64,000 bases of DNA from Confluentibacter flavum (GTDB lineage Bacteria; Bacteroidota; Bacteroidia; Flavobacteriales; Flavobacteriaceae). A model generated the notes under the pieces. It was not told the DNA's origin. It worked only from the letters and a program-made list of their open reading frames with translations, and made no database searches. Location of the stretch: NCBI RefSeq assembly GCF_002843175.1, contig NZ_PJEO01000016.1:124001-188000 (forward strand), written 5' to 3'. Shown here one piece after another: positions 1 to 64,000 of the stretch. The translations under genes and the position numbers were made by a program. The number at the start of each line of letters is the position of its first letter. Position 1 is the first letter of the stretch.

Positions 1-730
1 CAATATCATTGCCTACAGCCTCCCGAACTGCAGCGATTTGGCTTTCCATGCGCCTCAACTCTGGAATACTCACGCTCCAGTTGTATTGGTCTAATTTATT
101 CGGGTCTTGACGATCATCAATATCAAATTTTACAGCCGTAAAACCATATTTATCAACATCTTCCTTTGCTCTTCTGCCCATCTCATCTGCCGCAAGCCTG
201 CTACCTGCCGTATCGCAATAAACTCGTATCTTGTCACGAAATTTACCTCCCATTAACTGGTAAACCGGCAATCCTAAGGCCTTGCCCACCAAGTCCCACA
301 AAGCGGTTTCTATTGCCGTCATCACACATACATACATACCGGCTTGAGCGCCTTTAAAGAGGCCTCCTCTGCGCATTTCTTCCTGAAGCCTATTAATATT
401 CAAGGGATTTTTACCGATTAAGTGATTTTGAGCTAAATGGTTCACAACGTAATAAGTACCGTAAACACCATCAACCCCTTGACCATGACCAACAATGTCC
501 TGATTTGTATAGATCTTGACAAAAAGGCTATGTTCATTGCGAATAAATCCGCATTTTACCGCGGTAATCTTAAGATCTGACGGTGCTGAAGACTTTGGTG
601 TTCTTTCCACAGAAGATGCCAGCCCATTATAGGACGTGGCTAACATCGCGCCTGTAACACCTAGAGTGGTTTTAGACAAAAAGGAACGACGGGAAGATTT
701 TTCACTAAGGAATGAGGAAAATAATTTCAT
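1..730 (-). CDS. Mandelate racemase/muconate lactonizing enzyme family protein, 3' end cut by window edge
   Basis: The frame is open from the ATG at 728-730 to base 1, giving the first ~243 residues of an enolase-superfamily protein. Residues 1-40 hold a twin-arginine-like export signal (SSRRSFLSK, then a hydrophobic stretch), so the product is probably exported in folded form. It is followed by the N-terminal capping domain (VGHGQGVDGVYGTYY; MTAIETALWDLVGKALG) and the start of the barrel (GFTAVKFDIDD, where the family places its first catalytic Lys). The family abstracts a proton alpha to a carboxylate of sugar acids or related compounds; the substrate cannot be told because the metal ligands lie beyond the edge. 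Family assignment is firm, function is not. Confidence 0.82.
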   Translation of the reverse strand, partial: MKLFSSFLSEKSSRRSFLSKTTLGVTGAMLATSYNGLASSVERTPKSSAPSDLKITAVKCGFIRNEHSLFVKIYTNQDIVGHGQGVDGVYGTYYVVNHLAQNHLIGKNPLNINRLQEEMRRGGLFKGAQAGMYVCVMTAIETALWDLVGKALGLPVYQLMGGKFRDKIRVYCDTAGSRLAADEMGRRAKEDVDKYGFTAVKFDIDDRQDPNKLDQYNWSVSIPELRRMESQIAAVREAVGNDI

Positions 731-849
731 TGTTTTTGATTATTTAATTGGTTGGTATTCATAAATATAATAAAAATACAAATAGCTTTTTGGAAGCTGC
801 CTCAATAAAAATTTGGAAAATTAAGGTTGGGTTCCTTCTTCCACACAAA

Positions 850-1057
850 AAAAAGACCTTGTATAGTAAACCAAATGCTGATGCAACTTATATGCGTATG
901 AAGGAAGATCATATGCAAAATGGACAGCTAAAACCCGGATATAACGCACCAACATCAAATGATTTTAGACGGTTTCATTAAAAGGAATAGAAAAAACAGA
1001 ATTAGAGTTCGGTTTAATGGAATTGCACATAATTTAAGAAAGAAAATTGTTGCTTAA
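850..1057 (+). pseudogene. Decayed C-terminal remnant of an IS1182-type transposase
   Basis: One frame reads [20 protein letters not shown] then PGYN, the hallmark of IS1182-type transposases, then jumps to FRRFH. The following bases encode [14 protein letters not shown] only after a one-base shift, and GIAHNLRKKIVA plus stop after another shift. These three pieces correspond in order to the conserved transposase C-terminus. The piece between PGYN and FRRFH and the whole N-terminal half are missing, and I saw no inverted repeats. This is a dead insertion-sequence scar, not a gene. The same frame is open from 748, but residues before about 850 match nothing I recognise. Confidence 0.72.
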
Positions 1058-1079
1058 AGGCTATCATCAAATAAAAAAA

Positions 1080-1119
1080 CCGTCTCAAATTTTAGTGTTG
1101 AGACGGCTTCTTTTTTTTT
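1080..1119 (-). terminator. Bidirectional rho-independent terminator after pyk
   Basis: A 9-bp stem (CCGTCTCAA at 1080-1088 with TTGAGACGG at 1098-1106) is flanked by an A-run on the left and a T-run at 1111-1119. It can stop pyk transcription from the right and any transcription coming from the left. Confidence 0.85.
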
Positions 1120-1133
1120 AATTTATTCTGCTC

Positions 1134-2576
1134 TTAAAAATTACAGTTTTTTATCTCAGTAACACGTAACGTATTTACCATACCTTTATCTTGAATGGGC
1201 ATGGCTGCTAAACTGATGAGCATATCGCCTTCTTCCAAATAACCCATTTTACAGGCTATAGCATTAACGTCTTCAATGGTTTCATCTGTACTTACAAACT
1301 TATCGTAATAAAAAGCACGAACGCCCCAAAGCAAACTTAGCCTTGTTAATATGCGTTTGTTTGATGTAAAAACTAAAATATGGGATAATGGTCTCCATGC
1401 TGAAATTTGAAACGCCGTATAACCACTGTTCGTTAATGTAGAAATGGCTTTCGCATTAATTTCGTTTGCCATATTGGCGGCATGGTAACAAATTGATTTT
1501 GTAATGTAGCGATTAGTGCGAATATGTGGCGGTAATTGAGGCACTTTAATTAGTGGGGAATTTTCTACATTTCTTAAAATGTTTGCCATTTGCCTGATGA
1601 CTTGTACTGGATATTTACCAACTGACGTTTCTCCCGAAAGCATTACTGCATCTGCTCCATCCATCACTGAGTTTGCAACATCATTTACCTCTGCTCTTGT
1701 TGGTGTTAAACTGTCAATCATGGTTTCCATCATTTGGGTTGCAATAATCACAGGGATTCTAGCTTTTTTAGCCCTTAAAACCAATTGCTTTTGAATTAAT
1801 GGAACTTCTTCAGCAGGGACTTCTACTCCCAAATCGCCCCTAGCTACCATTAATCCATCACAATGTGCTACAATTTTATCTATGTTTTCTACCGCTTCTG
1901 GTTTTTCAATTTTTGCTATAATTGGTATTTTTTCATCACTATGTTCTGCTATTAAATCACGCAGTTGAATCAAGTCTTCTGCATGACGGACAAATGACAA
2001 GGCGATCCAATCTACATTTTGTTTTATGGCAAAAATAGCGTCTTCAATATCCTTTTCTGTAAGTGCTGGTTGCGAAATATCCGTGTTAGGTAGATTAACG
2101 CCTTTTTTAGATTTTAAAGGACCTCCCTGAATAACACGAGCTTTAACTTCTTTTACACCATCAGTTGAAACAACTACAAACATTAATTTTCCATCATCTA
2201 AAAGAATACGCTCTCCAGGTTTAGCGTCTTGAGGAAACCTATCATAGGTCATGTAAACACGGTCTTTGGTGCCTTCAAAGCGTTCTCCGGTGGCAAAAAT
2301 GATTTCATCTCCTGGATAAACTATAACTTCTTCCTTCATTACACCTACACGAAGTTTTGGGCCTTGTAAATCTGCTAAGATGGCAGCGGTAAAACCAAAT
2401 TCTTCATTAAGTTCCCTTATCATTTTTATTCGATCGGCTACATCGTTATAATCGGCATGCGAAAAATTGATTCTAAATACATCGGTACCTTCCTCAAGCA
2501 TTCCTTTTAAAACTTCCTTCGTGCTTGTTGCTGGCCCTAATGTGGCTACTATTTTGGTTTTTTTTCTTAATTGCAT
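1134..2576 (-). CDS. pyk: Pyruvate kinase
   Basis: Cytosolic glycolytic enzyme that makes ATP and pyruvate from phosphoenolpyruvate and ADP. The 480-residue product has the whole family signature: KTKIVATLGPATS near the N-terminus (6-18), FRINFSH (34-40), the inserted B domain (about 73-170), the active-site lysine motif AKIEKPE (221-227), MVARGDLGVE (243-252), ATQMMETM (279-286) and MLSGETSVGKYP (312 onward), then the allosteric C domain. Length is normal. The start overlaps the stop of the upstream IPExxxVDY gene by one base, so the two are translated from one message. A strong terminator follows the stop. Confidence 0.97.
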   Translation of the reverse strand: MQLRKKTKIVATLGPATSTKEVLKGMLEEGTDVFRINFSHADYNDVADRIKMIRELNEEFGFTAAILADLQGPKLRVGVMKEEVIVYPGDEIIFATGERFEGTKDRVYMTYDRFPQDAKPGERILLDDGKLMFVVVSTDGVKEVKARVIQGGPLKSKKGVNLPNTDISQPALTEKDIEDAIFAIKQNVDWIALSFVRHAEDLIQLRDLIAEHSDEKIPIIAKIEKPEAVENIDKIVAHCDGLMVARGDLGVEVPAEEVPLIQKQLVLRAKKARIPVIIATQMMETMIDSLTPTRAEVNDVANSVMDGADAVMLSGETSVGKYPVQVIRQMANILRNVENSPLIKVPQLPPHIRTNRYITKSICYHAANMANEINAKAISTLTNSGYTAFQISAWRPLSHILVFTSNKRILTRLSLLWGVRAFYYDKFVSTDETIEDVNAIACKMGYLEEGDMLISLAAMPIQDKGMVNTLRVTEIKNCNF

Positions 2577-3061
2577 TAGCTAAAAATTAAATTGTTTTTA
2601 GATTTTAATTGATTCCCATCAATATGATAGGCTGTTGATATTTGGGGTATTTTTAATATAGTATCTATAATAAGTTTTCCTTGGTCGTCGTCAAATTCAC
2701 TATCAATCTTTAAAAAATAATTAACCTGTTTGTATTCTGGAATAAGATAAAACGTTTTGGTGATTTTTTCTTCTGAATCAAATAATGATTGTTGATTTGC
2801 TTTTTGGTATACTTCTGATTTACAAACGTTATGTACTAAATTCCATGTTGATAAATATTTAGGGTCTACCCATTCAAAAATAGAAAAGTTTGATTTTCCA
2901 TTGTTATAATCTAGGTCTGAAGGCTTTCTATTAAGACGTATTTTTAAATAACTATTTAGAAGGTATGCTAACCTATAATCTTCAACAGCGCAATAAATTG
3001 CTATTAAAGTATATGGAGCTTCTTCAAAAAAATCATCAAGAATAAGCTTGTGTACAGCCAT
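2576..3061 (-). CDS. IPExxxVDY family protein
   Basis: A 161-residue protein of a Bacteroidota-specific family named for a C-terminal motif, here IPEYKQVNY at 107-115 (Asn replaces the usual Asp). No signal peptide or membrane segment is visible, so it is probably cytosolic. The family has no assigned function that I know. It sits between rnc and pyk, as is usual in flavobacteria, and shares a base with the pyk start codon, so it is co-expressed with pyruvate kinase. Confidence 0.85.
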   Translation of the reverse strand: MAVHKLILDDFFEEAPYTLIAIYCAVEDYRLAYLLNSYLKIRLNRKPSDLDYNNGKSNFSIFEWVDPKYLSTWNLVHNVCKSEVYQKANQQSLFDSEEKITKTFYLIPEYKQVNYFLKIDSEFDDDQGKLIIDTILKIPQISTAYHIDGNQLKSKNNLIFS

Positions 3062-3177
3062 AAATTATAAATTGTGTAAATATAGTATTAATAATAAAGA
3101 GTCGTCACATCTTTTGCTTAATCTTAATTTTGAATGCCGACTAAAACGTTATAGTTGATTAATAATAATCCAGATTT

Positions 3178-3918
3178 TTAAATTAATCTAGACATTCTAT
3201 TTTGAAAAACAAAAAAAGCGCGCTTTGATGCTTTCTCTTCTGCCTTTTTCTTGGAGGTTGCCCTAGCTTTTGCAACAACTTTTCCGTCTATGGATAGTTT
3301 CACTGAAAAATGTCTAACCTCATCATTTCCTGTGTCTTCATAAACATTGTACCCAAAGGTTTTCTTTTCTTTTTGACACCACTCAATGAGCAAACTTTTA
3401 TAACTAATAACCTTGCCTTCAAGTGTTTCAATATCTACATAAGGGGTAATAACACAACTGTAAATAAACTTTTCGCAATACTTATAGCCTTTGTCTAAAA
3501 ATATAGCACCTACCAAAGCTTCAAATAAATTGCCATGAATATTGTCTCCAAATTGTCCCGTTGGAATTTTACTTTCAACCAGTTTTATTAAGTTTAATTC
3601 TTTACCTAATTCATTTAAATGTTCTCTACTGACTATTTTTGATCGCATTTTTGTTAAATAGCCTTCATCTCCGCTAGGTACTTCAAGAAATAAATGCGAG
3701 GCAATAACGGCGCTTAGCATGGCGTCTCCTAAAAACTCCAATCGCTCGTAATTAATAACATTCCCAATACTGTCCTTTATATTCATGGAACGATGTGTAA
3801 ATGCTGTTTCGTAGAATTTAATTTGCTTAGGTCTAAAACCAAGTATTTTAGTTATTTCCATAAAAAAATTCCCGTTGCGTTTAAAACGGGAATTTAGTAT
3901 GTTACGAATGTAATTCAT
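3178..3918 (-). CDS. rnc: Ribonuclease III
   Basis: Double-strand-specific endoribonuclease that processes rRNA precursors and structured mRNAs. The catalytic domain carries the signature ERLEFLGDAML at 58-68 and the second acidic cluster GNLFEALVGAIFLDKG at 129-144. A dsRNA-binding domain fills roughly 165-235 (YKSLLIEWCQ; KVVAKARATSKKKAEEKASK). The 246-residue length is typical. It lies in the acpP-fabF-rnc order common in Bacteroidota, 97 bases downstream of fabF and on the same strand. Confidence 0.96.
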   Translation of the reverse strand: MNYIRNILNSRFKRNGNFFMEITKILGFRPKQIKFYETAFTHRSMNIKDSIGNVINYERLEFLGDAMLSAVIASHLFLEVPSGDEGYLTKMRSKIVSREHLNELGKELNLIKLVESKIPTGQFGDNIHGNLFEALVGAIFLDKGYKYCEKFIYSCVITPYVDIETLEGKVISYKSLLIEWCQKEKKTFGYNVYEDTGNDEVRHFSVKLSIDGKVVAKARATSKKKAEEKASKRAFFVFQNRMSRLI

Positions 3919-4015
3919 CTGATAATTTCTATTGTTCTATGTCGTCAGATGTAATAAACCTATCGACTTGAATTTCATGAAACAACATATCATAATGGTT
4001 TATTTCATTCGGGAT

Positions 4016-5266
4016 TTAATCTATTTTCTTGAACAATACACAGGCGTTGTGACCGCCAAATCCAAATGTATTACTCATGGCTACTTTAACATTTCGCTTT
4101 TGAGCCTTATTTAAAGTTAAATTTAATTCTGGATCAATATTTTCGTCGACTGTTGAATGATTAATTGTTGGTGGCACAATGCCATGCTCTATTGCTAAAA
4201 TAACCGAAATGGCCTCAATAGCACCGGCAGCACCCAATAAGTGACCCGTCATTGACTTTGTTGAATTAATATTTATTTTTTTAGCATGGTCTCCAAATAT
4301 TTCCGATATAGCCTTAAGCTCTGCAACATCTCCAAGAGGTGTTGAGGTGCCATGCGTATTAATATGGTCTACATCTTCGGCTTTTAGTCCAGCATTCTCC
4401 AAACAATTTTTCATTACGGCAATAACTCCAATACCATCTGGATGCGGTGCTGTCATGTGGTAAGCATCAGATGACAATCCACCTCCAACAAACTCGGCAT
4501 AAATTTTAGCTCCTCTTGCTTTAGCGTGCTCGTAGTCTTCTAAAACCAGTGCGCCTGCACCTTCGCCAAGAACAAATCCATCTCTTGTCCCATCAAAAGG
4601 TCTAGATGCCGTTTCTGGGCTTTCATTTCTGGTTGATAAGGCATGCATGGCATTAAACCCTCCCATACCCGCAATGGTAACTGCTGCTTCACTTCCTCCA
4701 GTAACTATAATGTCGCAATGCCCTAAACGAATCATGTTTAAAGCATCAAACATAGCGTTTGCTGCAGAAGCACAGGCAGAAACCGTGGTATAGTTTGGTC
4801 CCATGAAACCGTATTTAATAGAAATGTTGGCAGGAGCAATATCTGCAATCATTTTAGGAATAAAGAATGGATTAAATCTCGGGGTTCCGTCGCCCTCAGC
4901 AAAGTTTAAAACTTCTTGCTGGAATGTTTCCAAACCCCCAATACCAGCGCCCCATATAACACCTACTCTTAACTTGTTTACCTCGTCTAGATTTAATTTG
5001 GCGTCTGCAATGGCTTCATCGGCAGCAACCATAGCATACTGCGCAAACTTGTCCATTTTCCTGGCCTCTTTTCTATCTATAAAGTCGGTAACTTCAAAAC
5101 CCTTTAATTCGCAAGCAAATTTGGTCTTAAATTTTTCAGTATCATAATATGTTATAGGCGCAGCACCACTTTTCCCACTAACTAGGCCCTTCCAATATTC
5201 ATCTATGGTATTGCCAATTGGTGTTAAAGCTCCTAATCCTGTGACTACAACTCGCTTTAATTCCAT
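4016..5266 (-). CDS. fabF: 3-oxoacyl-[acyl-carrier-protein] synthase II
   Basis: Condensing enzyme of type II fatty acid synthesis; extends acyl-ACP with malonyl-ACP. The 416-residue product shows the Cys-His-His triad: C165 in VSACASAAN, H305 in HINTHGTSTPLGD and H342 in KSMTGHLLGAAG. The N-terminus RVVVTGLGALTPIGN and C-terminus FGFGGHNACVLF are standard. It begins 12 bases after the acyl carrier protein gene, its direct substrate carrier, so the two form an operon. Confidence 0.97.
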   Translation of the reverse strand: MELKRVVVTGLGALTPIGNTIDEYWKGLVSGKSGAAPITYYDTEKFKTKFACELKGFEVTDFIDRKEARKMDKFAQYAMVAADEAIADAKLNLDEVNKLRVGVIWGAGIGGLETFQQEVLNFAEGDGTPRFNPFFIPKMIADIAPANISIKYGFMGPNYTTVSACASAANAMFDALNMIRLGHCDIIVTGGSEAAVTIAGMGGFNAMHALSTRNESPETASRPFDGTRDGFVLGEGAGALVLEDYEHAKARGAKIYAEFVGGGLSSDAYHMTAPHPDGIGVIAVMKNCLENAGLKAEDVDHINTHGTSTPLGDVAELKAISEIFGDHAKKININSTKSMTGHLLGAAGAIEAISVILAIEHGIVPPTINHSTVDENIDPELNLTLNKAQKRNVKVAMSNTFGFGGHNACVLFKKID

Positions 5267-5278
5267 AAAATGTAATGC

Positions 5279-5512
5279 TTATTTTGCTGCTTCTATATAA
5301 GAAATAGCTTGACCAACTGTTGCGATGTTCTCAGCTTGATCGTCTGGAATTTGGATGTCAAATTCTTTTTCGAATTCCATGATTAATTCTACAGTGTCTA
5401 ATGAGTCTGCTCCTAAATCGTTAGTGAAGCTAGCTTCCGTTACAACTTCGTTCTCATCAACTCCCAATTTGTCTACGATAATCGCTTTTACTCTTGATGC
5501 AATGTCTGACAT
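5279..5512 (-). CDS. acpP: Acyl carrier protein
   Basis: A 77-residue acidic carrier protein. The phosphopantetheine attachment serine is S37 in [12 protein letters not shown]. It carries growing acyl chains to FabF, encoded 12 bases downstream. It is the first gene of the acpP-fabF-rnc set, preceded by about 270 bases of AT-rich DNA shared with the divergent purN gene. Confidence 0.97.
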
Positions 5513-5543
5513 AATCTTTTAATTTTAAGTTTTAATTAGTTGG

Positions 5544-5551
5544 CAAAAATA
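5544..5551 (-). promoter_or_regulatory. acpP: Probable -7 element of the acpP promoter
   Basis: On the minus strand this reads TATTTTTG, matching the Bacteroidota -7 consensus TAnnTTTG, 32 bases before the acpP start. A well-spaced -33 TTG is not obvious. Confidence 0.45.
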
Positions 5552-5784
5552 AAAAACTTTATTCTCAAAACATATCTTTAATTTAAAAATATGATTGTAA
5601 TTTACTAAAATAACTTTTAAGTAATTTTATTTTAACCATAATAATGTTAATAATTATTCTTTTTTTTGTTTTTGAATTTTTAAAGTCTGGACCTGTTTCT
5701 TAAAATAGACTCATAAATTTTACGTAGCAATCTATTAAATTAAATACTAATAACATCAAATAACTTAAAATATAAAAGCATTAA

Positions 5785-6357
5785 ATGAAACGTATTGTGA
5801 TTTTTGCGTCCGGAAGTGGTACTAATACTGAAAATTTAATCAAATATTTTCAAAGCAGAGACACTGTTTCTGTTGTTCTAGTGCTTACAAATAACCCGCA
5901 CGCCAAGGTCTTAGACAGATGCAAACGGCTTAAAGTAAGTGCGTTCTCTTTTAACAAAATAGCGCTTACTGAAACTGGCGATGTACTCAACCTTTTAAAA
6001 GCATCAAAACCAGACCTTATTGTTTTGGCGGGTTTTTTATGGAAATTCCCAGAGTCTATTTTAAATGAATATCCCAATCAAGTAATTAATGTGCATCCAG
6101 CGCTACTGCCTAAATATGGTGGCAAGGGCATGTACGGTATGCTTGTTCACGAAGCCATTGTGGCAAATAAAGAAACCGAAACTGGTATTACGATTCATTA
6201 TGTTAACAAACATTATGATGAAGGTGCTATTATATTCCAAGCTACATGCGACGTAAAACCCTCTGACTCTGCGGACGATGTTGCTGCAAAAATCCATGAT
6301 TTGGAAATGGAACATTTTCCTAAGATAGTTGAAAGGATGCTGTTAGAAAAACTTTAA
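5785..6357 (+). CDS. purN: Phosphoribosylglycinamide formyltransferase
   Basis: Transfers a formyl group from 10-formyl-tetrahydrofolate to GAR in purine synthesis. The 190-residue product has the N-terminal IVIFASGSGTN loop and the catalytic Asn-His-Asp set: N102 and H104 in NVHPALLP, and D145 in HYDEGAII. Length is typical. It diverges from acpP and leads a plus-strand run with an RNase H, a PfkB kinase and the purF-like gene, so two purine genes lie close together. Confidence 0.95.
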   Translation: MKRIVIFASGSGTNTENLIKYFQSRDTVSVVLVLTNNPHAKVLDRCKRLKVSAFSFNKIALTETGDVLNLLKASKPDLIVLAGFLWKFPESILNEYPNQVINVHPALLPKYGGKGMYGMLVHEAIVANKETETGITIHYVNKHYDEGAIIFQATCDVKPSDSADDVAAKIHDLEMEHFPKIVERMLLEKL

Positions 6358-6372
6358 ACTTAAATTCATAAG

Positions 6373-6392
6373 ATTCCCTCCTTCGAGGGAAT
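6373..6392 (+). repeat. Short hairpin before the RNase H gene
   Basis: ATTCCCTC and GAGGGAAT form an 8-bp stem around a CTTC loop, seven bases before the RNase H start codon. There is no T-run, so it is not a typical terminator; it could affect mRNA stability or translation. Confidence 0.4.
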
Positions 6393-6399
6393 TACAAAA

Positions 6400-7041
6400 A
6401 TGAGTAAGAAAAAGAAAAAATATTATACTGTTTGGAAAGGACATCATCCAGGTGTTTTTGAAACTTGGAACGATTGTAAAGCACAAATAAGCAACTTTGA
6501 AGGTGCTCAATATAAATCTTTTGAGACTTTTGAAGCCGCAAAACAAGCTTTAAAAGGGAATTACTTTGATTATATAGAAAAGAAATCGGATTTTAAAAGT
6601 CCCTTATCCGCCGAACAACTTAAAAAAATTGGACAGCCAAATTATAATTCCATTTCAGTGGATGCCGCATCAAGTGGAAATCCAGGAAAAATGGAATACC
6701 GTGGGGTTGACACCAAAACAAAACAACAACTCTTTATTCAAGGCCCTTTTGAAGAAGGCACCAATAATATTGGTGAGTTTTTAGCCATAGTCCATGGATT
6801 GGCACTTCTTAAAAAAAACAACAGCGACAAACTTATTTACACCGACTCTAAAACCGCCATGAGTTGGGTAAAAAAGAAGACTTGTAATACGAAATTAGAA
6901 CGTAACCCAAAAAATGAAAAACTTTTTGAATTGATTGAAAGAGCTCTTAATTGGTTAAAAACAAACAGCTACAAAACAGTTATTGTTAAATGGGAAACTA
7001 AAGCTTGGGGAGAAATTCCAGCTGATTTTGGGAGAAAATAA
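6400..7041 (+). CDS. rnhA: Ribonuclease H1 with viroplasmin domain
   Basis: Cleaves RNA in RNA-DNA hybrids. The 213-residue product has an N-terminal hybrid-binding (caulimovirus viroplasmin) domain at about 7-50 (YYTVWKGHHPGVFETWNDC; FEGAQYKSFETFEAA), a lysine-rich linker, and the RNase H fold with the four acidic residues D88 (VDAASSGNPG), E126 (NNIGEFLAIVHGL), D149 (YTDSKTAMSWV) and D209 (IPADFGRK). The two-domain layout resembles eukaryotic RNase H1 and is common in Bacteroidota. It follows purN by 42 bases. Confidence 0.93.
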   Translation: MSKKKKKYYTVWKGHHPGVFETWNDCKAQISNFEGAQYKSFETFEAAKQALKGNYFDYIEKKSDFKSPLSAEQLKKIGQPNYNSISVDAASSGNPGKMEYRGVDTKTKQQLFIQGPFEEGTNNIGEFLAIVHGLALLKKNNSDKLIYTDSKTAMSWVKKKTCNTKLERNPKNEKLFELIERALNWLKTNSYKTVIVKWETKAWGEIPADFGRK

Positions 7042-7097
7042 ATTCGTTTTTTAGTGTTTAAAAAACTTATATTTGCACAAAAATTTAGAAGTCCTTC

Positions 7098-8024
7098 ATG
7101 GGTAAATTAGTAATTGTTGGCACCTTAGCTTTTGATGCTATTGAAACGCCTTTCGGAAAAACCGATAAGATTTTAGGTGGTGCCGCTACTTACATTGGTT
7201 TATCTGCTTCACAATTTAATGTTGATGCAGCCATTGTTTCTATAGTTGGCGGTGATTTTCCTAAAGAATATTTAGACCTTCTTTCAGATAAAAACATAAA
7301 TCTTTCTGGAGTGGAAATTGTTGAAAATGGTAAAACATTTTTTTGGAGTGGTAAATACCACAATGACATGAATTCCCGAGACACCTTAGCAACAGAGTTA
7401 AACACGCTTGCTGATTTTAATCCTGTTGTTCCAGAAGATTATCGTGATGCAGAGATTGTTATGTTAGGAAACCTGCATCCGCTCGTCCAATTAAGTGTTT
7501 TAAATCAAATGACTGTTAAACCAAAATTAGTCATTTTAGATACCATGAATTTTTGGATGGATTGTGCTTTGGATGATTTACACACTGTGATAAAAAAAAT
7601 AGACGTTATAACCATTAACGATGAAGAGGCTAGACAACTTACTGGGGAATACTCTTTGGTGGTTGCCGCTAGAAAAATCCATAGTATGGGTCCAAAATAT
7701 GTCGTTATAAAGAAAGGGGAGCATGGAGCACTTTTGTTTAACAACGACAATGTTTTTTACGCACCGGCACTTCCTTTAGAAGAAGTTTTTGATCCAACAG
7801 GTGCTGGTGATACATTCGCGGGAGGTTTTGCTGGATATATTACCAAAACAGGTGATACCTCTTTTGAGAATATGAAGAATGCGATTATTCATGGCTCTAC
7901 ATTGGCTTCTTTTTGTGTTGAAAAATTTGGAACAGAACGCATGCAAAATTTATCAAAGAAAGAAGTTCATAAAAGGTTGCTGCAATTTAAACAGTTAACC
8001 CAATTTGAAATAGAATTAACATAA
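7098..8024 (+). CDS. PfkB/ribokinase family carbohydrate kinase
   Basis: A 308-residue sugar or nucleoside kinase. The N-terminal glycine pair motif (KILGGAATYIGL, 24-35) and the C-terminal signature DPTGAGDTFAGG (232-243, with catalytic base D238) are intact. The substrate cannot be read from sequence. It lies between RNase H and the purF-like gene and ends at a strong terminator, so it may be the last gene of the purN-led unit. Family certain, substrate unknown. Confidence 0.9.
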   Translation: MGKLVIVGTLAFDAIETPFGKTDKILGGAATYIGLSASQFNVDAAIVSIVGGDFPKEYLDLLSDKNINLSGVEIVENGKTFFWSGKYHNDMNSRDTLATELNTLADFNPVVPEDYRDAEIVMLGNLHPLVQLSVLNQMTVKPKLVILDTMNFWMDCALDDLHTVIKKIDVITINDEEARQLTGEYSLVVAARKIHSMGPKYVVIKKGEHGALLFNNDNVFYAPALPLEEVFDPTGAGDTFAGGFAGYITKTGDTSFENMKNAIIHGSTLASFCVEKFGTERMQNLSKKEVHKRLLQFKQLTQFEIELT

Positions 8025-8029
8025 CGTAT

Positions 8030-8056
8030 CGCGCTCCTAAAAAGAGCGCGTTTTTT
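8030..8056 (+). terminator. Rho-independent terminator after the PfkB kinase
   Basis: A 7-bp GC-rich stem (CGCGCTC at 8030-8036 with GAGCGCG at 8044-8050) is followed by six T residues. Confidence 0.88.
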
Positions 8057-8086
8057 ATTAAAAAAATTATTTTAAGGATATAAATA

Positions 8087-9985
8087 ATGAGTGATGCTTT
8101 AAAACACGAATGCGGAATTGCAGTTATAAGACTTTTAAAACCTCTTGAGTTTTATAAAGAAAAATATGGCAGTGCTTTTTATGGGGTAAATAAAATGTAC
8201 CTCATGATGGAAAAACAGCATAACCGTGGTCAAGATGGTGCTGGTTTTGCAAGCATTAAACTAAACACAAAACCCGGAGAACGTTACATTAGTAGGGTGC
8301 GTTCTGTACAGCAGCAGCCCATTCAAGATATTTTTGCTCAAATTAACCAAAGAATAAACAAAGATTTAACAGAGCATCCTGAATATGCAGATGATGTAGC
8401 GCTTCAAAAAAGGCATATTCCGTATATAGGTGAAGTTTTATTGGGGCATGTGCGATATGGTACCTTTGGCAAGAATAGTGTTGAAAGTGTACACCCCTTT
8501 TTAAGACAGAACAACTGGATGCACCGAAATTTAATTATGGCCGGGAACTTTAACATGACCAATGTTAAAGAACTATTTAGAAACCTTGTTGAACTTGGCC
8601 AACATCCAAAAGAATATACCGATACCATAACCATTATGGAAAAAATTGGTCATTTTTTGGATGATGCCGTAAGCAAAATTTATAAAGAAGTAAAAAAGGA
8701 AGGTTACAATAAAATGGAAGCATCTCCATTAATTGGCGAGCGTTTAAATGTTGCCAAAATTTTAAAACGTGCCGCTAAAAATTGGGATGGGGGCTATGCT
8801 ATGGCTGGACTAATTGGTCATGGTGATTCCTTTGTGCTAAGAGATCCTGCAGGCATTCGTCCGGCATATTATTATAAAGATGATGAAGTAGTTGTTATAG
8901 CTTCTGAAAGACCTGTGATACAAACCGTTTTTAATGTAGAATATAAAGATGTGAAAGAGCTCGCCCCTGGGCATGCCATCATCACAAAAAAATCTGGTGA
9001 CACCAAAATCAAAAAAATATTGGAGCCTTTAGAACGAAAAGCATGTTCTTTTGAGCGTATTTATTTTTCAAGAGGAAGTGATGCAGAAATTTATCAAGAA
9101 CGAAAAATGCTTGGTAAATTATTGATGCCAAAAGTTTTAGATGCTATTGATAAAGACACTAAAAATACCGTTTTTTCATATATTCCAAATACGGCCGAAA
9201 CATCATTTTTTGGAATGATAGAAACTGTTGAAGATTTTCTAAATGAAAAGAAAACCGCCGCAATTTTAAAAGGCAACTATAAATTATCAGCTGAAAAAGT
9301 AACCCAAATTTTATCTGAAAGACCTCGAATAGAAAAAATTGCCATAAAAGATGCTAAGCTTCGGACCTTTATTACTGAAGACAGTAGTAGAGATGATTTA
9401 GTGGCGCATGTATACGACATTACTTATGGTGTAATTAAGCCCACAGATAATTTAGTGATTATTGATGATAGTATTGTTAGAGGCACCACCTTGAAAAAAA
9501 GTATCATCAAAATGCTGGACAGATTACATCCCAAAAAAATTGTGGTTGTATCTTCTGCCCCTCAAATACGCTATCCAGATTGTTATGGTATTGATATGGC
9601 AAACTTAGAAGGATTAGTGGCTTTCAGAGCTGCTTTGGGATTACTACAAGATATTGGTAAATACAACATTATTGAAGAAATATACCAAAGATGTAAAGCT
9701 CAAGAAGATTTAGAAGATATAGACGTACAAAACTTTGTTAAGGAAGTTTATGCGCCTTTTACAGATGAACAAATTTCCGACAAGATTGCCGAGTTATTAA
9801 GTGATGAAGGGGTAAAAGCAGAAGTGAAAATAATTTTTCAATCTGTTGAGAATTTACATAAAGCTTGCCCTAAGCATTTAGGCGATTGGTACTTTACTGG
9901 AGACTATCCAACGGTTGGTGGAAACAGGGTTGTAAATCGTGCATTTATAAATTTTTATGAAGGCAATAAAGAACGAGCCTATTAA
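8087..9985 (+). CDS. purF: Amidophosphoribosyltransferase family protein (PurF-like)
   Basis: The first step of purine synthesis: glutamine plus PRPP gives phosphoribosylamine. The N-terminal glutaminase domain has its likely nucleophile at C9 (HECGIAVIRLL), with HNRGQDGAGFAS and the GHVRYGTFG motif behind it. The phosphoribosyltransferase domain has the PRPP loop VIIDDSIVRGTT at about 457-469. At 632 residues it is well over 100 longer than the classic enzyme, with extra sequence between the domains and at the C-terminus; this long form is a Bacteroidota variant. A housekeeping PurF may exist elsewhere, so the exact role is less sure than the family. Confidence 0.88.
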   Translation: MSDALKHECGIAVIRLLKPLEFYKEKYGSAFYGVNKMYLMMEKQHNRGQDGAGFASIKLNTKPGERYISRVRSVQQQPIQDIFAQINQRINKDLTEHPEYADDVALQKRHIPYIGEVLLGHVRYGTFGKNSVESVHPFLRQNNWMHRNLIMAGNFNMTNVKELFRNLVELGQHPKEYTDTITIMEKIGHFLDDAVSKIYKEVKKEGYNKMEASPLIGERLNVAKILKRAAKNWDGGYAMAGLIGHGDSFVLRDPAGIRPAYYYKDDEVVVIASERPVIQTVFNVEYKDVKELAPGHAIITKKSGDTKIKKILEPLERKACSFERIYFSRGSDAEIYQERKMLGKLLMPKVLDAIDKDTKNTVFSYIPNTAETSFFGMIETVEDFLNEKKTAAILKGNYKLSAEKVTQILSERPRIEKIAIKDAKLRTFITEDSSRDDLVAHVYDITYGVIKPTDNLVIIDDSIVRGTTLKKSIIKMLDRLHPKKIVVVSSAPQIRYPDCYGIDMANLEGLVAFRAALGLLQDIGKYNIIEEIYQRCKAQEDLEDIDVQNFVKEVYAPFTDEQISDKIAELLSDEGVKAEVKIIFQSVENLHKACPKHLGDWYFTGDYPTVGGNRVVNRAFINFYEGNKERAY

Positions 9986-10025
9986 ATATATTATTTTTAA
10001 AAATTAACGGTTAATCCTAAAAAAT

Positions 10026-10049
10026 CGCATTTAGTCTGAAATAAATGCG
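10026..10049 (+). terminator. Weak hairpin after the purF-like gene
   Basis: CGCATTTA and TAAATGCG form an 8-bp stem with an 8-nt loop, followed by only a short T stretch. Possible terminator. Confidence 0.4.
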
Positions 10050-10098
10050 TTTCGTCTAAAAAATAATTAGGTTTTCATAAATACATATAAATTGGTCT

Positions 10099-10172
10099 CA
10101 CCATAACATAAGTAGGTTAAGTTCATGGTAGATTTGGGGCAAAAAAAGGTGAACATCTGTTCGCCTTTTTTT
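10099..10172 (+). ncRNA. Candidate small RNA, copy 1 of a tandem pair
   Basis: A unit beginning CACCATAACATAAGTAGG and running through a GATTTGGGGC box is identical to copy 2 (10311-10382) for about 48 bases. ACCAT and ATGGT can pair as the base of a first hairpin. A second hairpin (GGTGAAC, loop ATCT, GTTCGCC) is followed by seven or more T residues, a typical terminator. The paired bases differ between the copies but stay paired with G-T wobbles, as expected of a selected RNA structure. A TAAATTG element lies five bases upstream. I do not recognise the family. Confidence 0.5.
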
Positions 10173-10279
10173 ATGCTTTTACGTTTCAGCTTTAGGATTT
10201 TATTTTAGCACCATCTTCATCTTTAAAAACTTATAATTTCTCTTAAGCCAATATATATGTAGTTTGACTAAAATATTTC

Positions 10280-10307
10280 TTGAAACTATTGTACCTCTAT
10301 ATATTTG
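10280..10307 (+). promoter_or_regulatory. Flavobacterial promoter for the second small-RNA unit
   Basis: TTG at 10280-10282, a 17-base spacer and TATATTTG at 10300-10307 match the TTG / TAnnTTTG promoter of Bacteroidota. Transcription would begin right at the conserved unit, a few bases downstream. Confidence 0.6.
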
Positions 10308-10310
10308 ACC

Positions 10311-10382
10311 CACCATAACATAAGTAGGTTAAGTTCATGGTAGATTTGGGGCAAAAAAGGTGGACATCTGTTCACCTTTTTT
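10311..10382 (+). ncRNA. Candidate small RNA, copy 2 of a tandem pair
   Basis: The second copy of the unit at 10099, 212 bases downstream. The body is identical to copy 1; the terminator hairpin (GGTGGAC, ATCT, GTTCACC, then T-run) carries different but still pairing bases. It has a well-formed promoter of its own immediately upstream. No open reading frame of useful size lies in it. A short independent transcript of about 70 nt is the best explanation; a degenerate repeat carrying a terminator is the alternative. Confidence 0.55.
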
Positions 10383-10410
10383 ATTTCATATAAATTAGTT
10401 CCACAAAAAA

Positions 10411-10440
10411 GGGTCTAGAATTAAATTCTAGACCCTTTTT
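10411..10440 (-). terminator. Bidirectional terminator downstream of sodA
   Basis: A 12-bp stem (GGGTCTAGAATT at 10411-10422 with AATTCTAGACCC at 10424-10435) has A-runs on its left and T-runs on its right. It ends sodA transcription and can also stop read-through from the small-RNA units. Confidence 0.87.
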
Positions 10441-10457
10441 GATTTTAAAAAGATATT

Positions 10458-11066
10458 TTATTTTGCTTCTGCGTAACGTCTTTCAACTTCGTTCCAGTTA
10501 ATCACATTAAAAAATGCCGTGATATAATCTGGGCGACGGTTTTGGTAATTTAAATAGTAAGCGTGTTCCCAAACATCAATTCCTAAAATAGGTGTTCCTC
10601 CACAACCAACACCTGGCATTAATGGATTATCTTGATTTGGTGATGAACAAACTTCTACTTTACCACCTTTATGAACACATAACCATGCCCAACCAGATCC
10701 AAAACGCGTTGCAGCAGCTTTGCTAAAAGCATCTTTAAATGCATCCACAGAGCCATAAGCAGTTATAATAGCGTCTTTTAATTCACCAGTTAAAGATCCT
10801 TTTCCATCTGGTTTCATAACATTCCAAAATAATGAGTGGTTGTAAAACCCTCCTCCATTATTTCTCACCGCAGCATTACTCATATCTAAATTTATAAGGA
10901 TGTTTTCAATAGTTTTTCCTTTTAAATCTGTTCCTTCAATAGCTGCGTTTAAATTGTTTGTATACCCTTGATGATGTTTTGTGTGGTGTATTTCCATGGT
11001 ACGAGCATCAATATGTGGTTCGAGGGCATCATATGCGTATCCTAATTTCGGTAATTCGAAAGCCAT
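10458..11066 (-). CDS. sodA: Superoxide dismutase, Mn type
   Basis: Converts superoxide to hydrogen peroxide and oxygen. The 202-residue product carries the four metal ligands H27, H77 (FYNHSLFW), D164 and H168 (DVWEHAYY). The GGG at 71-73 and Q145 ([10 protein letters not shown]) are the positions that favour manganese; iron enzymes usually place the active-site Gln elsewhere, so Mn or mixed use is most likely. No signal peptide is present, so it acts in the cytosol. It is a single gene with its own terminator and a -7 element upstream. Confidence 0.94.
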
Positions 11067-11104
11067 AATTTCTGTTTTTTTATGTATTAATATTTATTTT
11101 CCCT

Positions 11105-11112
11105 CAAATTTA
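11105..11112 (-). promoter_or_regulatory. sodA: Probable -7 element of the sodA promoter
   Basis: Reads TAAATTTG on the minus strand, matching TAnnTTTG, 39 bases before the sodA start. The -33 element is not clear. Confidence 0.42.
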
Positions 11113-11192
11113 CGGATAAAACATGTCAATTAAAAATAATTAATTGTTATCAAACCATTGATAGTTTTTATATTGTATCAAAATTCCCTTTC

Positions 11193-14100
11193 GTGCAAGA
11201 ATTAAATTATTTTACGATATACAATGCATCTGCTGGCAGCGGAAAAACCTTTACGCTCGTTAAGGAATATTTAAAAATCCTTTTTATCGCCAAGAATCTA
11301 AACTATTTTAAAAACATTTTAGCCATAACGTTTACAAATAAGGCTGTTGCCGAAATGAAGGAACGCATCATAGAAACACTGATGCAGTTTTCAGAAGACA
11401 CTATTTTAACATACCCCAACAGTATGTTTGATAGTATTTGTAATGAGCTTAATATGCAACCTTTGGAGCTTCATAAAAAATCTGAAAAACTACTACATAC
11501 CATCATTCATAACTATGCTGCTTTTGATGTTTCAACCATTGATGGATTTACCCATAAACTTATAAGAACATTTGCCTACGATTTAAAACTCCCTTTAAAT
11601 TTTGAAGTGGAGCTCGACCAAGATGCTTTGTTGAATGAAGCCGTTGATAGTTTAATTGCCAAGGCCGGAACCGATCAAGCATTAACAAAAGTGTTGGTGG
11701 ATTTCGCTATTGAAAAAGCAGACGATGATAAAAGTTGGGATGTCTCTTATGATTTTAATAAGATTGCTAAACTGCTTGTCAAAGAAAATGACATCCCCTT
11801 TATTGAAACTTTAAAAGATAAAACGTTGGACGATTTTAAGGTTTTAAAAAGCCATTTAAAAGATGATATAAAAAGTCTTGAAACGACACTAGTTGAAAAC
11901 GCAAAAAGCGTTTTGACCTTAATTGACGAAGCAGGCATAGAACATAATGATTTTTCTGGAGGTTATTTGCCAAAACATTTTCTAAATCTGGCCAATAGAA
12001 AATTTGATGTTAATTTTGAAGCAGCTTGGCAACAAGACCTTGAAAACAAACCATTATACCCCAAACGTGTTACAAATGATGTTGCTTCAATTATTGAACA
12101 ACTACAACCACAAATCGCCAAAGGCTTTTACGAAACTAAAAAAAACGTTTTTCATCTTAAATTCTTAAAAAACTTTTATAAAAACATAACGCCTTTATCG
12201 GTTTTAAATGCGATAAACAATGAGCTAACCGCTCTAAAAACAGACCAAAACAAAATACTTATTTCAGAATTTAATAATATTATAAGTCATGAAATAAAAA
12301 ATCAGCCAGCACCATTTATTTACGAGCGCATTGGTGAAAAATTCAAACATTATTTTATTGATGAGTTCCAAGATACATCCCAATTGCAATGGGAAAATTT
12401 AATCCCCCTTATAGACAATACACTTTCTACCGAAAATGGAACGGCGATGTTGGTTGGCGATGCAAAACAAGCCATTTACCGTTGGCGTGGCGGCAAAGCA
12501 GAACAGTTTATGGATTTGTTCAATAGAAAATCAATGCCTTTTGTAATTGAACAGGATATAAAAAACTTAACATCTAATTATAGAAGCTTTAAAGACATTG
12601 TAGATTTTAACAATAATTTTTTTAAATATCTTTCTAATGTGGTTTTTGTCAAAAAAGAATACCAAAACCTATATGAAAATGCCTATCAAAATACGTTTTT
12701 ACAAAACACGGGCTATGTTGAGTTATCGTTTTTGGATATTGAAAAAGATGATGATAGAAACGACATCTTTTCAGAACATGTTTTAAAAACCATTCAGAAA
12801 TGTCTAGAAAACGACTTTGATCTGGAAGATATTTGTATTTTGGTTCGAAAGAAAAAAGAAGGCGTTGCTATTGCCAATTATTTGAGCCAGCATCATATCC
12901 CGATAATTTCTTCAGAAACCTTATTAATTTATAATGCGCCTGAAGTTGCTTTTGTAAATAATGTATTATCACTTTTAATTCAGCCAAAAAACAGTGAACT
13001 TAAAATAGCTGTTTTAAATTATCTGGCTTCTTTGTTTGGCGTTGAAAACAAGCATGAGTTTTTTTGTAATCACCTCAATTTATCGCTCACTCAATTATTT
13101 AAAAGTTTTGAATCTTTCCATATTTACATAAACAATAATTATTTATTACAACTACCGTTGTTCGATTCGGTAGAAACCATTGTCAGAAGTTTTAATTTAG
13201 TAAAGAACAGCAATGCCTATGTGCAATTTTATTTGGACGTGGTTTTGGAATTTTCAGAAAAGAAAGGCTCGGATATTGCAGGGTTTTTGGACCATTTTGA
13301 CAAGAAAAAGGAAACGTTAAGCATTGTATCTCCTAAAGGACAAAATGCGGTTCAAATAATGACCATTCATAAATCTAAAGGTTTAGAATTTCCTATAGTT
13401 ATTTTTCCATATGCCGATTTGGATATTTATAGGGAATTAGATCCAAAAGAATGGTTTCCCATAAACAAAGAAACTTATCATGGTTTTTCGCATACTTTAC
13501 TAAACTTTAATAAAGATTTTGAGAATTTTGATGATAATGGCCTTGAGATTTTCAACAATCATAAATCTGAACAAGAACTTGATAATATCAATCTGCTTTA
13601 TGTCACCTTAACCCGTGCCATTGAGCAGTTGTATATTATTTCAACAAAAAACACCTCATCAAAAAGTGAAATAAATAATAAAAAGTACTCAGGTTTATTT
13701 ATCAATTATCTAGAATATATTGGTGTTTGGAACGACTCACAACTCATGTATTCTTTTGGAAGCCCAAAAAGGGCAGAAGCAGAAAAATTAAATCAAACTA
13801 AAGGAGATTCAAAAGAAAGCATTGTTCAACAAACGTTTATTTCAACGTCTAAAGAGACCCATAATATAAAAGTGGTGACAAAATCTGGTTATCTGTGGGA
13901 CACTAACCAGCAAGAAGCTATTGAAAAAGGAAATCTCATTCATAATATAATGTCTTTCATAAAAACGAAGGAAGATATAGATTTTGTTATAAATGATTTT
14001 ATGGTTGCTTCCTTAATAAATAAGGAGCAAGCTATGGTTTTAAAAGAAAAAACTATTGAAATTGTAAATCATCCTTTACTTGAAACATATTTTAGCAATG

Positions 14101-14342
14101 ACTTCGCAACATATAATGAACGGGATATTATTAGCAAACAAGGCATTATTTTGAGACCCGATAGAATTGTCATAAACTCCGAAAATGAAGCCGTAATAAT
14201 TGATTATAAATCCGGGATAGAAGACAAAAAACACATACAGCAACTACAATCCTACAAAGATTTACTTGAAGATATGTCGCTAAAAGTCTCAAAAAAAATA
14301 CTAGTTTACATAAACGACACTGTTTTTGTAAGAATAGTTTAG
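11193..14342 (+). CDS. UvrD/Rep helicase-nuclease, AddA-like
   Basis: ATP-driven helicase-exonuclease subunit for double-strand break repair. The 1049-residue product starts at a GTG and has Walker A (ASAGSGKTFTLV, 12-23), Walker B and motif II (FIDEFQDTSQ, about 389-398), motif III (GDAKQAIYRWRGG), motif V (TIHKSKGLEFPIVIFP) and, at the C-terminus, an AddA/RecB-type nuclease core (LRPDRIVI then IIDYKSG, about 990-1010). Its likely partner is the PD-(D/E)XK protein at 15967, separated by an OmpA gene. No ATG alternative precedes the conserved N-terminus. Confidence 0.9.
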   Translation: MQELNYFTIYNASAGSGKTFTLVKEYLKILFIAKNLNYFKNILAITFTNKAVAEMKERIIETLMQFSEDTILTYPNSMFDSICNELNMQPLELHKKSEKLLHTIIHNYAAFDVSTIDGFTHKLIRTFAYDLKLPLNFEVELDQDALLNEAVDSLIAKAGTDQALTKVLVDFAIEKADDDKSWDVSYDFNKIAKLLVKENDIPFIETLKDKTLDDFKVLKSHLKDDIKSLETTLVENAKSVLTLIDEAGIEHNDFSGGYLPKHFLNLANRKFDVNFEAAWQQDLENKPLYPKRVTNDVASIIEQLQPQIAKGFYETKKNVFHLKFLKNFYKNITPLSVLNAINNELTALKTDQNKILISEFNNIISHEIKNQPAPFIYERIGEKFKHYFIDEFQDTSQLQWENLIPLIDNTLSTENGTAMLVGDAKQAIYRWRGGKAEQFMDLFNRKSMPFVIEQDIKNLTSNYRSFKDIVDFNNNFFKYLSNVVFVKKEYQNLYENAYQNTFLQNTGYVELSFLDIEKDDDRNDIFSEHVLKTIQKCLENDFDLEDICILVRKKKEGVAIANYLSQHHIPIISSETLLIYNAPEVAFVNNVLSLLIQPKNSELKIAVLNYLASLFGVENKHEFFCNHLNLSLTQLFKSFESFHIYINNNYLLQLPLFDSVETIVRSFNLVKNSNAYVQFYLDVVLEFSEKKGSDIAGFLDHFDKKKETLSIVSPKGQNAVQIMTIHKSKGLEFPIVIFPYADLDIYRELDPKEWFPINKETYHGFSHTLLNFNKDFENFDDNGLEIFNNHKSEQELDNINLLYVTLTRAIEQLYIISTKNTSSKSEINNKKYSGLFINYLEYIGVWNDSQLMYSFGSPKRAEAEKLNQTKGDSKESIVQQTFISTSKETHNIKVVTKSGYLWDTNQQEAIEKGNLIHNIMSFIKTKEDIDFVINDFMVASLINKEQAMVLKEKTIEIVNHPLLETYFSNDFATYNERDIISKQGIILRPDRIVINSENEAVIIDYKSGIEDKKHIQQLQSYKDLLEDMSLKVSKKILVYINDTVFVRIV

Positions 14343-14448
14343 TCAAATTATTTGTTGATTGTAAGACTAATTAGCTGTTTTTTTAGTCCCCAATCACGGA
14401 AATTCATCTTCAAATTGGCCTAAATAATATAAAATCATCATTTTTTTA

Positions 14449-14456
14449 TATATTTG
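14449..14456 (+). promoter_or_regulatory. Probable -7 element of the OmpA-family gene promoter
   Basis: TATATTTG matches the TAnnTTTG consensus and lies 68 bases before the ATG at 14524, giving an untranslated leader of about 60 nt. A promoter here would separate the porin from the helicase gene upstream. Confidence 0.5.
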
Positions 14457-14523
14457 TCTTTGTTAATAACATTTAACAACTTACTTTTGTTTCAATTAAC
14501 ACTTAAAATTAAACTTTTTGAAT

Positions 14524-15900
14524 ATGAAAAATCTTAGCCGATTATTATTAGCTATGTTACTGGTATTTGCTATTAGTAACTCAAACGCACAAGACAAAAA
14601 CAACCCCTGGCAAATTTTTATTGGAGCAAATGCAGTAGATGCATATCCTTCTGGTGATGGAGGTTTATTTAGTGACACTTTTGGTGATGAATATTTTAAT
14701 GCTGAAGACCATTGGAATATTTTACCTTCTTTATCTACAATTACTGTATCTAAATACTTAGGTAATGGTTTCTCATTAGGCCTAGGTGGATCTATCAACA
14801 AAATAACGAAGTGGGGAGATATAAGTACTAACCCAGACACAACAAACGAAGTTTCTGATTTATCTTACTATGCTTTTGATGGTATCATTAAGTACAATTT
14901 CTTAGAAGGAACTGTTTTAGATCCTTATGTAGGAGTTGGTGGTGGTTACACTTGGATTGATGATATTGGAGCTGGGACAGTTAATGGAACCGTAGGTTTA
15001 AATATTTGGTTCAGCGAAAACATTGGTTTAACTCTTCAATCTTCTTACAAACATGCATTCGAAGATTATTTACAAACACATTTCCAACATTCTGCTGGTA
15101 TCTCTATCAAGTTTGGTGGAGTTGATACTGATGGTGATGGTATTTTTGACAAAGATGATGCGTGTCCAGATGTTGCTGGTTTAGCTGCATTTAATGGTTG
15201 TCCTGATACTGACGGCGATGGTATTGAAGACAGCAAAGATTCATGTCCAAACGAAGCTGGTTTAGCCGAGTTTAATGGTTGTCCTGATACTGATGGTGAT
15301 GGTGTTCCAGATAAAGATGATAAATGTCCAACTGTTGCTGGTTTAAAAGCTTTAGCTGGTTGTCCAGATGCTGATGGTGATGGTGTAACTGATGGTGATG
15401 ATAAATGTCCTAATGTTGCTGGTCCAGCTGCTAACGGTGGTTGTCCTTGGCCAGATACTGATGGTGATGGTGTTTTAGATAAAGATGATAAATGTCCAGA
15501 CGTTAAAGGTACTGTTGCAAACAACGGTTGTCCTGAAGTTTCAGAAGAAGTTCAAAAAACGTTGAATGAATACGCTAAAACAATTTTATTTGATACTGGT
15601 AAATCAAGCATCAAAACTCAATCTGAAGCTGTATTAGGTGATATCATTAAAATACTTAATGAGTATCCAACTGCTAAGTTTACTGTAGAAGGCCATACTG
15701 ATAGTGTTGGTAGCGATGCATTAAACCAAACTTTATCAGAAGCAAGAGCTTTATCAGTTAAAGAATACTTAACTGGTCATGGTGTTGATGAATTCAGACT
15801 TTCATCTAAAGGTTATGGTGAAGGTAGCCCAATCGATACTAACAATACTAGTAAAGGTAGAGCTAACAACAGACGTGTTGAAATCAACTTAGTTAAATAA
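14524..15900 (+). CDS. OmpA family outer membrane protein with thrombospondin type 3 repeats
   Basis: A peptidoglycan-anchored outer membrane protein of 458 residues from the ATG at 14524 (a TTG six bases earlier is in frame but less likely). A signal peptide ([22 protein letters not shown]) precedes an eight-strand barrel-like domain (about 23-195). Residues about 200-345 are calcium-binding TSP3 repeats of the form DTDGDGIxDxDDxCP, repeated five times, and the OmpA C-terminal domain follows ([27 protein letters not shown]). It helps tie the envelope together. Its codon use is strongly biased, consistent with high expression. It ends at a perfect palindromic terminator. Confidence 0.94.
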
Positions 15901-15927
15901 GTTATAAACGATAAATAAGTTTTTAAA

Positions 15928-15955
15928 AACGCTTCGGATATCCGAAGCGTTTTTT
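15928..15955 (+). terminator. Terminator after the OmpA-family gene
   Basis: A perfect 24-base palindrome (AACGCTTCGGAT with its complement, 15928-15951) is followed by a T-run. Confidence 0.88.
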
Positions 15956-15966
15956 ATTTTTATAAG

Positions 15967-18723
15967 ATGACAACTTTCATTTTTGATGTATTAAAAGATT
16001 TAAAAAACCAAAGTACAAATCTTTCAGAATTAACCTTTGTTTTACCAAGTAAACGGGCTGGGCTATTTTTAAAACATCAACTTTATAAAGTAAATGAGCA
16101 AACTGCTTTTGCTCCTTCCATTATTAGCATTGAAGAATTTACGGAAGAACTGTCTCAACTAAAAACCATTTCAAACACAGAACTTCTTTTTGAGTTTTAT
16201 GATGTTTATAATGTGATGACTGAGGACAAAGAAAAAGATTCATTCGAAATATTTTCAAAATGGGCACAAATTTTACTTCAAGATTTTAATGAAATAGACC
16301 GTTATTTAATTCCTCAACAAAAAATATTCACTTATTTAAGTGCTATTCAAGATTTAAAACACTGGTCATTAGAAGAGCCAAAAACCGATTTTGTTAAAAA
16401 TTATTTGTTGTTCTGGAATCAACTTTATAATTATTATTTACATTTTACAAAACAGCTTTTAAACAAAAAAATGGGATATCAAGGTCTTGTTTATAGAGAA
16501 GCTGTGGAGAATTTAGAGGCTTATATTCAAAACAATAGTAAAAAACAGCATATTTTCTTGGGATTTAATGCACTTAATACTTCCGAAGAAACCATAATAC
16601 AAGAATTACTTCAAAATGATTTAGCTAAAATTTATTGGGACATAGATGCCAGCTTTATGAATAATGGCAGGCATGATGCCGCATTATTTACTAGAGATTA
16701 TAAATTTAAATGGCATTACTATAAAAACAACCCATTTAATTGGGTTACGAATAATTATTCCAAAGAAAAAAGCGTATCTGTTTATGGCATTCCAAAAAAT
16801 ATTGGGCAAGCAAAACACATTGGTTTTATATTAGACAATTTAAAAAAAGAAAAGAACAATTTAAATAGTACCGCAGTTGTTTTGGGTGATGAAAGTCTGC
16901 TTATGCCTATTTTAAATTCATTGCCCGAAAACATTGATGCTTTGAATATTACTATGGGCTTCCCCTTAAAATCCATTCCATTGGCAACTTTGTTTGAACA
17001 ACTGTTTCACATTCACAAAAAAGCATCCCATACGTTTTATTTCAAAGATGTTGTTACCATTATTTCGCATCCGTTTATAAGACCGTTATTTTATGTAAAT
17101 GATATTGATTATGCGTCTAAAATGATTGATACCATTCATGAAAACAATTTAATTTATATTTCACCGGAACGCTTAAAAAGCCTTTCAAATACTAATGTTA
17201 AACTTATAGACTTTTTATTTTCTAATTGGAATACGATTGATTCAACGTTAAAAAATTGTTCTGAATTAATTTTAACTATTAAAAATGCATTAGATAAAAA
17301 CAAAGCATCAAACCTGCTTTCTTTAGAATATTTGTTCCGTTTTAATGTGCTATTTAATGAATTGTCTTTATTAAACTCAAAATACAATCACATTAAAACC
17401 ATACAAACCTTGCATAACGTTTATAAAGAATTGTTAAGTTCTGAAACTTTGGATTTTCAAGGAGAGCCTTTACAAGGTCTTCAAATTATGGGTATGTTGG
17501 AATCCCGTGCTTTGGATTTTGAAACCGTTATCATTTCATCCGTAAATGAGGGCATCCTTCCGTCAGGCAAAAGCAACAATTCTTTTATCCCTTATGATGT
17601 TAAATTAGAGAACACATTACCTACTTACAAAGAAAAAGATGCTGTTTACACCTATCACTTTTACAGACTTTTACAACGAGCGAAAAATATACATATTTTG
17701 TACAACACCGAGGCGGATGTTTTAACTGGAGGTGAAAAAAGTAGATTTATCACTCAGCTAGAATTGGAAGGTATCCATAAAATAAATCATCAAATTATTA
17801 CGCCTTATGTGCCCATAATAGAAAACGTTTTAAATACGGTTTCGAAAAGCAATGATGTAATTGAAAAACTCATTAAACTAGCTGAAAAAGGATTTTCACC
17901 ATCATCATTAACTAATTACATAAGAAACCCAATCGATTTTTACAATCAAAAAATATTGGGTATTCAAGAATATGAAGATGCCGAAGAAACCGTTGCCGCC
18001 AATACCTTAGGAACCGTTGTACATAATACATTAGAAGATTTTTACAAGCCTTTAATTGGCTCTTATTTATCTGTTGAATTAGTGTCGAAATTAAAGTCCC
18101 ACATTACAGAGACGGTAATAAATCATTTCAAAAAAATTTACAAAGAAGGAGATATAACAAAAGGTAAAAATTTGATTATTTTTGAAATTGCCAAACGTTA
18201 TGTATCTAATTTTTTAGACTTAGAAATAGAAGATTTAAAAGTGGGGAATACTATAAAAATAGTTGCCATTGAAGCTAATAAAACCGTTTTAATCAATATC
18301 CCTGAACTCCATTTTACTGTAAATCTTAAGGGAAAAGTAGACCGTGTTGACGAATATAATGGTATTACTAGAATTATCGATTACAAGACGGGAAACGTAC
18401 AACAAAACCAGGTTGAAATTATTAATTGGGAAGATATAACCACCGATTTTGATTCGTACAGCAAAAGTTTTCAAATATTATCTTATGCCTACATGATGCA
18501 GCTATCTGGTGATATTGAACTTCCTGTTGAAGCAGGCATCATGTCATTCAAAAATTTAAATTCCGGATTTTTAAAGTTTGCAAAAAAAGATAAATCTGGA
18601 AATGGTGCAAAAAAAGAATTTTTAATCACCCAAGATACTTTAGATGCTTTTCATGAAGAACTTAAAAAACTAATTATTGAGATTTGTAATCCTACAATTG
18701 ATTTTATAGAAAAGGAGATTTAA
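15967..18723 (+). CDS. PD-(D/E)XK nuclease, AddB-like
   Basis: A 918-residue partner for the AddA-like helicase-nuclease at 11193. The N-terminus (LTFVLPSKRAGLFLKHQL) is a degenerate helicase domain as in AddB, and the C-terminal nuclease core reads KGKVDRVDEYNG then RIIDYKTGN (about 783-808). The AddB iron-sulfur cysteine normally in the CPF(K/R)(F/Y) motif is replaced: here SSLTNYIRNPIDFYNQK has Asn-Pro, so the cluster seems absent, as in other Bacteroidota members. The gene overlaps the converging sensor-kinase gene by 4 bases. Confidence 0.87.
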   Translation: MTTFIFDVLKDLKNQSTNLSELTFVLPSKRAGLFLKHQLYKVNEQTAFAPSIISIEEFTEELSQLKTISNTELLFEFYDVYNVMTEDKEKDSFEIFSKWAQILLQDFNEIDRYLIPQQKIFTYLSAIQDLKHWSLEEPKTDFVKNYLLFWNQLYNYYLHFTKQLLNKKMGYQGLVYREAVENLEAYIQNNSKKQHIFLGFNALNTSEETIIQELLQNDLAKIYWDIDASFMNNGRHDAALFTRDYKFKWHYYKNNPFNWVTNNYSKEKSVSVYGIPKNIGQAKHIGFILDNLKKEKNNLNSTAVVLGDESLLMPILNSLPENIDALNITMGFPLKSIPLATLFEQLFHIHKKASHTFYFKDVVTIISHPFIRPLFYVNDIDYASKMIDTIHENNLIYISPERLKSLSNTNVKLIDFLFSNWNTIDSTLKNCSELILTIKNALDKNKASNLLSLEYLFRFNVLFNELSLLNSKYNHIKTIQTLHNVYKELLSSETLDFQGEPLQGLQIMGMLESRALDFETVIISSVNEGILPSGKSNNSFIPYDVKLENTLPTYKEKDAVYTYHFYRLLQRAKNIHILYNTEADVLTGGEKSRFITQLELEGIHKINHQIITPYVPIIENVLNTVSKSNDVIEKLIKLAEKGFSPSSLTNYIRNPIDFYNQKILGIQEYEDAEETVAANTLGTVVHNTLEDFYKPLIGSYLSVELVSKLKSHITETVINHFKKIYKEGDITKGKNLIIFEIAKRYVSNFLDLEIEDLKVGNTIKIVAIEANKTVLINIPELHFTVNLKGKVDRVDEYNGITRIIDYKTGNVQQNQVEIINWEDITTDFDSYSKSFQILSYAYMMQLSGDIELPVEAGIMSFKNLNSGFLKFAKKDKSGNGAKKEFLITQDTLDAFHEELKKLIIEICNPTIDFIEKEI

Positions 18724-21089
18724 GCTGTTTTTAATTTCACATGTATCTTAGTTGTATAAACGCTCATTTTATCTAATAACAAATCTTTATTGACAGGTTT
18801 GGTCATATAATCGTTCATCCCAAAATCGATAACCCTTTGGCGTGTTTCTTGCATGGCATCTGCAGTTACGGCAATAATTGGTATGGCAGCGATACGTTCA
18901 CCCAATTCACCACTTCTAATAATTTTAGTGGCTTCATAGCCATCCATAACAGGCATCTGTAAGTCCATTAAAATTAGATTATAAACATCTTTTTTTAAGG
19001 CATCTAATGCTTCCTGCCCATTATCAACAACGGTAAAACTAACATGAGTAAACCTTCCCAAAATTTTACGCATGACCATCTGGTTAAGCTTATTATCCTC
19101 AACTACCAAAACATGTAAAGGCTGTATTGCACTTTTATTTTTAGGAACCTTATAGGCGACTTCCTTTTTTACGGCGACATTTTTTAATGGCAAATCTATA
19201 AATATATCTGTGCCTTTATTGGGCTTACTTTCTAATACTATAGTACCCCCAAAAAGTTCAACTAAATGTTTTACAATGGTTAAACCCAAACCAATACCAC
19301 CGAATTCTCGCTGGTGGTTAAGTCTCATTTGGTTAAAACTATCAAAAATTGATTTTTGGTTTTCTGGATCAATTCCAATACCTGTGTCTGATATTCTAAA
19401 GGAAAAACGACAAATATCATTAGGCTGTTGAATACAATTAAGTTTAAAGCTTATGTGCCCTTCCTTGGTGAATTTTACAGCATTTGCCAACACGTTGTTT
19501 ACAATTTGAATGAAACGTTCTGCATCTCCATGTACTTTCATTGGAATGTCATGACACATTTCAAATTTAAATTCCAAGTCTTTTCTATGAGCTTCTGCAC
19601 TCCAATTTTCACTGATTTGATGTAATAAAGTAGAAGGATTAAATGCATTCAAATTTAATTTAAGCTCGTTCTTTTCAATTTTTTCAAAATCAATAATGTC
19701 ATTCACATTACTTAACAAGCTTAATGATGCATTTTTAATAATTTCGAATTGTTTATATGTTTCATTGTTTTCACTATTAGCCAATTCATTTTCAGCTATT
19801 CCCATAATAGCATTTATAGGTGTTCTTAACTCGTGGCTCATGTTAGACATGAAATACGTTTTTAGCTGGCTTATTTCTTCTGATTTTTGAAGCGCCACTG
19901 CTTGAGAGTTTTCTTTTTCTATTCTTAAATTTCTTATCAAATTAGTCATCGATAATGATAGAAAAATGACCTCGAGACCCGAACCAAATTTGGCGCTGTT
20001 CAGTGTATAAAAATTGTTTGGAAGTAAACTAAGATTATTCATTACAAAGCCCAACAGACCTATTACCAAAAAGAAGATTCCAATAGAGAAATACTTATCT
20101 ATGGCAATGCACTTATAACGTATTACAAATACTGTCGACAGAATTAATATTAAACTAAATAACCCATTCAAATTGCTTAAAGGATAGGCAATCTCTAAGG
20201 TTTTTGGGCTTATAAAAAGCATAATGAACAAAGCTGACAAAATAACATAAATAGCATTGTAGACTTTTTTAAAATCTTTTAAAAACACATCTACTTTTAA
20301 AAAGTGCTCACAGTATTTTAACAAGAAAAAATTAGACAATAACCCTGTAATAAGTACGGCCCTACTGTTTAAATATCCACCTTCTGGAAATATGAATTCA
20401 AATATAAAACCATCGAGCGCAGATTGCATAAAACCAATCGAAAACACATAAAATCCATAATACAAAAATGACTTTTCCTTTAAACTGGTATAGAAAAACA
20501 AGTAAATAATGCCCGCTAAAAATAACAATCCGTAAAACAGCCCAAGAAACAATTGTTGGCTGTAATTCATCATCCAAAAAGAAGTTTCGGTATAGAGATT
20601 AAGAGGAATATTTAAGGTTTCTCCATCGCTTTTAAAATGCAAATAAATTTGTTGGGTTGAATTTGCTGGTAAGTCTAATTTAAAAACAGTGGCTCTGTGC
20701 TTTACTTGTCGTTCACTAAATGGAATCTTATCCCCACTTTTAAAGTGTTTTATATTATTATTTTCAATTTGGTACAAATTAGCCACATCAGTCACTGGTC
20801 TTGCCGTTTCTAGATAATAGGTACTTGTGCGTGCTTTGCTATTGGTTATATTAAACCGAACCCAATAATTATTTGAGGTAAAGCCGACACTATGGTTCTC
20901 TGATTCTAATACATTATTGTAAAATAACGAATCTTTTGAAACCTCATTAAGCGTCAAATCAAGATTGCCTGCATCGTAAAAATTGGCATATTCATAAAGT
21001 TGTCCTTTACTTTTTAAAGGGTCATAAATAGCATCTTGGGCATATAAGCCAAGACCTATAAAATAGGTTAATAGCAGTAATTGTTTCAT
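18720..21089 (-). CDS. Hybrid sensor histidine kinase/response regulator with 7TMR-DISM sensor
   Basis: Membrane sensor of 789 residues. In order: signal peptide (1-17), periplasmic DISMED2 ligand domain (about 25-165; YWVRFNITNSKARTSTYYLE), seven membrane segments (about 175-385), a HisKA domain with phospho-accepting H419 (MSNMSHELRTPINA), HATPase (NNVLANAVKFTK; GIGLGLTIVKHL), and a receiver domain with D709 (LILMDLQMPVMDGYEATK). The output is an internal phosphorelay with no DNA-binding domain, so a partner protein must finish the signal. DISMED2 sensors are linked to carbohydrate binding; the ligand is unknown. It converges with the AddB-like gene. Confidence 0.92.
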   Translation of the reverse strand: MKQLLLLTYFIGLGLYAQDAIYDPLKSKGQLYEYANFYDAGNLDLTLNEVSKDSLFYNNVLESENHSVGFTSNNYWVRFNITNSKARTSTYYLETARPVTDVANLYQIENNNIKHFKSGDKIPFSERQVKHRATVFKLDLPANSTQQIYLHFKSDGETLNIPLNLYTETSFWMMNYSQQLFLGLFYGLLFLAGIIYLFFYTSLKEKSFLYYGFYVFSIGFMQSALDGFIFEFIFPEGGYLNSRAVLITGLLSNFFLLKYCEHFLKVDVFLKDFKKVYNAIYVILSALFIMLFISPKTLEIAYPLSNLNGLFSLILILSTVFVIRYKCIAIDKYFSIGIFFLVIGLLGFVMNNLSLLPNNFYTLNSAKFGSGLEVIFLSLSMTNLIRNLRIEKENSQAVALQKSEEISQLKTYFMSNMSHELRTPINAIMGIAENELANSENNETYKQFEIIKNASLSLLSNVNDIIDFEKIEKNELKLNLNAFNPSTLLHQISENWSAEAHRKDLEFKFEMCHDIPMKVHGDAERFIQIVNNVLANAVKFTKEGHISFKLNCIQQPNDICRFSFRISDTGIGIDPENQKSIFDSFNQMRLNHQREFGGIGLGLTIVKHLVELFGGTIVLESKPNKGTDIFIDLPLKNVAVKKEVAYKVPKNKSAIQPLHVLVVEDNKLNQMVMRKILGRFTHVSFTVVDNGQEALDALKKDVYNLILMDLQMPVMDGYEATKIIRSGELGERIAAIPIIAVTADAMQETRQRVIDFGMNDYMTKPVNKDLLLDKMSVYTTKIHVKLKTA

Positions 21090-21260
21090 GTTTGGGGCAT
21101 TAAACTACTGTAAACATAAAAAAAAAGACTTTTAAAAAATCCTTTTTCTTGTTTAAACTACTAAAATCCTCGACAAATTTAATCGTTAAACGGCATATCT
21201 TGCAGAAATCGATTTAAAACAGTGAGTATTAAGAAAGAATAGTCTTTAGTTATTAACAAA

Positions 21261-21295
21261 AAACCCTTCTTCATAATTCTAGAAGAAGGGTTTTT
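21261..21295 (-). terminator. Terminator after the GH51 gene
   Basis: A 12-bp stem (AAACCCTTCTTC at 21261-21272 with GAAGAAGGGTTT at 21282-21293) with A/T flanks, bidirectional in form. Confidence 0.85.
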
Positions 21296-21325
21296 AAATT
21301 GTTTATAGGCTAGTTTATAAATTCA

Positions 21326-22876
21326 TTACTTCCCTTCTACCACAACAACAGAAAAAGGAGGAATGGTTACAGTAAGTTTTCCTTTATTTATCTCAAAACC
21401 TTTATAATCGGCTGGTTGGATTTTTGTTGGATTTTCAAAAGAGTTGTGATCTTGTAATGTTTTTGATGTCAAAACTTTTGCTGTTAAGTTTTTCACACCA
21501 AGCTCATTTAAATCTATTTCAATTTTGTTTTCTTTTTTAGAATCCACATTTACCATAGATACATGAACCAATCCTTTACTGTCTTTTGAAGCAGAAACAT
21601 TTAATGCTGGGAGCGATTTATTATTATAAACATATAAAGGGGAAACAAACTTAATAGGAATTAATTTAGCATCTTGGTGCACTTTATACATTTCCATAAC
21701 ATGGTATGTTGGTGTTAAAATCATTTTAGCTTCTTTAGTAAGAATGACGGCCTGCAACACATTGACACACTGTGCTAAATTTGCCATACGAACCCTATCC
21801 GCATGATTGTTAAATATATTAAGGGTTGCGCCTGCTAAAACGGCATCTCTCATAGTGTTTTGTTGATACAAAAACCCTGGATTTGAGCCTTTTTCAACAT
21901 CATACCAACCGCCCCATTCATCAACTACTAAATCGATTTTTTTAGTGGGGTCATATTTATCCATGATGGCAGAATGTTTGGTAACTAATTCCTCCATTTT
22001 CAAGGCCTCGGTCATGGTACCAAAATACTGATCTTCTGTAAAATCTACGGCATCGCCTTTATTGCTCCAATCAATTACAGAATAGTGGTGTAACGCCAAC
22101 CCTCCTAACATACTATTAGGGATGTTTTTCATTAATGTTTCTGTCCAATTATAGTCATCGCCACTTGCGCCCGAAGCTATACGCACAATATCACCAGTTA
22201 AAAATGTAGCATATTTTCTATATTCATTGGCATAATATTCCGCAGTCATATTACCTCCACAGCCCCAGGCTTCATTTCCAATACCCCAATATTTTACTTT
22301 CCAAGGCTCAGTTCTACCATTTTTTACACGTAAAGCACTCATAGGGCTCGTACCACCAAAATTAGTGTACTGAATCCAATCTGCCATTTCTTGAACGGTA
22401 CCGCTACCCACATTTGCAGATAAGTATGGTTCTGTACCAAGTAATTCACACATATTTAAGAAGTCGTGAGTACCAAAGCTATTATCTTCTGTTACCCCTC
22501 CCCACCAAGTATTCACTATCGTTGGTCTTTGGTCTAACGGACCAATACCATCTTTCCAATGATAAGTATCCGCAAAGCAGCCGCCTGGCCAACGCAGATT
22601 AGGTATCTGCAATTTTTTTAAGGCTTCAACAATATCATTACGCACACCGTTTGTGTTTGGTATTTCAGAATTATCTCCAACAAAAAAACCATCATAAATA
22701 CATCTTCCCAAATGCTCAGCAAAATGTCCGTAAATATGTTTGTTAATTACTGGCGCATTATCATCGCTTTTAATTGTTATAACTGTGCCATCTGCCTGTG
22801 AATAAACACTTAGCGTTGAGACAAAAAAGATTGCCAAAAATCGTGAAATGAGTGATTTAAATTTTAACATAACCAT
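21326..22876 (-). CDS. Alpha-L-arabinofuranosidase, glycoside hydrolase family 51
   Basis: Removes terminal arabinofuranose from hemicellulose or algal arabinans. The 516-residue product has a signal peptide (about 1-26, [15 protein letters not shown]), so it acts in the periplasm or outside. The GH51 acid/base is E202 in [11 protein letters not shown], and the nucleophile is E320 in [11 protein letters not shown]. The barrel is followed by the C-terminal beta-sandwich (ending [11 protein letters not shown]). The Met at residue 3 is an equally good start. It stands alone, not next to SusC/SusD genes, so it is not in a recognisable polysaccharide utilisation locus here. Confidence 0.93.
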
Positions 22877-23008
22877 CTGTTTTTTACTATTATTAATACA
22901 CTTTTTAAGTGTGGAATTTACATTTATAAATTAATTAAAAAAAAACAACATAACCAAAGGTTATTAATGTTTTTAAGGCAGAAGTGCCATAAATAATATA
23001 ATAAAGAA

Positions 23009-23040
23009 AAACCCAATGAGGTATAGAACTCATTGGGTTT
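23009..23040 (-). terminator. Terminator after tRNA-Ala
   Basis: A 12-bp stem (AAACCCAATGAG at 23009-23020 with CTCATTGGGTTT at 23029-23040). It lies just downstream of the tRNA on the minus strand. Confidence 0.85.
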
Positions 23041-23049
23041 CATTTAAAG

Positions 23050-23123
23050 TGGAGAAGATGGGGCTCGAACCCACGACCTCTTGGCTGCCAGCCAAGCGCT
23101 CTAGCCAACTGAGCTACATCCCC
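23050..23123 (-). tRNA. tRNA-Ala (anticodon GGC)
   Basis: The 74-nt cloverleaf has a D arm (GCTC/GAGC), anticodon stem CTTGG/CCAAG around loop CTGGCAG (anticodon GGC), and T arm GTGGG-TTCGAGC-CCCAT. The acceptor stem GGGGATG pairs with CTTCTCC and contains the G3-U70 pair that identifies alanine tRNA, with one T6-T67 mismatch. Discriminator is A, and CCA is not encoded. It lies just downstream of the universal stress protein gene on the same strand. Confidence 0.93.
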
Positions 23124-23128
23124 AATAA

Positions 23129-23923
23129 TTATTTTAGTTCACTTAATACCAAAACAGGAATTGTGCTGCTAAAATCCTTTTTGAGTATTTCATTTTTTTC
23201 CCATAATTTGCTGAAAAAACCACGCTTTCTTCTTACTACACAAAGCATATCTGGATTATGTTCTCTATAATGCTCTAAAACACCTTGATAGGTTGTTGGA
23301 TTTTCTGAAAAAATGGTATTGGATATCAAATTCTTTAATTCGTCACTTAAATCAAAATCTCCTTCATTGTAATAGTGTGTTTTTACTAACAACAAATCAA
23401 CGGTTGCTTTAAAATGGTCTTTTACATGTTTTAAAGGCGATAAAACACCTTCCTTTTTTATAATAGCAGACTTTACAGCCATTAATATATTATGAATTGG
23501 TTTAAAAACCGTTGCTTCTGGAACAATGAGTGCTGGAATTTGAGTTTGCTTAATAATCTTACCCGATGTTTTTCCTAAAAAAACCTCTTCCTTAATGGAG
23601 TTCGTTCTTGGTTCAATTAAAATTAAATCAATATCGGCAGCTTTGCTAACCAATTCCAAAGTATCTATTAAATCTCCTTTTAAACTTTTTACTATATAAT
23701 CAACGCCTTTAGTATCGACTTTAGATATCAAATCATCTAAATAAGCTTTGCTTTCTCGCGCTAAAATGGCATCAACATTAACCATGGTTCCTGCCTTTGT
23801 ATACACATTATACGTTTGTACAACAAATAATTTAGCCCCAAAACTCTCGGCCAAATCTATAGCATATTGCAAATGACTTATGGAATTTGTAGAAGTGCCT
23901 AATGGGACTAAAATGTTTTTCAT
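23129..23923 (-). CDS. Universal stress protein, two Usp domains
   Basis: A 264-residue cytosolic protein of two tandem Usp folds (about 1-140 and 150-262). The first opens with MKNILVPLGTSTNSISHLQY, the usual ILVP start, and has a GKTSGKIIKQTQIPALIVPE stretch at the end of domain one. The classic ATP-binding G-2x-G-9x-G-S/T is not cleanly kept, so nucleotide binding is uncertain. Its exact role is unknown. The gene lies right upstream of tRNA-Ala with its own promoter upstream. Confidence 0.88.
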   Translation of the reverse strand: MKNILVPLGTSTNSISHLQYAIDLAESFGAKLFVVQTYNVYTKAGTMVNVDAILARESKAYLDDLISKVDTKGVDYIVKSLKGDLIDTLELVSKAADIDLILIEPRTNSIKEEVFLGKTSGKIIKQTQIPALIVPEATVFKPIHNILMAVKSAIIKKEGVLSPLKHVKDHFKATVDLLLVKTHYYNEGDFDLSDELKNLISNTIFSENPTTYQGVLEHYREHNPDMLCVVRRKRGFFSKLWEKNEILKKDFSSTIPVLVLSELK

Positions 23924-23964
23924 TCTTATTGAATTTTTATATAGATTTTAAAAATTAATACATG

Positions 23965-23992
23965 CAAAAGTAATCATTTAAATGAATTGCAA
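23965..23992 (-). promoter_or_regulatory. Promoter of the universal stress protein gene
   Basis: On the minus strand, TTG (23990-23992), a 17-base spacer and TACTTTTG (23965-23972) match the flavobacterial TTG/TAnnTTTG promoter, 42 bases before the start codon. Confidence 0.6.
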
Positions 23993-24177
23993 ATATACTT
24001 AAGAAATTCAATTTTAAACAAGCCACTATTTTACTAAAGTAACTTTGGTTGCTTTTAACAAATTTTCGGTTTATATATTAGCTTAATAATTAATTTACGA
24101 CTATATTTCCTATAATGATGTTAAAAGCGTTGTGGTTTAAAAATACAAGGCTTTACTTTGAAAAAATTCAATTCTTA

Positions 24178-26187
24178 ATGAAATATTACTTATTATTGGC
24201 TCTTTTTGTTTTTGGCCTCAACGGATTTTCACAAATATTAGACCCTGTTGAATGGACTACGGCTGTTGAAAAAATATCCGACACCGAATATGATTTAGTG
24301 GTAACGGCTACCATCGAATCAGGTTGGCATTTGTATTCCCAAAAAGTACCAGAAGATGGCCCAATTCCAACAACGTTTACTTTTGAAGGTTCAGAGTCTT
24401 ATAAGTTAGTGGGAGAAACAACCGAAGATGAAGGGCATGTGATAGACGATCCTGTCTTCATGATGCGTATTAAATACTTTGAAGATAAAGCCGTTTTTAA
24501 ACAGCGTGTATCATTTACAAACAAACCAGAAACCATAAAAGGCTCTGTAGAGTTTATGGTTTGCGACGATTCGAGATGTTTGCCACCCAATGATGATGCT
24601 TTGGTTTTTAATCTAAGTGGAAAACCGTTAGCTGAAGAGACAACCGATACACAAGTTGACAATGCTTCCATAAACCAATTTTTATACGGTTTAACAGCTA
24701 TAGACCTTGCCAAATCCAATGCTACTTGTAATGATGATGCTACTGTTTCTTCTTCTGAAATCAAAGAAGAAAAATCACTTTGGAGTATTTTTGGTCTTGG
24801 TTTTTTAGGGGGCTTATTGGCACTTTTAACACCGTGTGTATTCCCAATGATACCCTTAACCGTTAGTTTTTTTACCAAAAAAAGTGGCGGTAATAAAAGT
24901 GCTGGCATTTCAAAAGCCATTTTGTACGGTTTCTTTATACTTGCCGTTTACTTAATATTGAGCATCCCGTTTCATTTATTGGATTCCATAAATCCAGATA
25001 TATTAAACGACATCTCTACCAACGTTACCCTAAATATTATTTTCTTTTTGGTTTTTGTGTTTTTCGCCTTTTCATTTTTTGGCTATTACGAATTAACAAT
25101 TCCTGCTAGTTGGACCAACAAAACCAGCAAAGGCGAAAATGTTGGCGGCGTTTTAGGAATCTTTTTTATGGCATTGACCTTGGCATTGGTATCCTTTTCT
25201 TGTACAGGACCTATTCTTGGGTCGCTTTTAGCGGGCTCGCTAACAGCCGATGGCGGCGCCTGGCAACTCACGGCGGGTATGGGCGGTTTCGGATTGGCAC
25301 TAGGATTACCTTTTGCGTTGTTTGCAATGTTCCCAAATATGATGAACGCATTACCAAAATCGGGTGGTTGGCTAAACACCACCAAAGTAGTTTTAGGCTT
25401 TTTCGAGCTTGCTTTAGCGTTCAAATTTTTATCGAATGCTGATTTGGTTCAACATTGGGGTTTATTAAAAATTGAAGTCTTTTTAGGATTATGGATTATC
25501 ATTTTTACCGGATTGGCGTTGTATGCGTTCGGAAGAATGAAATTTCCGCATGATGCGCCCTTAAAAAAATTATCTTTTTCAAGAATCGCTTCTGGTGTTT
25601 TAGTGGCATCCTTCGTCATATACTTGGCATCTGGTTTTAGGGTTAATAAAGAAACCAACACGTTTACGCCTTTAACATTATTAAGTGGTTTGGCGCCACC
25701 TGTGGGTTATAGTTTTCTATATCCCAATGAATGTCCAAACAATTTAGATTGTTTTAAGGATTTAAAGGAAGGCGTTGCCTATGCCCAAAAAGTGAATAAA
25801 CCCATTATGCTGGATTTTACAGGATATGCGTGTGTAAACTGTCGGAAAATGGAAGAGCATGTTTGGCCTAAAAAGAAAATTGATGATTATTTAAGAAATG
25901 AGTATGTGTTGATTTCTCTGTATGTTGACGATAAAAAAGACCTCCCGGAAGACGAGCAAGTGCTTGTTAACCGAATCAATGGTGGCACTAGAAAACTGGA
26001 AAATTATGGACATAAATGGGCACATTTTCAAACGCAATTTTTTCAAACAAATTCACAACCCTATTATGTGCTTTTAAGTCCAGATGGTAAGCAAATATTG
26101 AATTCCCCAGTTGGATACACACCAGATGAAGATGAATACGCCCAATTTTTACAATGCGGATTGGATGTTATGCGGCAAAACCCATAG
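24178..26187 (+). CDS. dsbD: Thiol:disulfide interchange protein DsbD
   Basis: Moves electrons from cytosolic thioredoxin across the inner membrane to periplasmic thiol proteins. The ATG at 24178 gives 669 residues starting with a signal peptide (KYYLLLALFVFGLNGFSQ); an in-frame ATG at 24115 would add 21 unlikely residues. The N-terminal alpha domain carries C129 and C134 (CDDSRCLPP), the eight-helix membrane core has LTPCVFPMIPLT and SCTGPILGSLL with the two transfer cysteines, and the thioredoxin-like C-domain has CVNC near 552. All three redox pairs are present, so the protein should be active. Confidence 0.93.
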   Translation: MKYYLLLALFVFGLNGFSQILDPVEWTTAVEKISDTEYDLVVTATIESGWHLYSQKVPEDGPIPTTFTFEGSESYKLVGETTEDEGHVIDDPVFMMRIKYFEDKAVFKQRVSFTNKPETIKGSVEFMVCDDSRCLPPNDDALVFNLSGKPLAEETTDTQVDNASINQFLYGLTAIDLAKSNATCNDDATVSSSEIKEEKSLWSIFGLGFLGGLLALLTPCVFPMIPLTVSFFTKKSGGNKSAGISKAILYGFFILAVYLILSIPFHLLDSINPDILNDISTNVTLNIIFFLVFVFFAFSFFGYYELTIPASWTNKTSKGENVGGVLGIFFMALTLALVSFSCTGPILGSLLAGSLTADGGAWQLTAGMGGFGLALGLPFALFAMFPNMMNALPKSGGWLNTTKVVLGFFELALAFKFLSNADLVQHWGLLKIEVFLGLWIIIFTGLALYAFGRMKFPHDAPLKKLSFSRIASGVLVASFVIYLASGFRVNKETNTFTPLTLLSGLAPPVGYSFLYPNECPNNLDCFKDLKEGVAYAQKVNKPIMLDFTGYACVNCRKMEEHVWPKKKIDDYLRNEYVLISLYVDDKKDLPEDEQVLVNRINGGTRKLENYGHKWAHFQTQFFQTNSQPYYVLLSPDGKQILNSPVGYTPDEDEYAQFLQCGLDVMRQNP

Positions 26188-26254
26188 AAGTATGCGCTAA
26201 GTGTTCAATAAACCTAAGGTTTTAATTACCTTTGTGTAACTAAATACCGCACAT

Positions 26255-27112
26255 ATGATATATTCAATGACAGGTTACGGAAAATCTGTTTTGCAGTTAC
26301 CAACAAAAAAAATAACCATCGAGTTAAAATCCTTAAACAGCAAAAGCTTAGATTTAAATACCCGAATGCCCTCAATTTACAGGGAAAAAGAATTGGATAT
26401 TAGAAAAATTCTAGCCGATACCTTAGAGCGCGGTAAAATAGATTTCTCCATTTTTATTGAAGTAACTGCTGAAGACACCTCAACCCAAATTAATGTGCCT
26501 GTTGTAAAACAATATATCAATCAGCTTAAAAAAGTAGTAGATGGTGATGAATTGGAACTATTAAAAATGGCGGTTCGTTTTCCAGATGCTTTAAATACGG
26601 TTCGCGAAGAAATTGATGAAGAAGAATGGAAAGCCATTCAAACCGAAATTACTAAAGGTATAAGTGCCTTAAACAATTACCGTCTTAATGAAGGCAAAGT
26701 GCTTGAAAAAGATTTTAATAATCGCATTGTTATTATTAGCGATTTATTGGATAAAGTTATAGCGATGGATCCCGCGCGTATTGAAGGTGTTAGAGAACGT
26801 TTGCTAAAAGGTATTGAAGAATTAAAAGATAAATACGACGAAAACCGCTTTGAACAAGAGTTGGTTTACTACATTGAAAAATTTGATATTACTGAAGAAA
26901 AAGTCCGCTTAAAAAACCACTTGAATTATTTTATAGAATCTATAGATTCAATTGATTCCAACGGGAAAAAATTAGGCTTTATAAGTCAGGAAATGGGTAG
27001 GGAAATCAATACCATTGGGTCTAAAAGCAATTATGCGCCCATGCAACAACTCGTAGTTCAAATGAAGGACGAATTGGAAAAAATAAAAGAACAATTATTG
27101 AATGTTTTATAG
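26255..27112 (+). CDS. YicC family endoribonuclease
   Basis: A 285-residue protein with the family N-terminus MIYSMTGYGKS (1-11), ELKSLNSKSLDLNTRMP, and the conserved C-terminus GKKLGFISQEMGREINTIGS. The family was described as an RNA-cleaving endoribonuclease; its natural targets here are unknown. It is cytosolic. It precedes gmk and nadD on the same strand, a linkage seen widely in bacteria. Confidence 0.92.
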   Translation: MIYSMTGYGKSVLQLPTKKITIELKSLNSKSLDLNTRMPSIYREKELDIRKILADTLERGKIDFSIFIEVTAEDTSTQINVPVVKQYINQLKKVVDGDELELLKMAVRFPDALNTVREEIDEEEWKAIQTEITKGISALNNYRLNEGKVLEKDFNNRIVIISDLLDKVIAMDPARIEGVRERLLKGIEELKDKYDENRFEQELVYYIEKFDITEEKVRLKNHLNYFIESIDSIDSNGKKLGFISQEMGREINTIGSKSNYAPMQQLVVQMKDELEKIKEQLLNVL

Positions 27113-27215
27113 AAAAAAGACAATAGAACATAGATAATAGAATGTCCCACTGAGCATTAGCGAGAAACAAAATATATTATGTTGCGAAGCTAGCAAGTAA
27201 AACTTGTCGAAGTGC
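27113..27215. repeat. Low-complexity intergenic spacer of repeat type
   Basis: The gap between yicC and gmk holds CCCACTGAGCATTAGCG and ACTTGTCGAAGTGC, which look like the arms of the short imperfect inverted repeats scattered between flavobacterial genes. No gene is visible. It makes the in-frame TTG at 27204 a poor start for gmk. Confidence 0.35.
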
Positions 27216-27230
27216 TTAAAAATTAAAAAT

Positions 27231-27821
27231 TTGGCTAATCAAGAAACCATAAAACAAGGCAAACTCATCGTGTTTTCAGCACCATCAGGTTCTGGAAAAA
27301 CCACTATTGTAAGACACTTATTGGGCATTGATGCCCTAAATTTAGAGTTTTCCATTTCAGCAACCTCTAGAGAAAAACGGGGCGAAGAGGTCGATGGAAA
27401 AGATTATTATTTTCTATCTACAGAAGCTTTTAAATCTAAAATAAAAAGCGAATCTTTTTTGGAATGGGAAGAAGTCTATCGCGATAATTTTTACGGCACT
27501 TTAAAAAGCGAAGTGGAACGTATCTGGGCAAAAGGCAAACACGTTATTTTCGATATTGATGTGTCTGGCGGGTTACGTATCAAACGAAAATTTCCAGAAC
27601 AAACTCTAGCTGTTTTTGTAAAACCACCAAGTATTGACGAGCTTAAAATCCGCTTAAAAAAACGCAGTACCGAAAGTGCCGACAAAATAAACATGCGTGT
27701 TGCCAAAGCATCTGCGGAATTGGCAACGGCTCCTTTATTTGATGTCATTATTGAAAACGACGTTTTGGAAAACGCCTTAAAAAAAGCTGAAACACTGGTT
27801 GGTAATTTTTTAAAATCATAA
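27231..27821 (+). CDS. gmk: Guanylate kinase
   Basis: Phosphorylates GMP to GDP. The P-loop APSGSGKTTIVRH and the GMP-binding region ATSREKRGEEVDGKDYYF are intact, as is WEEVYRDNFYGTLKSEVE. There is no ATG in frame before the conserved part. The TTG at 27231 (coding ANQETIKQGKLIVF after the first Met) is preferred; the TTG at 27204 would read through the intergenic repeat. Length (196 residues) is normal. It is followed 3 bases later by nadD. Confidence 0.93.
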   Translation: MANQETIKQGKLIVFSAPSGSGKTTIVRHLLGIDALNLEFSISATSREKRGEEVDGKDYYFLSTEAFKSKIKSESFLEWEEVYRDNFYGTLKSEVERIWAKGKHVIFDIDVSGGLRIKRKFPEQTLAVFVKPPSIDELKIRLKKRSTESADKINMRVAKASAELATAPLFDVIIENDVLENALKKAETLVGNFLKS

Positions 27822-27824
27822 ACA

Positions 27825-28403
27825 ATGAAGGTTGGCTTATATTTCGGTTCTTTTAATCCCATAAATATTGGTCATTTGGTCATCGGTAATTATTTAGCCG
27901 AGCATAGCAATTTAGACCAAATTTGGTTTGTGGTAACGCCCCATAATCCGTTTAAAAAGAAAGATACCTTGCTCGATAATTACCAACGTTTGGAAATGGT
28001 TTATCTCGCCACCAAAGACTATCCAAAACTGAAACAATGCGATATAGAGTTTGGTTTACCGCAACCTAATTATACCGTAAACACGCTCGCCTATTTACAG
28101 GAAAAGTACCCGCAACACGATTTTTGCTTGATTATGGGTGAGGACAATTTAAAGAGTTTCCATAAGTGGAAAAACTACGCGGTTATATTAGAAAACCATG
28201 ATATTTACGTGTACCCAAGAATATCAGAAGGGCCTATAGAAACCCAATTCGATAATCATAAAAAAATTCATCGTGTAGAGGCGCCTATTATGGAATTATC
28301 TTCCACCTACATTCGCAGTGCCATAAAAAAAGGCATTAACGTACAACCCATGTTGCCACAAGGTGTTTGGAAGTATTTAGATGATATGAATTTCTATAGG
28401 TAA
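27825..28403 (+). CDS. nadD: Nicotinate-nucleotide adenylyltransferase
   Basis: Makes nicotinate adenine dinucleotide from NaMN and ATP in NAD synthesis. The 192-residue product has the nucleotidyltransferase motif GSFNPINIGH at 8-17 and the C-terminal ELSSTYIRSAIKKG (ISSTxIR type) at about 157-170. It starts three bases after the gmk stop, so the yicC-gmk-nadD run is probably one operon. Confidence 0.95.
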   Translation: MKVGLYFGSFNPINIGHLVIGNYLAEHSNLDQIWFVVTPHNPFKKKDTLLDNYQRLEMVYLATKDYPKLKQCDIEFGLPQPNYTVNTLAYLQEKYPQHDFCLIMGEDNLKSFHKWKNYAVILENHDIYVYPRISEGPIETQFDNHKKIHRVEAPIMELSSTYIRSAIKKGINVQPMLPQGVWKYLDDMNFYR

Positions 28404-28460
28404 CCTTAAAATTGTTTGTTTTCATTTTTTAAAACAAACCCACCACTAAACTTAATTAAA

Positions 28461-29369
28461 ATGAAAAATCTATTTCTTGCCATCCTATTCGTTTTACCAA
28501 TTTCCATATTTGCACAAAAAGCAAAGGACACCATTCGGTTGTTCTATTTGGGCGGACAGTCCAATATGGAGGGATTCGGTTATAATAAAGATTTACCAAA
28601 AACGCTGAACCAAACATTTAAGAATGTTTATATTTTCCATGGAAATTCTGTAATTGATGGTGATACATCTGGAGGTTTGGGTTACTGGAGCGTGTTAAAA
28701 CCAGGTCATGGTATCGGTTTTCAAACCGACGGCAAAACCAACCAATATTCTGATAGGTTTGGCATTGAGTTATCGTTTGCCAAACGCATGCAAGAACTCT
28801 ATCCAAACGATAAAATCGCGCTTATTAAATACTCTAGAAATGGTTCCAGCATCGATAGTTTAGCGGCCAGTTCTTTTGGTTCTTGGGATGCAGATTTTAA
28901 TGGTAAAAACGGTATCAATCAATACGATCATTACCTAAAAACCATTAAAAACGCCCTAAGAGTAAAAGACATTAATAATGATGGCAAGGAAGATGTGTTG
29001 GTGCCTTCGGGGATTTTGTGGATGCAAGGGGAATCGGATGCCGATAAAACCGAGGAGATCGCTCTTCGCTATTACAATCATTTAAAACGTTTGATGGACT
29101 TGATGCGTGCCAGTCTGCTAACCGATGATTTACCAGTAATAATTGGAAAAATATCCGACTCGTTTAACGATACCGATGGTAAAGTTTGGGATTATGGCGA
29201 TTTGGTGCAATATGCCCAAGAAAAATTTGCCAAAACCGATGGCAATGCTGCCATTATAAGAACCACAAAATATTATAAATACTCTGATAAATGGCATTAC
29301 GATAGTGCTGGGTTTATAGATTTTGGAGAGCAATTTGCTAATGAATTCCATAAACTGGATTCCAAATAA
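28461..29369 (+). CDS. Sialate O-acetylesterase/CE6-type carbohydrate esterase
   Basis: A secreted SGNH-type esterase of 302 residues from the ATG at 28461, which gives a proper signal peptide (KNLFLAILFVLPISIFAQ). The catalytic Ser motif is GGQSNMEGFG, a second block is WMQGESDADK, and the catalytic His is in SDKWHYDSAGF near the end. This layout matches the family (SASA/CE6) that removes acetyl groups from plant xylan or sialic acids. The exact substrate is unknown; the nearby glycosidases suggest polysaccharide use. Confidence 0.87.
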   Translation: MKNLFLAILFVLPISIFAQKAKDTIRLFYLGGQSNMEGFGYNKDLPKTLNQTFKNVYIFHGNSVIDGDTSGGLGYWSVLKPGHGIGFQTDGKTNQYSDRFGIELSFAKRMQELYPNDKIALIKYSRNGSSIDSLAASSFGSWDADFNGKNGINQYDHYLKTIKNALRVKDINNDGKEDVLVPSGILWMQGESDADKTEEIALRYYNHLKRLMDLMRASLLTDDLPVIIGKISDSFNDTDGKVWDYGDLVQYAQEKFAKTDGNAAIIRTTKYYKYSDKWHYDSAGFIDFGEQFANEFHKLDSK

Positions 29370-29448
29370 ATTTTATTCCTATAAAATATTGATATGTTAA
29401 ACTTTTGAATTAGTTTAGATTAACTATCAAAACTGAAAATATTTACAT

Positions 29449-30357
29449 ATGAAAATCAACACTATTTTAGAAAGCATAGGCAACACGCCTGTGGTAAAAT
29501 TGTCCAAATTATTCCCGAACGCCCATGTGTGGATGAAACTCGAAAAAGCAAATCCGGGAGGCAGCATTAAGGATAGAATTGCGCTGGCGATGATTGAAGA
29601 TGCAGAAAAGAAACATATTTTAAAGCCTGGTATGGAAATCATCGAGCCTACTTCTGGGAATACCGGTATCGGTCTGGCCATGGTTGCCGCCGTTAAAAAC
29701 TACAAGCTTACTTTAGTTATGCCAGAATCTATGTCTGTGGAAAGACGTGCATTAATGGCCGCTTATGGTGCTCAACTGGTACTTACGCCCAAAGAATTGG
29801 GTCTCAAAGGTACTTTAGCCAAGGCAGATGAATTGGTTGCCCAAAATAAAAATGCTTGGATGCCTTCCCAATTTACCAACCCAGCCAATCCAGAAATTCA
29901 CCGTAAAACGACGGCTTTGGAAATAGCCAACGATTTTCCAGAGGGCATCGATTATTTAATTACTGGGGTTGGCACAGGTGGTCATATCACAGGCATAGCG
30001 GAAATTTTAAAACAAAAATTTTCCAACTTAAAAGCAATAGCTGTAGAGCCTAGTGATTCTCCAGTTATTTCTGGTGGCGAACCAGGACCACACCCATTAC
30101 AAGGCATCGGGCCAGGTTTTATCCCTGAAGTATTGAATACCAAAATACTAGATGGCGTTTTTAAAATCACCAAAGAAGAAGCCTTTGCCGAAGTTCAAAA
30201 TATTGCAAAAACAGAAGGCATATTAGTGGGTATTTCCACAGGTGCTTCATTGGCTGCCGTTAGGAAACAGTTAGAAACAGCCGATAATAAAACAATCATT
30301 CTTACCATAAATTATGATACTGGTGAACGTTACCTTTCTATTGAGGGGCTTTTATAA
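29449..30357 (+). CDS. cysK: Cysteine synthase (O-acetylserine sulfhydrylase)
   Basis: PLP enzyme making cysteine from O-acetylserine and sulfide. The 302-residue product has the PLP lysine K41 ([11 protein letters not shown]), the substrate loop TSGNTG at 68-73, and the phosphate-binding [10 protein letters not shown]. The name CysK versus CysM cannot be settled by eye. It converges on hutG, with only 12 bases between the two stops. Confidence 0.92.
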
Positions 30358-30369
30358 TAAAAAAACATT

Positions 30370-31365
30370 TTATTTTAATCCCACAATAAAATCTACAAGT
30401 ATAGCGGCTAAATTGGCTGTGCTGTTATCAATATCTAAAGTTGGGTTTAATTCTGCGATGTCACAAGTTATTACCTTATTGGTTTGAAATAAAAAAGGTA
30501 ATAGTTTAAATAAAAAGAAAGGTGTAAATCCCATAGGAGACGGCGCGCTGACACCAGGTGCATAGGCTGATGAAAATGCGTCTAAATCAATGGTAATATA
30601 TAAGTAATCATTTTTTTTAATAAATGGTATTAAACGGTTTTTTAGTGTTTTTAAATTTTCAACCGATGTATCACAATCATAATTAAACACATAATTTGCT
30701 TGCTTGCTTGCTGCGATGCTGAAGAGTTGTTTGGTATTAGATTGCTGCTGTATTCCAATAGCAAAATAGTCAACTGATTGATTTGTCTTCTTTAATTCAG
30801 AAATAATTTGATTAAATGGTGTTCCCGAATTAGGTGTGGTTTCAACAGGGCGTAAATCAAAATGAGCATCAAAATTTATAATGCCAATCCGCTTTTTGGC
30901 TGTACTTTTTACGGCGTCCCAAATGCCCATAAAATGACCATAAGCCATATCATGACCACCTCCAATGACTATTGGAAATATTTTTTGAGTTATTAACTTA
31001 CTCACTGCTTTGGATAACGCTATTTGGCACGATTCCATATCATGTTCAACACAAATAACATCACCTATATCAGCAATATGTTTATTATGATGCACAGCAA
31101 GTTTACCAAGTCTTTCCCTTAGTGCTTTAGGTCCTTGAGATGCCCCTATCCTGCCTTGGTTTCTTTTGACGCCTTCATCACAAACATAACCTAATAAAGC
31201 GATATCTATTTTGGTGTCTTCATTCAGATCATTAACATGAATGAAGTCTATTTTTTGGCACCAATATAAAGCTCCTAAATCTGGATTAGACGATCTCCCC
31301 GACCAAAATATCTTTTGTCCAGGTTGATAATTAACATTCATTTGATGATATAAATCCGCTTTCAA
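30370..31365 (-). CDS. hutG: Formimidoylglutamase
   Basis: Last step of histidine breakdown: hydrolyses N-formimidoyl-glutamate to glutamate and formamide. The 331-residue arginase-fold protein has the binuclear metal motifs GGGHDMAYG (H138), NFDAHFDLR (D166, H168, D170) and TIDLDAFSS near 255. It is the last gene of the hutU-hutI-hutG run, 12 bases after hutI. Context separates it from agmatinase and arginase of the same fold. Confidence 0.92.
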   Translation of the reverse strand: MKADLYHQMNVNYQPGQKIFWSGRSSNPDLGALYWCQKIDFIHVNDLNEDTKIDIALLGYVCDEGVKRNQGRIGASQGPKALRERLGKLAVHHNKHIADIGDVICVEHDMESCQIALSKAVSKLITQKIFPIVIGGGHDMAYGHFMGIWDAVKSTAKKRIGIINFDAHFDLRPVETTPNSGTPFNQIISELKKTNQSVDYFAIGIQQQSNTKQLFSIAASKQANYVFNYDCDTSVENLKTLKNRLIPFIKKNDYLYITIDLDAFSSAYAPGVSAPSPMGFTPFFLFKLLPFLFQTNKVITCDIAELNPTLDIDNSTANLAAILVDFIVGLK

Positions 31366-31377
31366 AATCTTTAATAA

Positions 31378-32616
31378 TTAGATTATTTCTGTTCCCTTTA
31401 AAAACACTTTTTCTATTTGAGACGAACCAAATGCATACGGTATAAAACCGTAAGAACTTATTGGTTTGGTTAAAATTAAATTAGCTTTTTTACCAACGGT
31501 AATCGAACCAACTTCTTTTTCTAAACCCATAGCATAGGCTCCATTTATCGTAGCTGCATTAATAGCTTCTTCTGGTGTCATTTTCATTTTTATACACGCA
31601 GTAGATATCACAAAATTCATATTTCCTGAAGGAGAAGACCCTGGATTATAATCGGTTGCCAAAGCTAAAGGCAACCCGGCATCAATCATTTTACGTGCTG
31701 GCGTATATGGAATACTTAAAAAGAAAGAACATCCCGGTAAAGCAACAGGCATGGTATTGGAATTTTTAAGTGTCTCGATATCTTCATCTCGCATCTCTTC
31801 TAAGTGATCGACAGAAAGGGCATTATATTTTACACCAGCTTGTACACCACCGAAAGAGGTAAATTGATTGACATGAATTTTAGGTATTAATCCTTGTTTT
31901 TTTCCTGCCTCTAAAATTAATTCAGTGTCTTCAATAGAAAAATAGCCTGCTTCACAAAACACGTCTATATATTCTGCAAGTCCTGCTTCTGCAACTAACG
32001 GTATCATTTCATCAATGATAAGGTCTACATAGCCTTTCTTATTGTTTTTGTATTCATTCGGAACGGCATGAGCTCCTAAAAATGTTGCCTTAATTGGTAT
32101 CGCATAATTTTGTTTTAAGCGTTTGATAACACGTAGCATTTTTAATTCAGATTCTAAAGTTAAACCATAGCCCGATTTAATTTCTATAGCACCAGTTCCT
32201 AAAGCGATAACTTCTTCTAAACGTATTTTGCTTTGTTCATATAATTCGTCTTCAGAGGTTTCTTGAAGTTTTTTAGCGGAATTCAAAATGCCACCACCTT
32301 TATTAGCAATTTCTTGATAGGACAAACCCTTTATTTTATCAATAAACTCATGTTCTCTATGTCCTGAATAAACTAGGTGCGTATGGGAATCACACCAAGT
32401 TGGTAATAGCATTTTTCCAGTGGCATCAATAACCTCATCGGCTACTATGTCAGGGCAATTCTTCATCATGCCAAAATCTGAAATAATACCATCTATCACT
32501 AACAAATAGGCCTTTTTAATAGTTGGTAATTCGTTCATCGCCTTACCAGAAACAAATACAACTGTCTTATCTCGTACCTGAAGTAATTCCTTTATATTTT
32601 TAAATAAAATGCGCAT
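31378..32616 (-). CDS. hutI: Imidazolonepropionase
   Basis: Third step of histidine use: opens imidazolone propionate to N-formimidoyl-glutamate. The 412-residue amidohydrolase shows the metal-binding CDSHTHLVYSG (H78, H80), EIKSGYGL, FLGAHAVP and ATDYNPGSSP. Its start overlaps the hutU stop by one base, so the two are translated together. Cytosolic. Confidence 0.96.
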   Translation of the reverse strand: MRILFKNIKELLQVRDKTVVFVSGKAMNELPTIKKAYLLVIDGIISDFGMMKNCPDIVADEVIDATGKMLLPTWCDSHTHLVYSGHREHEFIDKIKGLSYQEIANKGGGILNSAKKLQETSEDELYEQSKIRLEEVIALGTGAIEIKSGYGLTLESELKMLRVIKRLKQNYAIPIKATFLGAHAVPNEYKNNKKGYVDLIIDEMIPLVAEAGLAEYIDVFCEAGYFSIEDTELILEAGKKQGLIPKIHVNQFTSFGGVQAGVKYNALSVDHLEEMRDEDIETLKNSNTMPVALPGCSFFLSIPYTPARKMIDAGLPLALATDYNPGSSPSGNMNFVISTACIKMKMTPEEAINAATINGAYAMGLEKEVGSITVGKKANLILTKPISSYGFIPYAFGSSQIEKVFLKGTEII

Positions 32617-34613
32617 TAAAATAAATTTTCGATGAGTTGATTGTCTACTAAATTAGCGATAGTTATCTTTAAATTTGGTGTTCTGTCCATTTCTCGTTTA
32701 ATAGCGAATAAGGCTTCTTTATTTCTAGCCCAGCTTCTTCTAGCGATGCCATTATTTACATCAAAAAACAACATGCTTTTTAATCTGGCTTCGGCTTCTA
32801 TGGTGCCATCTAGCAACATCCCAAAGCCGCCATTTATCACTTCGCCCCAGCCAACACCGCCGCCATTATGAATAGAAACCCATGTGGCGCCCCTAAAGCT
32901 ATCACCAATTACGTTATGAATGGCCATATCTGCAGTAAATTTACTGCCATCATAAATATTAGAGGTTTCTCTATAAGGTGAATCGGTGCCACTTACATCG
33001 TGATGATCTCGTCCTAATACAACAGGGCCAATAACTCCTGCTGCTATAGCATTATTAAAAGCTTCCGCAATTTTTGAGCGTCCTTCTGCATCGGCATACA
33101 ATATACGAGCTTGCGAACCAACCACCATCTTATTTTTTTTGGCATCTCTAATCCAAGTGATGTTGTCTTGCATTTGCAACTGAATTTCTTCAGGCGCTTG
33201 TTTCATAATATTTTGTAAGACCTCCATGGCAATATCATCGGTTTTGTCTAAATCTTCCGGTTTTCCAGACGTGCAAACCCAACGAAATGGTCCGAAACCA
33301 TAATCGAAGCACATAGGGCCTAAAATATCTTGAACGTAAGACGCATATTTAAAATCAGCATTATTTTCTGCCATAACATCTGCTCCAGCTCGAGATGCTT
33401 CTAGTAAAAAAGCATTACCATAATCGAAGAAATAGGTTCCTTTTATCGAGTGTTTATTTATAGATTTCGCATGTCTGCGCAACGATGATTGTACCTTTTC
33501 TTTGAAAATAATAGGGTCTTCTCCGATTAATCTATTGGATTCTTCATAGGATAAACCAACAGGATAATAACCACCTGTCCAAGGAATATGTAATGAGGTT
33601 TGATCTGAACCTATATGAATAAAAATGTCTTCAGCATCAAAACGTTCCCATACATCAACCACATTTCCAATAAACGCCATTGAGACAACTTCCTTATCTT
33701 TTTGTGCTTCTTTCACACGAACAACCAAATCGTCCATAGAATCAATAAGCACATCTACCCAACCTTGATTGTAGCATTTGGTAGCTGCTTTTTCATTCAC
33801 CTCAGCACAAATAGTAATACAACCAGCTATATTTCCAGCTTTGGGTTGTGCCCCACTCATGCCTCCCAAACCAGCGGTTAAGAATATTTTACCCGCTGCT
33901 GTATCTTCTTTTTTCAATACTTTTCTAAAAGCATTCATGACCGTAATTGTGGTTCCATGAACAATGCCTTGCGGACCAATATACATAAAAGAACCCGCTG
34001 TCATTTGTCCGTATTGCGTAACACCAAGTGCGTTAAATTTCTCCCAATCATCTGGCTTAGAATAATTTGGAATCATCATACCATTAGTAACAATAACTCT
34101 TGGTGCATTTTTTGAGGATGGAAATAACCCCATGGGATGTCCAGAATACATATGCAATGTTTGCTCTTCGGTCATAGTTGCTAAATACTGCATGGTCAAT
34201 AAATACTGTGCCCAATTTTGAAATACTGCACCATTGCCACCATACGTTATTAATTCTTCTGGATGCTGCGCCACCACCGGATCCAGATTATTCTGAATCA
34301 TAAGCATAATGGCTGCCGCTTGCGAACATTTAGCTGGATATTCGGAAATCGCTCTAGCAAAAATGTTATAGGCTGGCTTAAAACGATACATATAAATTCT
34401 GCCGAAATCCTTCAATTCTTGAGCAAATTCTGAAGCCAATGCTTCATGCCATTTTTTAGGAAAATATCTTAAAGCATTTCTAATAGCCAACTGCTTTTCT
34501 TCTATTGATAAAATATCTTTACGCTTAGGCGCTCTATTAATATCTAACGGATAATTATGTTTTGGAGGCATTTGAGTGGGAATGCCTTGAAGTATAAGTT
34601 CTTTAAACGTCAT
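32616..34613 (-). CDS. hutU: Urocanate hydratase
   Basis: Second step: adds water to urocanate using tightly bound NAD. The 665-residue product has YSGHPMGLFPS, GPQGIVHGTT, GLGGMSGAQPKAG and the C-terminal IHNGGGVGWGEVINGGFGM, all typical. At 665 residues it is longer than the ~555-residue form of Proteobacteria; long forms are usual in Bacteroidota. It starts 126 bases after the hutH stop and leads hutI and hutG. Confidence 0.95.
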   Translation of the reverse strand: MTFKELILQGIPTQMPPKHNYPLDINRAPKRKDILSIEEKQLAIRNALRYFPKKWHEALASEFAQELKDFGRIYMYRFKPAYNIFARAISEYPAKCSQAAAIMLMIQNNLDPVVAQHPEELITYGGNGAVFQNWAQYLLTMQYLATMTEEQTLHMYSGHPMGLFPSSKNAPRVIVTNGMMIPNYSKPDDWEKFNALGVTQYGQMTAGSFMYIGPQGIVHGTTITVMNAFRKVLKKEDTAAGKIFLTAGLGGMSGAQPKAGNIAGCITICAEVNEKAATKCYNQGWVDVLIDSMDDLVVRVKEAQKDKEVVSMAFIGNVVDVWERFDAEDIFIHIGSDQTSLHIPWTGGYYPVGLSYEESNRLIGEDPIIFKEKVQSSLRRHAKSINKHSIKGTYFFDYGNAFLLEASRAGADVMAENNADFKYASYVQDILGPMCFDYGFGPFRWVCTSGKPEDLDKTDDIAMEVLQNIMKQAPEEIQLQMQDNITWIRDAKKNKMVVGSQARILYADAEGRSKIAEAFNNAIAAGVIGPVVLGRDHHDVSGTDSPYRETSNIYDGSKFTADMAIHNVIGDSFRGATWVSIHNGGGVGWGEVINGGFGMLLDGTIEAEARLKSMLFFDVNNGIARRSWARNKEALFAIKREMDRTPNLKITIANLVDNQLIENLF

Positions 34614-34739
34614 AACTATTTTTAATTATTTTAATTGTTTTGCATTTTGAAAAAAAAGGGGGTCTCTATACTAAATTTGAAATAAAACATGTGTAAAATT
34701 CAATCGAACTGAAAATCCTTTTTTAAAATACATACCCTA

Positions 34740-36230
34740 TTATTTTACTATAAAAGCCTGGTTTTTAACCATCATAATCAACGTATTGATATCATCTTTA
34801 AGCATACGGTCTTCTTCTAATTTGGCTACTTTACTTCTTATAATCCTAAAGTTTTTTTCTATAATATCAGAGAACGTATTTGGTCTTCTAAACTCCATGG
34901 CCTGTGTTGCATACATGAGTTCGATGGCTAATATTTTTTCAATATTTCCCAAAATCTGATTGAATTTACGCCCAGAGATACTTCCCATAGAGACATGGTC
35001 TTCTTGCCCTAATGACGTTGGAATACTATCTGCCGAAGGCGGAAAACATAACGATTTGTTTTCTGATACCAATGCAGCCGTTGTGTATTGCGGAATCATA
35101 AATCCTGAATTTAATCCACCACTGGCGGTTAACAATCTTGGTAATCCGTATTTACCTTCAATTAATAAATAGCATCTTCTATCGGAGATATTCCCTAATT
35201 CTGAAGCTGCTATAGATGCATAATCAAGAGCCATGGCTAGTGGTTGTCCATGAAAATTTCCTCCTGAAATTGCTTCCTTTTCACTTAACACAATAGGGTT
35301 ATCGGTTACAGAATTCATTTCAATGTCTGCCAATTCATTGAGGTGATAATAAGCATTTCTAGAGGCTCCATGCACTTGTGGGATACAACGCATAGAATAC
35401 GGGTCTTGAACACGCTCGCAATTTTCATGCGATTTTATATTCTTGGAGTCTTTAAACAACATACGCATGCGTTTAGCAACTTCCATACTACCCTTAAATG
35501 GACGAATACTATGCAACAATTCTTTAAAAGGTGATTCGCTACCTTGATAACCTTCTAAACTCATAGCGCCTGCAACATCTGCTAAATCGAGTAAATACCT
35601 CATTTTATTTAAGCCTATAATGGTATGAGCCAATATAAACTGTGTACCATTTATAAGCGCTAAACCCTCTTTTGCCAGTAATTGAATGGGCTGTAAGTTG
35701 TGTTGCTTTAAGACCTCTTTTGCTGGCATAATGGTATCTTCAACCCAAAACTCGCCTTCGCCAATTAATGGTAAAAAGAGATGGGATAATGGCGCTAAAT
35801 CACCTGATGCTCCCACCGAACCTTGCTCGGGTACTACTGGCAATAAATCATTTTCTATAAAATAAATAATACGATCTATAACTTCTAAACGAATGCCCGA
35901 AAAGCCACGACTTAAAGCATGTACTTTACAAATCATCATGATTTTTGATAATTCTTTGGCAATAGGATTACCAACGCCAACGGCATGTGTTATTAATAAG
36001 TTTTTTTGAAGCAAGCTAGTCTCTTCTGGTGAAATCTTCACATCACATAAAGGCCCAAACCCTGTATTGATGCCATAAACAGCTTTAGCACCATTGGCCA
36101 TTTTTTCTACTTTAGCTCTGCAATCATTTATTTTAGAAATGGCATAGTTAGACAAAGTTGCTTTCAGGCTGCCATTTGTAATAGCCATGACTTTATCTAC
36201 TTCGAGTCTGTCGGTTCCGTATGCAAACAT
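34740..36230 (-). CDS. hutH: Histidine ammonia-lyase
   Basis: Removes ammonia from histidine to give urocanate. The MIO prosthetic group forms from A141-S142-G143 in GSVGASGDLAPLSH, and VYGINTGFGPLCDV and FHGQPLAMALDY are intact. Length (496) is standard. It is the first gene of the minus-strand hut locus and diverges from a LysR gene; its promoter and an inverted repeat lie between them. Confidence 0.96.
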   Translation of the reverse strand: MFAYGTDRLEVDKVMAITNGSLKATLSNYAISKINDCRAKVEKMANGAKAVYGINTGFGPLCDVKISPEETSLLQKNLLITHAVGVGNPIAKELSKIMMICKVHALSRGFSGIRLEVIDRIIYFIENDLLPVVPEQGSVGASGDLAPLSHLFLPLIGEGEFWVEDTIMPAKEVLKQHNLQPIQLLAKEGLALINGTQFILAHTIIGLNKMRYLLDLADVAGAMSLEGYQGSESPFKELLHSIRPFKGSMEVAKRMRMLFKDSKNIKSHENCERVQDPYSMRCIPQVHGASRNAYYHLNELADIEMNSVTDNPIVLSEKEAISGGNFHGQPLAMALDYASIAASELGNISDRRCYLLIEGKYGLPRLLTASGGLNSGFMIPQYTTAALVSENKSLCFPPSADSIPTSLGQEDHVSMGSISGRKFNQILGNIEKILAIELMYATQAMEFRRPNTFSDIIEKNFRIIRSKVAKLEEDRMLKDDINTLIMMVKNQAFIVK

Positions 36231-36270
36231 ATCTTTATTTATAATAAGTTGAATTTTAAGCCTCTAAATA

Positions 36271-36301
36271 CAAAATTATCAATAAATTTGATGCTTAACA
36301 A
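36271..36301 (-). promoter_or_regulatory. hutH: Promoter of hutH
   Basis: On the minus strand, TTG (36299-36301), 20 bases, TAATTTTG (36271-36278): a good match to the TTG/TAnnTTTG promoter, 41 bases before hutH. A plus-strand -7 element for the LysR gene (TAAATTTG, 36283-36290) sits inside the same stretch. Confidence 0.6.
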
Positions 36302-36312
36302 GACTATGTTAA
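36295..36312. promoter_or_regulatory. Inverted repeat, probable LysR operator in the hut intergenic region
   Basis: TTAACA-N6-TGTTAA is a perfect 6+6 inverted repeat overlapping the hutH -33 element. Position and form suit a LysR-type regulator controlling hutH and its own gene. Binding itself is inferred. Confidence 0.5.
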
Positions 36313-36328
36313 CACAATATTAATAACC

Positions 36329-37210
36329 ATGAGTTATCAAATAGAGCTTAGGCATATACGTTATTTTTTAGCAGTTGCCGATACCTTACACTTCAGAAAA
36401 GCCGCTGAAAAACTTTTTATTTCGCAACCTGGATTAAGCCGGCAAATTAAAGAAATGGAAGACCAGTTAGGCATCACCTTATTTGATCGCCATAACCGAC
36501 AAGTGTTATTAACCAATGCCGGTTTATATTTAAAACAGGAGTTATCAAATAACCTGAAGAGTTTAGATGCTATTTTAAATCATGCCAAATTATTACAAGC
36601 AGGTAAAGATGGGCAATTAAGTTTTGGTTATGTCGGTTCTGCTATGCAACACATTATACCCGAATTACTATTAAAATTTACACAAAACCACCCAAGTGTT
36701 TTATTTAGTTTAAAAGAAATGGACAATCAAAAGCAAATAGAAGGCTTGCTTGCTCAGGATATTGATATAGGGTTTGTAAGGTTAGAACGCGTGCCAAGAG
36801 GCTTAGAAATTTATCCGCTTTTAAAAGAAACCTTTTGCTTGGTATTGCCCAAAGACCATCCTATTGACCGTTCCAATTTTAAAAATATAGCACAGTTAAA
36901 ATCCGAACCATTCATATTATTCGACCCAGAATATAGTGCGTCGTATTATGAAAAAGTCATGGAGATTTTTGATGAGAGTGGTTTTAGCCCTATGGTGTCT
37001 CATAATACCATTCACGCAGATTCCATTTATAAATTAGTAGAACATAAATTTGGCGTGTCTATAGTTCCCAAATCACTGCAGACCGTAAACAATGATTCCA
37101 TAAAATTTATTGAATTAGATACCATTTCACAACGCACCGTATTATCTGCCGTGTGGGACAAAAACAATATAAACCCTATGTTAGTTCATTTTTTGAATTT
37201 AATTAAATGA
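36329..37210 (+). CDS. LysR family transcriptional regulator of the hut locus
   Basis: A 293-residue regulator with the N-terminal winged helix (HIRYFLAVADTLHFRKAAEK; QPGLSRQIKEMEDQLG; LFDRHNRQVLLTNAG) and a periplasmic-binding-type effector domain from about 90 onward. It is divergent from hutH with 98 bases between start codons, so control of histidine use in response to a pathway metabolite (urocanate would be usual) is likely. The effector is inferred. Confidence 0.9.
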   Translation: MSYQIELRHIRYFLAVADTLHFRKAAEKLFISQPGLSRQIKEMEDQLGITLFDRHNRQVLLTNAGLYLKQELSNNLKSLDAILNHAKLLQAGKDGQLSFGYVGSAMQHIIPELLLKFTQNHPSVLFSLKEMDNQKQIEGLLAQDIDIGFVRLERVPRGLEIYPLLKETFCLVLPKDHPIDRSNFKNIAQLKSEPFILFDPEYSASYYEKVMEIFDESGFSPMVSHNTIHADSIYKLVEHKFGVSIVPKSLQTVNNDSIKFIELDTISQRTVLSAVWDKNNINPMLVHFLNLIK

Positions 37211-37551
37211 GCTTGATTTGCTACAGAAAAAGAGATAAGTTCATTTCGACATCTGATATAAAACATGAAAACGATTTCATATCATTATAGTTAAAGGAGC
37301 CTCTCAAAATATCTTCTTTTCCAAACCACAACCTTAATCCCTTAATAACAATATGTTAACCTATATTTTAAATATAGGTCGCACCTTTGTGGTTTTATAA
37401 TACAACTATTTGCGAAATATCTATTTTAAGCAAATGATGATCCTGATAAATCATCAATCTACTCTAGTAGTAAAAGTAACTACTTATTTAAGTGGCTACT
37501 CACCTTCTCTCCAATTCAAAATACATAACAACCAAATCATCATACCAACGC
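37211..37551. other. Intergenic stretch without a recognised gene
   Basis: AT-rich DNA between the LysR gene and the metallophosphatase. A GTG at 37492 opens the phosphatase frame 60 bases early. I see no RNA gene, repeat or clear terminator; presumably it holds the promoter of the phosphatase and glycosyltransferase pair. Confidence 0.4.
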
Positions 37552-38427
37552 ATGAAAAAAAGAGCTGTTGATATTGTTGTCATTTCCGATGTGCATTTGG
37601 GCACTTACGGATGCCGCGCCAAAGAATTATTAAAATACCTAAAGTCCGTTAAGCCAGAAAGGGTTATTCTAAATGGCGATATTATAGATATTTGGCAGTT
37701 TAGCAAACGCTATTGGCCAAAATCGCACATGAAAGTTATAAAACACATTACTTCATTAATATCTAAAGGCGTCGAGGTAAATTACATCACAGGAAACCAT
37801 GATGAGATGCTTCGGAAATTTGTAGGGTTTCAATTGGGTACGTTTAGCATTTCTAATAAAGAATTGCTGGAACTGGATGGTAAAAAAACCTGGGTGTTCC
37901 ACGGTGATGTGTTCGATGTCACCATGCAACACTCCAAATACATCGCAAAACTGGGCGCTGTGGGTTACGATTCTTTGATTTTACTGAATAGCGCCATCAA
38001 CTTTTTTGCTTCTAAATTTGGTAAAGGTCCTATCTCGATGTCCAAAAAAATAAAGAATGGCGTGAAATCGGCTATAAAATTCATTAATAATTTTGAAAAA
38101 ATTGCTGCTGATATTGCCATTGAAAATAATTACGATTATGTGGTTTGTGGTCACATTCATCAACCAGAAATAAAAAAAATAGAAACTGCTGAAGGTTCTG
38201 TGATGTATTTGAATTCGGGCGATTGGGTGGAGAATTTAACCGCTTTGGAATATTATGATAACAAATGGCATTTGTTCAGTTTTAAAGACCATGTAACGGT
38301 TGAAGACGGTACTTATTCTGATGAAGATGATGAAGACGAAGAGCTATTGGAAACCAAAGATCTATTTCAAAATTTAATGAAAGAATTTCAAACCGAATCG
38401 AAACAGCTCAAAACAAACGTTTTATAA
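37552..38427 (+). CDS. Calcineurin-like metallophosphatase, LpxH-type
   Basis: A 291-residue phosphodiesterase from the ATG at 37552 (GTG at 37492 possible). Metal-binding motifs are all present: VISDVHLGT, LNGDIIDIW, TGNHDEML, FHGDVFDV and CGHIHQPE. It resembles UDP-2,3-diacylglucosamine hydrolases of lipid A synthesis, which have this layout, and the family is commonly annotated so in flavobacteria, but the substrate is not proven. It runs directly into a glycosyltransferase (10-base gap), suggesting a shared envelope role. Confidence 0.83.
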   Translation: MKKRAVDIVVISDVHLGTYGCRAKELLKYLKSVKPERVILNGDIIDIWQFSKRYWPKSHMKVIKHITSLISKGVEVNYITGNHDEMLRKFVGFQLGTFSISNKELLELDGKKTWVFHGDVFDVTMQHSKYIAKLGAVGYDSLILLNSAINFFASKFGKGPISMSKKIKNGVKSAIKFINNFEKIAADIAIENNYDYVVCGHIHQPEIKKIETAEGSVMYLNSGDWVENLTALEYYDNKWHLFSFKDHVTVEDGTYSDEDDEDEELLETKDLFQNLMKEFQTESKQLKTNVL

Positions 38428-38437
38428 TCAGCCCCAA

Positions 38438-39427
38438 ATGAAAATACTATATGCCATTCAAGGTACCGGTAACGGACATTTAAGTAGAGCGCGCGACATC
38501 ATTCCTATTCTCCAAAAAAAAGGTGTTGTATTGGATATTCTTATCAGTGGCACTCAGGCCGATATTAATCTGCCTTATCCCATAAGCTATCAATTAAAAG
38601 GATTGAGTTTCATTTTTGGCAAAAAAGGCGGTGTAGATGTTTGGAAAACCTATTTTAAAGCTAAAACCATGCGTCTTCATAAAGAAATAATGAGTCTTCC
38701 TGTTGAGAATTACGATTTAATTATAAATGATTTTGAACCTGTATCGGCTTGGGCCTGTAAATTAAAAAAAATACCATGTGTTAGCTTAAGTCATCAATCT
38801 GCCGTATTATCACCTGAAGCTCCAAAACCCAAAAAGAAAGACCCATTAGGAAAACTCATTCTTAAAAAATACGCGCCAACAACCAAACAATATGGATTTC
38901 ATTTTAAGGCTTATGAAGATACCATATTCACGCCCGTTATTAGGCAAGATATTAGAGGTGCTAATTGTACAACGGGCGACCATTATACGGTGTATTTGCC
39001 TTCTTATGATGATGAAAAAATATTGAGCATATTATCTAAGATTAAGGATGTTACTTGGGAGGTATTTTCAAAACACAATAAAAAAATAGTTTCAGATAAA
39101 AATATCACGGTACAGCCTATTACCAATGAAGCTTTTATAACTAGTATGGCGACCAGCAAAGGCGTTCTTTGTGGTGCTGGCTTTGAAACGCCTGCCGAAG
39201 CCCTTTATATGAAAAAGAAATTGTTAGTCATCCCTATGAAAGGACAATATGAACAACAATGTAATGCCGCAGCTTTAAAAGATATGGGCGTACCCGTTAT
39301 AAAATCCTTTAAAAAGAAATACCTTAAAAATATTAAAGATTGGATAGATAGTGATACAATTATTGAGGTTAACTACCCCGATATTACAGAACATATTATA
39401 GATAAGATATTAGAAGAAAATCTATAG
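38438..39427 (+). CDS. MurG/UGT-like glycosyltransferase
   Basis: A 329-residue GT-B-fold protein. The N-terminus YAIQGTGNGHLSRARDI matches the GxGxGHxxR-type loop of MurG/UGT enzymes, and the C-terminal block GVLCGAGFETPAEALYMKK with PMKGQYEQQCNA is the usual sugar-nucleotide site. It is soluble or peripheral. It follows the metallophosphatase by 10 bases, a pair found together in flavobacteria. Acceptor and sugar are unknown. Confidence 0.82.
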   Translation: MKILYAIQGTGNGHLSRARDIIPILQKKGVVLDILISGTQADINLPYPISYQLKGLSFIFGKKGGVDVWKTYFKAKTMRLHKEIMSLPVENYDLIINDFEPVSAWACKLKKIPCVSLSHQSAVLSPEAPKPKKKDPLGKLILKKYAPTTKQYGFHFKAYEDTIFTPVIRQDIRGANCTTGDHYTVYLPSYDDEKILSILSKIKDVTWEVFSKHNKKIVSDKNITVQPITNEAFITSMATSKGVLCGAGFETPAEALYMKKKLLVIPMKGQYEQQCNAAALKDMGVPVIKSFKKKYLKNIKDWIDSDTIIEVNYPDITEHIIDKILEENL

Positions 39428-39526
39428 TTCATGTTATTCAATTAATCTAATTAATTCCAAATACGTTATCGGTTTGATTGATTTGCAACAAGCAAATTGA
39501 ATTGAGAACTTTTTCAAAAAAAATTT

Positions 39527-40900
39527 ATGGATTTTAACCATCCCCAAACAAACTTCATATTAAAACCACAAGATTTCGGAAAAGATTTTGTTTTTGGCGT
39601 TTCCACGGCTGCTTATCAAATCGAAGGAGCGCATAGCGTTCATGACAAAGGCGCTTCCATTTGGGATCAGTTCACTTCTAAAAAAGGAAATACATTTAAT
39701 AACCACCATGGTCAAATAGCCTGCGATTTCTACAATAAGTTTGAGGAAGATATCTTGTTAATGAAATCCATGAATATTAAAAATTTCAGGTTTTCATTAG
39801 CATGGTCACGCATTATTCCCAATGGCATTGGAGATATAAGTCAAGCAGGTATTGATTATTATAATAAAGTGATTGATTTTTGTTCAGAATGTGGCATCAC
39901 GCCGTGGGTAACGCTTTATCACTGGGATTTACCGCAAGCGCTTCAAGACAAAGGTGGTTGGACGAACAGGGACATCGTATCTTGGTTTGAAAATTACGTA
40001 CAAGTTTGCGCCACCCATTTTGGAGACCGTATAAAAAATTGGATGGTTTTAAATGAACCGATGGTTTTTACTGGGGCTGGTTATTTTTTAGGAGTGCATG
40101 CACCAGGTTATAAAGGCTTAAAACATTTTTTACCTGCCATACACCACGCTGTAATGTGCCAAGCTGCTGGGGGTAGAATCTTGCGAAATTTAGTCTCCGA
40201 TGCTTTTATTGGTACCACATTTTCATGTGCACAAACAACACCGTTTCGAGATACGCCTAGAGATTTTATAGCCGCAAAAAAGGCTGATGCTTTGTTGAAT
40301 CGGCTTTTTATTGAACCTTCGTTAGGTTTGGGATATCCGACAGAAGAAGTTCCGGTTCTCAAGCGCATTGAAGCTTATATAAAACCGGACGACTTAAAAA
40401 ATGCTGCATTCGAGTTCGATTTTATTGGTGTGCAAAATTATACACGTGAAATGATTACTCACAGCTATTTAGTGCCTTATTTACAGGCTAAAATTGTAAA
40501 AGCCTCCAAACGGAATGTAAAAACAACGTTGATGGATTGGGAAGTGTATCCGCCCAGTATTTATAATATGATTAAACAATTTAGCCAATATAGTGGAGTT
40601 AAAAAAATGATTATTACCGAAAATGGTGCCGCTTTTACTGATAACTTAATCAATGGCACCATAGAAGATGTTGACAGACTTCATTACTTACAATCCCATT
40701 TAGAACAGGTTTATAAAGCCAAAAAAGATGGCTTTGATGTAGAAGGCTACTTTGTTTGGACCTTTACCGATAATTTTGAATGGGCAGAAGGCTACCATCC
40801 ACGATTTGGATTGGTTTATACCGATTTTGAAACCCAAAAGCGGATTATTAAAGCTTCAGGTAAATGGTATCAAAGCTTTTTGGGATACATAAAACCTTAA
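39527..40900 (+). CDS. Beta-glucosidase, glycoside hydrolase family 1
   Basis: Hydrolyses terminal beta-glucosides of oligosaccharides. The 457-residue (beta/alpha)8 barrel has the family N-terminus FVFGVSTAAYQIEGAH (21-36), acid/base E177 in LNEPMV, and nucleophile E365 in IITENGAAF. There is no signal peptide, so the enzyme acts in the cytosol on imported sugars. GH1 members also include phospho-glucosidases; the exact substrate is not certain. Confidence 0.94.
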   Translation: MDFNHPQTNFILKPQDFGKDFVFGVSTAAYQIEGAHSVHDKGASIWDQFTSKKGNTFNNHHGQIACDFYNKFEEDILLMKSMNIKNFRFSLAWSRIIPNGIGDISQAGIDYYNKVIDFCSECGITPWVTLYHWDLPQALQDKGGWTNRDIVSWFENYVQVCATHFGDRIKNWMVLNEPMVFTGAGYFLGVHAPGYKGLKHFLPAIHHAVMCQAAGGRILRNLVSDAFIGTTFSCAQTTPFRDTPRDFIAAKKADALLNRLFIEPSLGLGYPTEEVPVLKRIEAYIKPDDLKNAAFEFDFIGVQNYTREMITHSYLVPYLQAKIVKASKRNVKTTLMDWEVYPPSIYNMIKQFSQYSGVKKMIITENGAAFTDNLINGTIEDVDRLHYLQSHLEQVYKAKKDGFDVEGYFVWTFTDNFEWAEGYHPRFGLVYTDFETQKRIIKASGKWYQSFLGYIKP

Positions 40901-41253
40901 AACCTGAAACGTTTTTACAATATCAAAAATGATCTTGCTATAATCAAGTAATTTTATTTTTAATTCTACAATCCTATACGTTTATAAATCAAAAGAAAAT
41001 AAGACTTCATTTTAAATGGTCAATAAAATACGTCTGTAAACCATAATCATATCCATAATGCTTATGGGTTGGTTCAAAATAATAGCCTCATAACATTATT
41101 TCCATATTATCTATTCTAAAGCATGTTGGTATTTGCAATAAACCTTCCTAATCAACCCAGAATAGACACAATTAAACGAATAACCTCCTTAAACAGAATA
41201 TCTTAACATTAAGATTTCTAAATTTGATTACTTATTTATCCAATTTAAATATC
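40901..41253. other. Intergenic stretch without a recognised gene
   Basis: AT-rich spacer between the beta-glucosidase and the giant secreted protein. A TTG at 41224 opens the downstream frame 30 bases before the preferred ATG. I see no RNA gene, terminator stem or clear promoter. Confidence 0.4.
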
Positions 41254-44200
41254 ATGGTCCCTCAAATTAAAATTTTCTGTAATTTCATATACTTCATTTT
41301 TATACTGTTATCATATAACGCTTTTGCTCAGAGCTGGAGCCAGTCCATATTAACGTTCTCCGGAACTGGTAATGTAAATGGTGGTGTTACTTCTTTAATG
41401 TACGGCCCTGATAATCGTTTGTATGTAGCAGAATATACGGGAGCCATTAAAATACTCACAATTCAGAGAAACAGCCCCATCAATTATGTTGCTACTAATG
41501 TAGAGATTTTGGACGGCATACGCACCATGCCCGATCACAACGATGACGGCACCCTGTACTCCAGTTTGAATAGGGAAACCCTAGGCCTCACGGTCGTTGG
41601 CACCCCAACCAATCCTGTGATTTATGTAACATCAAGCGATTTTCGTATTGGAGCTGGTGAAGGTGGTGGTAATGGAGATGTTAATCTTGACACCAATTCT
41701 GGTGTCATAACAAGATTTAGCTGGAATGGAAGCGCTTGGAATGTGGTAGATATTGTAAGAGGGCTTCCTCGTTCCGAAGAAAACCATGCAACAAACGGTC
41801 TTGAATTTGTGACCATCAATGGAACCGATTACCTAATAGTAGCACAAGGTGGCCATACCAATGGAGGCTCTCCTTCTACCAATTTCGTATATTCTTGCGA
41901 GTATGCTCTTTCTGGTGCTATTCTGGCTGTAAATCTAACTGCTCTGGAAACCATGCCTATTTTGGATGATAATGGCAGGGCCTACATATATGATCTTCCT
42001 ACTTTGGATGACCCCACGCGCCCAAATATTCATGCGGACGGGTCTCCCGCATCTGAGGATCCCGATGATCCAAATTATTCCCCTCTGGATATCAATGATC
42101 CTTGGGGCGGCAACGATGGACTTAATCAAGCCATATTAGTCCCTGGAGGTCCTGTTCAAATACTATCTCCCGGATATCGCAACGCCTATGACCTCGTTGT
42201 AACAGAGAGCGGTGCACTATATGTTACAGATAACGGCGCCAATGGTGGCTGGGGCGGCCTACCTATGAACGAAGGGGGCGGCTCCGTGACCAATGATTAT
42301 AACCCTGCTGAACCCGGCAGTAGCGATAGTTTACTATATGGTGAAATGGTTAATAATCTAGACCATTTGCAATTGGTAACCACAAACTTACAGGCTTATG
42401 CCTTTGGAACCCTTCCTGAAACATATTATGGTGGGCATCCAAACCCCACAAGAGCAAATCCAGTAGGGGCAGGTTTATATACCGCCGATGGCATAAACAA
42501 TGTTTTCCGAACACTTAAATATGATCCCGACGGAAGTACGCCCGGTTCGACTTCGAATCCAAATGAAGCCCTACCTGTTAATTGGCCGCCGCTTCCAGTA
42601 TCTGAAGCCAACACGGTAGAAGGCGATTGGCGTGGACCAGGTATGATAAACCCAGATGGACCAAATGATGATCCTGTTGTGACATGGGGCACCAATACCA
42701 ACGGAATAGACGAATATACGGCATCCAACTTTGGTGGCGTCATGCAGGGCAATCTTTTGGCTGGTACACACAATGGACTCATTAGACGCGTGCAACTTAA
42801 TGCCAACGGCACGTTGGCATCAGGTGGACTAACATCTAATTTCCTTTCAGGGATGGGGGGAAATGCCCTTGGCATAACCTGTAATAGCGATTTTGATATT
42901 TTTCCCGGAACGGTATGGGCAGGTACCTTGAATGGGAAAATAGTAGTTTTTGAACCAACAGATTTTTTAAATTGTTTAGACCCTAGCGATCCTTTATATG
43001 ATGCGAATGCTGATTATGATAGTGATGGTTATTCAAACCAAGATGAGGAAGACAATGGGACTGAAATATGTAACGGAGGTTCTCAACCTGATGATTGGGA
43101 TAAAGTGATGGGCGGTCAATTAATATCCGATTTGAATGATCCTGACGATGATTTTGATGGAATCCCCGACGCTCTGGATCCTTTTCAATTGGGAGATCCT
43201 ACGGTAGAAGGAAGTGACGCTTTCACTATTCCAATATTGAATGATTTTTTCAATGATCAACAAAACCTTGGAGGAATTTATGGTCTTGGTCTAACAGGGC
43301 TTATGAATAACGGAGATACAGGTGCCAATTGGCTTCTGTGGCTAGATAGGAAGGATGATCCAAATGACCCTAATCCAAATGATATATTAGGAGGTGCCCC
43401 TGGGCTTATGACATCGCAGATGACGTCGGGTACTGCCCTTGGGACTTCTAACAATCAAGAGAAAGGATATCAGTACGGCGTACAAATCCAAAATGATTCT
43501 GGCATAATTACAGTTTCAGGAGGAATGGTTGGGTTCAATGGCCCTTTAACACTTTATGAAAACCTATCAGCGCCTTCAGGTGAGTTGGGATTCTTTATTG
43601 GCGATGGCACACAAAGCAACTACATAAAATTTGTGGTGACAACAACTGGTTTTGTGGCTCTTCAAGAAATTGAGGATATTCCCCAAAGCCCCATAACATA
43701 TAATTTACCACAAGCTAATAGGCCGACTTCTGGAATTAAATTCTTTTTTGAAATTGATCCCTCAATCGGACAAGTAACCCTTAAGTTTCAAATAGACGAA
43801 GGTTCGCTCACAACCTTAGGCACTATAGTGGCACAAGGCTCCATTTTACAAGCTTTACAAAGTTCAAGCACAGATTTAGCCGTCGGATTGATTGGTGCTT
43901 CTAATGAAGATGGCGTAGAGTTAGAAGGGACTTGGGATTTTTTAAACGTAACTGCCGAAAAGCCCTATATGGTACAAAACATTCCTAATCTGCAAAGGGA
44001 ATCAGGTGCTCCAGACGACATGTTTGATTTGGATGACTACTTTGAGGATAATAATGGGACGGCTAATTTAACTTACAGTGTGGCGCTTAATACCAATCCA
44101 AATATATTGGCCAGTATTTCTAATAATCTACTGACTATAACATATCCATCTGAATTACAGACAGCAGATATTACCATACGGGCATCTGACTTAAATGGTT

Positions 44201-46602
44201 ATTTTGTAGAAGATACGTTCACGGTAAGCATTATCAATTCTTCATTAATTCTTGCCAGGGTCAATGCTGGTGGTGCCGCAGTTTCAGCTACGGATGGTGG
44301 GGCCAATTGGGAACAGAATAATGTCGCTGGGGCAACATCAGGACCCAGTTATTCGGTTAATACTGGGACCATTTATAATGGCGGATTATTAAATATAAAC
44401 CGTCATAGTTCCATTCCTGACTATATAGACGAATCAACATACAATGCCATTTTTGCCTACGAACGCTATGACGTTACCGCAAGCCCTGAAATGGAATTTA
44501 CATTCGTGTTACAAAATGGTGACTATCAGGTTAATTTGTATATGGGCAACAGTTTTGTAGGGACTTCAGAAATAGGTGACCGTGTTTTTGATATTGAAAT
44601 AGAAGGAGTGATCGTTGAAGACAACATGGATCTTATAGCCCGTTTTGGCCATCAGTCAGGCGGCATGGTAACCTATCCAGTGACCGTGTCTGGTGGTGTG
44701 CTTAACATCCAGTTTTTGCATGAGGTGGAAAACCCATTATTAAACGCCATAGAAATAATGGCTGCCCCTCCACAATATCCTCCTTTATCGGTAAATCCAA
44801 TAGCAAACCAAACAAATCTAACGGGAGATGTTATTAGTACTTTGGGCGTTTCCGCCTCTGGTGGAAACCCTAATAATAATTTCACCTATAGCATTGACGG
44901 GCAGCCTCTAGGGATAAATATTGAACCCACCAATGGATTAATTTATGGAACCATCGATCAAACGGCTTCCAACGGGGGCACAAATAATGATGGTGTACAT
45001 GGTGTTACCGTTACTGTAGAAAAGGTTGGATCGACTTCGGTTACCACAAATTTTAGCTGGACCGTTAATGATTTGGCGTGGTTTGACAAAAATGAAAATG
45101 AAAATTATACGGCTCGCCACGAGTGCTCTTTTGTACAGGCAGGTGATAAGTTTTATTTGCTTGGGGGTAGGGAAAACTCAAAAACCTTAGATGTTTACAA
45201 TTACACTTCAAATAGCTGGAACTCTCTTGTGGATTCAGCACCTATGGAGTTCAATCATTTTCAGGCCACCGAATACCAAGGACTTATATGGGTGATAGGC
45301 GCCTTTCAAACAAACTCATTCCCCAATGAAACTCCTGCCGATTTTATATGGGCCTTCGATCCTGTAGCTCAGCAATGGATTCAAGGTCCAGAAATACCTT
45401 CCGGTAGAAGAAGAGGATCTGCGGGACTGGTTGTCCATAATGATAAATTCTATATTGTTGGTGGCAATACCATTGGCCATAACGGAGGCTATGTCCCTTG
45501 GTTCGACGAGTATGATCCTGTGTTAGGTACCTGGACAACGCTGACAAATGCACCAAGATCCCGCGACCATTTTCATGCCGTAGTGATTAACAATAAACTT
45601 TACGCGGCATCAGGACGACTCTCTGGTGGAGATGGGGGCACATTCGCTCCAGTAATCCCAGAAGTAGATGTTTATGATTTTTCTACGAATAGCTGGAGCT
45701 CGCTTCCTTCAGATCAAAATATTCCCACCCCTAGAGCCGGGGCTATTGTAGCGAATTTTAACAACAAGCTTGTCATTGCTGGCGGGGAAGTTTCTACAAA
45801 TGTAAATGCGCTTGATATTACCGAAATATATGACCCTTTAGACCAATCTTGGTCCACAGGGGCAAGCCTCATTCATCCAAGGCATGGCACGCAGGGAATC
45901 GTTTCCGGAAACGGTATCTTTGTAGTAGCAGGCTCCCCTGTTATGGGTGGCGGAAAGCAAAAGAATATGGAGTTTTATGGAAGTGATAGTCCAACGGGGA
46001 TACCTTTGGATGCTAGTGAATTAATGGGTCCCACCACGGTTGATTTTAGCGTACAAAATAGCCAAGACATAACATTGGACTTAGAAAATGGAAATACGGG
46101 AATCTTTATCCGTTCGGTTGAGATAAACGGGCATGATGACGATGATTTTGTTATCCAATCTGGAAATTTAAATAATGTGCTCTTAAAATCTAATTCCTCC
46201 AAAATAATCTCTGTTGATTTTATTGGTGCTGGTACAGAAAAAAATGCCATACTAACTATTGACTACGGCGCTAATGCTTCATTGGATATTTCGTTAAGTT
46301 ATGATTCTACACTATCATCGCCTGATGAGAAAGATAATATATCTAATGTATTTACTATATATCCAAATCCATCAAGTGAATATGTTTATGTTGAAATAAA
46401 ATCTTCATCCATTGATGTTACCGATTTCTTGTTGTTTGATATCACTGGTAGATTGATTAAAAAAATAAAAAATGACAATTCTGAACAGTCAACATTCAAA
46501 AAGCAAATAGATGTTAGAGGTTTACAATCGGGGCTATATACCTTATATATACTTTCTAAAGGAAGTGTTGTTCATAAAGCAAGATTGGTAATAAACAACT
46601 AA
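41254..46602 (+). CDS. Giant secreted kelch/malectin protein with T9SS sorting domain
   Basis: A 1782-residue exported protein from the ATG at 41254. Order of parts: signal peptide (ending NAFAQ), a beta-propeller-like region resembling sugar dehydrogenases (to about 570; LMYGPDNRLYVAEYTGA), Asp-rich calcium repeats (DSDGYSNQDEEDNGTE; DDFDGIPDALDPFQLGDP), a concanavalin-like stretch, a malectin-type carbohydrate-binding domain (LARVNAGGAAVSATDGG, about 1000-1160), an Ig-like domain, kelch repeats (about 1280-1560), and a C-terminal type A sorting domain (FTIYPNPSSEYVYVEIKS) that sends it through type IX secretion. GC looks higher than in its neighbours. It may bind or act on a polysaccharide. 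Confidence 0.85.
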   Translation: MVPQIKIFCNFIYFIFILLSYNAFAQSWSQSILTFSGTGNVNGGVTSLMYGPDNRLYVAEYTGAIKILTIQRNSPINYVATNVEILDGIRTMPDHNDDGTLYSSLNRETLGLTVVGTPTNPVIYVTSSDFRIGAGEGGGNGDVNLDTNSGVITRFSWNGSAWNVVDIVRGLPRSEENHATNGLEFVTINGTDYLIVAQGGHTNGGSPSTNFVYSCEYALSGAILAVNLTALETMPILDDNGRAYIYDLPTLDDPTRPNIHADGSPASEDPDDPNYSPLDINDPWGGNDGLNQAILVPGGPVQILSPGYRNAYDLVVTESGALYVTDNGANGGWGGLPMNEGGGSVTNDYNPAEPGSSDSLLYGEMVNNLDHLQLVTTNLQAYAFGTLPETYYGGHPNPTRANPVGAGLYTADGINNVFRTLKYDPDGSTPGSTSNPNEALPVNWPPLPVSEANTVEGDWRGPGMINPDGPNDDPVVTWGTNTNGIDEYTASNFGGVMQGNLLAGTHNGLIRRVQLNANGTLASGGLTSNFLSGMGGNALGITCNSDFDIFPGTVWAGTLNGKIVVFEPTDFLNCLDPSDPLYDANADYDSDGYSNQDEEDNGTEICNGGSQPDDWDKVMGGQLISDLNDPDDDFDGIPDALDPFQLGDPTVEGSDAFTIPILNDFFNDQQNLGGIYGLGLTGLMNNGDTGANWLLWLDRKDDPNDPNPNDILGGAPGLMTSQMTSGTALGTSNNQEKGYQYGVQIQNDSGIITVSGGMVGFNGPLTLYENLSAPSGELGFFIGDGTQSNYIKFVVTTTGFVALQEIEDIPQSPITYNLPQANRPTSGIKFFFEIDPSIGQVTLKFQIDEGSLTTLGTIVAQGSILQALQSSSTDLAVGLIGASNEDGVELEGTWDFLNVTAEKPYMVQNIPNLQRESGAPDDMFDLDDYFEDNNGTANLTYSVALNTNPNILASISNNLLTITYPSELQTADITIRASDLNGYFVEDTFTVSIINSSLILARVNAGGAAVSATDGGANWEQNNVAGATSGPSYSVNTGTIYNGGLLNINRHSSIPDYIDESTYNAIFAYERYDVTASPEMEFTFVLQNGDYQVNLYMGNSFVGTSEIGDRVFDIEIEGVIVEDNMDLIARFGHQSGGMVTYPVTVSGGVLNIQFLHEVENPLLNAIEIMAAPPQYPPLSVNPIANQTNLTGDVISTLGVSASGGNPNNNFTYSIDGQPLGINIEPTNGLIYGTIDQTASNGGTNNDGVHGVTVTVEKVGSTSVTTNFSWTVNDLAWFDKNENENYTARHECSFVQAGDKFYLLGGRENSKTLDVYNYTSNSWNSLVDSAPMEFNHFQATEYQGLIWVIGAFQTNSFPNETPADFIWAFDPVAQQWIQGPEIPSGRRRGSAGLVVHNDKFYIVGGNTIGHNGGYVPWFDEYDPVLGTWTTLTNAPRSRDHFHAVVINNKLYAASGRLSGGDGGTFAPVIPEVDVYDFSTNSWSSLPSDQNIPTPRAGAIVANFNNKLVIAGGEVSTNVNALDITEIYDPLDQSWSTGASLIHPRHGTQGIVSGNGIFVVAGSPVMGGGKQKNMEFYGSDSPTGIPLDASELMGPTTVDFSVQNSQDITLDLENGNTGIFIRSVEINGHDDDDFVIQSGNLNNVLLKSNSSKIISVDFIGAGTEKNAILTIDYGANASLDISLSYDSTLSSPDEKDNISNVFTIYPNPSSEYVYVEIKSSSIDVTDFLLFDITGRLIKKIKNDNSEQSTFKKQIDVRGLQSGLYTLYILSKGSVVHKARLVINN

Positions 46603-46670
46603 ATGCTGTTTTTATAAAGTGCTATTGGCAATTATTAATAACCCAACTATTACATTTTTTTTGAAATAAA

Positions 46671-46696
46671 AAAGCCTCGCAGAAATGCGAGGCTTT
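46671..46696 (-). terminator. Bidirectional terminator beside the tRNA fragment
   Basis: A perfect 10-bp stem (AAAGCCTCGC with GCGAGGCTTT). It lies downstream of the tRNA fragment on the minus strand, where the terminator of the original tRNA gene would be, and also follows the giant gene on the plus strand. Confidence 0.85.
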
Positions 46697-46710
46697 ACAA
46701 TCTCTAAAAG

Positions 46711-46752
46711 TGGTCCCACCTGGGCTCGAACCAGGGACCACCTGATTATGAG
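46711..46752 (-). repeat. 3' fragment of a CAT-anticodon tRNA: probable attachment site at the left end of the island
   Basis: Read on the minus strand, this is tRNA positions 32-73: anticodon loop CTCATAA (anticodon CAT, Met or lysidine-Ile), stem TCAGG, T arm CCTGG-TTCGAGC-CCAGG, acceptor TGGGACC and discriminator A. The sequence before it (GACGG) cannot pair with TCAGG, so the 5' half is missing. A broken tRNA 3' end beside an integrase is the standard scar of site-specific integration: the intact gene should lie at the far end of the element. Confidence 0.85.
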
Positions 46753-46833
46753 CCGTCAATCAGACAGAAAAATCTATACAATAAAAATTTTAACATATTG
46801 ATTTTCAACATTTTAATAAATTTTGATTTCAAC

Positions 46834-46880
46834 TGATATCAATTGATATCAAAGAAATGTTTGCAAATTGTTTGCAAATT
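46834..46880. repeat. Two pairs of tandem direct repeats upstream of the integrase
   Basis: TGATATCAA occurs at 46834-46842 and 46844-46852, and GTTTGCAAATT occurs twice back to back at 46859-46869 and 46870-46880. Paired short repeats between the attachment site and the integrase gene are typical arm-type recombinase binding sites; they could also be operators for integrase expression. Confidence 0.5.
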
Positions 46881-46899
46881 TTTTTATTAACTTACGGTT

Positions 46900-48132
46900 A
46901 TGAACACGCTTATAACCTTAATGTTAGATCAACGAAGAATGAAAAAAGATAGCAAATATCCTATCATTTTTCGACTTACTCATAATAGAAAAACAACCTC
47001 AATTTCTACCGGGTACTCCATCCTTGAAATACATTGGGATGAAAAGAAAAAAGAAGTTAAGACCAGCTATAAGAAAGTTGAATCTGTTCGTTTATTAAAT
47101 ATAATACTTTTAAAGGAAAATGCGCGAATAAATGAGATTATAAATAGACTTCATGATAAAGGAGAATTACAGTATCTTTCTATTAATCAAGTAAAACAGA
47201 AAATAACAAGAAAAGTAAACTACAGTTCATTTACAGAGTATGGGAATCATTTAGTAAAAGAACTAACAGACGTTCGGCGTTTCGGAACTGCCCGTTCATA
47301 TAAATTCACTATAGGAATCATGCAAACCTTTGCCCAAAAGATTGATATAAAATTCAATGAAGTTAATTATGACTTCCTCATGAGATTTGAAAAATTCCAT
47401 TTAACAAAAGAAGACAATAGTATAAATGGTCTAGCATTCTATATGAGAACAATAAGAGCCATTTATAACAAAGGCATTAAAGATGGTTGTATTGATAAAG
47501 AAGCTTATCCATTTTCTGAATACAAAATTAGAGTTGCTCCTACTAAAAAAAGAGCAATAGACATTTCGCATATTAAAAAAATATTGGATTTACAGCTACC
47601 TGTTGAACATGAATTATTCCATGCAAGAAATTATTTTTTAATATCATATATGCTTTATGGTATGCCATTTATGGATATGGCATTTTTAAAAGTAGGGGAT
47701 ATAAAAAACGGTAGGGTTGTTTATCAACGAAAGAAGACCTTAAAAAATTACGATATAAAAATATCAGATCCGCTAAATGAAATTTTAAAATTTTATAAAG
47801 TAGGTAAATCAAAAAAAGATTTTCTGTTCCCAATTATCATGAGAGAAGAACCAAAACAGCAGTATGACGATGTAGGTAGATTAAGAGCCATGTATAATGA
47901 CAAACTAAAAAAAATTGCTCTTCTGTGCAAGATTGACCAAACATTATCTTCTTATGTTTCACGACATAGTTTTGCAACTAATGCCATGCTTCAAGATATT
48001 CCATTACAGGCAATTTCTTCGATGCTTGGTCACAGTAAGCTGAATACAACTCAAATCTATCTTAAAACGCTTCCAAATGAAATTTTGGACAGATACAACG
48101 AAAGATTAAGTCTCAGTTTTTTAAATGACTAG
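46900..48132 (+). CDS. Tyrosine recombinase (integrase)
   Basis: A 410-residue integrase of the Bacteroidota type: arm-binding N-terminus (LDQRRMKKDSKYPIIFRLTH), a SAM-like core-binding domain (about 115-205), and the catalytic domain. Visible catalytic residues are R355-H356 (SRHSFATNAM), H378 (MLGHSKLN) and nucleophile Y387 (TTQIYLKTL). The first arginine, normally in a (R)GMSF block, appears replaced by Tyr in YMLYGMPFMDMAFLK. It should excise and insert the island at the adjacent tRNA fragment. It is the first gene inside the element. Confidence 0.93.
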   Translation: MNTLITLMLDQRRMKKDSKYPIIFRLTHNRKTTSISTGYSILEIHWDEKKKEVKTSYKKVESVRLLNIILLKENARINEIINRLHDKGELQYLSINQVKQKITRKVNYSSFTEYGNHLVKELTDVRRFGTARSYKFTIGIMQTFAQKIDIKFNEVNYDFLMRFEKFHLTKEDNSINGLAFYMRTIRAIYNKGIKDGCIDKEAYPFSEYKIRVAPTKKRAIDISHIKKILDLQLPVEHELFHARNYFLISYMLYGMPFMDMAFLKVGDIKNGRVVYQRKKTLKNYDIKISDPLNEILKFYKVGKSKKDFLFPIIMREEPKQQYDDVGRLRAMYNDKLKKIALLCKIDQTLSSYVSRHSFATNAMLQDIPLQAISSMLGHSKLNTTQIYLKTLPNEILDRYNERLSLSFLND

Positions 48133-48449
48133 TATAAATCCCAAGAAAGAATTAAACCAATAAAATCATCCACCCCCTAATTTAGCACCTCGTCAAATCC
48201 AACTTGGTAGTCCATATTTTGGTCAACCCCATGATTGTTTTGAAGAAATTTGATTGATAAAATTTGCATCGTTTTGGTGTTTTGATATTTTTTCCAAATT
48301 TTAAGATAATTCAAATAAATTTTAAACATTTTATGTTTTTTAAAGTTTGTTTATGTTTTTATATTGTTTGTATATGTTTATATATAGATACCAGCGCTTG
48401 TCCATTGCTTGTCCAGCGCTTGTCCAAATTTTGGTACGGCATCGGTACA
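48133..48449. other. Gap with possible decayed coding sequence and short tandem repeats
   Basis: AT-rich DNA. On the minus strand around 48184-48300, two adjacent frames read KHQNDANFINQIS and NMDYQVGFDEVLN-stop, as from a frameshifted gene end, perhaps a mobilization gene; I cannot identify it. At 48393-48427 CTTGTCCA occurs three times (GCGCTTGTCCA twice and TTGCTTGTCCA once). Confidence 0.35.
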
Positions 48450-48671
48450 CTACTTGTACCAATATTGGTCAACCTCCTTTAATTTTATTTGCACTATTTT
48501 GAGCGATTTTGACATGTTAAACATTATTACTTTTTCTAAAATTATCAAAATCGATTTTGTGGTCATGGACTTCGATTTGGAAATTGTTCTACAATAATTC
48601 CTAAAGCGTTTAGCCACAGAGGTTTTAATCTTGATGGTCTCAAACTTCTCTTTTTCATACCCTTTGTCCAT
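48450..48671 (-). pseudogene. Remnant of a BfmA/BtgA-type mobilization protein
   Basis: The 73-residue reading frame opens with EKEKFETIKIKTSVAKRFRN and SKSKSM, the characteristic start of BfmA/BtgA mobilization accessory proteins of Bacteroidota conjugative elements. After KSMT the homology breaks: an adjacent frame reads IDFDNFRKSNNV then stop, resembling the next part of the family. The gene is therefore frameshifted and truncated, and the element has probably lost self-mobilization by this route. Confidence 0.65.
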
Positions 48672-49135
48672 TTTTTAGTAAAAAATTTGTTGATTTTATT
48701 GGGCTGCGACGGTTTTTTAGTAAAAAAGGCTTAAAGTCCTTATTATTAAAAAACATTCAATCCCACTGATAGCAAGGGATTGCACTAAAAATAAAATCAA
48801 GTAACATCGCATCGCGTGTTACCCTCTTGCTTATCCATTAATTTTACAGATTCAATAATTATTCGTCATATAAGAATCCTAAATTATTACAAATAATGGA
48901 TAACTTATAAAACATTCTAGCATGTCAAAAAGTAGTAACAGGATCTTTAACCGACTCCTATAAATATATCCATTTAAAGGAAAAAATAAAAACGTGAGTT
49001 ACTCTCAAATGAATAGTTTTAAGAGTTAATTATATGATTTTAAAAGTATTAGTGAAATTAAAGACTAGTTTTTAAACTGCGTTAAGAAAAATGGAGTCGT
49101 TATTAAAAAAGGGAAGTTCATCTCTTTCTATAACC
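48672..49135. other. Non-coding stretch with hairpins, candidate transfer origin
   Basis: Two inverted repeats stand out: CAATCCC/GGGATTG (48758-48782, followed on the minus strand by a T-run) and GTAACA/TGTTAC (48801-48822) with a GC-rich centre. They lie 90-150 bases upstream of the mobilization remnant, where oriT would be expected. I see no coding frame in the rest. The oriT idea is inference. Confidence 0.35.
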
Positions 49136-49354
49136 TCATTCAAAAAAGGAAATTACTTCCACTCCGATTGCCTCTGAAATTTTCAACAATGTCAGTGAAG
49201 TAACATTCTGTCTCCCATTTTCAATACTTGATAAATTGGGCTTCTCCATTTTAATTATGGAGCACAAATCTAACTGACTAAAACCTTTCGCCTTTCTCAG
49301 TTTAGCGATATTTGCTCCAATTTTTTTAAGGAATATTTTCTCTTCTTCAGTCAT
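49136..49354 (-). CDS. XRE-family helix-turn-helix regulator
   Basis: A 72-residue DNA-binding protein from the ATG at 49354 (an earlier ATG at 49405 falls inside a palindrome and would add 17 odd residues). The helix-turn-helix is GANIAKLRKAKGFSQLDLCSIIKMEKPNLSSIENGRQN (in two parts), close to phage-type repressors. It diverges from the HEPN gene, with a 28-bp palindrome between them, so it probably represses itself and that gene. Confidence 0.88.
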   Translation of the reverse strand: MTEEEKIFLKKIGANIAKLRKAKGFSQLDLCSIIKMEKPNLSSIENGRQNVTSLTLLKISEAIGVEVISFFE

Positions 49355-49385
49355 ATAAAGTTCAATTTCTATAAAAAAAGAACAC

Positions 49386-49413
49386 AAAAGGTTATGATAT
49401 ATCATAACCTTTT
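49386..49413. promoter_or_regulatory. 28-bp perfect palindrome, probable operator
   Basis: AAAAGGTTATGATA followed by its exact complement, centred at 49399/49400. It lies between the XRE gene and the HEPN gene and abuts the plus-strand -7 element TAAATTTG (49416-49423), so a bound repressor would block that promoter. Confidence 0.6.
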
Positions 49414-49415
49414 TT

Positions 49416-49423
49416 TAAATTTG
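49416..49423 (+). promoter_or_regulatory. Probable -7 element for the HEPN gene
   Basis: TAAATTTG fits TAnnTTTG, 49 bases upstream of the ATG at 49473. The -33 region falls in the palindrome. Confidence 0.45.
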
Positions 49424-49472
49424 AATATCCTTCGAATTTAGAAATATAATCTACCATCCTAATACAAAAGTC

Positions 49473-50348
49473 ATGAAAGCAAATACACAAACAAAATTCT
49501 ATTTAGAGTCAAAACTCATAGGTTTATTGAAAACAATATTACCATTACATTCTGTATATGTCATCGGTGTGAATAAGGAGAAAAAAAATAGAGCTGTTTT
49601 TTTATCCCCTGTATATGCCGATAAACAAAAAACGGTCATTTATACTTTGTTGATTATAGGTGACAAACCCATGTCCAAGGGGTTGAATGAATTTATGGAC
49701 GGTATCTATAACCAAATGCAGCAAAGTTGTAAGGTCTATGTCATTTATTACACATTGGCAAATGCGATCAAGCGATTGGATTATGGCAATAATTTTTTGT
49801 TAAAGACCATTTTCCAAACGCCCTGTATATATAGGGCGGATGACACCCTTTTAAGATTTAAAAAGTATCAGATATTGATCCACCCAAAGGTCTATGAAGA
49901 CATCCAAAAAATATGGGACGCTAGAATGAAACGTGCAGCTTATCTACTGTCCATTTTGGATAGCATTGAACCCACAGAAGATGTCACTTCCAGACTGATG
50001 ACCATGCACTATGCCATTGAACAAATATGTTTAGGACTGTTGTATGCATTTTGGGAATTTAAGCCACAGCACTACGCCCTTACTTATATGTTGCACCTTT
50101 GCAGCCATTTTAGCAATTTGCCACAGACCATATTCCCAAAAGAGACTTATGGACTGCACCGGATGCACTATATCCTATGCAATGCCCACCACATCATGCG
50201 CTTTAAGGCAGAAAATGAATTCTCGAATAGGGACTCGGACAAAGCCTTTAACCGCTGTGAACGGTTTTTCGAAGAAGCTATGGACATCGGAGACAAACAC
50301 CTAGAGGAGCTTAAAAAAATCCATTGCCATACCAACAAATTAGATTAA
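49473..50348 (+). CDS. HEPN domain protein
   Basis: A 291-residue protein with an N-terminal nucleotidyltransferase-like region (about 1-125; SVYVIGVNKEKKNRAVFLSP) and a C-terminal HEPN-like helical domain (about 150-285). An R-x4-H motif is visible in SRLMTMHYAIEQ, where HEPN RNases have their catalytic pair, though it is not proven to be the active one. Such proteins are common cargo of Bacteroidota conjugative elements and often act as RNA-cutting toxins. An XRE gene lies divergently upstream and a 117-residue gene follows 18 bases later. Confidence 0.75.
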   Translation: MKANTQTKFYLESKLIGLLKTILPLHSVYVIGVNKEKKNRAVFLSPVYADKQKTVIYTLLIIGDKPMSKGLNEFMDGIYNQMQQSCKVYVIYYTLANAIKRLDYGNNFLLKTIFQTPCIYRADDTLLRFKKYQILIHPKVYEDIQKIWDARMKRAAYLLSILDSIEPTEDVTSRLMTMHYAIEQICLGLLYAFWEFKPQHYALTYMLHLCSHFSNLPQTIFPKETYGLHRMHYILCNAHHIMRFKAENEFSNRDSDKAFNRCERFFEEAMDIGDKHLEELKKIHCHTNKLD

Positions 50349-50366
50349 CACAATAATTCGAAGCTC

Positions 50367-50720
50367 ATGAAAAATAAAAAAAAGAAATTAAAAGCTATAA
50401 AAAAGTTGATGGGTCAATTTTCTGGTGTACAAAAAGAAACCTATGGAAAAAGGATTAGAAAAACCATAAACTTTGAAGTAGAAGATAATGAGGATATCAC
50501 AAGCTCAATTTCTGCTCTTTTAGAAGTATGCTATTATGCATTAGATGGTAATGGTGGTTTTGTATCACCAAAACATGAAAACAAAACCCAAATATCAAGC
50601 GTCACAAAAGTGTTAGAAATAATCATAGACCTATTACCTCACGACCAAATGTTTTGTCTGCAAAGGATAGAACAGCTTCTGTCTGAACAACAAAACGTCA
50701 AACCAAACAAACAAGCTTAA
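50367..50720 (+). CDS. Small hypothetical protein downstream of the HEPN gene
   Basis: 117 residues, not recognised. The N-terminus is very basic (MKNKKKKLKAIKKLMG), the middle acidic (NFEVEDNEDITSS), and the rest is predicted helical. No signal peptide or membrane segment. The 18-base gap to the HEPN gene suggests co-transcription; a partner or antitoxin role is possible but unsupported. Confidence 0.6.
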   Translation: MKNKKKKLKAIKKLMGQFSGVQKETYGKRIRKTINFEVEDNEDITSSISALLEVCYYALDGNGGFVSPKHENKTQISSVTKVLEIIIDLLPHDQMFCLQRIEQLLSEQQNVKPNKQA

Positions 50721-51091
50721 AGCAGGTCATAATTGATTTTAAAGTTATAAAATCATTTACTTATTATATCTTGAGCGTTTTCCTTTTCTTTTTTAATCTT
50801 AAGTAGAAATAACAATGAAAAAGAAAAAGGAACACCATGAAAAGGCATTATAGCATCCTTTCCATATCATTTACTTCCCATAGCGCCCTCGCTGTTACCT
50901 TTTCCAAACTGTTACAACTTAAAATTTGGAGCTCATAAAGATTTATAAAAAGAGCGAAGTATGAGCCTGATTATGCAATCTGTTGAGAAACAAATTTTAT
51001 AACTTTCTTTGGAAAAGTTCCAAGCTCATTGGAATAATTAGGATGCCATTTCTAAATTTCAATAGAAATTCTAAATTGCGGGCGGGCTAAA

Positions 51092-51154
51092 AATATTGGT
51101 TATGGCATTTTAGGTTTTATAAATGAAATATCCTAAAATGCCATAACTAATATT
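51092..51154. repeat. 23-bp imperfect inverted repeat
   Basis: AATATTGGTTATGGCATTTTAGG (51092-51114 region) and CCTAAAATGCC through CTAATATT (51132-51154) pair at 22 of 23 positions around a 17-base loop. A long stem with no T-run is not a terminator. It could be a recombination or replication site, a folded RNA, or the end pair of a lost small mobile element. Confidence 0.6.
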
Positions 51155-51294
51155 GCGCGGAACTGTAAGCTCTTATTTTTTATAGAATGAAGTTTTTTTT
51201 GCTGAATGAAAGAAAAAATATGTGCTGGAAGTAGGGCTTATTCAACTTGGATTAATAGCTTTAAGACTTATTTTATATAACACAAACATATATA

Positions 51295-51356
51295 TTTATA
51301 CGTATAAACATATAAAAACATATTTTATACACTAAATATACGCATTTGCATATAAT
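51295..51356. promoter_or_regulatory. Two palindromes in the hip promoter region, probable HipB operators
   Basis: TTTATACGTATAAA (51295-51308) is a perfect palindrome, and TATACGCATTTGCATATA (about 51337-51354) is a second with one mismatch sharing the TATACG half-site. HipB-type antitoxins bind such sites to control their own operon. The -7 element follows at 51362. Confidence 0.5.
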
Positions 51357-51361
51357 TTCAT

Positions 51362-51369
51362 TATATTTG
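51362..51369 (+). promoter_or_regulatory. Probable -7 element of the hipBST promoter
   Basis: TATATTTG matches TAnnTTTG, 26 bases before the hipB ATG. The two palindromes lie directly upstream. Confidence 0.5.
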
Positions 51370-51395
51370 GCTAAAATTATATTTAAAAACATATA

Positions 51396-51614
51396 ATGAA
51401 CGAGTTGTCAGAATTTGTAAAAACCCGTAGAAAAGACGTCAATCTTACTCAAGAAGAGTTTGCAGAGCGTGCTGGCGTTGCATTAACAGTGGTTAGAAAA
51501 ATAGAACAAGGTAAAACCAATCTAAACATGGACAAGGTAAATCTTGTATTAAGCATGTTTGGACATGAGCTTGCGCCCGTAGATTCAAAAGTGCTTAAAA
51601 ATCATTTAAAATGA
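51396..51614 (+). CDS. hipB: HipB-type antitoxin, XRE helix-turn-helix
   Basis: A 72-residue DNA-binding protein (FVKTRRKDVNLTQEEFAERA; VALTVVRKIEQGKTNLN) of the HipB kind. It is the first of three overlapping genes (its stop overlaps the next start by 4 bases). It should repress the operon through the upstream palindromes. In the known HipBST system the second gene, not HipB, is the main antitoxin. Confidence 0.88.
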   Translation: MNELSEFVKTRRKDVNLTQEEFAERAGVALTVVRKIEQGKTNLNMDKVNLVLSMFGHELAPVDSKVLKNHLK

Positions 51615-51946
51615 GAAAAGCATCCATATATTACAACGAAATAGTTGCAGGTATTCTCACAGAAACTGATGATGGTGATTACCTGTTTGAATACACTAAC
51701 AATTACATTAAAAATTATAGCAGTCAATTTATAACCTTTTCAATGCCAGTTAGAACAGAGCGTTACAAAAGCAATCGTTTATTTCCGTTTTTTGAAGGTT
51801 TAATTCCCGAAGGTTGGCTCTTAAGCATTGCCACTAAAAATTGGAAATTAAACCCTAACGATCGTATGGGTTTATTACTTGCTTGTTGCCAAAACTGCAT
51901 AGGAGCCGTTAGTGTACAACCAATAATAGAAGACAATGAAGCATAA
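51611..51946 (+). CDS. hipS: HipS-type antitoxin, HipA N-terminal subdomain
   Basis: 111 residues matching only the N-terminal subdomain of HipA (MRKASIYYNEIVAGILTETD; LTPxxF-type region FFEGLIPEGWLL; NDRMGLLLACCQNCIGAVSV). In the HipBST system this part is a separate protein that neutralises the kinase. Its stop overlaps the hipT start by 11 bases. The overlaps and intact frames show a designed split, not a broken hipA. Confidence 0.85.
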   Translation: MRKASIYYNEIVAGILTETDDGDYLFEYTNNYIKNYSSQFITFSMPVRTERYKSNRLFPFFEGLIPEGWLLSIATKNWKLNPNDRMGLLLACCQNCIGAVSVQPIIEDNEA

Positions 51947-52874
51947 TTGTTTATACTGCTACAAACCACTTGACCATGAAACAGACTTTCATAAAGCATG
52001 TAGCTTGTCTTTTTTTGGAACAGAAACACCCCCTAAACTAGAATATTCATTAGACCAAATGTCCGAACTCGCAAAGGACGTTATTGAACGCAGTGTCGCT
52101 GTTCCAGGCGTACAGCCGAAATTATCTCTGTCAATAGTAAATGATATGACCCAAAATACCAACTTTCGATTAACAGTTGTTGGAGCTTTAGGCGGAAATT
52201 TCATTTTTAAACCCCCATCAAAAGACTATCCCGATATGCCTCAAAATGAACATGTAACCATGCGTATTGCAGAAGCCTTTGGTATACAGACAGTCAAGTC
52301 TAGTTTAATTCGTTTGCAGTCTGGAGAGTTATCTTATATTACAAAACGCATTGATAGAACAGATGATAATGAAAAGATTCATATGCTTGATATGTTTCAA
52401 ATTACCGAAGCATTTGACAAATACAAAAGCTCCATGGAGAAAATTGGGAAAGCTTTAGGCTTGTATTCAAGTAATACAGTATTGGATAAAATTTTCTTTT
52501 TTGAATTAGCAGTATTTAGTTTCCTAACTGGCAATAATGATATGCATCTTAAAAACTTCTCGATGATACAGTCTAATTCTGGCTGGTTATTATCCCCTGC
52601 CTATGACTTGCTGAATGTAACCATAGTAAACCCTGATGATAAAGAAGAAATGGCGTTGACTATTGAAGGTAAAAAAAGCAAGCTTACACGTTCTAATTTT
52701 GAAGCTCTAGGTCAAAGCTTAAATTTGACCAATAAACAAATCGCTGGTGTTTTTAATCGTTTTAATAAAAAGAAAAGCATTGTTATAAAATGGATTAAAA
52801 ACTCATTTTTATCAGATGATATGAAGGTCAGGTATATTGAGTTAGTATTACAGCGTTATACAAAAATCGAATAA
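51936..52874 (+). CDS. hipT: HipT-type kinase toxin
   Basis: A 312-residue Ser/Thr kinase of the HipA fold lacking the N-terminal subdomain. It opens with a cysteine cluster (C5, C8, C22) and has the glycine-rich loop VPGVQPKLS (56-64), ATP-binding K92 (FIFKPP), catalytic D202 with N207 (TGNNDMHLKNFS) and metal-binding D224 (SPAYDLLN). Known HipT phosphorylates tryptophanyl-tRNA synthetase; the target here is unknown. The Ser-rich autophosphorylation motif before the loop is not evident (RSVAVPG here), which may change its regulation. Confidence 0.88.
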   Translation: MKHNCLYCYKPLDHETDFHKACSLSFFGTETPPKLEYSLDQMSELAKDVIERSVAVPGVQPKLSLSIVNDMTQNTNFRLTVVGALGGNFIFKPPSKDYPDMPQNEHVTMRIAEAFGIQTVKSSLIRLQSGELSYITKRIDRTDDNEKIHMLDMFQITEAFDKYKSSMEKIGKALGLYSSNTVLDKIFFFELAVFSFLTGNNDMHLKNFSMIQSNSGWLLSPAYDLLNVTIVNPDDKEEMALTIEGKKSKLTRSNFEALGQSLNLTNKQIAGVFNRFNKKKSIVIKWIKNSFLSDDMKVRYIELVLQRYTKIE

Positions 52875-52936
52875 ATTTGTTATCTAAATTTTATTTAAAA
52901 GCATAAAAATACTTTTAAGTAGTGGATAAACAGAAC

Positions 52937-53113
52937 CTATAACAATGCCTTTTTATAAGCTTCTAAAGATTCTCTTTTATAAAGGAAAGCATTTCCTTTT
53001 TTTATGAATTTTAATTTTCCAGAATTTCTTATATGAGCCAACTCACAATCTTGAATTTTAAGAAATTCCTTGGCTTCTTTACTTGTTAAATTTTGCTCAT
53101 CCCTCGACTTCAT
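52937..53113 (-). CDS. Small helix-turn-helix protein (MerR/excisionase-like)
   Basis: A 58-residue protein from the ATG at 53111-53113. It reads LTSKEAKEFLKIQDCELAHI, then GKLKFIKKGNAFLYKRESLE: the winged HTH_17 type found in excisionases and small regulators. It lies 29 bases after the 172-residue gene on the same strand and may be the last gene of that operon; it could be the excision factor of the island or the operon's regulator. Confidence 0.72.
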   Translation of the reverse strand: MKSRDEQNLTSKEAKEFLKIQDCELAHIRNSGKLKFIKKGNAFLYKRESLEAYKKALL

Positions 53114-53142
53114 CTTTTTTACCTTTTCTTATTTTTAAGATT

Positions 53143-53661
53143 TCAGAGGTTTATATCAAGTATCATATTCAAAAATGAAGTCGGTTGAAGAAAATAGTTT
53201 GGGTTTTCCTCTAATTTTTCCTTTATCAAAATCAATCCTCCATTGGTATAAGATTCCATTGTTTTGATTAAAGATTTTACTGCTTCATCTTCTTCCAATT
53301 CCCCTTTTTCAAGTGCAATTAAGTCTATGTCCGTTTCTGCTACAAGTGCAATAAACATATTTTCTTGTAAGTTGGTAAAGTCTTGTCGTGTTGTCACAGT
53401 TGATTTGCTGCCCCAATACTGAATATGATGACTAAAATCCGTTTTCTTTTCCCCATCAGCGATTGGAGCAAATTCATTATTGTAAAGTCCTAAAAAGAAA
53501 GCATACATATATAGTTCATAGTTAGTGCTGAAATGCTTACCAAAGTTAATTTTCTTCTCACCTTCTGCCCCAAATTTTTGAGAAAGTGATATAAATAAGT
53601 CTTTATGAACCTCACTGTATTTTGGGATTTTAGTTTTCCATTTTTCAAATAGATTCTTCAT
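53143..53661 (-). CDS. Uncharacterised protein at the 3' end of the phosphorothioation-like operon
   Basis: 172 residues, no domain recognised with confidence. It is mixed helical, rich in aromatic residues near 45-60 (NYELYMYAFFLGLYNNEF), and lacks a signal peptide or membrane segment. It begins one base after the SMC-like gene, so it is surely co-translated. Position suggests a partner of the SMC-like ATPase; DndE-like was considered but no DndE motif is seen. Confidence 0.7.
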   Translation of the reverse strand: MKNLFEKWKTKIPKYSEVHKDLFISLSQKFGAEGEKKINFGKHFSTNYELYMYAFFLGLYNNEFAPIADGEKKTDFSHHIQYWGSKSTVTTRQDFTNLQENMFIALVAETDIDLIALEKGELEEDEAVKSLIKTMESYTNGGLILIKEKLEENPNYFLQPTSFLNMILDINL

Positions 53662-53662
53662 A

Positions 53663-55849
53663 TTATAATGAGTTTACTTCAGTATTAATAGTTGATAATT
53701 CTCTTTTATCAAATGGTCTTTCTAATTTGACCCAAAAAGCCTTATTCCGCTTTATAGAATTAAATTCTTCTTTGATAAATAGATCTTTAATTGTACCATC
53801 AGAATTTTTAATTGAACCAATGAAGTCTTTTAGGAGTATAATTTTTTGATTTGAAGTATCATTAATTAGATTTAAAAAATCTCCTGTCTTAGTTTCTCCA
53901 AAAGAAGAGGTTGGTGCATCAAATATCATTGGATAGGTTTCATCCCTAACTTCGTTAGCAAGTTCTGAAATTGCCAGCAAAATAGAAATATTCATCGAAG
54001 TTCGGACAGCCGTACCTGGAACAAAGTATCTGCCGCCTGACTCTAAAAGTGAAACTTCAATTTTTATTCTATCGCCACCAATTTTCTTTTTTGAAAATTT
54101 AATCTGTCCTGTAAATGCTTCAACATTAATTTGATTTAAATATTTATTTGATTTACTCTCTAGCTTGTCAATAAATTCTTCAAATTTCTTTTCTTTAGTT
54201 TGGATAAATATTGTTTCAATATGTCGCATGAGATCTCTTGTTTTTAACAAGAATGAACTGGCAGAATTTAGATCAATCTTATCTTTTTCATCTTGTTTTA
54301 ACTTGATTTGGCTTTGAATATCTTGAAACTTTGTATTCAGTTTATAATAGTCTTCATTAATAGACTTCAAGTCTTCTTGCCAAAAGGTATAATTCTTAAA
54401 TACATTTAACAATTCAGATTCATTAGCGATTGTTGAATTACCTAATATTCGATTTCTATCCTCCTTTTCTTTTTCTAAAAGTTCCTCAAGTTCCCTCTTT
54501 TCTTTTTCTCGTTCATTAATCAACTCAAATTTGTCTTTAATGTCAGATTTAATTGATCTTAGGTTTTTAAGATTGTCTTCATGACTAACGCTCAAATTCT
54601 CAAGCCTATTGGTATAATCAAACTTAAATAATGGCTCATTTTTTTCAGATTCACTTTCTTTAACAACTTGACTTTCCAAATAGGATTTTAGCCTTTCCAT
54701 CATAAAATTATAGGCTTTAATTTCTTCTTCCGAGCCTTTTGCGTGGGCAGGTCTATTACAAACTTTACAAATTTTCTCTTTGAGCATTTCCTCCATATGC
54801 GATTTTGATGGTACACCAATTGGAAGAGGAACGGCATTATTTAATAATTCTGCCTTGGCTTTCCTCTCTCCTTCTTTAAAGCCTAAATGTTTGTCATATT
54901 CAGATTGTAACTCTCTATGCATTATACTGTGGGAAGACACTTTATCCGCAAATTTTTTATGGAAAGGTTCGAAATTCACTAAAATCCAATTTTCATCAAA
55001 AAGTGATGTAGTGAAATTGTAGTCAATTATTCTATCTGATAATGAAATTTTATTTTCAATATTTTCTATTCTTGTATTTATTGTTTGAAGTATTTGGGCA
55101 TTATTAGCATACTTTTCGGCTTCTTTAATATTTTTTTCTAATTTGTTTTTTTCTTCTTCAGTACTATTAAGATGAATCTTTAATCTGTCTCTTTCTCTAT
55201 GGAGTTGCATTATTTCTCCTTCTAATAAATCATAAGCTCTTTGATTTTGTTGATTTTGCCTTGTCGATTGCTCAACAGCTTTTTCAGCCTTATCTCTTAA
55301 GAATAAACCTTTTTCAGTATATTTTTCATAGTGTCTAGCATCTGAAAAGAGGTTTATTAAATTGGCTAAAGCTTCGTCATTGTCAAAAATATTAAGTTTA
55401 GTTTCACCTTTGAACATTGAATACTTCCGAATTTGAAATGGAAAAACTCTATCAAGTAAATTTTGTGCGTTTTTCGGTATTCTTTCTCCTGTATTTTTAT
55501 CTTTTTCTTCACCCTCGAAAACAACAACTGAAGTTTCAACATCATTATTCAATTTTTTTTTAACTGTAAAACTTCTTGTAATCTTAGATTCAGTATCATA
55601 TTGTTCAACAATCATTGAGACGCTTACCTTAAAGCTATCACCTGAACTTATTTCATTAAGTTTTTTAGCTGATATTAAATTGATTACATCAATAAAATTA
55701 CCATTAAATAACCATTCAACCGCTTCAAAAAACTTAGTTTTCCCTTCATTATTTTCACCTAAAATAATGTTTAGGCCATCCTCAAACGGGAATGAATTTA
55801 CACTATGGTAACAAAGATAATTCTCTATTTGTATCTTTTTAATAATCAT
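53663..55849 (-). CDS. Rad50/DndD-like SMC-type ATPase
   Basis: A 728-residue ATPase with head domains at both ends and a coiled-coil middle. Walker A is GENNEGKTK (31-39), the zinc hook is CKVC at 361-364 between the two coil arms (about 190-350 and 375-560), and the C-terminal half has the signature region (LLESGGRYFVPGTAVRTSM) and Walker B YPMIFDAPTSSFGE near 645. This is the architecture of Rad50, SbcC and DndD. DndD-type proteins work in DNA phosphorothioation, while SspH-like roles belong to restriction; I cannot separate these. The start overlaps the 76-residue gene by 4 bases. Confidence 0.87.
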   Translation of the reverse strand: MIIKKIQIENYLCYHSVNSFPFEDGLNIILGENNEGKTKFFEAVEWLFNGNFIDVINLISAKKLNEISSGDSFKVSVSMIVEQYDTESKITRSFTVKKKLNNDVETSVVVFEGEEKDKNTGERIPKNAQNLLDRVFPFQIRKYSMFKGETKLNIFDNDEALANLINLFSDARHYEKYTEKGLFLRDKAEKAVEQSTRQNQQNQRAYDLLEGEIMQLHRERDRLKIHLNSTEEEKNKLEKNIKEAEKYANNAQILQTINTRIENIENKISLSDRIIDYNFTTSLFDENWILVNFEPFHKKFADKVSSHSIMHRELQSEYDKHLGFKEGERKAKAELLNNAVPLPIGVPSKSHMEEMLKEKICKVCNRPAHAKGSEEEIKAYNFMMERLKSYLESQVVKESESEKNEPLFKFDYTNRLENLSVSHEDNLKNLRSIKSDIKDKFELINEREKEKRELEELLEKEKEDRNRILGNSTIANESELLNVFKNYTFWQEDLKSINEDYYKLNTKFQDIQSQIKLKQDEKDKIDLNSASSFLLKTRDLMRHIETIFIQTKEKKFEEFIDKLESKSNKYLNQINVEAFTGQIKFSKKKIGGDRIKIEVSLLESGGRYFVPGTAVRTSMNISILLAISELANEVRDETYPMIFDAPTSSFGETKTGDFLNLINDTSNQKIILLKDFIGSIKNSDGTIKDLFIKEEFNSIKRNKAFWVKLERPFDKRELSTINTEVNSL

Positions 55850-56076
55850 ATTGCAGTATTTAAAAACTGAAGAACACTGTTTCTTAATTCATTATCTGAG
55901 GCAGTGGGCGATTTTTCTAAGCCTTCTACGATCAATGCAATTGCCTTAACAATAGGTTTATCTGAGTTTAATGCTTCCCTTACCGTATTAGGGAGTTCTT
56001 CTTTTTTAAGTTCATACTTGGATTCAAGTAACTCGTGGGTTAAAAAACTTTTGAGTATATCGTCTTTTCTTGCCAT
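55846..56076 (-). CDS. Small protein of the phosphorothioation-like operon
   Basis: 76 residues, acidic and helical (ARKDDILKSFLTHELLES; KPIVKAIALIVEGLEKS), no recognised domain. It sits 10 bases after the helicase gene and overlaps the SMC-like gene start by 4 bases (ATGA). Tight overlap and small size suggest a subunit or bridge between helicase and ATPase. Confidence 0.72.
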   Translation of the reverse strand: MARKDDILKSFLTHELLESKYELKKEELPNTVREALNSDKPIVKAIALIVEGLEKSPTASDNELRNSVLQFLNTAI

Positions 56077-56086
56077 AAGAATATTA

Positions 56087-58294
56087 TTATAAATCGTTTA
56101 GGTTCAAATTATAGTAGTCCAAAATATTTTTAAGCGTTTCGTAAGTATCGGTTTTATTCATTGCTAAATTAGCAAAGTCGACTACTCGTTCAAGTTCTTT
56201 CCCTACTAAACCTCTTTCCATTTCAAACGTATTTTCTTCACCCCCGACTTCGGGAACTACTACTAAATCGTGAATAGTCGCATGAATTTTATCTTTGTGC
56301 AATCGCAAAACCCTACCTCTTCTTTGGATAAATTGCCTTGGATTTCCAGTACTAGCACAAAATATGGCTAGTTCGGAACGAGGTACGTCAACACCTTCAT
56401 CCAAACATTTCATTGAGGTCAAAACGTGAATTTTTCCATCTTCATAGTTCTTTAAGATATCCTCCCGGTTTTCTGAATTAGCTGTAAATTGTTTCACCAT
56501 CACGGAATCATCTGTATTGCTAACCGCTTTTGTGTATTCATTTATCAATCTATTTTCATCATCCGTTTCAACACTAAAATCTGTTTCGTCAAAATTTGCT
56601 TCTATGCCCTCAGGAACATATATCAATGTATATTTCAGATTCTTGCGTTTATCAAATTCACTTCTTAGAATCGCTTTGAATGCTTCTAATTTATTGGCTG
56701 CTTTGTGAATGATTCGTTTTCTTTCTAGGAGTTTCTTTTCAATTTCAGGAGTACTTCTGAAATTGCCAGTTTCTTTATCAAATAAGCCCATTCGTAACAG
56801 TTGGAGAGAAAGTTCCTTGTATTTTTCCATCTCTTGGTCTGTTAGCTTTACAATGTGAGGATGATAGGTGTATTTACACAACCAACCAATATTCAACGCT
56901 TCTTCCATTGAATACGAAACAATATAAGGCGGCTCATCATTGAAAAACTCTTGAATGGCTTGATTACCTGCCTCATCAAATTTTCTGTGTGGCGTTGCAG
57001 ATAATCCAATTCGTTTTTCAAGTTGGATATTTGGCAACAATCTTAAATGTCCTTGCGAACCTAAGTTGTGCGTTTCATCAGCAATTAAAATAGTGTCTTT
57101 AGGAAGTTGCGTAAAGTAGCTTTGAAACTTAGGTCTTGGTAATGAAGCATAAGTAACAATGACGATATACGAAGTGTCAATCAGTTTTGAAGCGGTATTG
57201 AAAAACGCAAGATTCTTATCCCAATTCTCTTTTGAACTGACCGTAATAATGTTTTTAAAATTGAATTTGGCACATTCATTTTTCCATTGTTCAACCAACG
57301 CTGTTGTTGGTACTGTAATAATCGCTCTATAAATTCCTGTTTTTTTGTATTCGTTCAGCAGGCAGTTGAGGGAAGTAATCGTTTTACCTGTTCCTGTTGC
57401 CATTGCAAACATTCCCTTGTAATTATTGGCTACCCAACTGTTGTAAGCATTAATCTGATATTCTCTTGGGCCTTCTGAATATGGGAATTTTGGAGTTCGT
57501 CTAATAATCTCAATTTCACTAAAAAGCTTGGTAATTGTTTTTTTGAGCTTGGGGTTTGAAATCAAACTCTGCTTTTTCCTTAGTAGTTGTTCTTCCTGCA
57601 CTAACAATTCATTGATATCCTTTTTACCAAATCTGTCTTTTAGTACAACTTCAATGTCACTAACGGAGATATATTCAACATCTTCATCTTTTTCAGTAAA
57701 ATAGTCGTCAATTAATTTAAGTTGCTTTCTGATAAGCTTATTTGACCTGCCATTTTCCCAACTCAAAAAAGCTTCAAGTTGTTCTATGTTTTCAGAAAGT
57801 CCATAATAGGTAAAATTGCAAGATGCTTGATAGCCGACAGCATCTTGACCATCACTAAAAACCCCTGATTTATAATGTGCTATTCCCTTTCCGTTTTTGG
57901 GCTTGACAACTTTTATCTCAATTCTCTTTTCAGAAATGAGATAAGCCAAACATTCAAAAAAGTGTGTGTCATATTCATCAAGAACTCTACCTAGCGAAAC
58001 AATATCGGTTAAATCAAACACTCTTATTTCATTGGGATTTTCTTCTACTCGGGAAATTGCTTCTTTATCCTTTGCCGAAAGCAAATGATTGATAACCATT
58101 TTCATTTTGCCACCTTTGCTGATAAAAGTTGCGAAACCAACAGAAAGCAGATTGATAGCGGAAGAACTGAAATAACCCAACAACAAACTAAACTCATTGC
58201 TATTGGCTAATCCGTCCAAATAGAATTGCAAGGGTTCGTTTTCTGAACCAGTTTTGTAATCTCTATCTAATGACCAATCGCAATCTTTAAGCAT
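56087..58294 (-). CDS. PLD-nuclease/DEAD-box helicase fusion
   Basis: A 735-residue protein. Residues 1-190 form a phospholipase-D-like nuclease domain with one HxK motif (AHYKSGVFSDGQD, about 137-149). The rest is a superfamily 2 helicase: Walker A ATGTGKT near 300, DETH near 405 (ILIADETHNLGS), GLSATPHR, and motif VI RQFIQRRGRVLRLH. A Dnd/Ssp restriction component or a type III-like helicase has this form. It overlaps the cysteine desulfurase gene by 8 bases. Activity of the single-HKD nuclease would need a dimer. Confidence 0.9.
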   Translation of the reverse strand: MLKDCDWSLDRDYKTGSENEPLQFYLDGLANSNEFSLLLGYFSSSAINLLSVGFATFISKGGKMKMVINHLLSAKDKEAISRVEENPNEIRVFDLTDIVSLGRVLDEYDTHFFECLAYLISEKRIEIKVVKPKNGKGIAHYKSGVFSDGQDAVGYQASCNFTYYGLSENIEQLEAFLSWENGRSNKLIRKQLKLIDDYFTEKDEDVEYISVSDIEVVLKDRFGKKDINELLVQEEQLLRKKQSLISNPKLKKTITKLFSEIEIIRRTPKFPYSEGPREYQINAYNSWVANNYKGMFAMATGTGKTITSLNCLLNEYKKTGIYRAIITVPTTALVEQWKNECAKFNFKNIITVSSKENWDKNLAFFNTASKLIDTSYIVIVTYASLPRPKFQSYFTQLPKDTILIADETHNLGSQGHLRLLPNIQLEKRIGLSATPHRKFDEAGNQAIQEFFNDEPPYIVSYSMEEALNIGWLCKYTYHPHIVKLTDQEMEKYKELSLQLLRMGLFDKETGNFRSTPEIEKKLLERKRIIHKAANKLEAFKAILRSEFDKRKNLKYTLIYVPEGIEANFDETDFSVETDDENRLINEYTKAVSNTDDSVMVKQFTANSENREDILKNYEDGKIHVLTSMKCLDEGVDVPRSELAIFCASTGNPRQFIQRRGRVLRLHKDKIHATIHDLVVVPEVGGEENTFEMERGLVGKELERVVDFANLAMNKTDTYETLKNILDYYNLNLNDL

Positions 58295-59429
58295 AATTAA
58301 AATTTGGTTGTGTAAGTTCTTTTATTTTTTGAATCACAGTTTCGACATCTTCTATTGTGTTGAATTTACCTAGTGAAAATCGTAATGATGCAAAAGCATC
58401 ATCATCACTTAATCCCATAGCTTTCAAAACGTGTGAGGGCTCAACAACTGCTGATGAACAAGCAGAGCCATTGGAGATTGCAATATTTTTCATTCTGCCA
58501 ATCAAAACATTGGCATCCTGTCCTTTGAAACAAATGTTGGCCGTGTTGTAAATTCTATTTTGTGAAACACTATTTAGAGAAGTGTTAGGTAGCTTTAGTA
58601 ATTCTGCTTCCAAACGATCTCTCAATTCAGAAATAGTATTTTGATTCTGTGTCATTTCTTGATTGGCTAATTCACAAGCTTTTGACAAAGCAATAATTCC
58701 AGGAACATTTAATGTTCCACTTCTTAAACCTTGTTCGTGACCACCTCCGTGAATTTGTGAGGTGAGTTTTGTTTTATTTCTTACATACAAGGCTCCGATT
58801 CCTTTTGGAGCATACATTTTATGGCCACTAAAGCAAAGTAAATCAATGCCTAAATCATTAACATCAATCTCTAATTTACCGACCGCTTGTGTGGCATCTG
58901 TCATAAATAAAGCCCCCATGTCGTGAGCTATGGTTGCAATTTCTTTAATGGGTTGAATTACTCCAGTTTCGTTATTGACATACATTACAGAAACTAAAAT
59001 AGTATCGGGTCGGATGGCTTTTTGAAGTTCTGCTAAATCAATCAAACCACTTTGTAAAACTGACAAAAAAGTAACTTCAAAACCTTTTCGTTTTAAGTCT
59101 TTGCAAGTGTCTAAAACCGCTTTGTGTTCAGTTGAAACCGTGATGATGTGTTTTCCTTTATTAGAATAGCTTTCTGCAACTCCTTTAATGGCAATATTGC
59201 TAGCTTCGGTTGCTCCACTTGTAAAAATAAGTTCATTTGAATCTGCATTGATAAAATCAGCTATTTGTTCACGAGCTTGTTTTACTTTTTCATTAATGCT
59301 TTGACCAAAATGGTGGGTGCTGCTTGGATTGGCGAAGTTGTCTTGTAAAAAAGGCAACATTGCATCAAGCACCCTTGGGTCGATGGGGGTGGTGGAGTTG
59401 TTGTCGAGAAATTTAACTTTAGAGTTCAA
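58287..59429 (-). CDS. Cysteine desulfurase (DndA/SspA-like)
   Basis: PLP enzyme that takes sulfur from cysteine as a persulfide. The 380-residue product has the PLP lysine K204 (FSGHKMYAPKG) and the sulfur-carrying C324 (NGSACSSAVVEPSHV). By sequence it could be a general IscS/NifS. Its place inside this operon, overlapping the helicase gene by 8 bases and near a PAPS-reductase-like gene, points to sulfur donation for DNA modification. No IscU, IscA or other cluster gene is adjacent. Confidence 0.92.
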   Translation of the reverse strand: MNSKVKFLDNNSTTPIDPRVLDAMLPFLQDNFANPSSTHHFGQSINEKVKQAREQIADFINADSNELIFTSGATEASNIAIKGVAESYSNKGKHIITVSTEHKAVLDTCKDLKRKGFEVTFLSVLQSGLIDLAELQKAIRPDTILVSVMYVNNETGVIQPIKEIATIAHDMGALFMTDATQAVGKLEIDVNDLGIDLLCFSGHKMYAPKGIGALYVRNKTKLTSQIHGGGHEQGLRSGTLNVPGIIALSKACELANQEMTQNQNTISELRDRLEAELLKLPNTSLNSVSQNRIYNTANICFKGQDANVLIGRMKNIAISNGSACSSAVVEPSHVLKAMGLSDDDAFASLRFSLGKFNTIEDVETVIQKIKELTQPNFNYA

Positions 59430-59440
59430 GGCTTCAATTA

Positions 59441-60376
59441 TTAACTAGCTATTAAATCATTCCATTTATAAATTCTTTGGGCTTCTATTAATCTATTTGT
59501 CCTTTTTATTTTTTCTAATAGAGTTTCAGATTGATTATTTGACTCAATCTGAAAAACTGAATAATATTGTTTTATGATTTCAAACAATTCTTTGCATTTG
59601 GTTTTATTAACTTCAAAATATTCAAAATAAGATTGAATGTTTTGAAGCTCTAGCTTTTGAAGTTTATTTATCAAGTCTTTTAGTTTGAAGGCAATCTCCT
59701 TTTTAGACTTTATAAAAGCACCATTCACTTTTTCATTATGAAATTTTACTAAGCGTTCTTTGAGCAAGGCAACTTCAATAGCATATTGGGAATAAAGTTC
59801 GCTTAAAACTCTGTTCAGTTGACTTTTATTAAAATCATCATCTAACCAGTAAATTAGAATTAAAAAATCTACGGTATCTTTTATTTGACCTATTTGTTGA
59901 AACTCAAAATACCCTGAAAAAAAATCTTTAGCTGGATAATCGTCGGTATAGAAAAAAACTTTTTTCTCATCAAGCCTGCTCAGATATAAGGCATATGCGG
60001 TGGAGCATAATTCACCATTTATTTTCTTGGTGTATCCAACCTGATTTTTAATTTGCTCATAGTACTCATTTCCTAGTTCGCTTATCATTTCTGCACTTCT
60101 ATTCTTTTTACCTCTAAAAAAACTAAGCTTTTGATCAATTTCCTTTCTTATTCCTCCAATCCTACTTGAATCAGAAAACTTGGATAATCCACTTTTTAAT
60201 CTATCATTGACATTTACTTGAATCTCCTTAAAAACAAGTTCATCAATAAGAATTTCAATAGGTTTTGACTTCTTTAATTCTAATGATTTAATCTTTTTTA
60301 ATAAGAAATCGTCTTCATCAATATGAATGAGATTAATCACAGTACAGGCATCCAATAAACAACATACATTTCCCAT
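59441..60376 (-). CDS. PIN-like domain protein in the phosphorothioation-like operon
   Basis: 311 residues. The N-terminus CLLDACTVINLIHI (D9) is the first PIN-fold motif, E122 (INGELCSTAYALYLSRL) fits the middle acid, and D145 or D146 (VFFYTDDYPAKDFF) the third. This suggests a metal-dependent RNase or DNase of residues 1-165, with a coiled helical extension to 311. It lies between the ATPase and the cysteine desulfurase with gaps of 4 and 11 bases. PIN proteins are not described components of Dnd or Ssp that I know, so the role is open. Confidence 0.68.
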   Translation of the reverse strand: MGNVCCLLDACTVINLIHIDEDDFLLKKIKSLELKKSKPIEILIDELVFKEIQVNVNDRLKSGLSKFSDSSRIGGIRKEIDQKLSFFRGKKNRSAEMISELGNEYYEQIKNQVGYTKKINGELCSTAYALYLSRLDEKKVFFYTDDYPAKDFFSGYFEFQQIGQIKDTVDFLILIYWLDDDFNKSQLNRVLSELYSQYAIEVALLKERLVKFHNEKVNGAFIKSKKEIAFKLKDLINKLQKLELQNIQSYFEYFEVNKTKCKELFEIIKQYYSVFQIESNNQSETLLEKIKRTNRLIEAQRIYKWNDLIAS

Positions 60377-60380
60377 AACA

Positions 60381-61493
60381 TTAACCTTTATCCCAAATTA
60401 TATCATCCTTATATTCTTCATAAACTTCCATATTTATAGGGCATTTATTGTCCATATCTGAAAGCTCAATTAATAAAGATAATGATTCGTTAAAGCGTCT
60501 TAATGAAACACTACCTAGCTCTATAATTAAACTATTAATTACACTTTCTTCAAATGGAAAATAAGGGTTTTGATCATTACCTTCTCTAAAGATTGCTATC
60601 AACTCTCTCAAATATTCCTTAAATATATCAGGATTTGGAAAATCAAAGCTGATTCTTTCTTTTATCCTTGATTTAACGCTTTCATAAACGTATTGTCCTA
60701 AATCTTCCACAGAAATTAATGCTGATTGAGTAAGATTCAAAAACAGTAGCAAATTGTTGGGTACGGTATCTAAAATCTCTCTGATGAAATTATTAGTCTT
60801 GTCAATGTTCGAATTGTTTAATACTGCAATGTCTTCAAACTCATCAATCCAAAGAATTACACACGAAAACTTTTGTTTGTTATAGGTTAAACACGAAAAC
60901 AATCCCGCTAAAATTGAACTGTAATCGGTATCGTCTTTTAATGAACGTAATATACCAGATGCATTTAGTGATTTCAGCTCAGTGGCATTCATATTCCCGT
61001 ACAAATACTTTTTAATGTCTAAGTGCTGTATGTCAGAATTAAAAACAGCCTTCAAAACACTTTGGATATGAAGGTTTGAGCCGATTGAATCAATATAAGC
61101 ATTCAAATCACCAACAATATCAGAAAAAGTGTTTCTTAACTCTTCAATGTTAAGTTTGTCAATTATAGAAATGTAAATGCTGTAAATAGGTTCTTTACCT
61201 TTGGGTAATGATATAACCGCTGAATAAGGAATAGCCTTTCCAGCTTTATCTGCAAGTGCTTGTAAAACATCTTTCTTGTTGAAAAATCTTGCAGCGTGTG
61301 TTTTACCACTTCCATATTCCCCCCAATTTAAAACCAAAGTAGAATTAGGTATTCTAATACTACGTTCAATTCTTTTTTCAAATTTCTCTTTTACATCTTT
61401 GAACCCTGCCCAAACTAATTCGTCAGGGTTTGTTGCAGGTGTTAAACGAAATGGATTCGTTTTTAACTTGTATGTTGCTTTGAAGTCTGCCAT
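60381..61493 (-). CDS. P-loop ATPase of the phosphorothioation-like operon
   Basis: A 370-residue AAA-type ATPase: Walker A GEYGSGKTH (58-66) and Walker B CVILWIDEFEDI (209-220), with a helical C-terminal part (FPFEESVINSLIIELGSVSLRRFNE in two pieces). It resembles ORC/Cdc6-like and DUF2791-type ATPases in defence islands, and SspC is also a P-loop ATPase. It starts 6 bases after the 551-residue gene's stop and ends 4 bases before the PIN gene. Partner or DNA target not known. Confidence 0.8.
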   Translation of the reverse strand: MADFKATYKLKTNPFRLTPATNPDELVWAGFKDVKEKFEKRIERSIRIPNSTLVLNWGEYGSGKTHAARFFNKKDVLQALADKAGKAIPYSAVISLPKGKEPIYSIYISIIDKLNIEELRNTFSDIVGDLNAYIDSIGSNLHIQSVLKAVFNSDIQHLDIKKYLYGNMNATELKSLNASGILRSLKDDTDYSSILAGLFSCLTYNKQKFSCVILWIDEFEDIAVLNNSNIDKTNNFIREILDTVPNNLLLFLNLTQSALISVEDLGQYVYESVKSRIKERISFDFPNPDIFKEYLRELIAIFREGNDQNPYFPFEESVINSLIIELGSVSLRRFNESLSLLIELSDMDNKCPINMEVYEEYKDDIIWDKG

Positions 61494-61499
61494 TATTTA

Positions 61500-63155
61500 T
61501 TATTTTATTTGGATGTAGCCGTCTTGATACTGTTCTTGATATTTGAATATGAATTTATCTTGTTCTTTCTCAGACAACTTATTTAGTATAAAGCTATAAC
61601 CCACTTTTATTTTATCGTCCATATAAAGTTTATATTTGGTGTAGTTAGCTGCCTGTGAGGCTGTAACCCTATTTGGGGCGAGCGTTTTAAAAATTTCAAA
61701 ACTATTTTCAATGTGCTTATAAATTCGGTCCAATATTGACTTTATATCGTCCGGATTAGAAACAATATTGTTGTTAAAACAGTCATCAAAAAGATGAATC
61801 ATAAAATTGTCAAGAAATTTAGATGGTGATATTATTTTTTCAGTATTAATATCATTCCATATACATAAATGCTTAAATAAGTTATCGCCTATTTTTTCTA
61901 TATTATATTCATTTTTTGAATTATCAAAACTGATAATTCCAAAATCCAACATCCAATTTAACCTAGGCATAATTAAATGTTCCAAATACACTTCCGCTTT
62001 TTCCCATTTTCTAATTCTGTTTAAGATAATGTCAAGCTTACTCACTACCTTTCTATCTGAGTTATATGTTGGGCTTTTATATCCCTGAAAAGAGTATTGA
62101 TTTTGTTTTTTATATTCTTCCAAACTTTTAATTAACTTGGATTGAAACTCACTAACTATTTTTGAGTAGGTTGCTTTTCCTTCAATATAAATTAACTCCA
62201 ACAGATTGCTGAAATAGAAATAATCATATCTTAAAATACACTCTAAAAAATACATTTTGTCAAATGTGGTTAATTCAAAAATATTTGAAGATTTACTATA
62301 GTCATTTTTTAATGCTTGATATACTTTCAAAGATTTACCAACATAGAGTATGTTATTTATTTTGTTTAACAATTCAATGTCAATTGCCATTTCTAGGTAT
62401 GGCTTAGCTGAAATCCCATTTTTAGTTTCTTTAATTAACCCTTTGTTAAATTCACTATTATCTAAAACATCCTTATATTTTAAACAGAAAGTTTCAAATC
62501 TCTTATTGATATTACTAGTAGGAATCTGCTTATTTTCATCAAGGAAAAGGGATAAAATTTTGAAATAACCTAAGCGTCTAACTTTTGTATTTGTAGATAA
62601 AATTGGTAAAGACTTGTCATCTTTTATCGGCTGATTCTTGCGAAAAAAGATTGTATAAAATTCAGGGACGACAATTGAATCAATTTTTATTTTCACAATA
62701 TGTTTTGCAAATTCAACATCCCACCAGAACTTTTCAGAAATTTCTATTGAAAACATATAATTTCCTGCATCTGGACACATTGCATCACCATACTTTATAT
62801 CTGTATAATGGTTTTGAATAGCATTTTTTCCATATAAGTTGATTTGCTTAATTAATGAATACATTTCGTTGGTGATAGACTTACCTTCTGTCAAGTCTTC
62901 TCTCCATCCTAGGTATTCATAACCTTTAATTTCAAATGACGTAAATTCACTTATCTCGTCTAAAAGACGTTCGATTTTTGAAGTATCATCTAAAGTATTG
63001 TAGGAATAAAAGTCTTCATCAATTTCTTCTTCAAAATCATCTTTTATATCAAACGTAAAAGTATAATGATATTCACTAAACTCAAATATCAATTCGTTTT
63101 CGTGTATCATTGCTTGGTAGCAATTGTTTAAATATAAATTAAATACCTCTTTCAT
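61500..63155 (-). CDS. Large uncharacterised protein of the phosphorothioation-like operon
   Basis: 551 residues from the ATG at 63153-63155, one base after the upstream stop codon (a longer start at 63197 would run 41 bases into that gene and is less likely). No known motif was seen. It is Tyr-, Asn- and Lys-rich, mostly helical in the second half (e.g. SEFQSKLIKSLEEYKKQNQ), has no signal peptide, and begins with an acidic beta-rich part (IDEDFYSYNTLDD). It may be a large-subunit or DNA-specificity protein, but this is only a guess from place and size. Confidence 0.78.
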   Translation of the reverse strand: MKEVFNLYLNNCYQAMIHENELIFEFSEYHYTFTFDIKDDFEEEIDEDFYSYNTLDDTSKIERLLDEISEFTSFEIKGYEYLGWREDLTEGKSITNEMYSLIKQINLYGKNAIQNHYTDIKYGDAMCPDAGNYMFSIEISEKFWWDVEFAKHIVKIKIDSIVVPEFYTIFFRKNQPIKDDKSLPILSTNTKVRRLGYFKILSLFLDENKQIPTSNINKRFETFCLKYKDVLDNSEFNKGLIKETKNGISAKPYLEMAIDIELLNKINNILYVGKSLKVYQALKNDYSKSSNIFELTTFDKMYFLECILRYDYFYFSNLLELIYIEGKATYSKIVSEFQSKLIKSLEEYKKQNQYSFQGYKSPTYNSDRKVVSKLDIILNRIRKWEKAEVYLEHLIMPRLNWMLDFGIISFDNSKNEYNIEKIGDNLFKHLCIWNDINTEKIISPSKFLDNFMIHLFDDCFNNNIVSNPDDIKSILDRIYKHIENSFEIFKTLAPNRVTASQAANYTKYKLYMDDKIKVGYSFILNKLSEKEQDKFIFKYQEQYQDGYIQIK

Positions 63156-63156
63156 T

Positions 63157-64000
63157 TTATACAAAACAAGCCGCACAACCTTCTCCTTCGACATCATCCA
63201 AGATGTCCACTAGGTAAGGTGATTTGGCTTTTGATTTTTTTTCCATTCTTTTAATATACTCTTCTTTGATTTTCTCCATTCTTTCTGGTTGAATCAATTC
63301 TTCCAAGCTTTCAAATTGTCCCCAAGTGTAGCCGTCTTTCTCGTACTCCATAGCTTTCTTGTACAAATCAGGGTGTTGTTCGTACAACCAAACCCATTCA
63401 ATTTTTTGTTGAAAAAAGCAAAAGAAACATCCCGAACGACTTCTTGCGTATTCTCCTTTTTTTCCGTTAACCTCAAATTCAATTTTGTTGTAGTAGGCAG
63501 GAACACCTACACCGCTTTCTTCTAATATTTTAAAAATATCGTCTCGCACTAATACTTCATCATTTTCTAAAAGTGGAAATGTAGCTTCGGTTGCTAGAGG
63601 ATAATCCGTTGTTTTCAGAAAATCAAAAACCAAATGATTAAATGCTTTCACATTGGCATCCAATAAAATATTTAGCTTTTGGTCTAGTGTGAAACTTGTA
63701 TCCACTTTTCGATTAATTGTTTGAAAAGCTTTTTCTTGATTTTTGCCAAAGTCTATATTCTTGGACATTGCTAAAAGTTGCTCCATGTTTTGGTTGGCTA
63801 ACAATTTGGCAACAACATCTTGGCTCCAAATATTCTTGCGAAATGGAAATATGGATTGAATATTCTTTTTTGTAGAAATATAGCCTTCTCTTTCTTCATC
63901 ACCTCGAATTCCAACATAAGAAATCACCGGGTCAGAACCAACATAGTTTTCAAAAGGGTCTAGTTTCAGTTTTTTAGTGCACCAACGAGCATTGGAAGAA
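63157..64000 (-). CDS. PAPS-reductase family protein (DndC/SspD-like), 5' end outside the window
   Basis: The frame is open to the right edge, giving the last 280 residues. It reads ARWCTKKLKLDP and then VISYVGIRGDEEREGY, the conserved block of the ATP-pyrophosphatase/PAPS-reductase fold used by DndC and SspD. Cysteines sit in RWCT, SGCFFCFFQQ and the terminal GCAACFV, a likely iron-sulfur or sulfur-handling set. The N-terminal SGGKDS loop must lie beyond 64000. DndC-type enzymes activate the DNA backbone for sulfur insertion. The GTG at 63925-63927 is internal. Confidence 0.87.
   Translation of the reverse strand, partial: SSNARWCTKKLKLDPFENYVGSDPVISYVGIRGDEEREGYISTKKNIQSIFPFRKNIWSQDVVAKLLANQNMEQLLAMSKNIDFGKNQEKAFQTINRKVDTSFTLDQKLNILLDANVKAFNHLVFDFLKTTDYPLATEATFPLLENDEVLVRDDIFKILEESGVGVPAYYNKIEFEVNGKKGEYARSRSGCFFCFFQQKIEWVWLYEQHPDLYKKAMEYEKDGYTWGQFESLEELIQPERMEKIKEEYIKRMEKKSKAKSPYLVDILDDVEGEGCAACFV

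Follow-up and report, generated by a model that had tools for sequence, protein, structure and literature searches.

A 23.2-kb integrative element in the tRNA-Met(CAT) gene of Confluentibacter flavum carrying a predicted phosphorothioation operon

A 23.2-kb stretch of the Confluentibacter (Flavobacteriaceae) chromosome is, with a probability of roughly 0.96, an integrative element that was put into the 3′ half of a tRNA-Met(CAT) gene by tyrosine-recombinase site-specific recombination. Among tRNA islands it falls into class A (anticodon-centred), and its integrase is of the IntCTnDOT type. The window, that is, the whole stretch of DNA analysed here (64,000 nucleotides, C53:124001-188000), contains the left end of the island; contig C53 runs on to 221,710, and positions past the window are given as window-equivalent coordinates. 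In the proposed mechanism, the element would have targeted the only tRNA-Met(CAT) gene of its type in the chromosome, with strand exchange most likely taking place in the 7-nt anticodon loop CTCATAA. The element would have arrived with its own copy of tRNA positions 32-73, which restored a complete tRNA on the right-hand side (window-equivalent 69958-70032), and the host's own 3′ half, together with its terminator, would have been displaced to form the fragment at 46710-46752. No evidence against integration was found.

The left junction is marked by this displaced piece of the tRNA gene. Positions 46711-46752 of the window, read on the minus strand, give CTCATAATCAGGTGGTCCCTGGTTCGAGCCCAGGTGGGACCA, which corresponds to canonical positions 32-73 of tRNA-Met(CAT), up to the discriminator base, and one extra matching base at 46710 extends the match to an exact repeat of 43 bp. 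None of 100 shuffles gave a comparable match, and none is expected by chance. The 5′ half of the gene is missing here. CCTGA and TCAGG pair to form the anticodon stem of the intact copy; the corresponding bases beside the fragment are GACGG, which cannot pair with TCAGG, and the fragment therefore has no anticodon stem. The initial annotation had described positions 32-73 alone, preceded by sequence unfit for an anticodon stem and lying next to an integrase, and all three points are borne out, the gene for a 410-aa tyrosine recombinase starting 148 bp past the fragment. It had also named an intact tRNA gene at this position as a finding against its proposal, and ARAGORN detects no tRNA there. 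The stem-loop adjoining the fragment (Table 1) is probably the original tRNA terminator, kept on the chromosomal side. A low-threshold Rfam search near the fragment returned only sub-gathering matches, which were driven by terminator hairpins and were not accepted as small RNAs.

Table 1. Features of the island and its left junction, in window coordinates.
Feature	Position	Strand	Remarks
Stem-loop adjoining the fragment	46672..46697	-	AAAGCCTCGC..GCGAGGCTTT in the sequence itself; similar AAAAAAGCCTTGCAAATATGCAAGGCTT at the sister occupied locus (G003)
Displaced tRNA-Met(CAT) 3′ fragment, island left junction	46710..46752	-	43/43 identical to the intact gene, window-equivalent 69958-70000
Inner left end, core to arm-like repeat	46753..46858	.	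match to the tRNA lost immediately beyond position 32
Tandem 11-bp repeat GTTTGCAAATT/GTTTGCAAAT	46859..46879	+	second copy at window-equivalent 69890-69910
Tyrosine integrase P0001, 410 aa	46900..48132	+	Pfam Arm-DNA-bind_5, Phage_int_SAM_5, Phage_integrase
HTH_3 regulator, 89 aa, common to the sister island	49136..49405	-	Pfam; 88% identical in G003
291-aa protein, common to the sister island	49473..50348	+	63% identical in G003
117-aa protein of unknown family, common to the sister island	50367..50720	+	77% identical in G003, 102 aa
HipBST-like toxin-antitoxin set (cargo): HTH_3 72 aa, Couple_hipA 111 aa, HipA_C 312 aa	51396..52874	+	
HTH_17 protein, 58 aa	52937..53113	-	PF12728, E 4.3e-6
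Predicted Ssp/Pbe-type phosphorothioation operon, in-window part	53143..64000	-	PADLOC SspA, SspB, SspC, SspD, PbeA, weak PbeC

With up to 3 mismatches allowed, a genome-wide search finds the 43-bp sequence at two places and no more, C53:170710 and C53:193958, each time in + orientation. The second copy (C53:193958-194000) forms the 3′ portion of a complete tRNA-Met gene of 75 nt, which is located 5,958 bp past the window end and lies on the same strand as the fragment. The two copies are 23,248 bp apart on a single contig, with no N between them, and the GC content is 31.5% in the island against about 35% in either flank. From the fragment it had been foreseen that a complete CAT tRNA gene with the same 42 bases would lie to the right of the window. 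The search beyond 64000 located this gene in the foreseen orientation, and the opposite outcome, the lack of a second copy near by, did not occur. The combination by which class A tRNA islands are recognised is present: the fragment and the intact gene represent the same gene in the same orientation, with the 3′ fragment downstream.

An unoccupied site, for which PCR had been proposed, was supplied instead by comparison with a congener (G004). In this genome, homologues of the genes at window 37552-40900, with 89-93% identity, run up to 3606. The next feature is an intact tRNA-Met at 3654-3728, and beyond it come an epimerase gene, rbfA and further genes of the right flank, with no island. This arrangement indicates that the island interrupts an otherwise continuous chromosome. 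A 1792-aa ORF to the left of the fragment (41224-46602) lacks a counterpart in both G004 and G003; the left flank, too, is therefore variable. Confluentibacter sediminis DSL-48 (G003) carries a sister island, in which fragment and intact tRNA-Met are 18,970 bp apart, with the same end sequences and an integrase 85% identical to that described here. The two islands also have in common three genes of the left end (Table 1) and a right-end 348-aa protein (72% identical). In its middle the sister island differs, with a set of type I restriction-modification genes and additional PADLOC candidates.

A fragment of this kind could also be left by an older island at the same tRNA, in which case the boundaries would enclose more than one element. 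Tandem arrays are known at tRNA-Met, as in Sediminicola luteus (G138), where 24-nt and 43-nt fragments stand in series, and in G132 arm-like repeats flank the fragment on either side. In the present interval, however, a single integrase gene and a single fragment are present, the repeats of the two ends match one another as a pair, and the left-flank genes match the unoccupied site of G004. Furthermore, tRNA-Met pieces at 30001-46700 do not exceed chance (top score 11, a shuffled sequence reaching 10), which leaves an older island in that region without evidence. Accretion of several elements is consequently very improbable. In S. luteus itself, the serial tRNA-Met fragments (L051:6243 and 18769, and L060), cut in the T arm (24 nt) or at the anticodon loop, suggest tandem islands.

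The integrase displays the IntCTnDOT-type domain order of Arm-DNA-bind_5, SAM-like and catalytic domains, with Pfam matches at E-values of 1.9e-12 to 7e-19. The box I arginine is absent throughout the integrase clade, which has GMPF or GISF instead, and R243 is conserved in the alignment. Additionally, where box II usually has its first His, the whole clade has Tyr352. Relatives were searched for in 149 genomes of the family and in GTDB contigs and, apart from the 85% sister, are 48-76% identical. Every relative with a full upstream region has a tRNA 3′ half that is cut at the 5′ edge of the anticodon loop. The targets are tRNA-Met in Sediminicola, Cellulophaga and G104, tRNA-Ala(GGC) in Maribacter, Flagellimonas, Cellulophaga, G060, G128 and one MAG, and tRNA-Arg(TCT) in G084 and G132; the Ala boundary was checked against an intact gene 7,528 bp away in Flagellimonas. 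The target tracks the integrase tree, with Ala and Arg each forming one well-supported group, and the Met grouping is less certain because of two long branches.

This recurrence bears on a further explanation. Fragments of tRNA genes may also come from other rearrangements, and a partial gene would likewise result from a segmental duplication, or from the decay of a tRNA copy, that had nothing to do with the integrase. Such an origin is already contradicted, and its probability is negligible: next to integrases of this clade the same cut, at the first base of the anticodon loop, is seen again in Met, Ala and Arg genes, the two copies do not differ at any base, and a congener has the site unoccupied. 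A second, distant integrase clade (about 30% identical) has the same tRNA-Met cut position in G017 (L055, L056) and G132 (L082). In G024 (L057, L058), tRNA-Met copies lie 24 kb apart with a longer identity block of about 62 nt, pointing to a third kind of integration point in tRNA-Met.

With integration by a tyrosine recombinase as the preferred reading, the likely site of exchange can be described. Sequence identity between the intact gene and the fragment stops at canonical position 32, where the anticodon loop begins on its 5′ side. The loop of tRNA-Met, CTCATAA (7 nt), lies between the arms of the 7-bp inverted repeat CACCTGA/TCAGGTG, a form expected for a tyrosine-recombinase core with a 7-bp overlap, and the exact crossover base would most likely lie within this loop; both 43-bp copies are identical, so this locus alone does not narrow the point further. 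In S. luteus, the T-stem reads CTTGG/CCAAG in the displaced fragment and CATGG/CCATG in the intact tRNA-Met at the matching island end, a difference that would be expected if an island delivers its own 3′ half and that, with the ends on different contigs, serves as supporting evidence. The intact tRNA of that species has a T-stem base pair swapped relative to both of its fragments. Judged from the sequence of the two ends, the attP junction, roughly 260 bp long, would join the right-end core ...CTGATTATGAG to CCGTCAATCAGACAG..., and the repaired site would run from 46709 through the core to 70001.

Arm-type binding sites are known for arm-binding integrases, and putative sites of this type occur at both ends of the island. 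The sequence GTTTGCAAATTGTTTGCAAAT is present in the left tandem repeat and again 48 bp inside the right end (Table 1). The terminal 200-bp stretches have a 22-bp word in common, the longest shared word in 2000 shuffles being 15 bp. Paired tandem repeats of about 11 bp were found at both ends of all five clade elements sampled at both ends, at 108-120 bp from the core on the left and 47-48 bp on the right. A sixth element, in G017, with a distant integrase (31% identical), has a different repeat word at 119 and 50 bp; the word of this distant clade, TTGTAC.GATGTTGTAC, is present at both ends in G017.

The predicted Ssp/Pbe operon extends to window-equivalent 68349 and lies entirely within the island. 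About 23.2 kb therefore travels with it, which gives a size to the earlier proposal that fragment and intact gene would set the extent travelling with a phosphorothioation-like operon. All four ssp genes are present according to PADLOC (E-values: sspA 1.6e-168, sspB 3e-124, sspC 0, sspD 1.8e-93). The gene list comprises sspB (DUF4007), sspC, sspD, three uncharacterised genes (565, 370 and 311 aa), sspA and pbeA, as well as a weakly PbeC-like ATPase gene and a 172-aa gene that matches dnd_assoc_4 weakly, and the sspBCD...sspA-pbeA-pbeC-like operon is predicted to be complete. One apparent operon thus unites Ssp and PbeA/PbeC-like genes with the 565-, 370- and 311-aa uncharacterised ones, and among the 149 family genomes the 565-aa protein turned up nowhere else. 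The HipBST-like set adjoins the defence operon, and the 58-aa HTH_17 protein may be considered a candidate excision factor. The 291-aa protein has no Pfam, PHROG or NCBIfam match. The same holds for the 348-aa right-end protein (L003:7740-8786, window-equivalent 68740-69786), which is present in both Confluentibacter islands; as a general mark of tRNA junctions it was rejected, its distant homologues in G035, G058 and G014 having no tRNA within several kb.

The boundaries described above could also enclose an island that is now degraded and immobile, its defence genes having become ordinary chromosomal genes. Relaxase, conjugation and capsid genes were not recognised in the parts searched, and no close integrase relatives were found among viral contigs, both of which accord with a fixed island. 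On the other hand, the integrase is intact and its clade conserves K279, R355, H378 and Y387, both cores and both repeats are exact, and the existence of sister islands that carry different cargo suggests that the family is active. Fixation is thus the less likely state, although far more plausible than the alternatives weighed above, and the element may still be able to excise. Relaxase and type IV secretion genes, by which an integrative and conjugative element would be identified, are absent among the ORFs searched in the island. A phage origin is unsupported as well: in viral contigs, neither the integrase nor the 348-aa protein has a close relative.

Taken together, these comparisons lean towards a flavobacterial island family with a constant integration chassis, in which whole defence cargoes are swapped (Ssp/Pbe and HipBST versus a type I restriction set). 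Close integrase relatives would have moved between tRNA-Met, -Ala and -Arg genes while keeping the cut position and the arm geometry, each integrase lineage having its own repeat word (GTTTGCAAATT, GCGTGCAAATT or GAGTGCAAATT). Such a chassis would comprise, at the left end, an IntDOT-type integrase, an HTH regulator and two small proteins, at the right end the 348-aa protein, and at both ends tandem arm repeats of 11 bp whose distance from the anticodon-loop core is fixed. The exact ends show that a whole predicted sulfur-modification operon and a HipBST-like set travel jointly on one 23.2-kb element, and the sister island demonstrates that, within this genus, the same chassis also brings a different defence cargo to tRNA-Met. 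To our knowledge, integrase tools for flavobacteria are few, and the recurring cut and paired end repeats offer ready-made attB/attP pairs for testing flavobacterial integrases.

The island corresponds to arrangements described in other systems. In Islander, an island is defined by the pairing of an intact tDNA with a displaced fragment; 2083 of its 3919 islands belong to class A (PMC4383910). The present island agrees with that class in having the intact tDNA at one end and the 3′ fragment at the other in the same orientation, an integrase inside, a size within 2-200 kb, and a fragment that begins at the anticodon loop. The arrangement is well supported as one of this textbook kind, with no difference in kind; the host genus, cargo and sequences are new. 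IntCTnDOT enzymes form a subgroup of arm-binding tyrosine recombinases in which the first arginine of RKHRH is often missing and another arginine is found elsewhere (PMC8138268). The present integrase, also from Bacteroidota, shares with them Arm-DNA-bind_5 and, as in the CTnDOT integrase, the absence of the usual first catalytic arginine, but its clade has Tyr for the first box II His. Compared with CTnDOT and NBU1, the cargo and ends differ, and conjugation genes were not recognised here. The 10K genomic island of Riemerella anatipestifer, located in tRNA-Arg, has an integrase shown to integrate and excise (PMC6764341). It resembles the present island in its Flavobacteriia host, its flanking direct repeats and its tyrosine integrase, which there has an IntN1-like domain, whereas its 53-bp repeat, tRNA and cargo are different. 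Phosphorothioation genes on tRNA-associated islands have been reported in E. coli (PMC4373003), where the integrase is likewise the first gene and the tRNA site is variable; the genes carried here are Ssp-type rather than dnd/dpt, and the host belongs to Flavobacteriaceae.

Follow-up and report, generated by a model that had tools for sequence, protein, structure and literature searches.

Among defence systems built on DNA phosphorothioation, SspABCD-SspE carries its optional effector behind SspD; this effector, SspE, is a DUF262/GmrSD-type protein. The PIN fold, for its part, is best known from RNA-cutting toxins. A second arrangement, SspABCD-SspFGH, is set out by Wang et al. 2021 (PMC8092258) as three genes beside sspBCD, one of them for a Walker-A ATPase; the module is optional, occurs scattered over sspBCD lineages, has an FtsK/SpoIIIE-like end on its third protein, and is reported to be toxic to cells without the sulfur mark. 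The same paper counts 2,211 of 2,678 sspBCD loci without sspE and sspFGH and suggests further restriction partners. At Dnd loci, Rakesh et al. 2024 (PMC10853773) place PIN and HEPN endoRNases at the borders, flanking ABC-ATPase-DndE loci, and propose the PIN as a suicide effector.

The gene analysed here encodes a predicted PIN-like nuclease and belongs to a cassette of three genes, X, an AAA+ ATPase and PIN (X-AAA-PIN), a putative new effector cassette in a modification system already known. As in SspABCD-SspE, an optional candidate effector stands behind SspD, and as in SspABCD-SspFGH it is a scattered three-gene module beside sspBCD with one Walker-A ATPase. In contrast to SspFGH, however, the cassette proteins show no FtsK domain, and profiles of X, the ATPase and PIN did not match the SspF/SspG/SspH-like proteins of L088 or the SspG/SspH-like proteins of L087 (positive control 1.7e-18), loci whose labels come from gene order and an FtsK annotation, not from comparison with strain FF-93. 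Among the scanned proteins of the window operon there was no DUF262/GmrSD match. Whereas the Dnd-border PINs flank their loci, the cassette PIN is enclosed in an Ssp operon, accompanied there by X and by an ATPase of its own. The original prediction knew of no Dnd or Ssp system containing a PIN; this overlooked the Dnd borders, but a search of open-licence papers for PIN paired with phosphorothioation/Ssp or with BrxD found no PIN described inside an Ssp operon.

In the window, by which we mean the whole stretch of 64,000 nucleotides analysed, the gene is a single minus-strand reading frame of 311 codons in an interval whose plus strand is stop-rich, and it is separated by 4 bases from the ATPase gene and by 11 bases from the SspA gene (Table 1). 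The minus-strand series reads SspB (293 aa), SspC (1073), SspD (367), X (565), AAA+ ATPase (370), PIN-like protein (311), SspA (380), PbeA (735), ABC ATPase (728) and a small protein (172), the genes upstream of the window end being supplied by L002, a longer stretch around the same locus. PADLOC matched SspB (3e-124), SspC (E=0), SspD (1.8e-93), SspA and, over its whole length, PbeA (PDLC02706), the values for the last two standing in Table 1. Because PADLOC names these five proteins, the locus holds all of an Ssp system together with a restriction part of Pbe type, and is not a Dnd operon; the DNA-sulfur operon first proposed is accordingly an Ssp one. Since SspB, SspC, SspD and SspA are all present, modification needs none of the extra genes. 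SspB has a full DUF4007 domain, and a replacement of SspB by the PIN protein was ruled out by the full SspB, SspC and SspD upstream. The counterpart of the ABC ATPase in L009 matched PbeC at 5.9e-30.

Table 1. Positions in the window of the predicted PIN-like nuclease gene, its acidic codons and protein segments, and the neighbouring genes
Feature	Position	Strand	Remarks
PIN-like nuclease gene (predicted)	59441..60376	-	311 codons/aa; third gene of X-AAA-PIN cassette; invariant acids, DUF3368 profile match
D9 codon	60350..60352	-	first acid of the predicted PIN site, closing the first strand; invariant 5/5; aligns to DUF3368 D
E51 codon	60224..60226	-	predicted second PIN acid, not in the original prediction; invariant 5/5; aligns to conserved DUF3368 E
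E122 codon	60011..60013	-	invariant NGE motif; aligns to DUF3368 GE
D145 + D146 codons	59939..59944	-	TDD motif; aligns to DUF3368 DD
Residues 57-117, ~60-residue insert	60026..60208	-	variable, mostly helical, splits PIN core halves
Residues 184-311, helical tail	59444..59827	-	sole well predicted part, pLDDT mostly >70
SspD, PAPS-reductase type	63157..63999	-	cut by window end; complete in L002 10658-11761
X, cassette gene 1	61500..63155	-	start set at conserved MKE, residue 15 of 565-codon frame 61500-63197
BrxD-like AAA+ (ORC/Cdc6-type) ATPase, cassette gene 2	60381..61493	-	370 aa
SspA, cysteine desulfurase	58287..59429	-	SspA 1.6e-168; DndA 2e-167
PbeA: PLD/HKD-type N-terminal part + SF2 helicase	56087..58294	-	PbeA E=0
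ABC ATPase related to PbeC/LmuB, CxxC in coiled coil	53663..55849	-	LmuB 2.5e-15 best, PbeC 3.1e-12
Small protein, 172 aa	53143..53661	-	weak dnd_assoc_4 likeness, under that model's cut-off

Four more copies of X-AAA-PIN were found, giving five in total, all of them in Ssp operons. A pattern scan of genome contigs yielded L003 (Cyclobacterium plantarum) and L004 (Flavobacterium azizsancarii), with PIN proteins ~55-57% and ~46-48% identical to that of the window, respectively; the others are L009 (genome G404) and L039 (G643). The order SspB-SspC-SspD-X-ATPase-PIN is kept in all five, with gaps of 2-7 bases between X and the ATPase and of 3-5 bases between the ATPase and PIN. The gene had been described as fixed between the ATPase and the desulfurase, and on the ATPase side this stands, the ATPase lying 3-5 bases upstream in every locus. 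On the desulfurase side it does not: SspA is the next gene in two of the four loci with a flank (the window and L003; L004 ends at a contig edge), while the SspBCD-X-AAA operon of L009 and L039 closes with the PIN gene, and the SspA-PbeA-ABC-small gene series lies on the other strand, ending against the PIN gene and leaving SspA several kb off. This layout shows that the PIN gene is part of the SspBCD-X-ATPase operon and that a position before the desulfurase is not general. The same gene was thus found beside the PAPS-reductase in five of five copies, and beside the pair of PAPS-reductase and directly following desulfurase in two of four. PbeA and the ABC ATPase are present in all four cassette loci with readable flanks.

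Every copy of known origin comes from Bacteroidota. Among 395 class genomes the ATPase profile hit two, the window's own and G404; in the order to which G404 belongs it hit G404 and G643 out of 64 genomes, and among 296 genomes of the window's own order it hit the window's genome alone. A search with the PIN protein in 296 phylum genomes returned its own copy only, and the PIN profile, in 188 class genomes, returned this copy and that of G404 together with four weak partial matches (E 0.002-0.008). No relatives of the ATPase, X or PIN were found in viral contigs, none of PIN or X on plasmids, which held two distant haloarchaeal ATPases, and none of the ATPase in phages.

The acids D9, E122, D145 and D146, originally assigned to a PIN active site, were found at the positions claimed in the 311-residue protein and are invariant in all five homologues, the window's included; absence of the acidic triad from homologues, named beforehand as evidence against a PIN, was therefore not seen. 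The other four proteins are 36-57% identical to that of the window, and 64 of 311 positions are invariant in the five, including D9, E51, E122, D145 and D146. Twelve of 46 acids are invariant, and the probability that all four named ones fall among these by chance is ~0.003. The acid order of the PIN superfamily (D, E, E/D, D) is present in five of five.

A set of DUF3368 proteins was used as reference (198 phylum genomes, 30 loci, 23 proteins used, 7 dropped for a wrong or short frame). The whole PIN profile matched these 23 proteins at E 0.022, with D9 and E51 on the family's D and E. Residues 1-62 matched at E 0.0029, and none of 200 column shuffles scored as high; residues 112-185 placed NGE on GE, at a score that 2 of 200 shuffles reached. 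When the two parts were joined with the insert removed, the match reached E 0.00075 (0/200 shuffles as high) and followed one path through D-D, E-E, GE-GE and DD-DD, a result that needed removal of the insert and for which DUF3368 was chosen after the likeness had been noticed. Residues 134-183 alone were aligned to DUF3368 in the wrong register (6/100 shuffles as high), and no sensible register emerged when the joined profile was forced into a global alignment. Five VapC-type PINs, from five of six loci (the single PIN_2 locus, L040, was left out), did not match the PIN profile. With the five PIN proteins as queries, the family libraries Pfam, NCBIfam and PHROGs gave no significant PIN (best PIN_2, E 1.1, in one of the five members) and Pfam gave no DUF3368 match; other best family rows, TSP_NTD at 0.0043 and GldG at 0.00022 on the helical tail, were not taken as relatives. 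In the joined alignment the D, E, GE and DD motifs of the cassette PIN fall on those of the DUF3368 PINs, in matching order and register; it differs from these PINs (~150-175 aa in those used) by the ~60-residue insert and a helical tail of ~125 residues.

Structure prediction, proposed as a check against PIN folds, proved uninformative. The AlphaFold model of the PIN protein, built from five sequences, had a mean pLDDT of 61.5, with values <50 over most of residues 1-165. Foldseek/VIA rows for this model covered mostly the helical tail and included no PIN fold, and nothing is excluded by them. A PDB sequence search with the PIN and X profiles gave nothing meaningful. The PIN-like assignment stands on sequence, namely the four acids, invariant in five of five, and the in-register DUF3368 match, and on these features we regard the protein as very probably a PIN.

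Of the two partner proteins, X matched an SspB profile (14 proteins) through its residues 186-565, over the winged-helix wing (E 0.0042; 0/60 shuffles), and because of this match its C-terminal half is probably DNA-binding. Residues 1-185 matched nothing found, the family libraries gave no convincing match to X, and the comparison of X with haloarchaeal winged-helix proteins did not rise above shuffles (7/60 as high). The structure model of X (five sequences; mean pLDDT 53.8) had no confident fold. The ATPase matched the BrxD/BrxC_BrxD models weakly: with PF10923 (cut-off 22.2 bits) the window copy scored 18.6 and that of L004 24.8, the latter alone of the two copies scanned passing the cut-off, and with the NCBIfam BrxD model the score was 19.8 bits against a cut-off of 350. 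In the PDB its profile found ORC4 only, at E 0.07. BrxD is an ORC/Cdc6-type AAA+ ATPase which, according to PMC12839542, may load a partner onto DNA; the resemblance to type 2 BREX ends with this weak match, as PglX, PglZ, PglW or BrxHI were not the best match of any window operon protein. The two distant ATPase relatives on haloarchaeal plasmids are 20-24% identical. On these plasmids (L007 13063-15116 and L008 13063-15116) the BrxD-like ATPase comes after a small protein that, judged by eye, contains winged helices, and after a tRNA-guanine transglycosylase; 7-deazaguanine genes lie nearby in L008, a similar pair of ATPase and putative DNA-binder beside another DNA modification.

Comparison of the window with L003 revealed a mosaic. 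DNA identity is 83% over SspB-SspD, 91.5% from the C-terminal part of X up to where the PIN gene begins and 86.5% over SspA-PbeA; the blastn match does not cover the X N-terminal part or the bulk of the PIN gene. At the protein level PIN (57%), X residues 1-185 (47%) and the ABC ATPase (59%) contrast with the X C-terminal part (97%), the ATPase (92%) and PbeA (94%). The synonymous distance of PIN (1.79) lies far above that of the ATPase (0.36), which argues that these blocks were exchanged rather than merely fast-changing. The pattern is a hint that PIN goes together with the X N-terminal part. Between L009 and L039, however, PIN (78%) and X (75%) stand beside the ATPase and SspB (86%), and the odd gene is SspA, not PIN; the exchange of PIN and the X N-terminal part is therefore the pattern of one pair. 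The ABC ATPase gene at 53663-55849 (-) has been exchanged too, being 59% identical to that of L003 beside a PbeA at 94%, and 24% to that of L009.

The DUF4007 domain was found in 15 of 395 class genomes, from which 14 Ssp loci were examined (12 fetched, the window's own and that of G404; a DUF4007 fragment in G503 was left out). Two carry the cassette, ten do not and two are cut by contig ends (L026, L036), so that it is present in 2 of 12 readable loci. Among the cassette-free loci, L028, L029 and L034 have a helicase, a GHKL ATPase and a PLD-like protein (by family match in L028, by GHKL match and layout in L029, and by layout and protein size alone in L034), L030 and L031 have DndB, L032 a GmrSD/SspE-like protein, L025 PglZ, L027 PglZ from layout and protein size alone, and L035 an SspFGH-like layout, from gene order and first residues resembling L088. 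In L033 (6154-17567) SspBCD is accompanied by PbeA, the ABC ATPase and the small protein, with no X-AAA-PIN; Ssp and Pbe together thus occur alone. On plasmids, too, sets of helicase-GHKL-PLD, of DUF262 plus SIR2 and of genes including FtsK come after SspD or lie facing it; in a Hymenobacter plasmid (L083 13358-15236) one series runs from SspBCD through a DUF262 gene to a SIR2 gene. The helicase, GHKL ATPase and PLD-like set was seen near SspD at L028 4683-9340, L029 7596-12108, L082 14155-18363, L084 13001-17348 and L085 13202-17589, and, recurring in Bacteroidota and Alphaproteobacteria, it is a candidate for another frequent effector module of Ssp.

In an SspC tree of 14 rows (without L027 and L031, with split frames, and L035; L004 on a long branch) the window and L003 group with the cassette-free L028 (97/99). 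A single SspC clade of cassette loci was rejected by the AU test, with L025 left out, at p-AU 0.000326 for four rows and 2.57e-05 for five, with L004. Identities between the window and L004 are 38% for SspC, 59% for X, 70% for the ATPase and 48% for PIN; with L009 they are 55, 34, 51 and 37%, respectively. Probably, then, the cassette was passed from one Ssp lineage to another, repeated loss being the alternative. It resembles a mobile effector module, occupying the place that SspE-like, SspFGH-like or helicase-GHKL-PLD genes take in other Ssp loci.

It is reasonable to infer an effector role for the PIN-like protein. We consider it moderately probable, and favour the reading, that PIN supplies the nuclease of an optional effector cassette of three genes, X, the BrxD-like AAA+ ATPase and PIN, inserted behind sspBCD. 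SspABCD would place sulfur marks on host DNA, and X, with its winged-helix C-terminal half, and the ATPase would inspect DNA and restrain PIN. On unmarked or unusual DNA the ATPase would change state and release PIN, which could then cut nucleic acid via the putative metal-binding acids D9, E51, E122 and D145/D146, and phage would be stopped by cutting of its DNA, or by cutting of RNA with arrest of the cell. The original prediction offered both abortive (RNase) and direct (DNase) action, and the predicted protein sequence does not tell them apart. Our data establish the gene order (5/5), the invariant acids, the DUF3368 match, the winged-helix match of X, the optional presence and the scatter over the SspC tree; the nuclease activity, the three-protein complex, the phosphorothioate gating and the substrate are inferred. 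Against this account counts the presence of PbeA and the ABC ATPase in all four readable flanks, by which a separate nuclease is already there, as do the unreliable fold prediction, the family libraries without a significant PIN match and the confinement of copies of known origin to Bacteroidota. A wider version, which we put forward tentatively as possible, is that X-AAA-PIN may be a new, separately inherited Ssp restriction module: X would read DNA through winged helices, the ATPase would be the switch, and PIN, rather than a PD-(D/E)XK, HNH or GmrSD protein, the phosphorothioate-gated cutter, with the variable PIN and X N-terminal part exchangeable between systems. A conserved cassette that brings along both a predicted nuclease and a putative AAA+ switch is a good, testable candidate for one missing restriction partner of sspBCD, and would bring the PIN fold into the core of DNA-modification defence.

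DUF3368-type PINs act as RNase toxins, and DUF3368 is the closest PIN group that we found, so that PIN could instead be a back-up suicide toxin, a toxin-antitoxin-type RNase that a partner, perhaps the variable X N-terminal part, keeps inactive until a phage disables Ssp or Pbe; it would guard the system and read no marks. DUF3368 is named in a paper on type II toxin families (PMC6929052), the role is that proposed for PINs at Dnd loci by Rakesh et al. 2024 (PMC10853773), and PIN and the X N-terminal part differ between the window and L003 (57% and 47%, beside 97% for the X C-terminal part and 92% for the ATPase) as if swapped together. The gene, however, lies inside the operon with the AAA+ ATPase and X in five of five loci and not at its edge, there is no separate antitoxin gene, and PIN is not unusually variable between L009 and L039 (78%, against 75% for X and 86% for the ATPase and SspB); we thus regard a guard toxin as rather unlikely.

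Ssp modification includes a nicking step, and the PIN gene shares an operon with SspBCD, yet it is highly improbable that PIN nicks DNA for sulfur insertion, adding to or replacing the SspB step, as SspB is present with its full DUF4007 domain and 10 of 12 readable class Ssp loci do without the cassette. The lack of a significant family or structure match would suit a protein that is not a working PIN, either keeping its acids for some other reason or being a structural PIN relative within the Pbe-type restriction complex. This we consider quite unlikely, in view of the profile match, which is in register at each of the four acids, the invariance of the acids at 36-57% identity and L033, whose PbeA-ABC-small gene series with SspBCD lacks the cassette, so that the Pbe part does not need it.

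Elsewhere in the window, three tightly ordered plus-strand genes at 51396-52874 encode 72-aa helix-turn-helix, 111-aa and 312-aa proteins that resemble a split HipA toxin-antitoxin set, presumably of the HipBST type. Outside the defence genes, a 410-aa protein resembling a tyrosine recombinase is encoded at 46900-48132 (+), and upstream of the Ssp operon L002 holds frames resembling methylmalonyl-CoA epimerase and RbfA, labelled by eye; from these three the stretch may be a genomic island.
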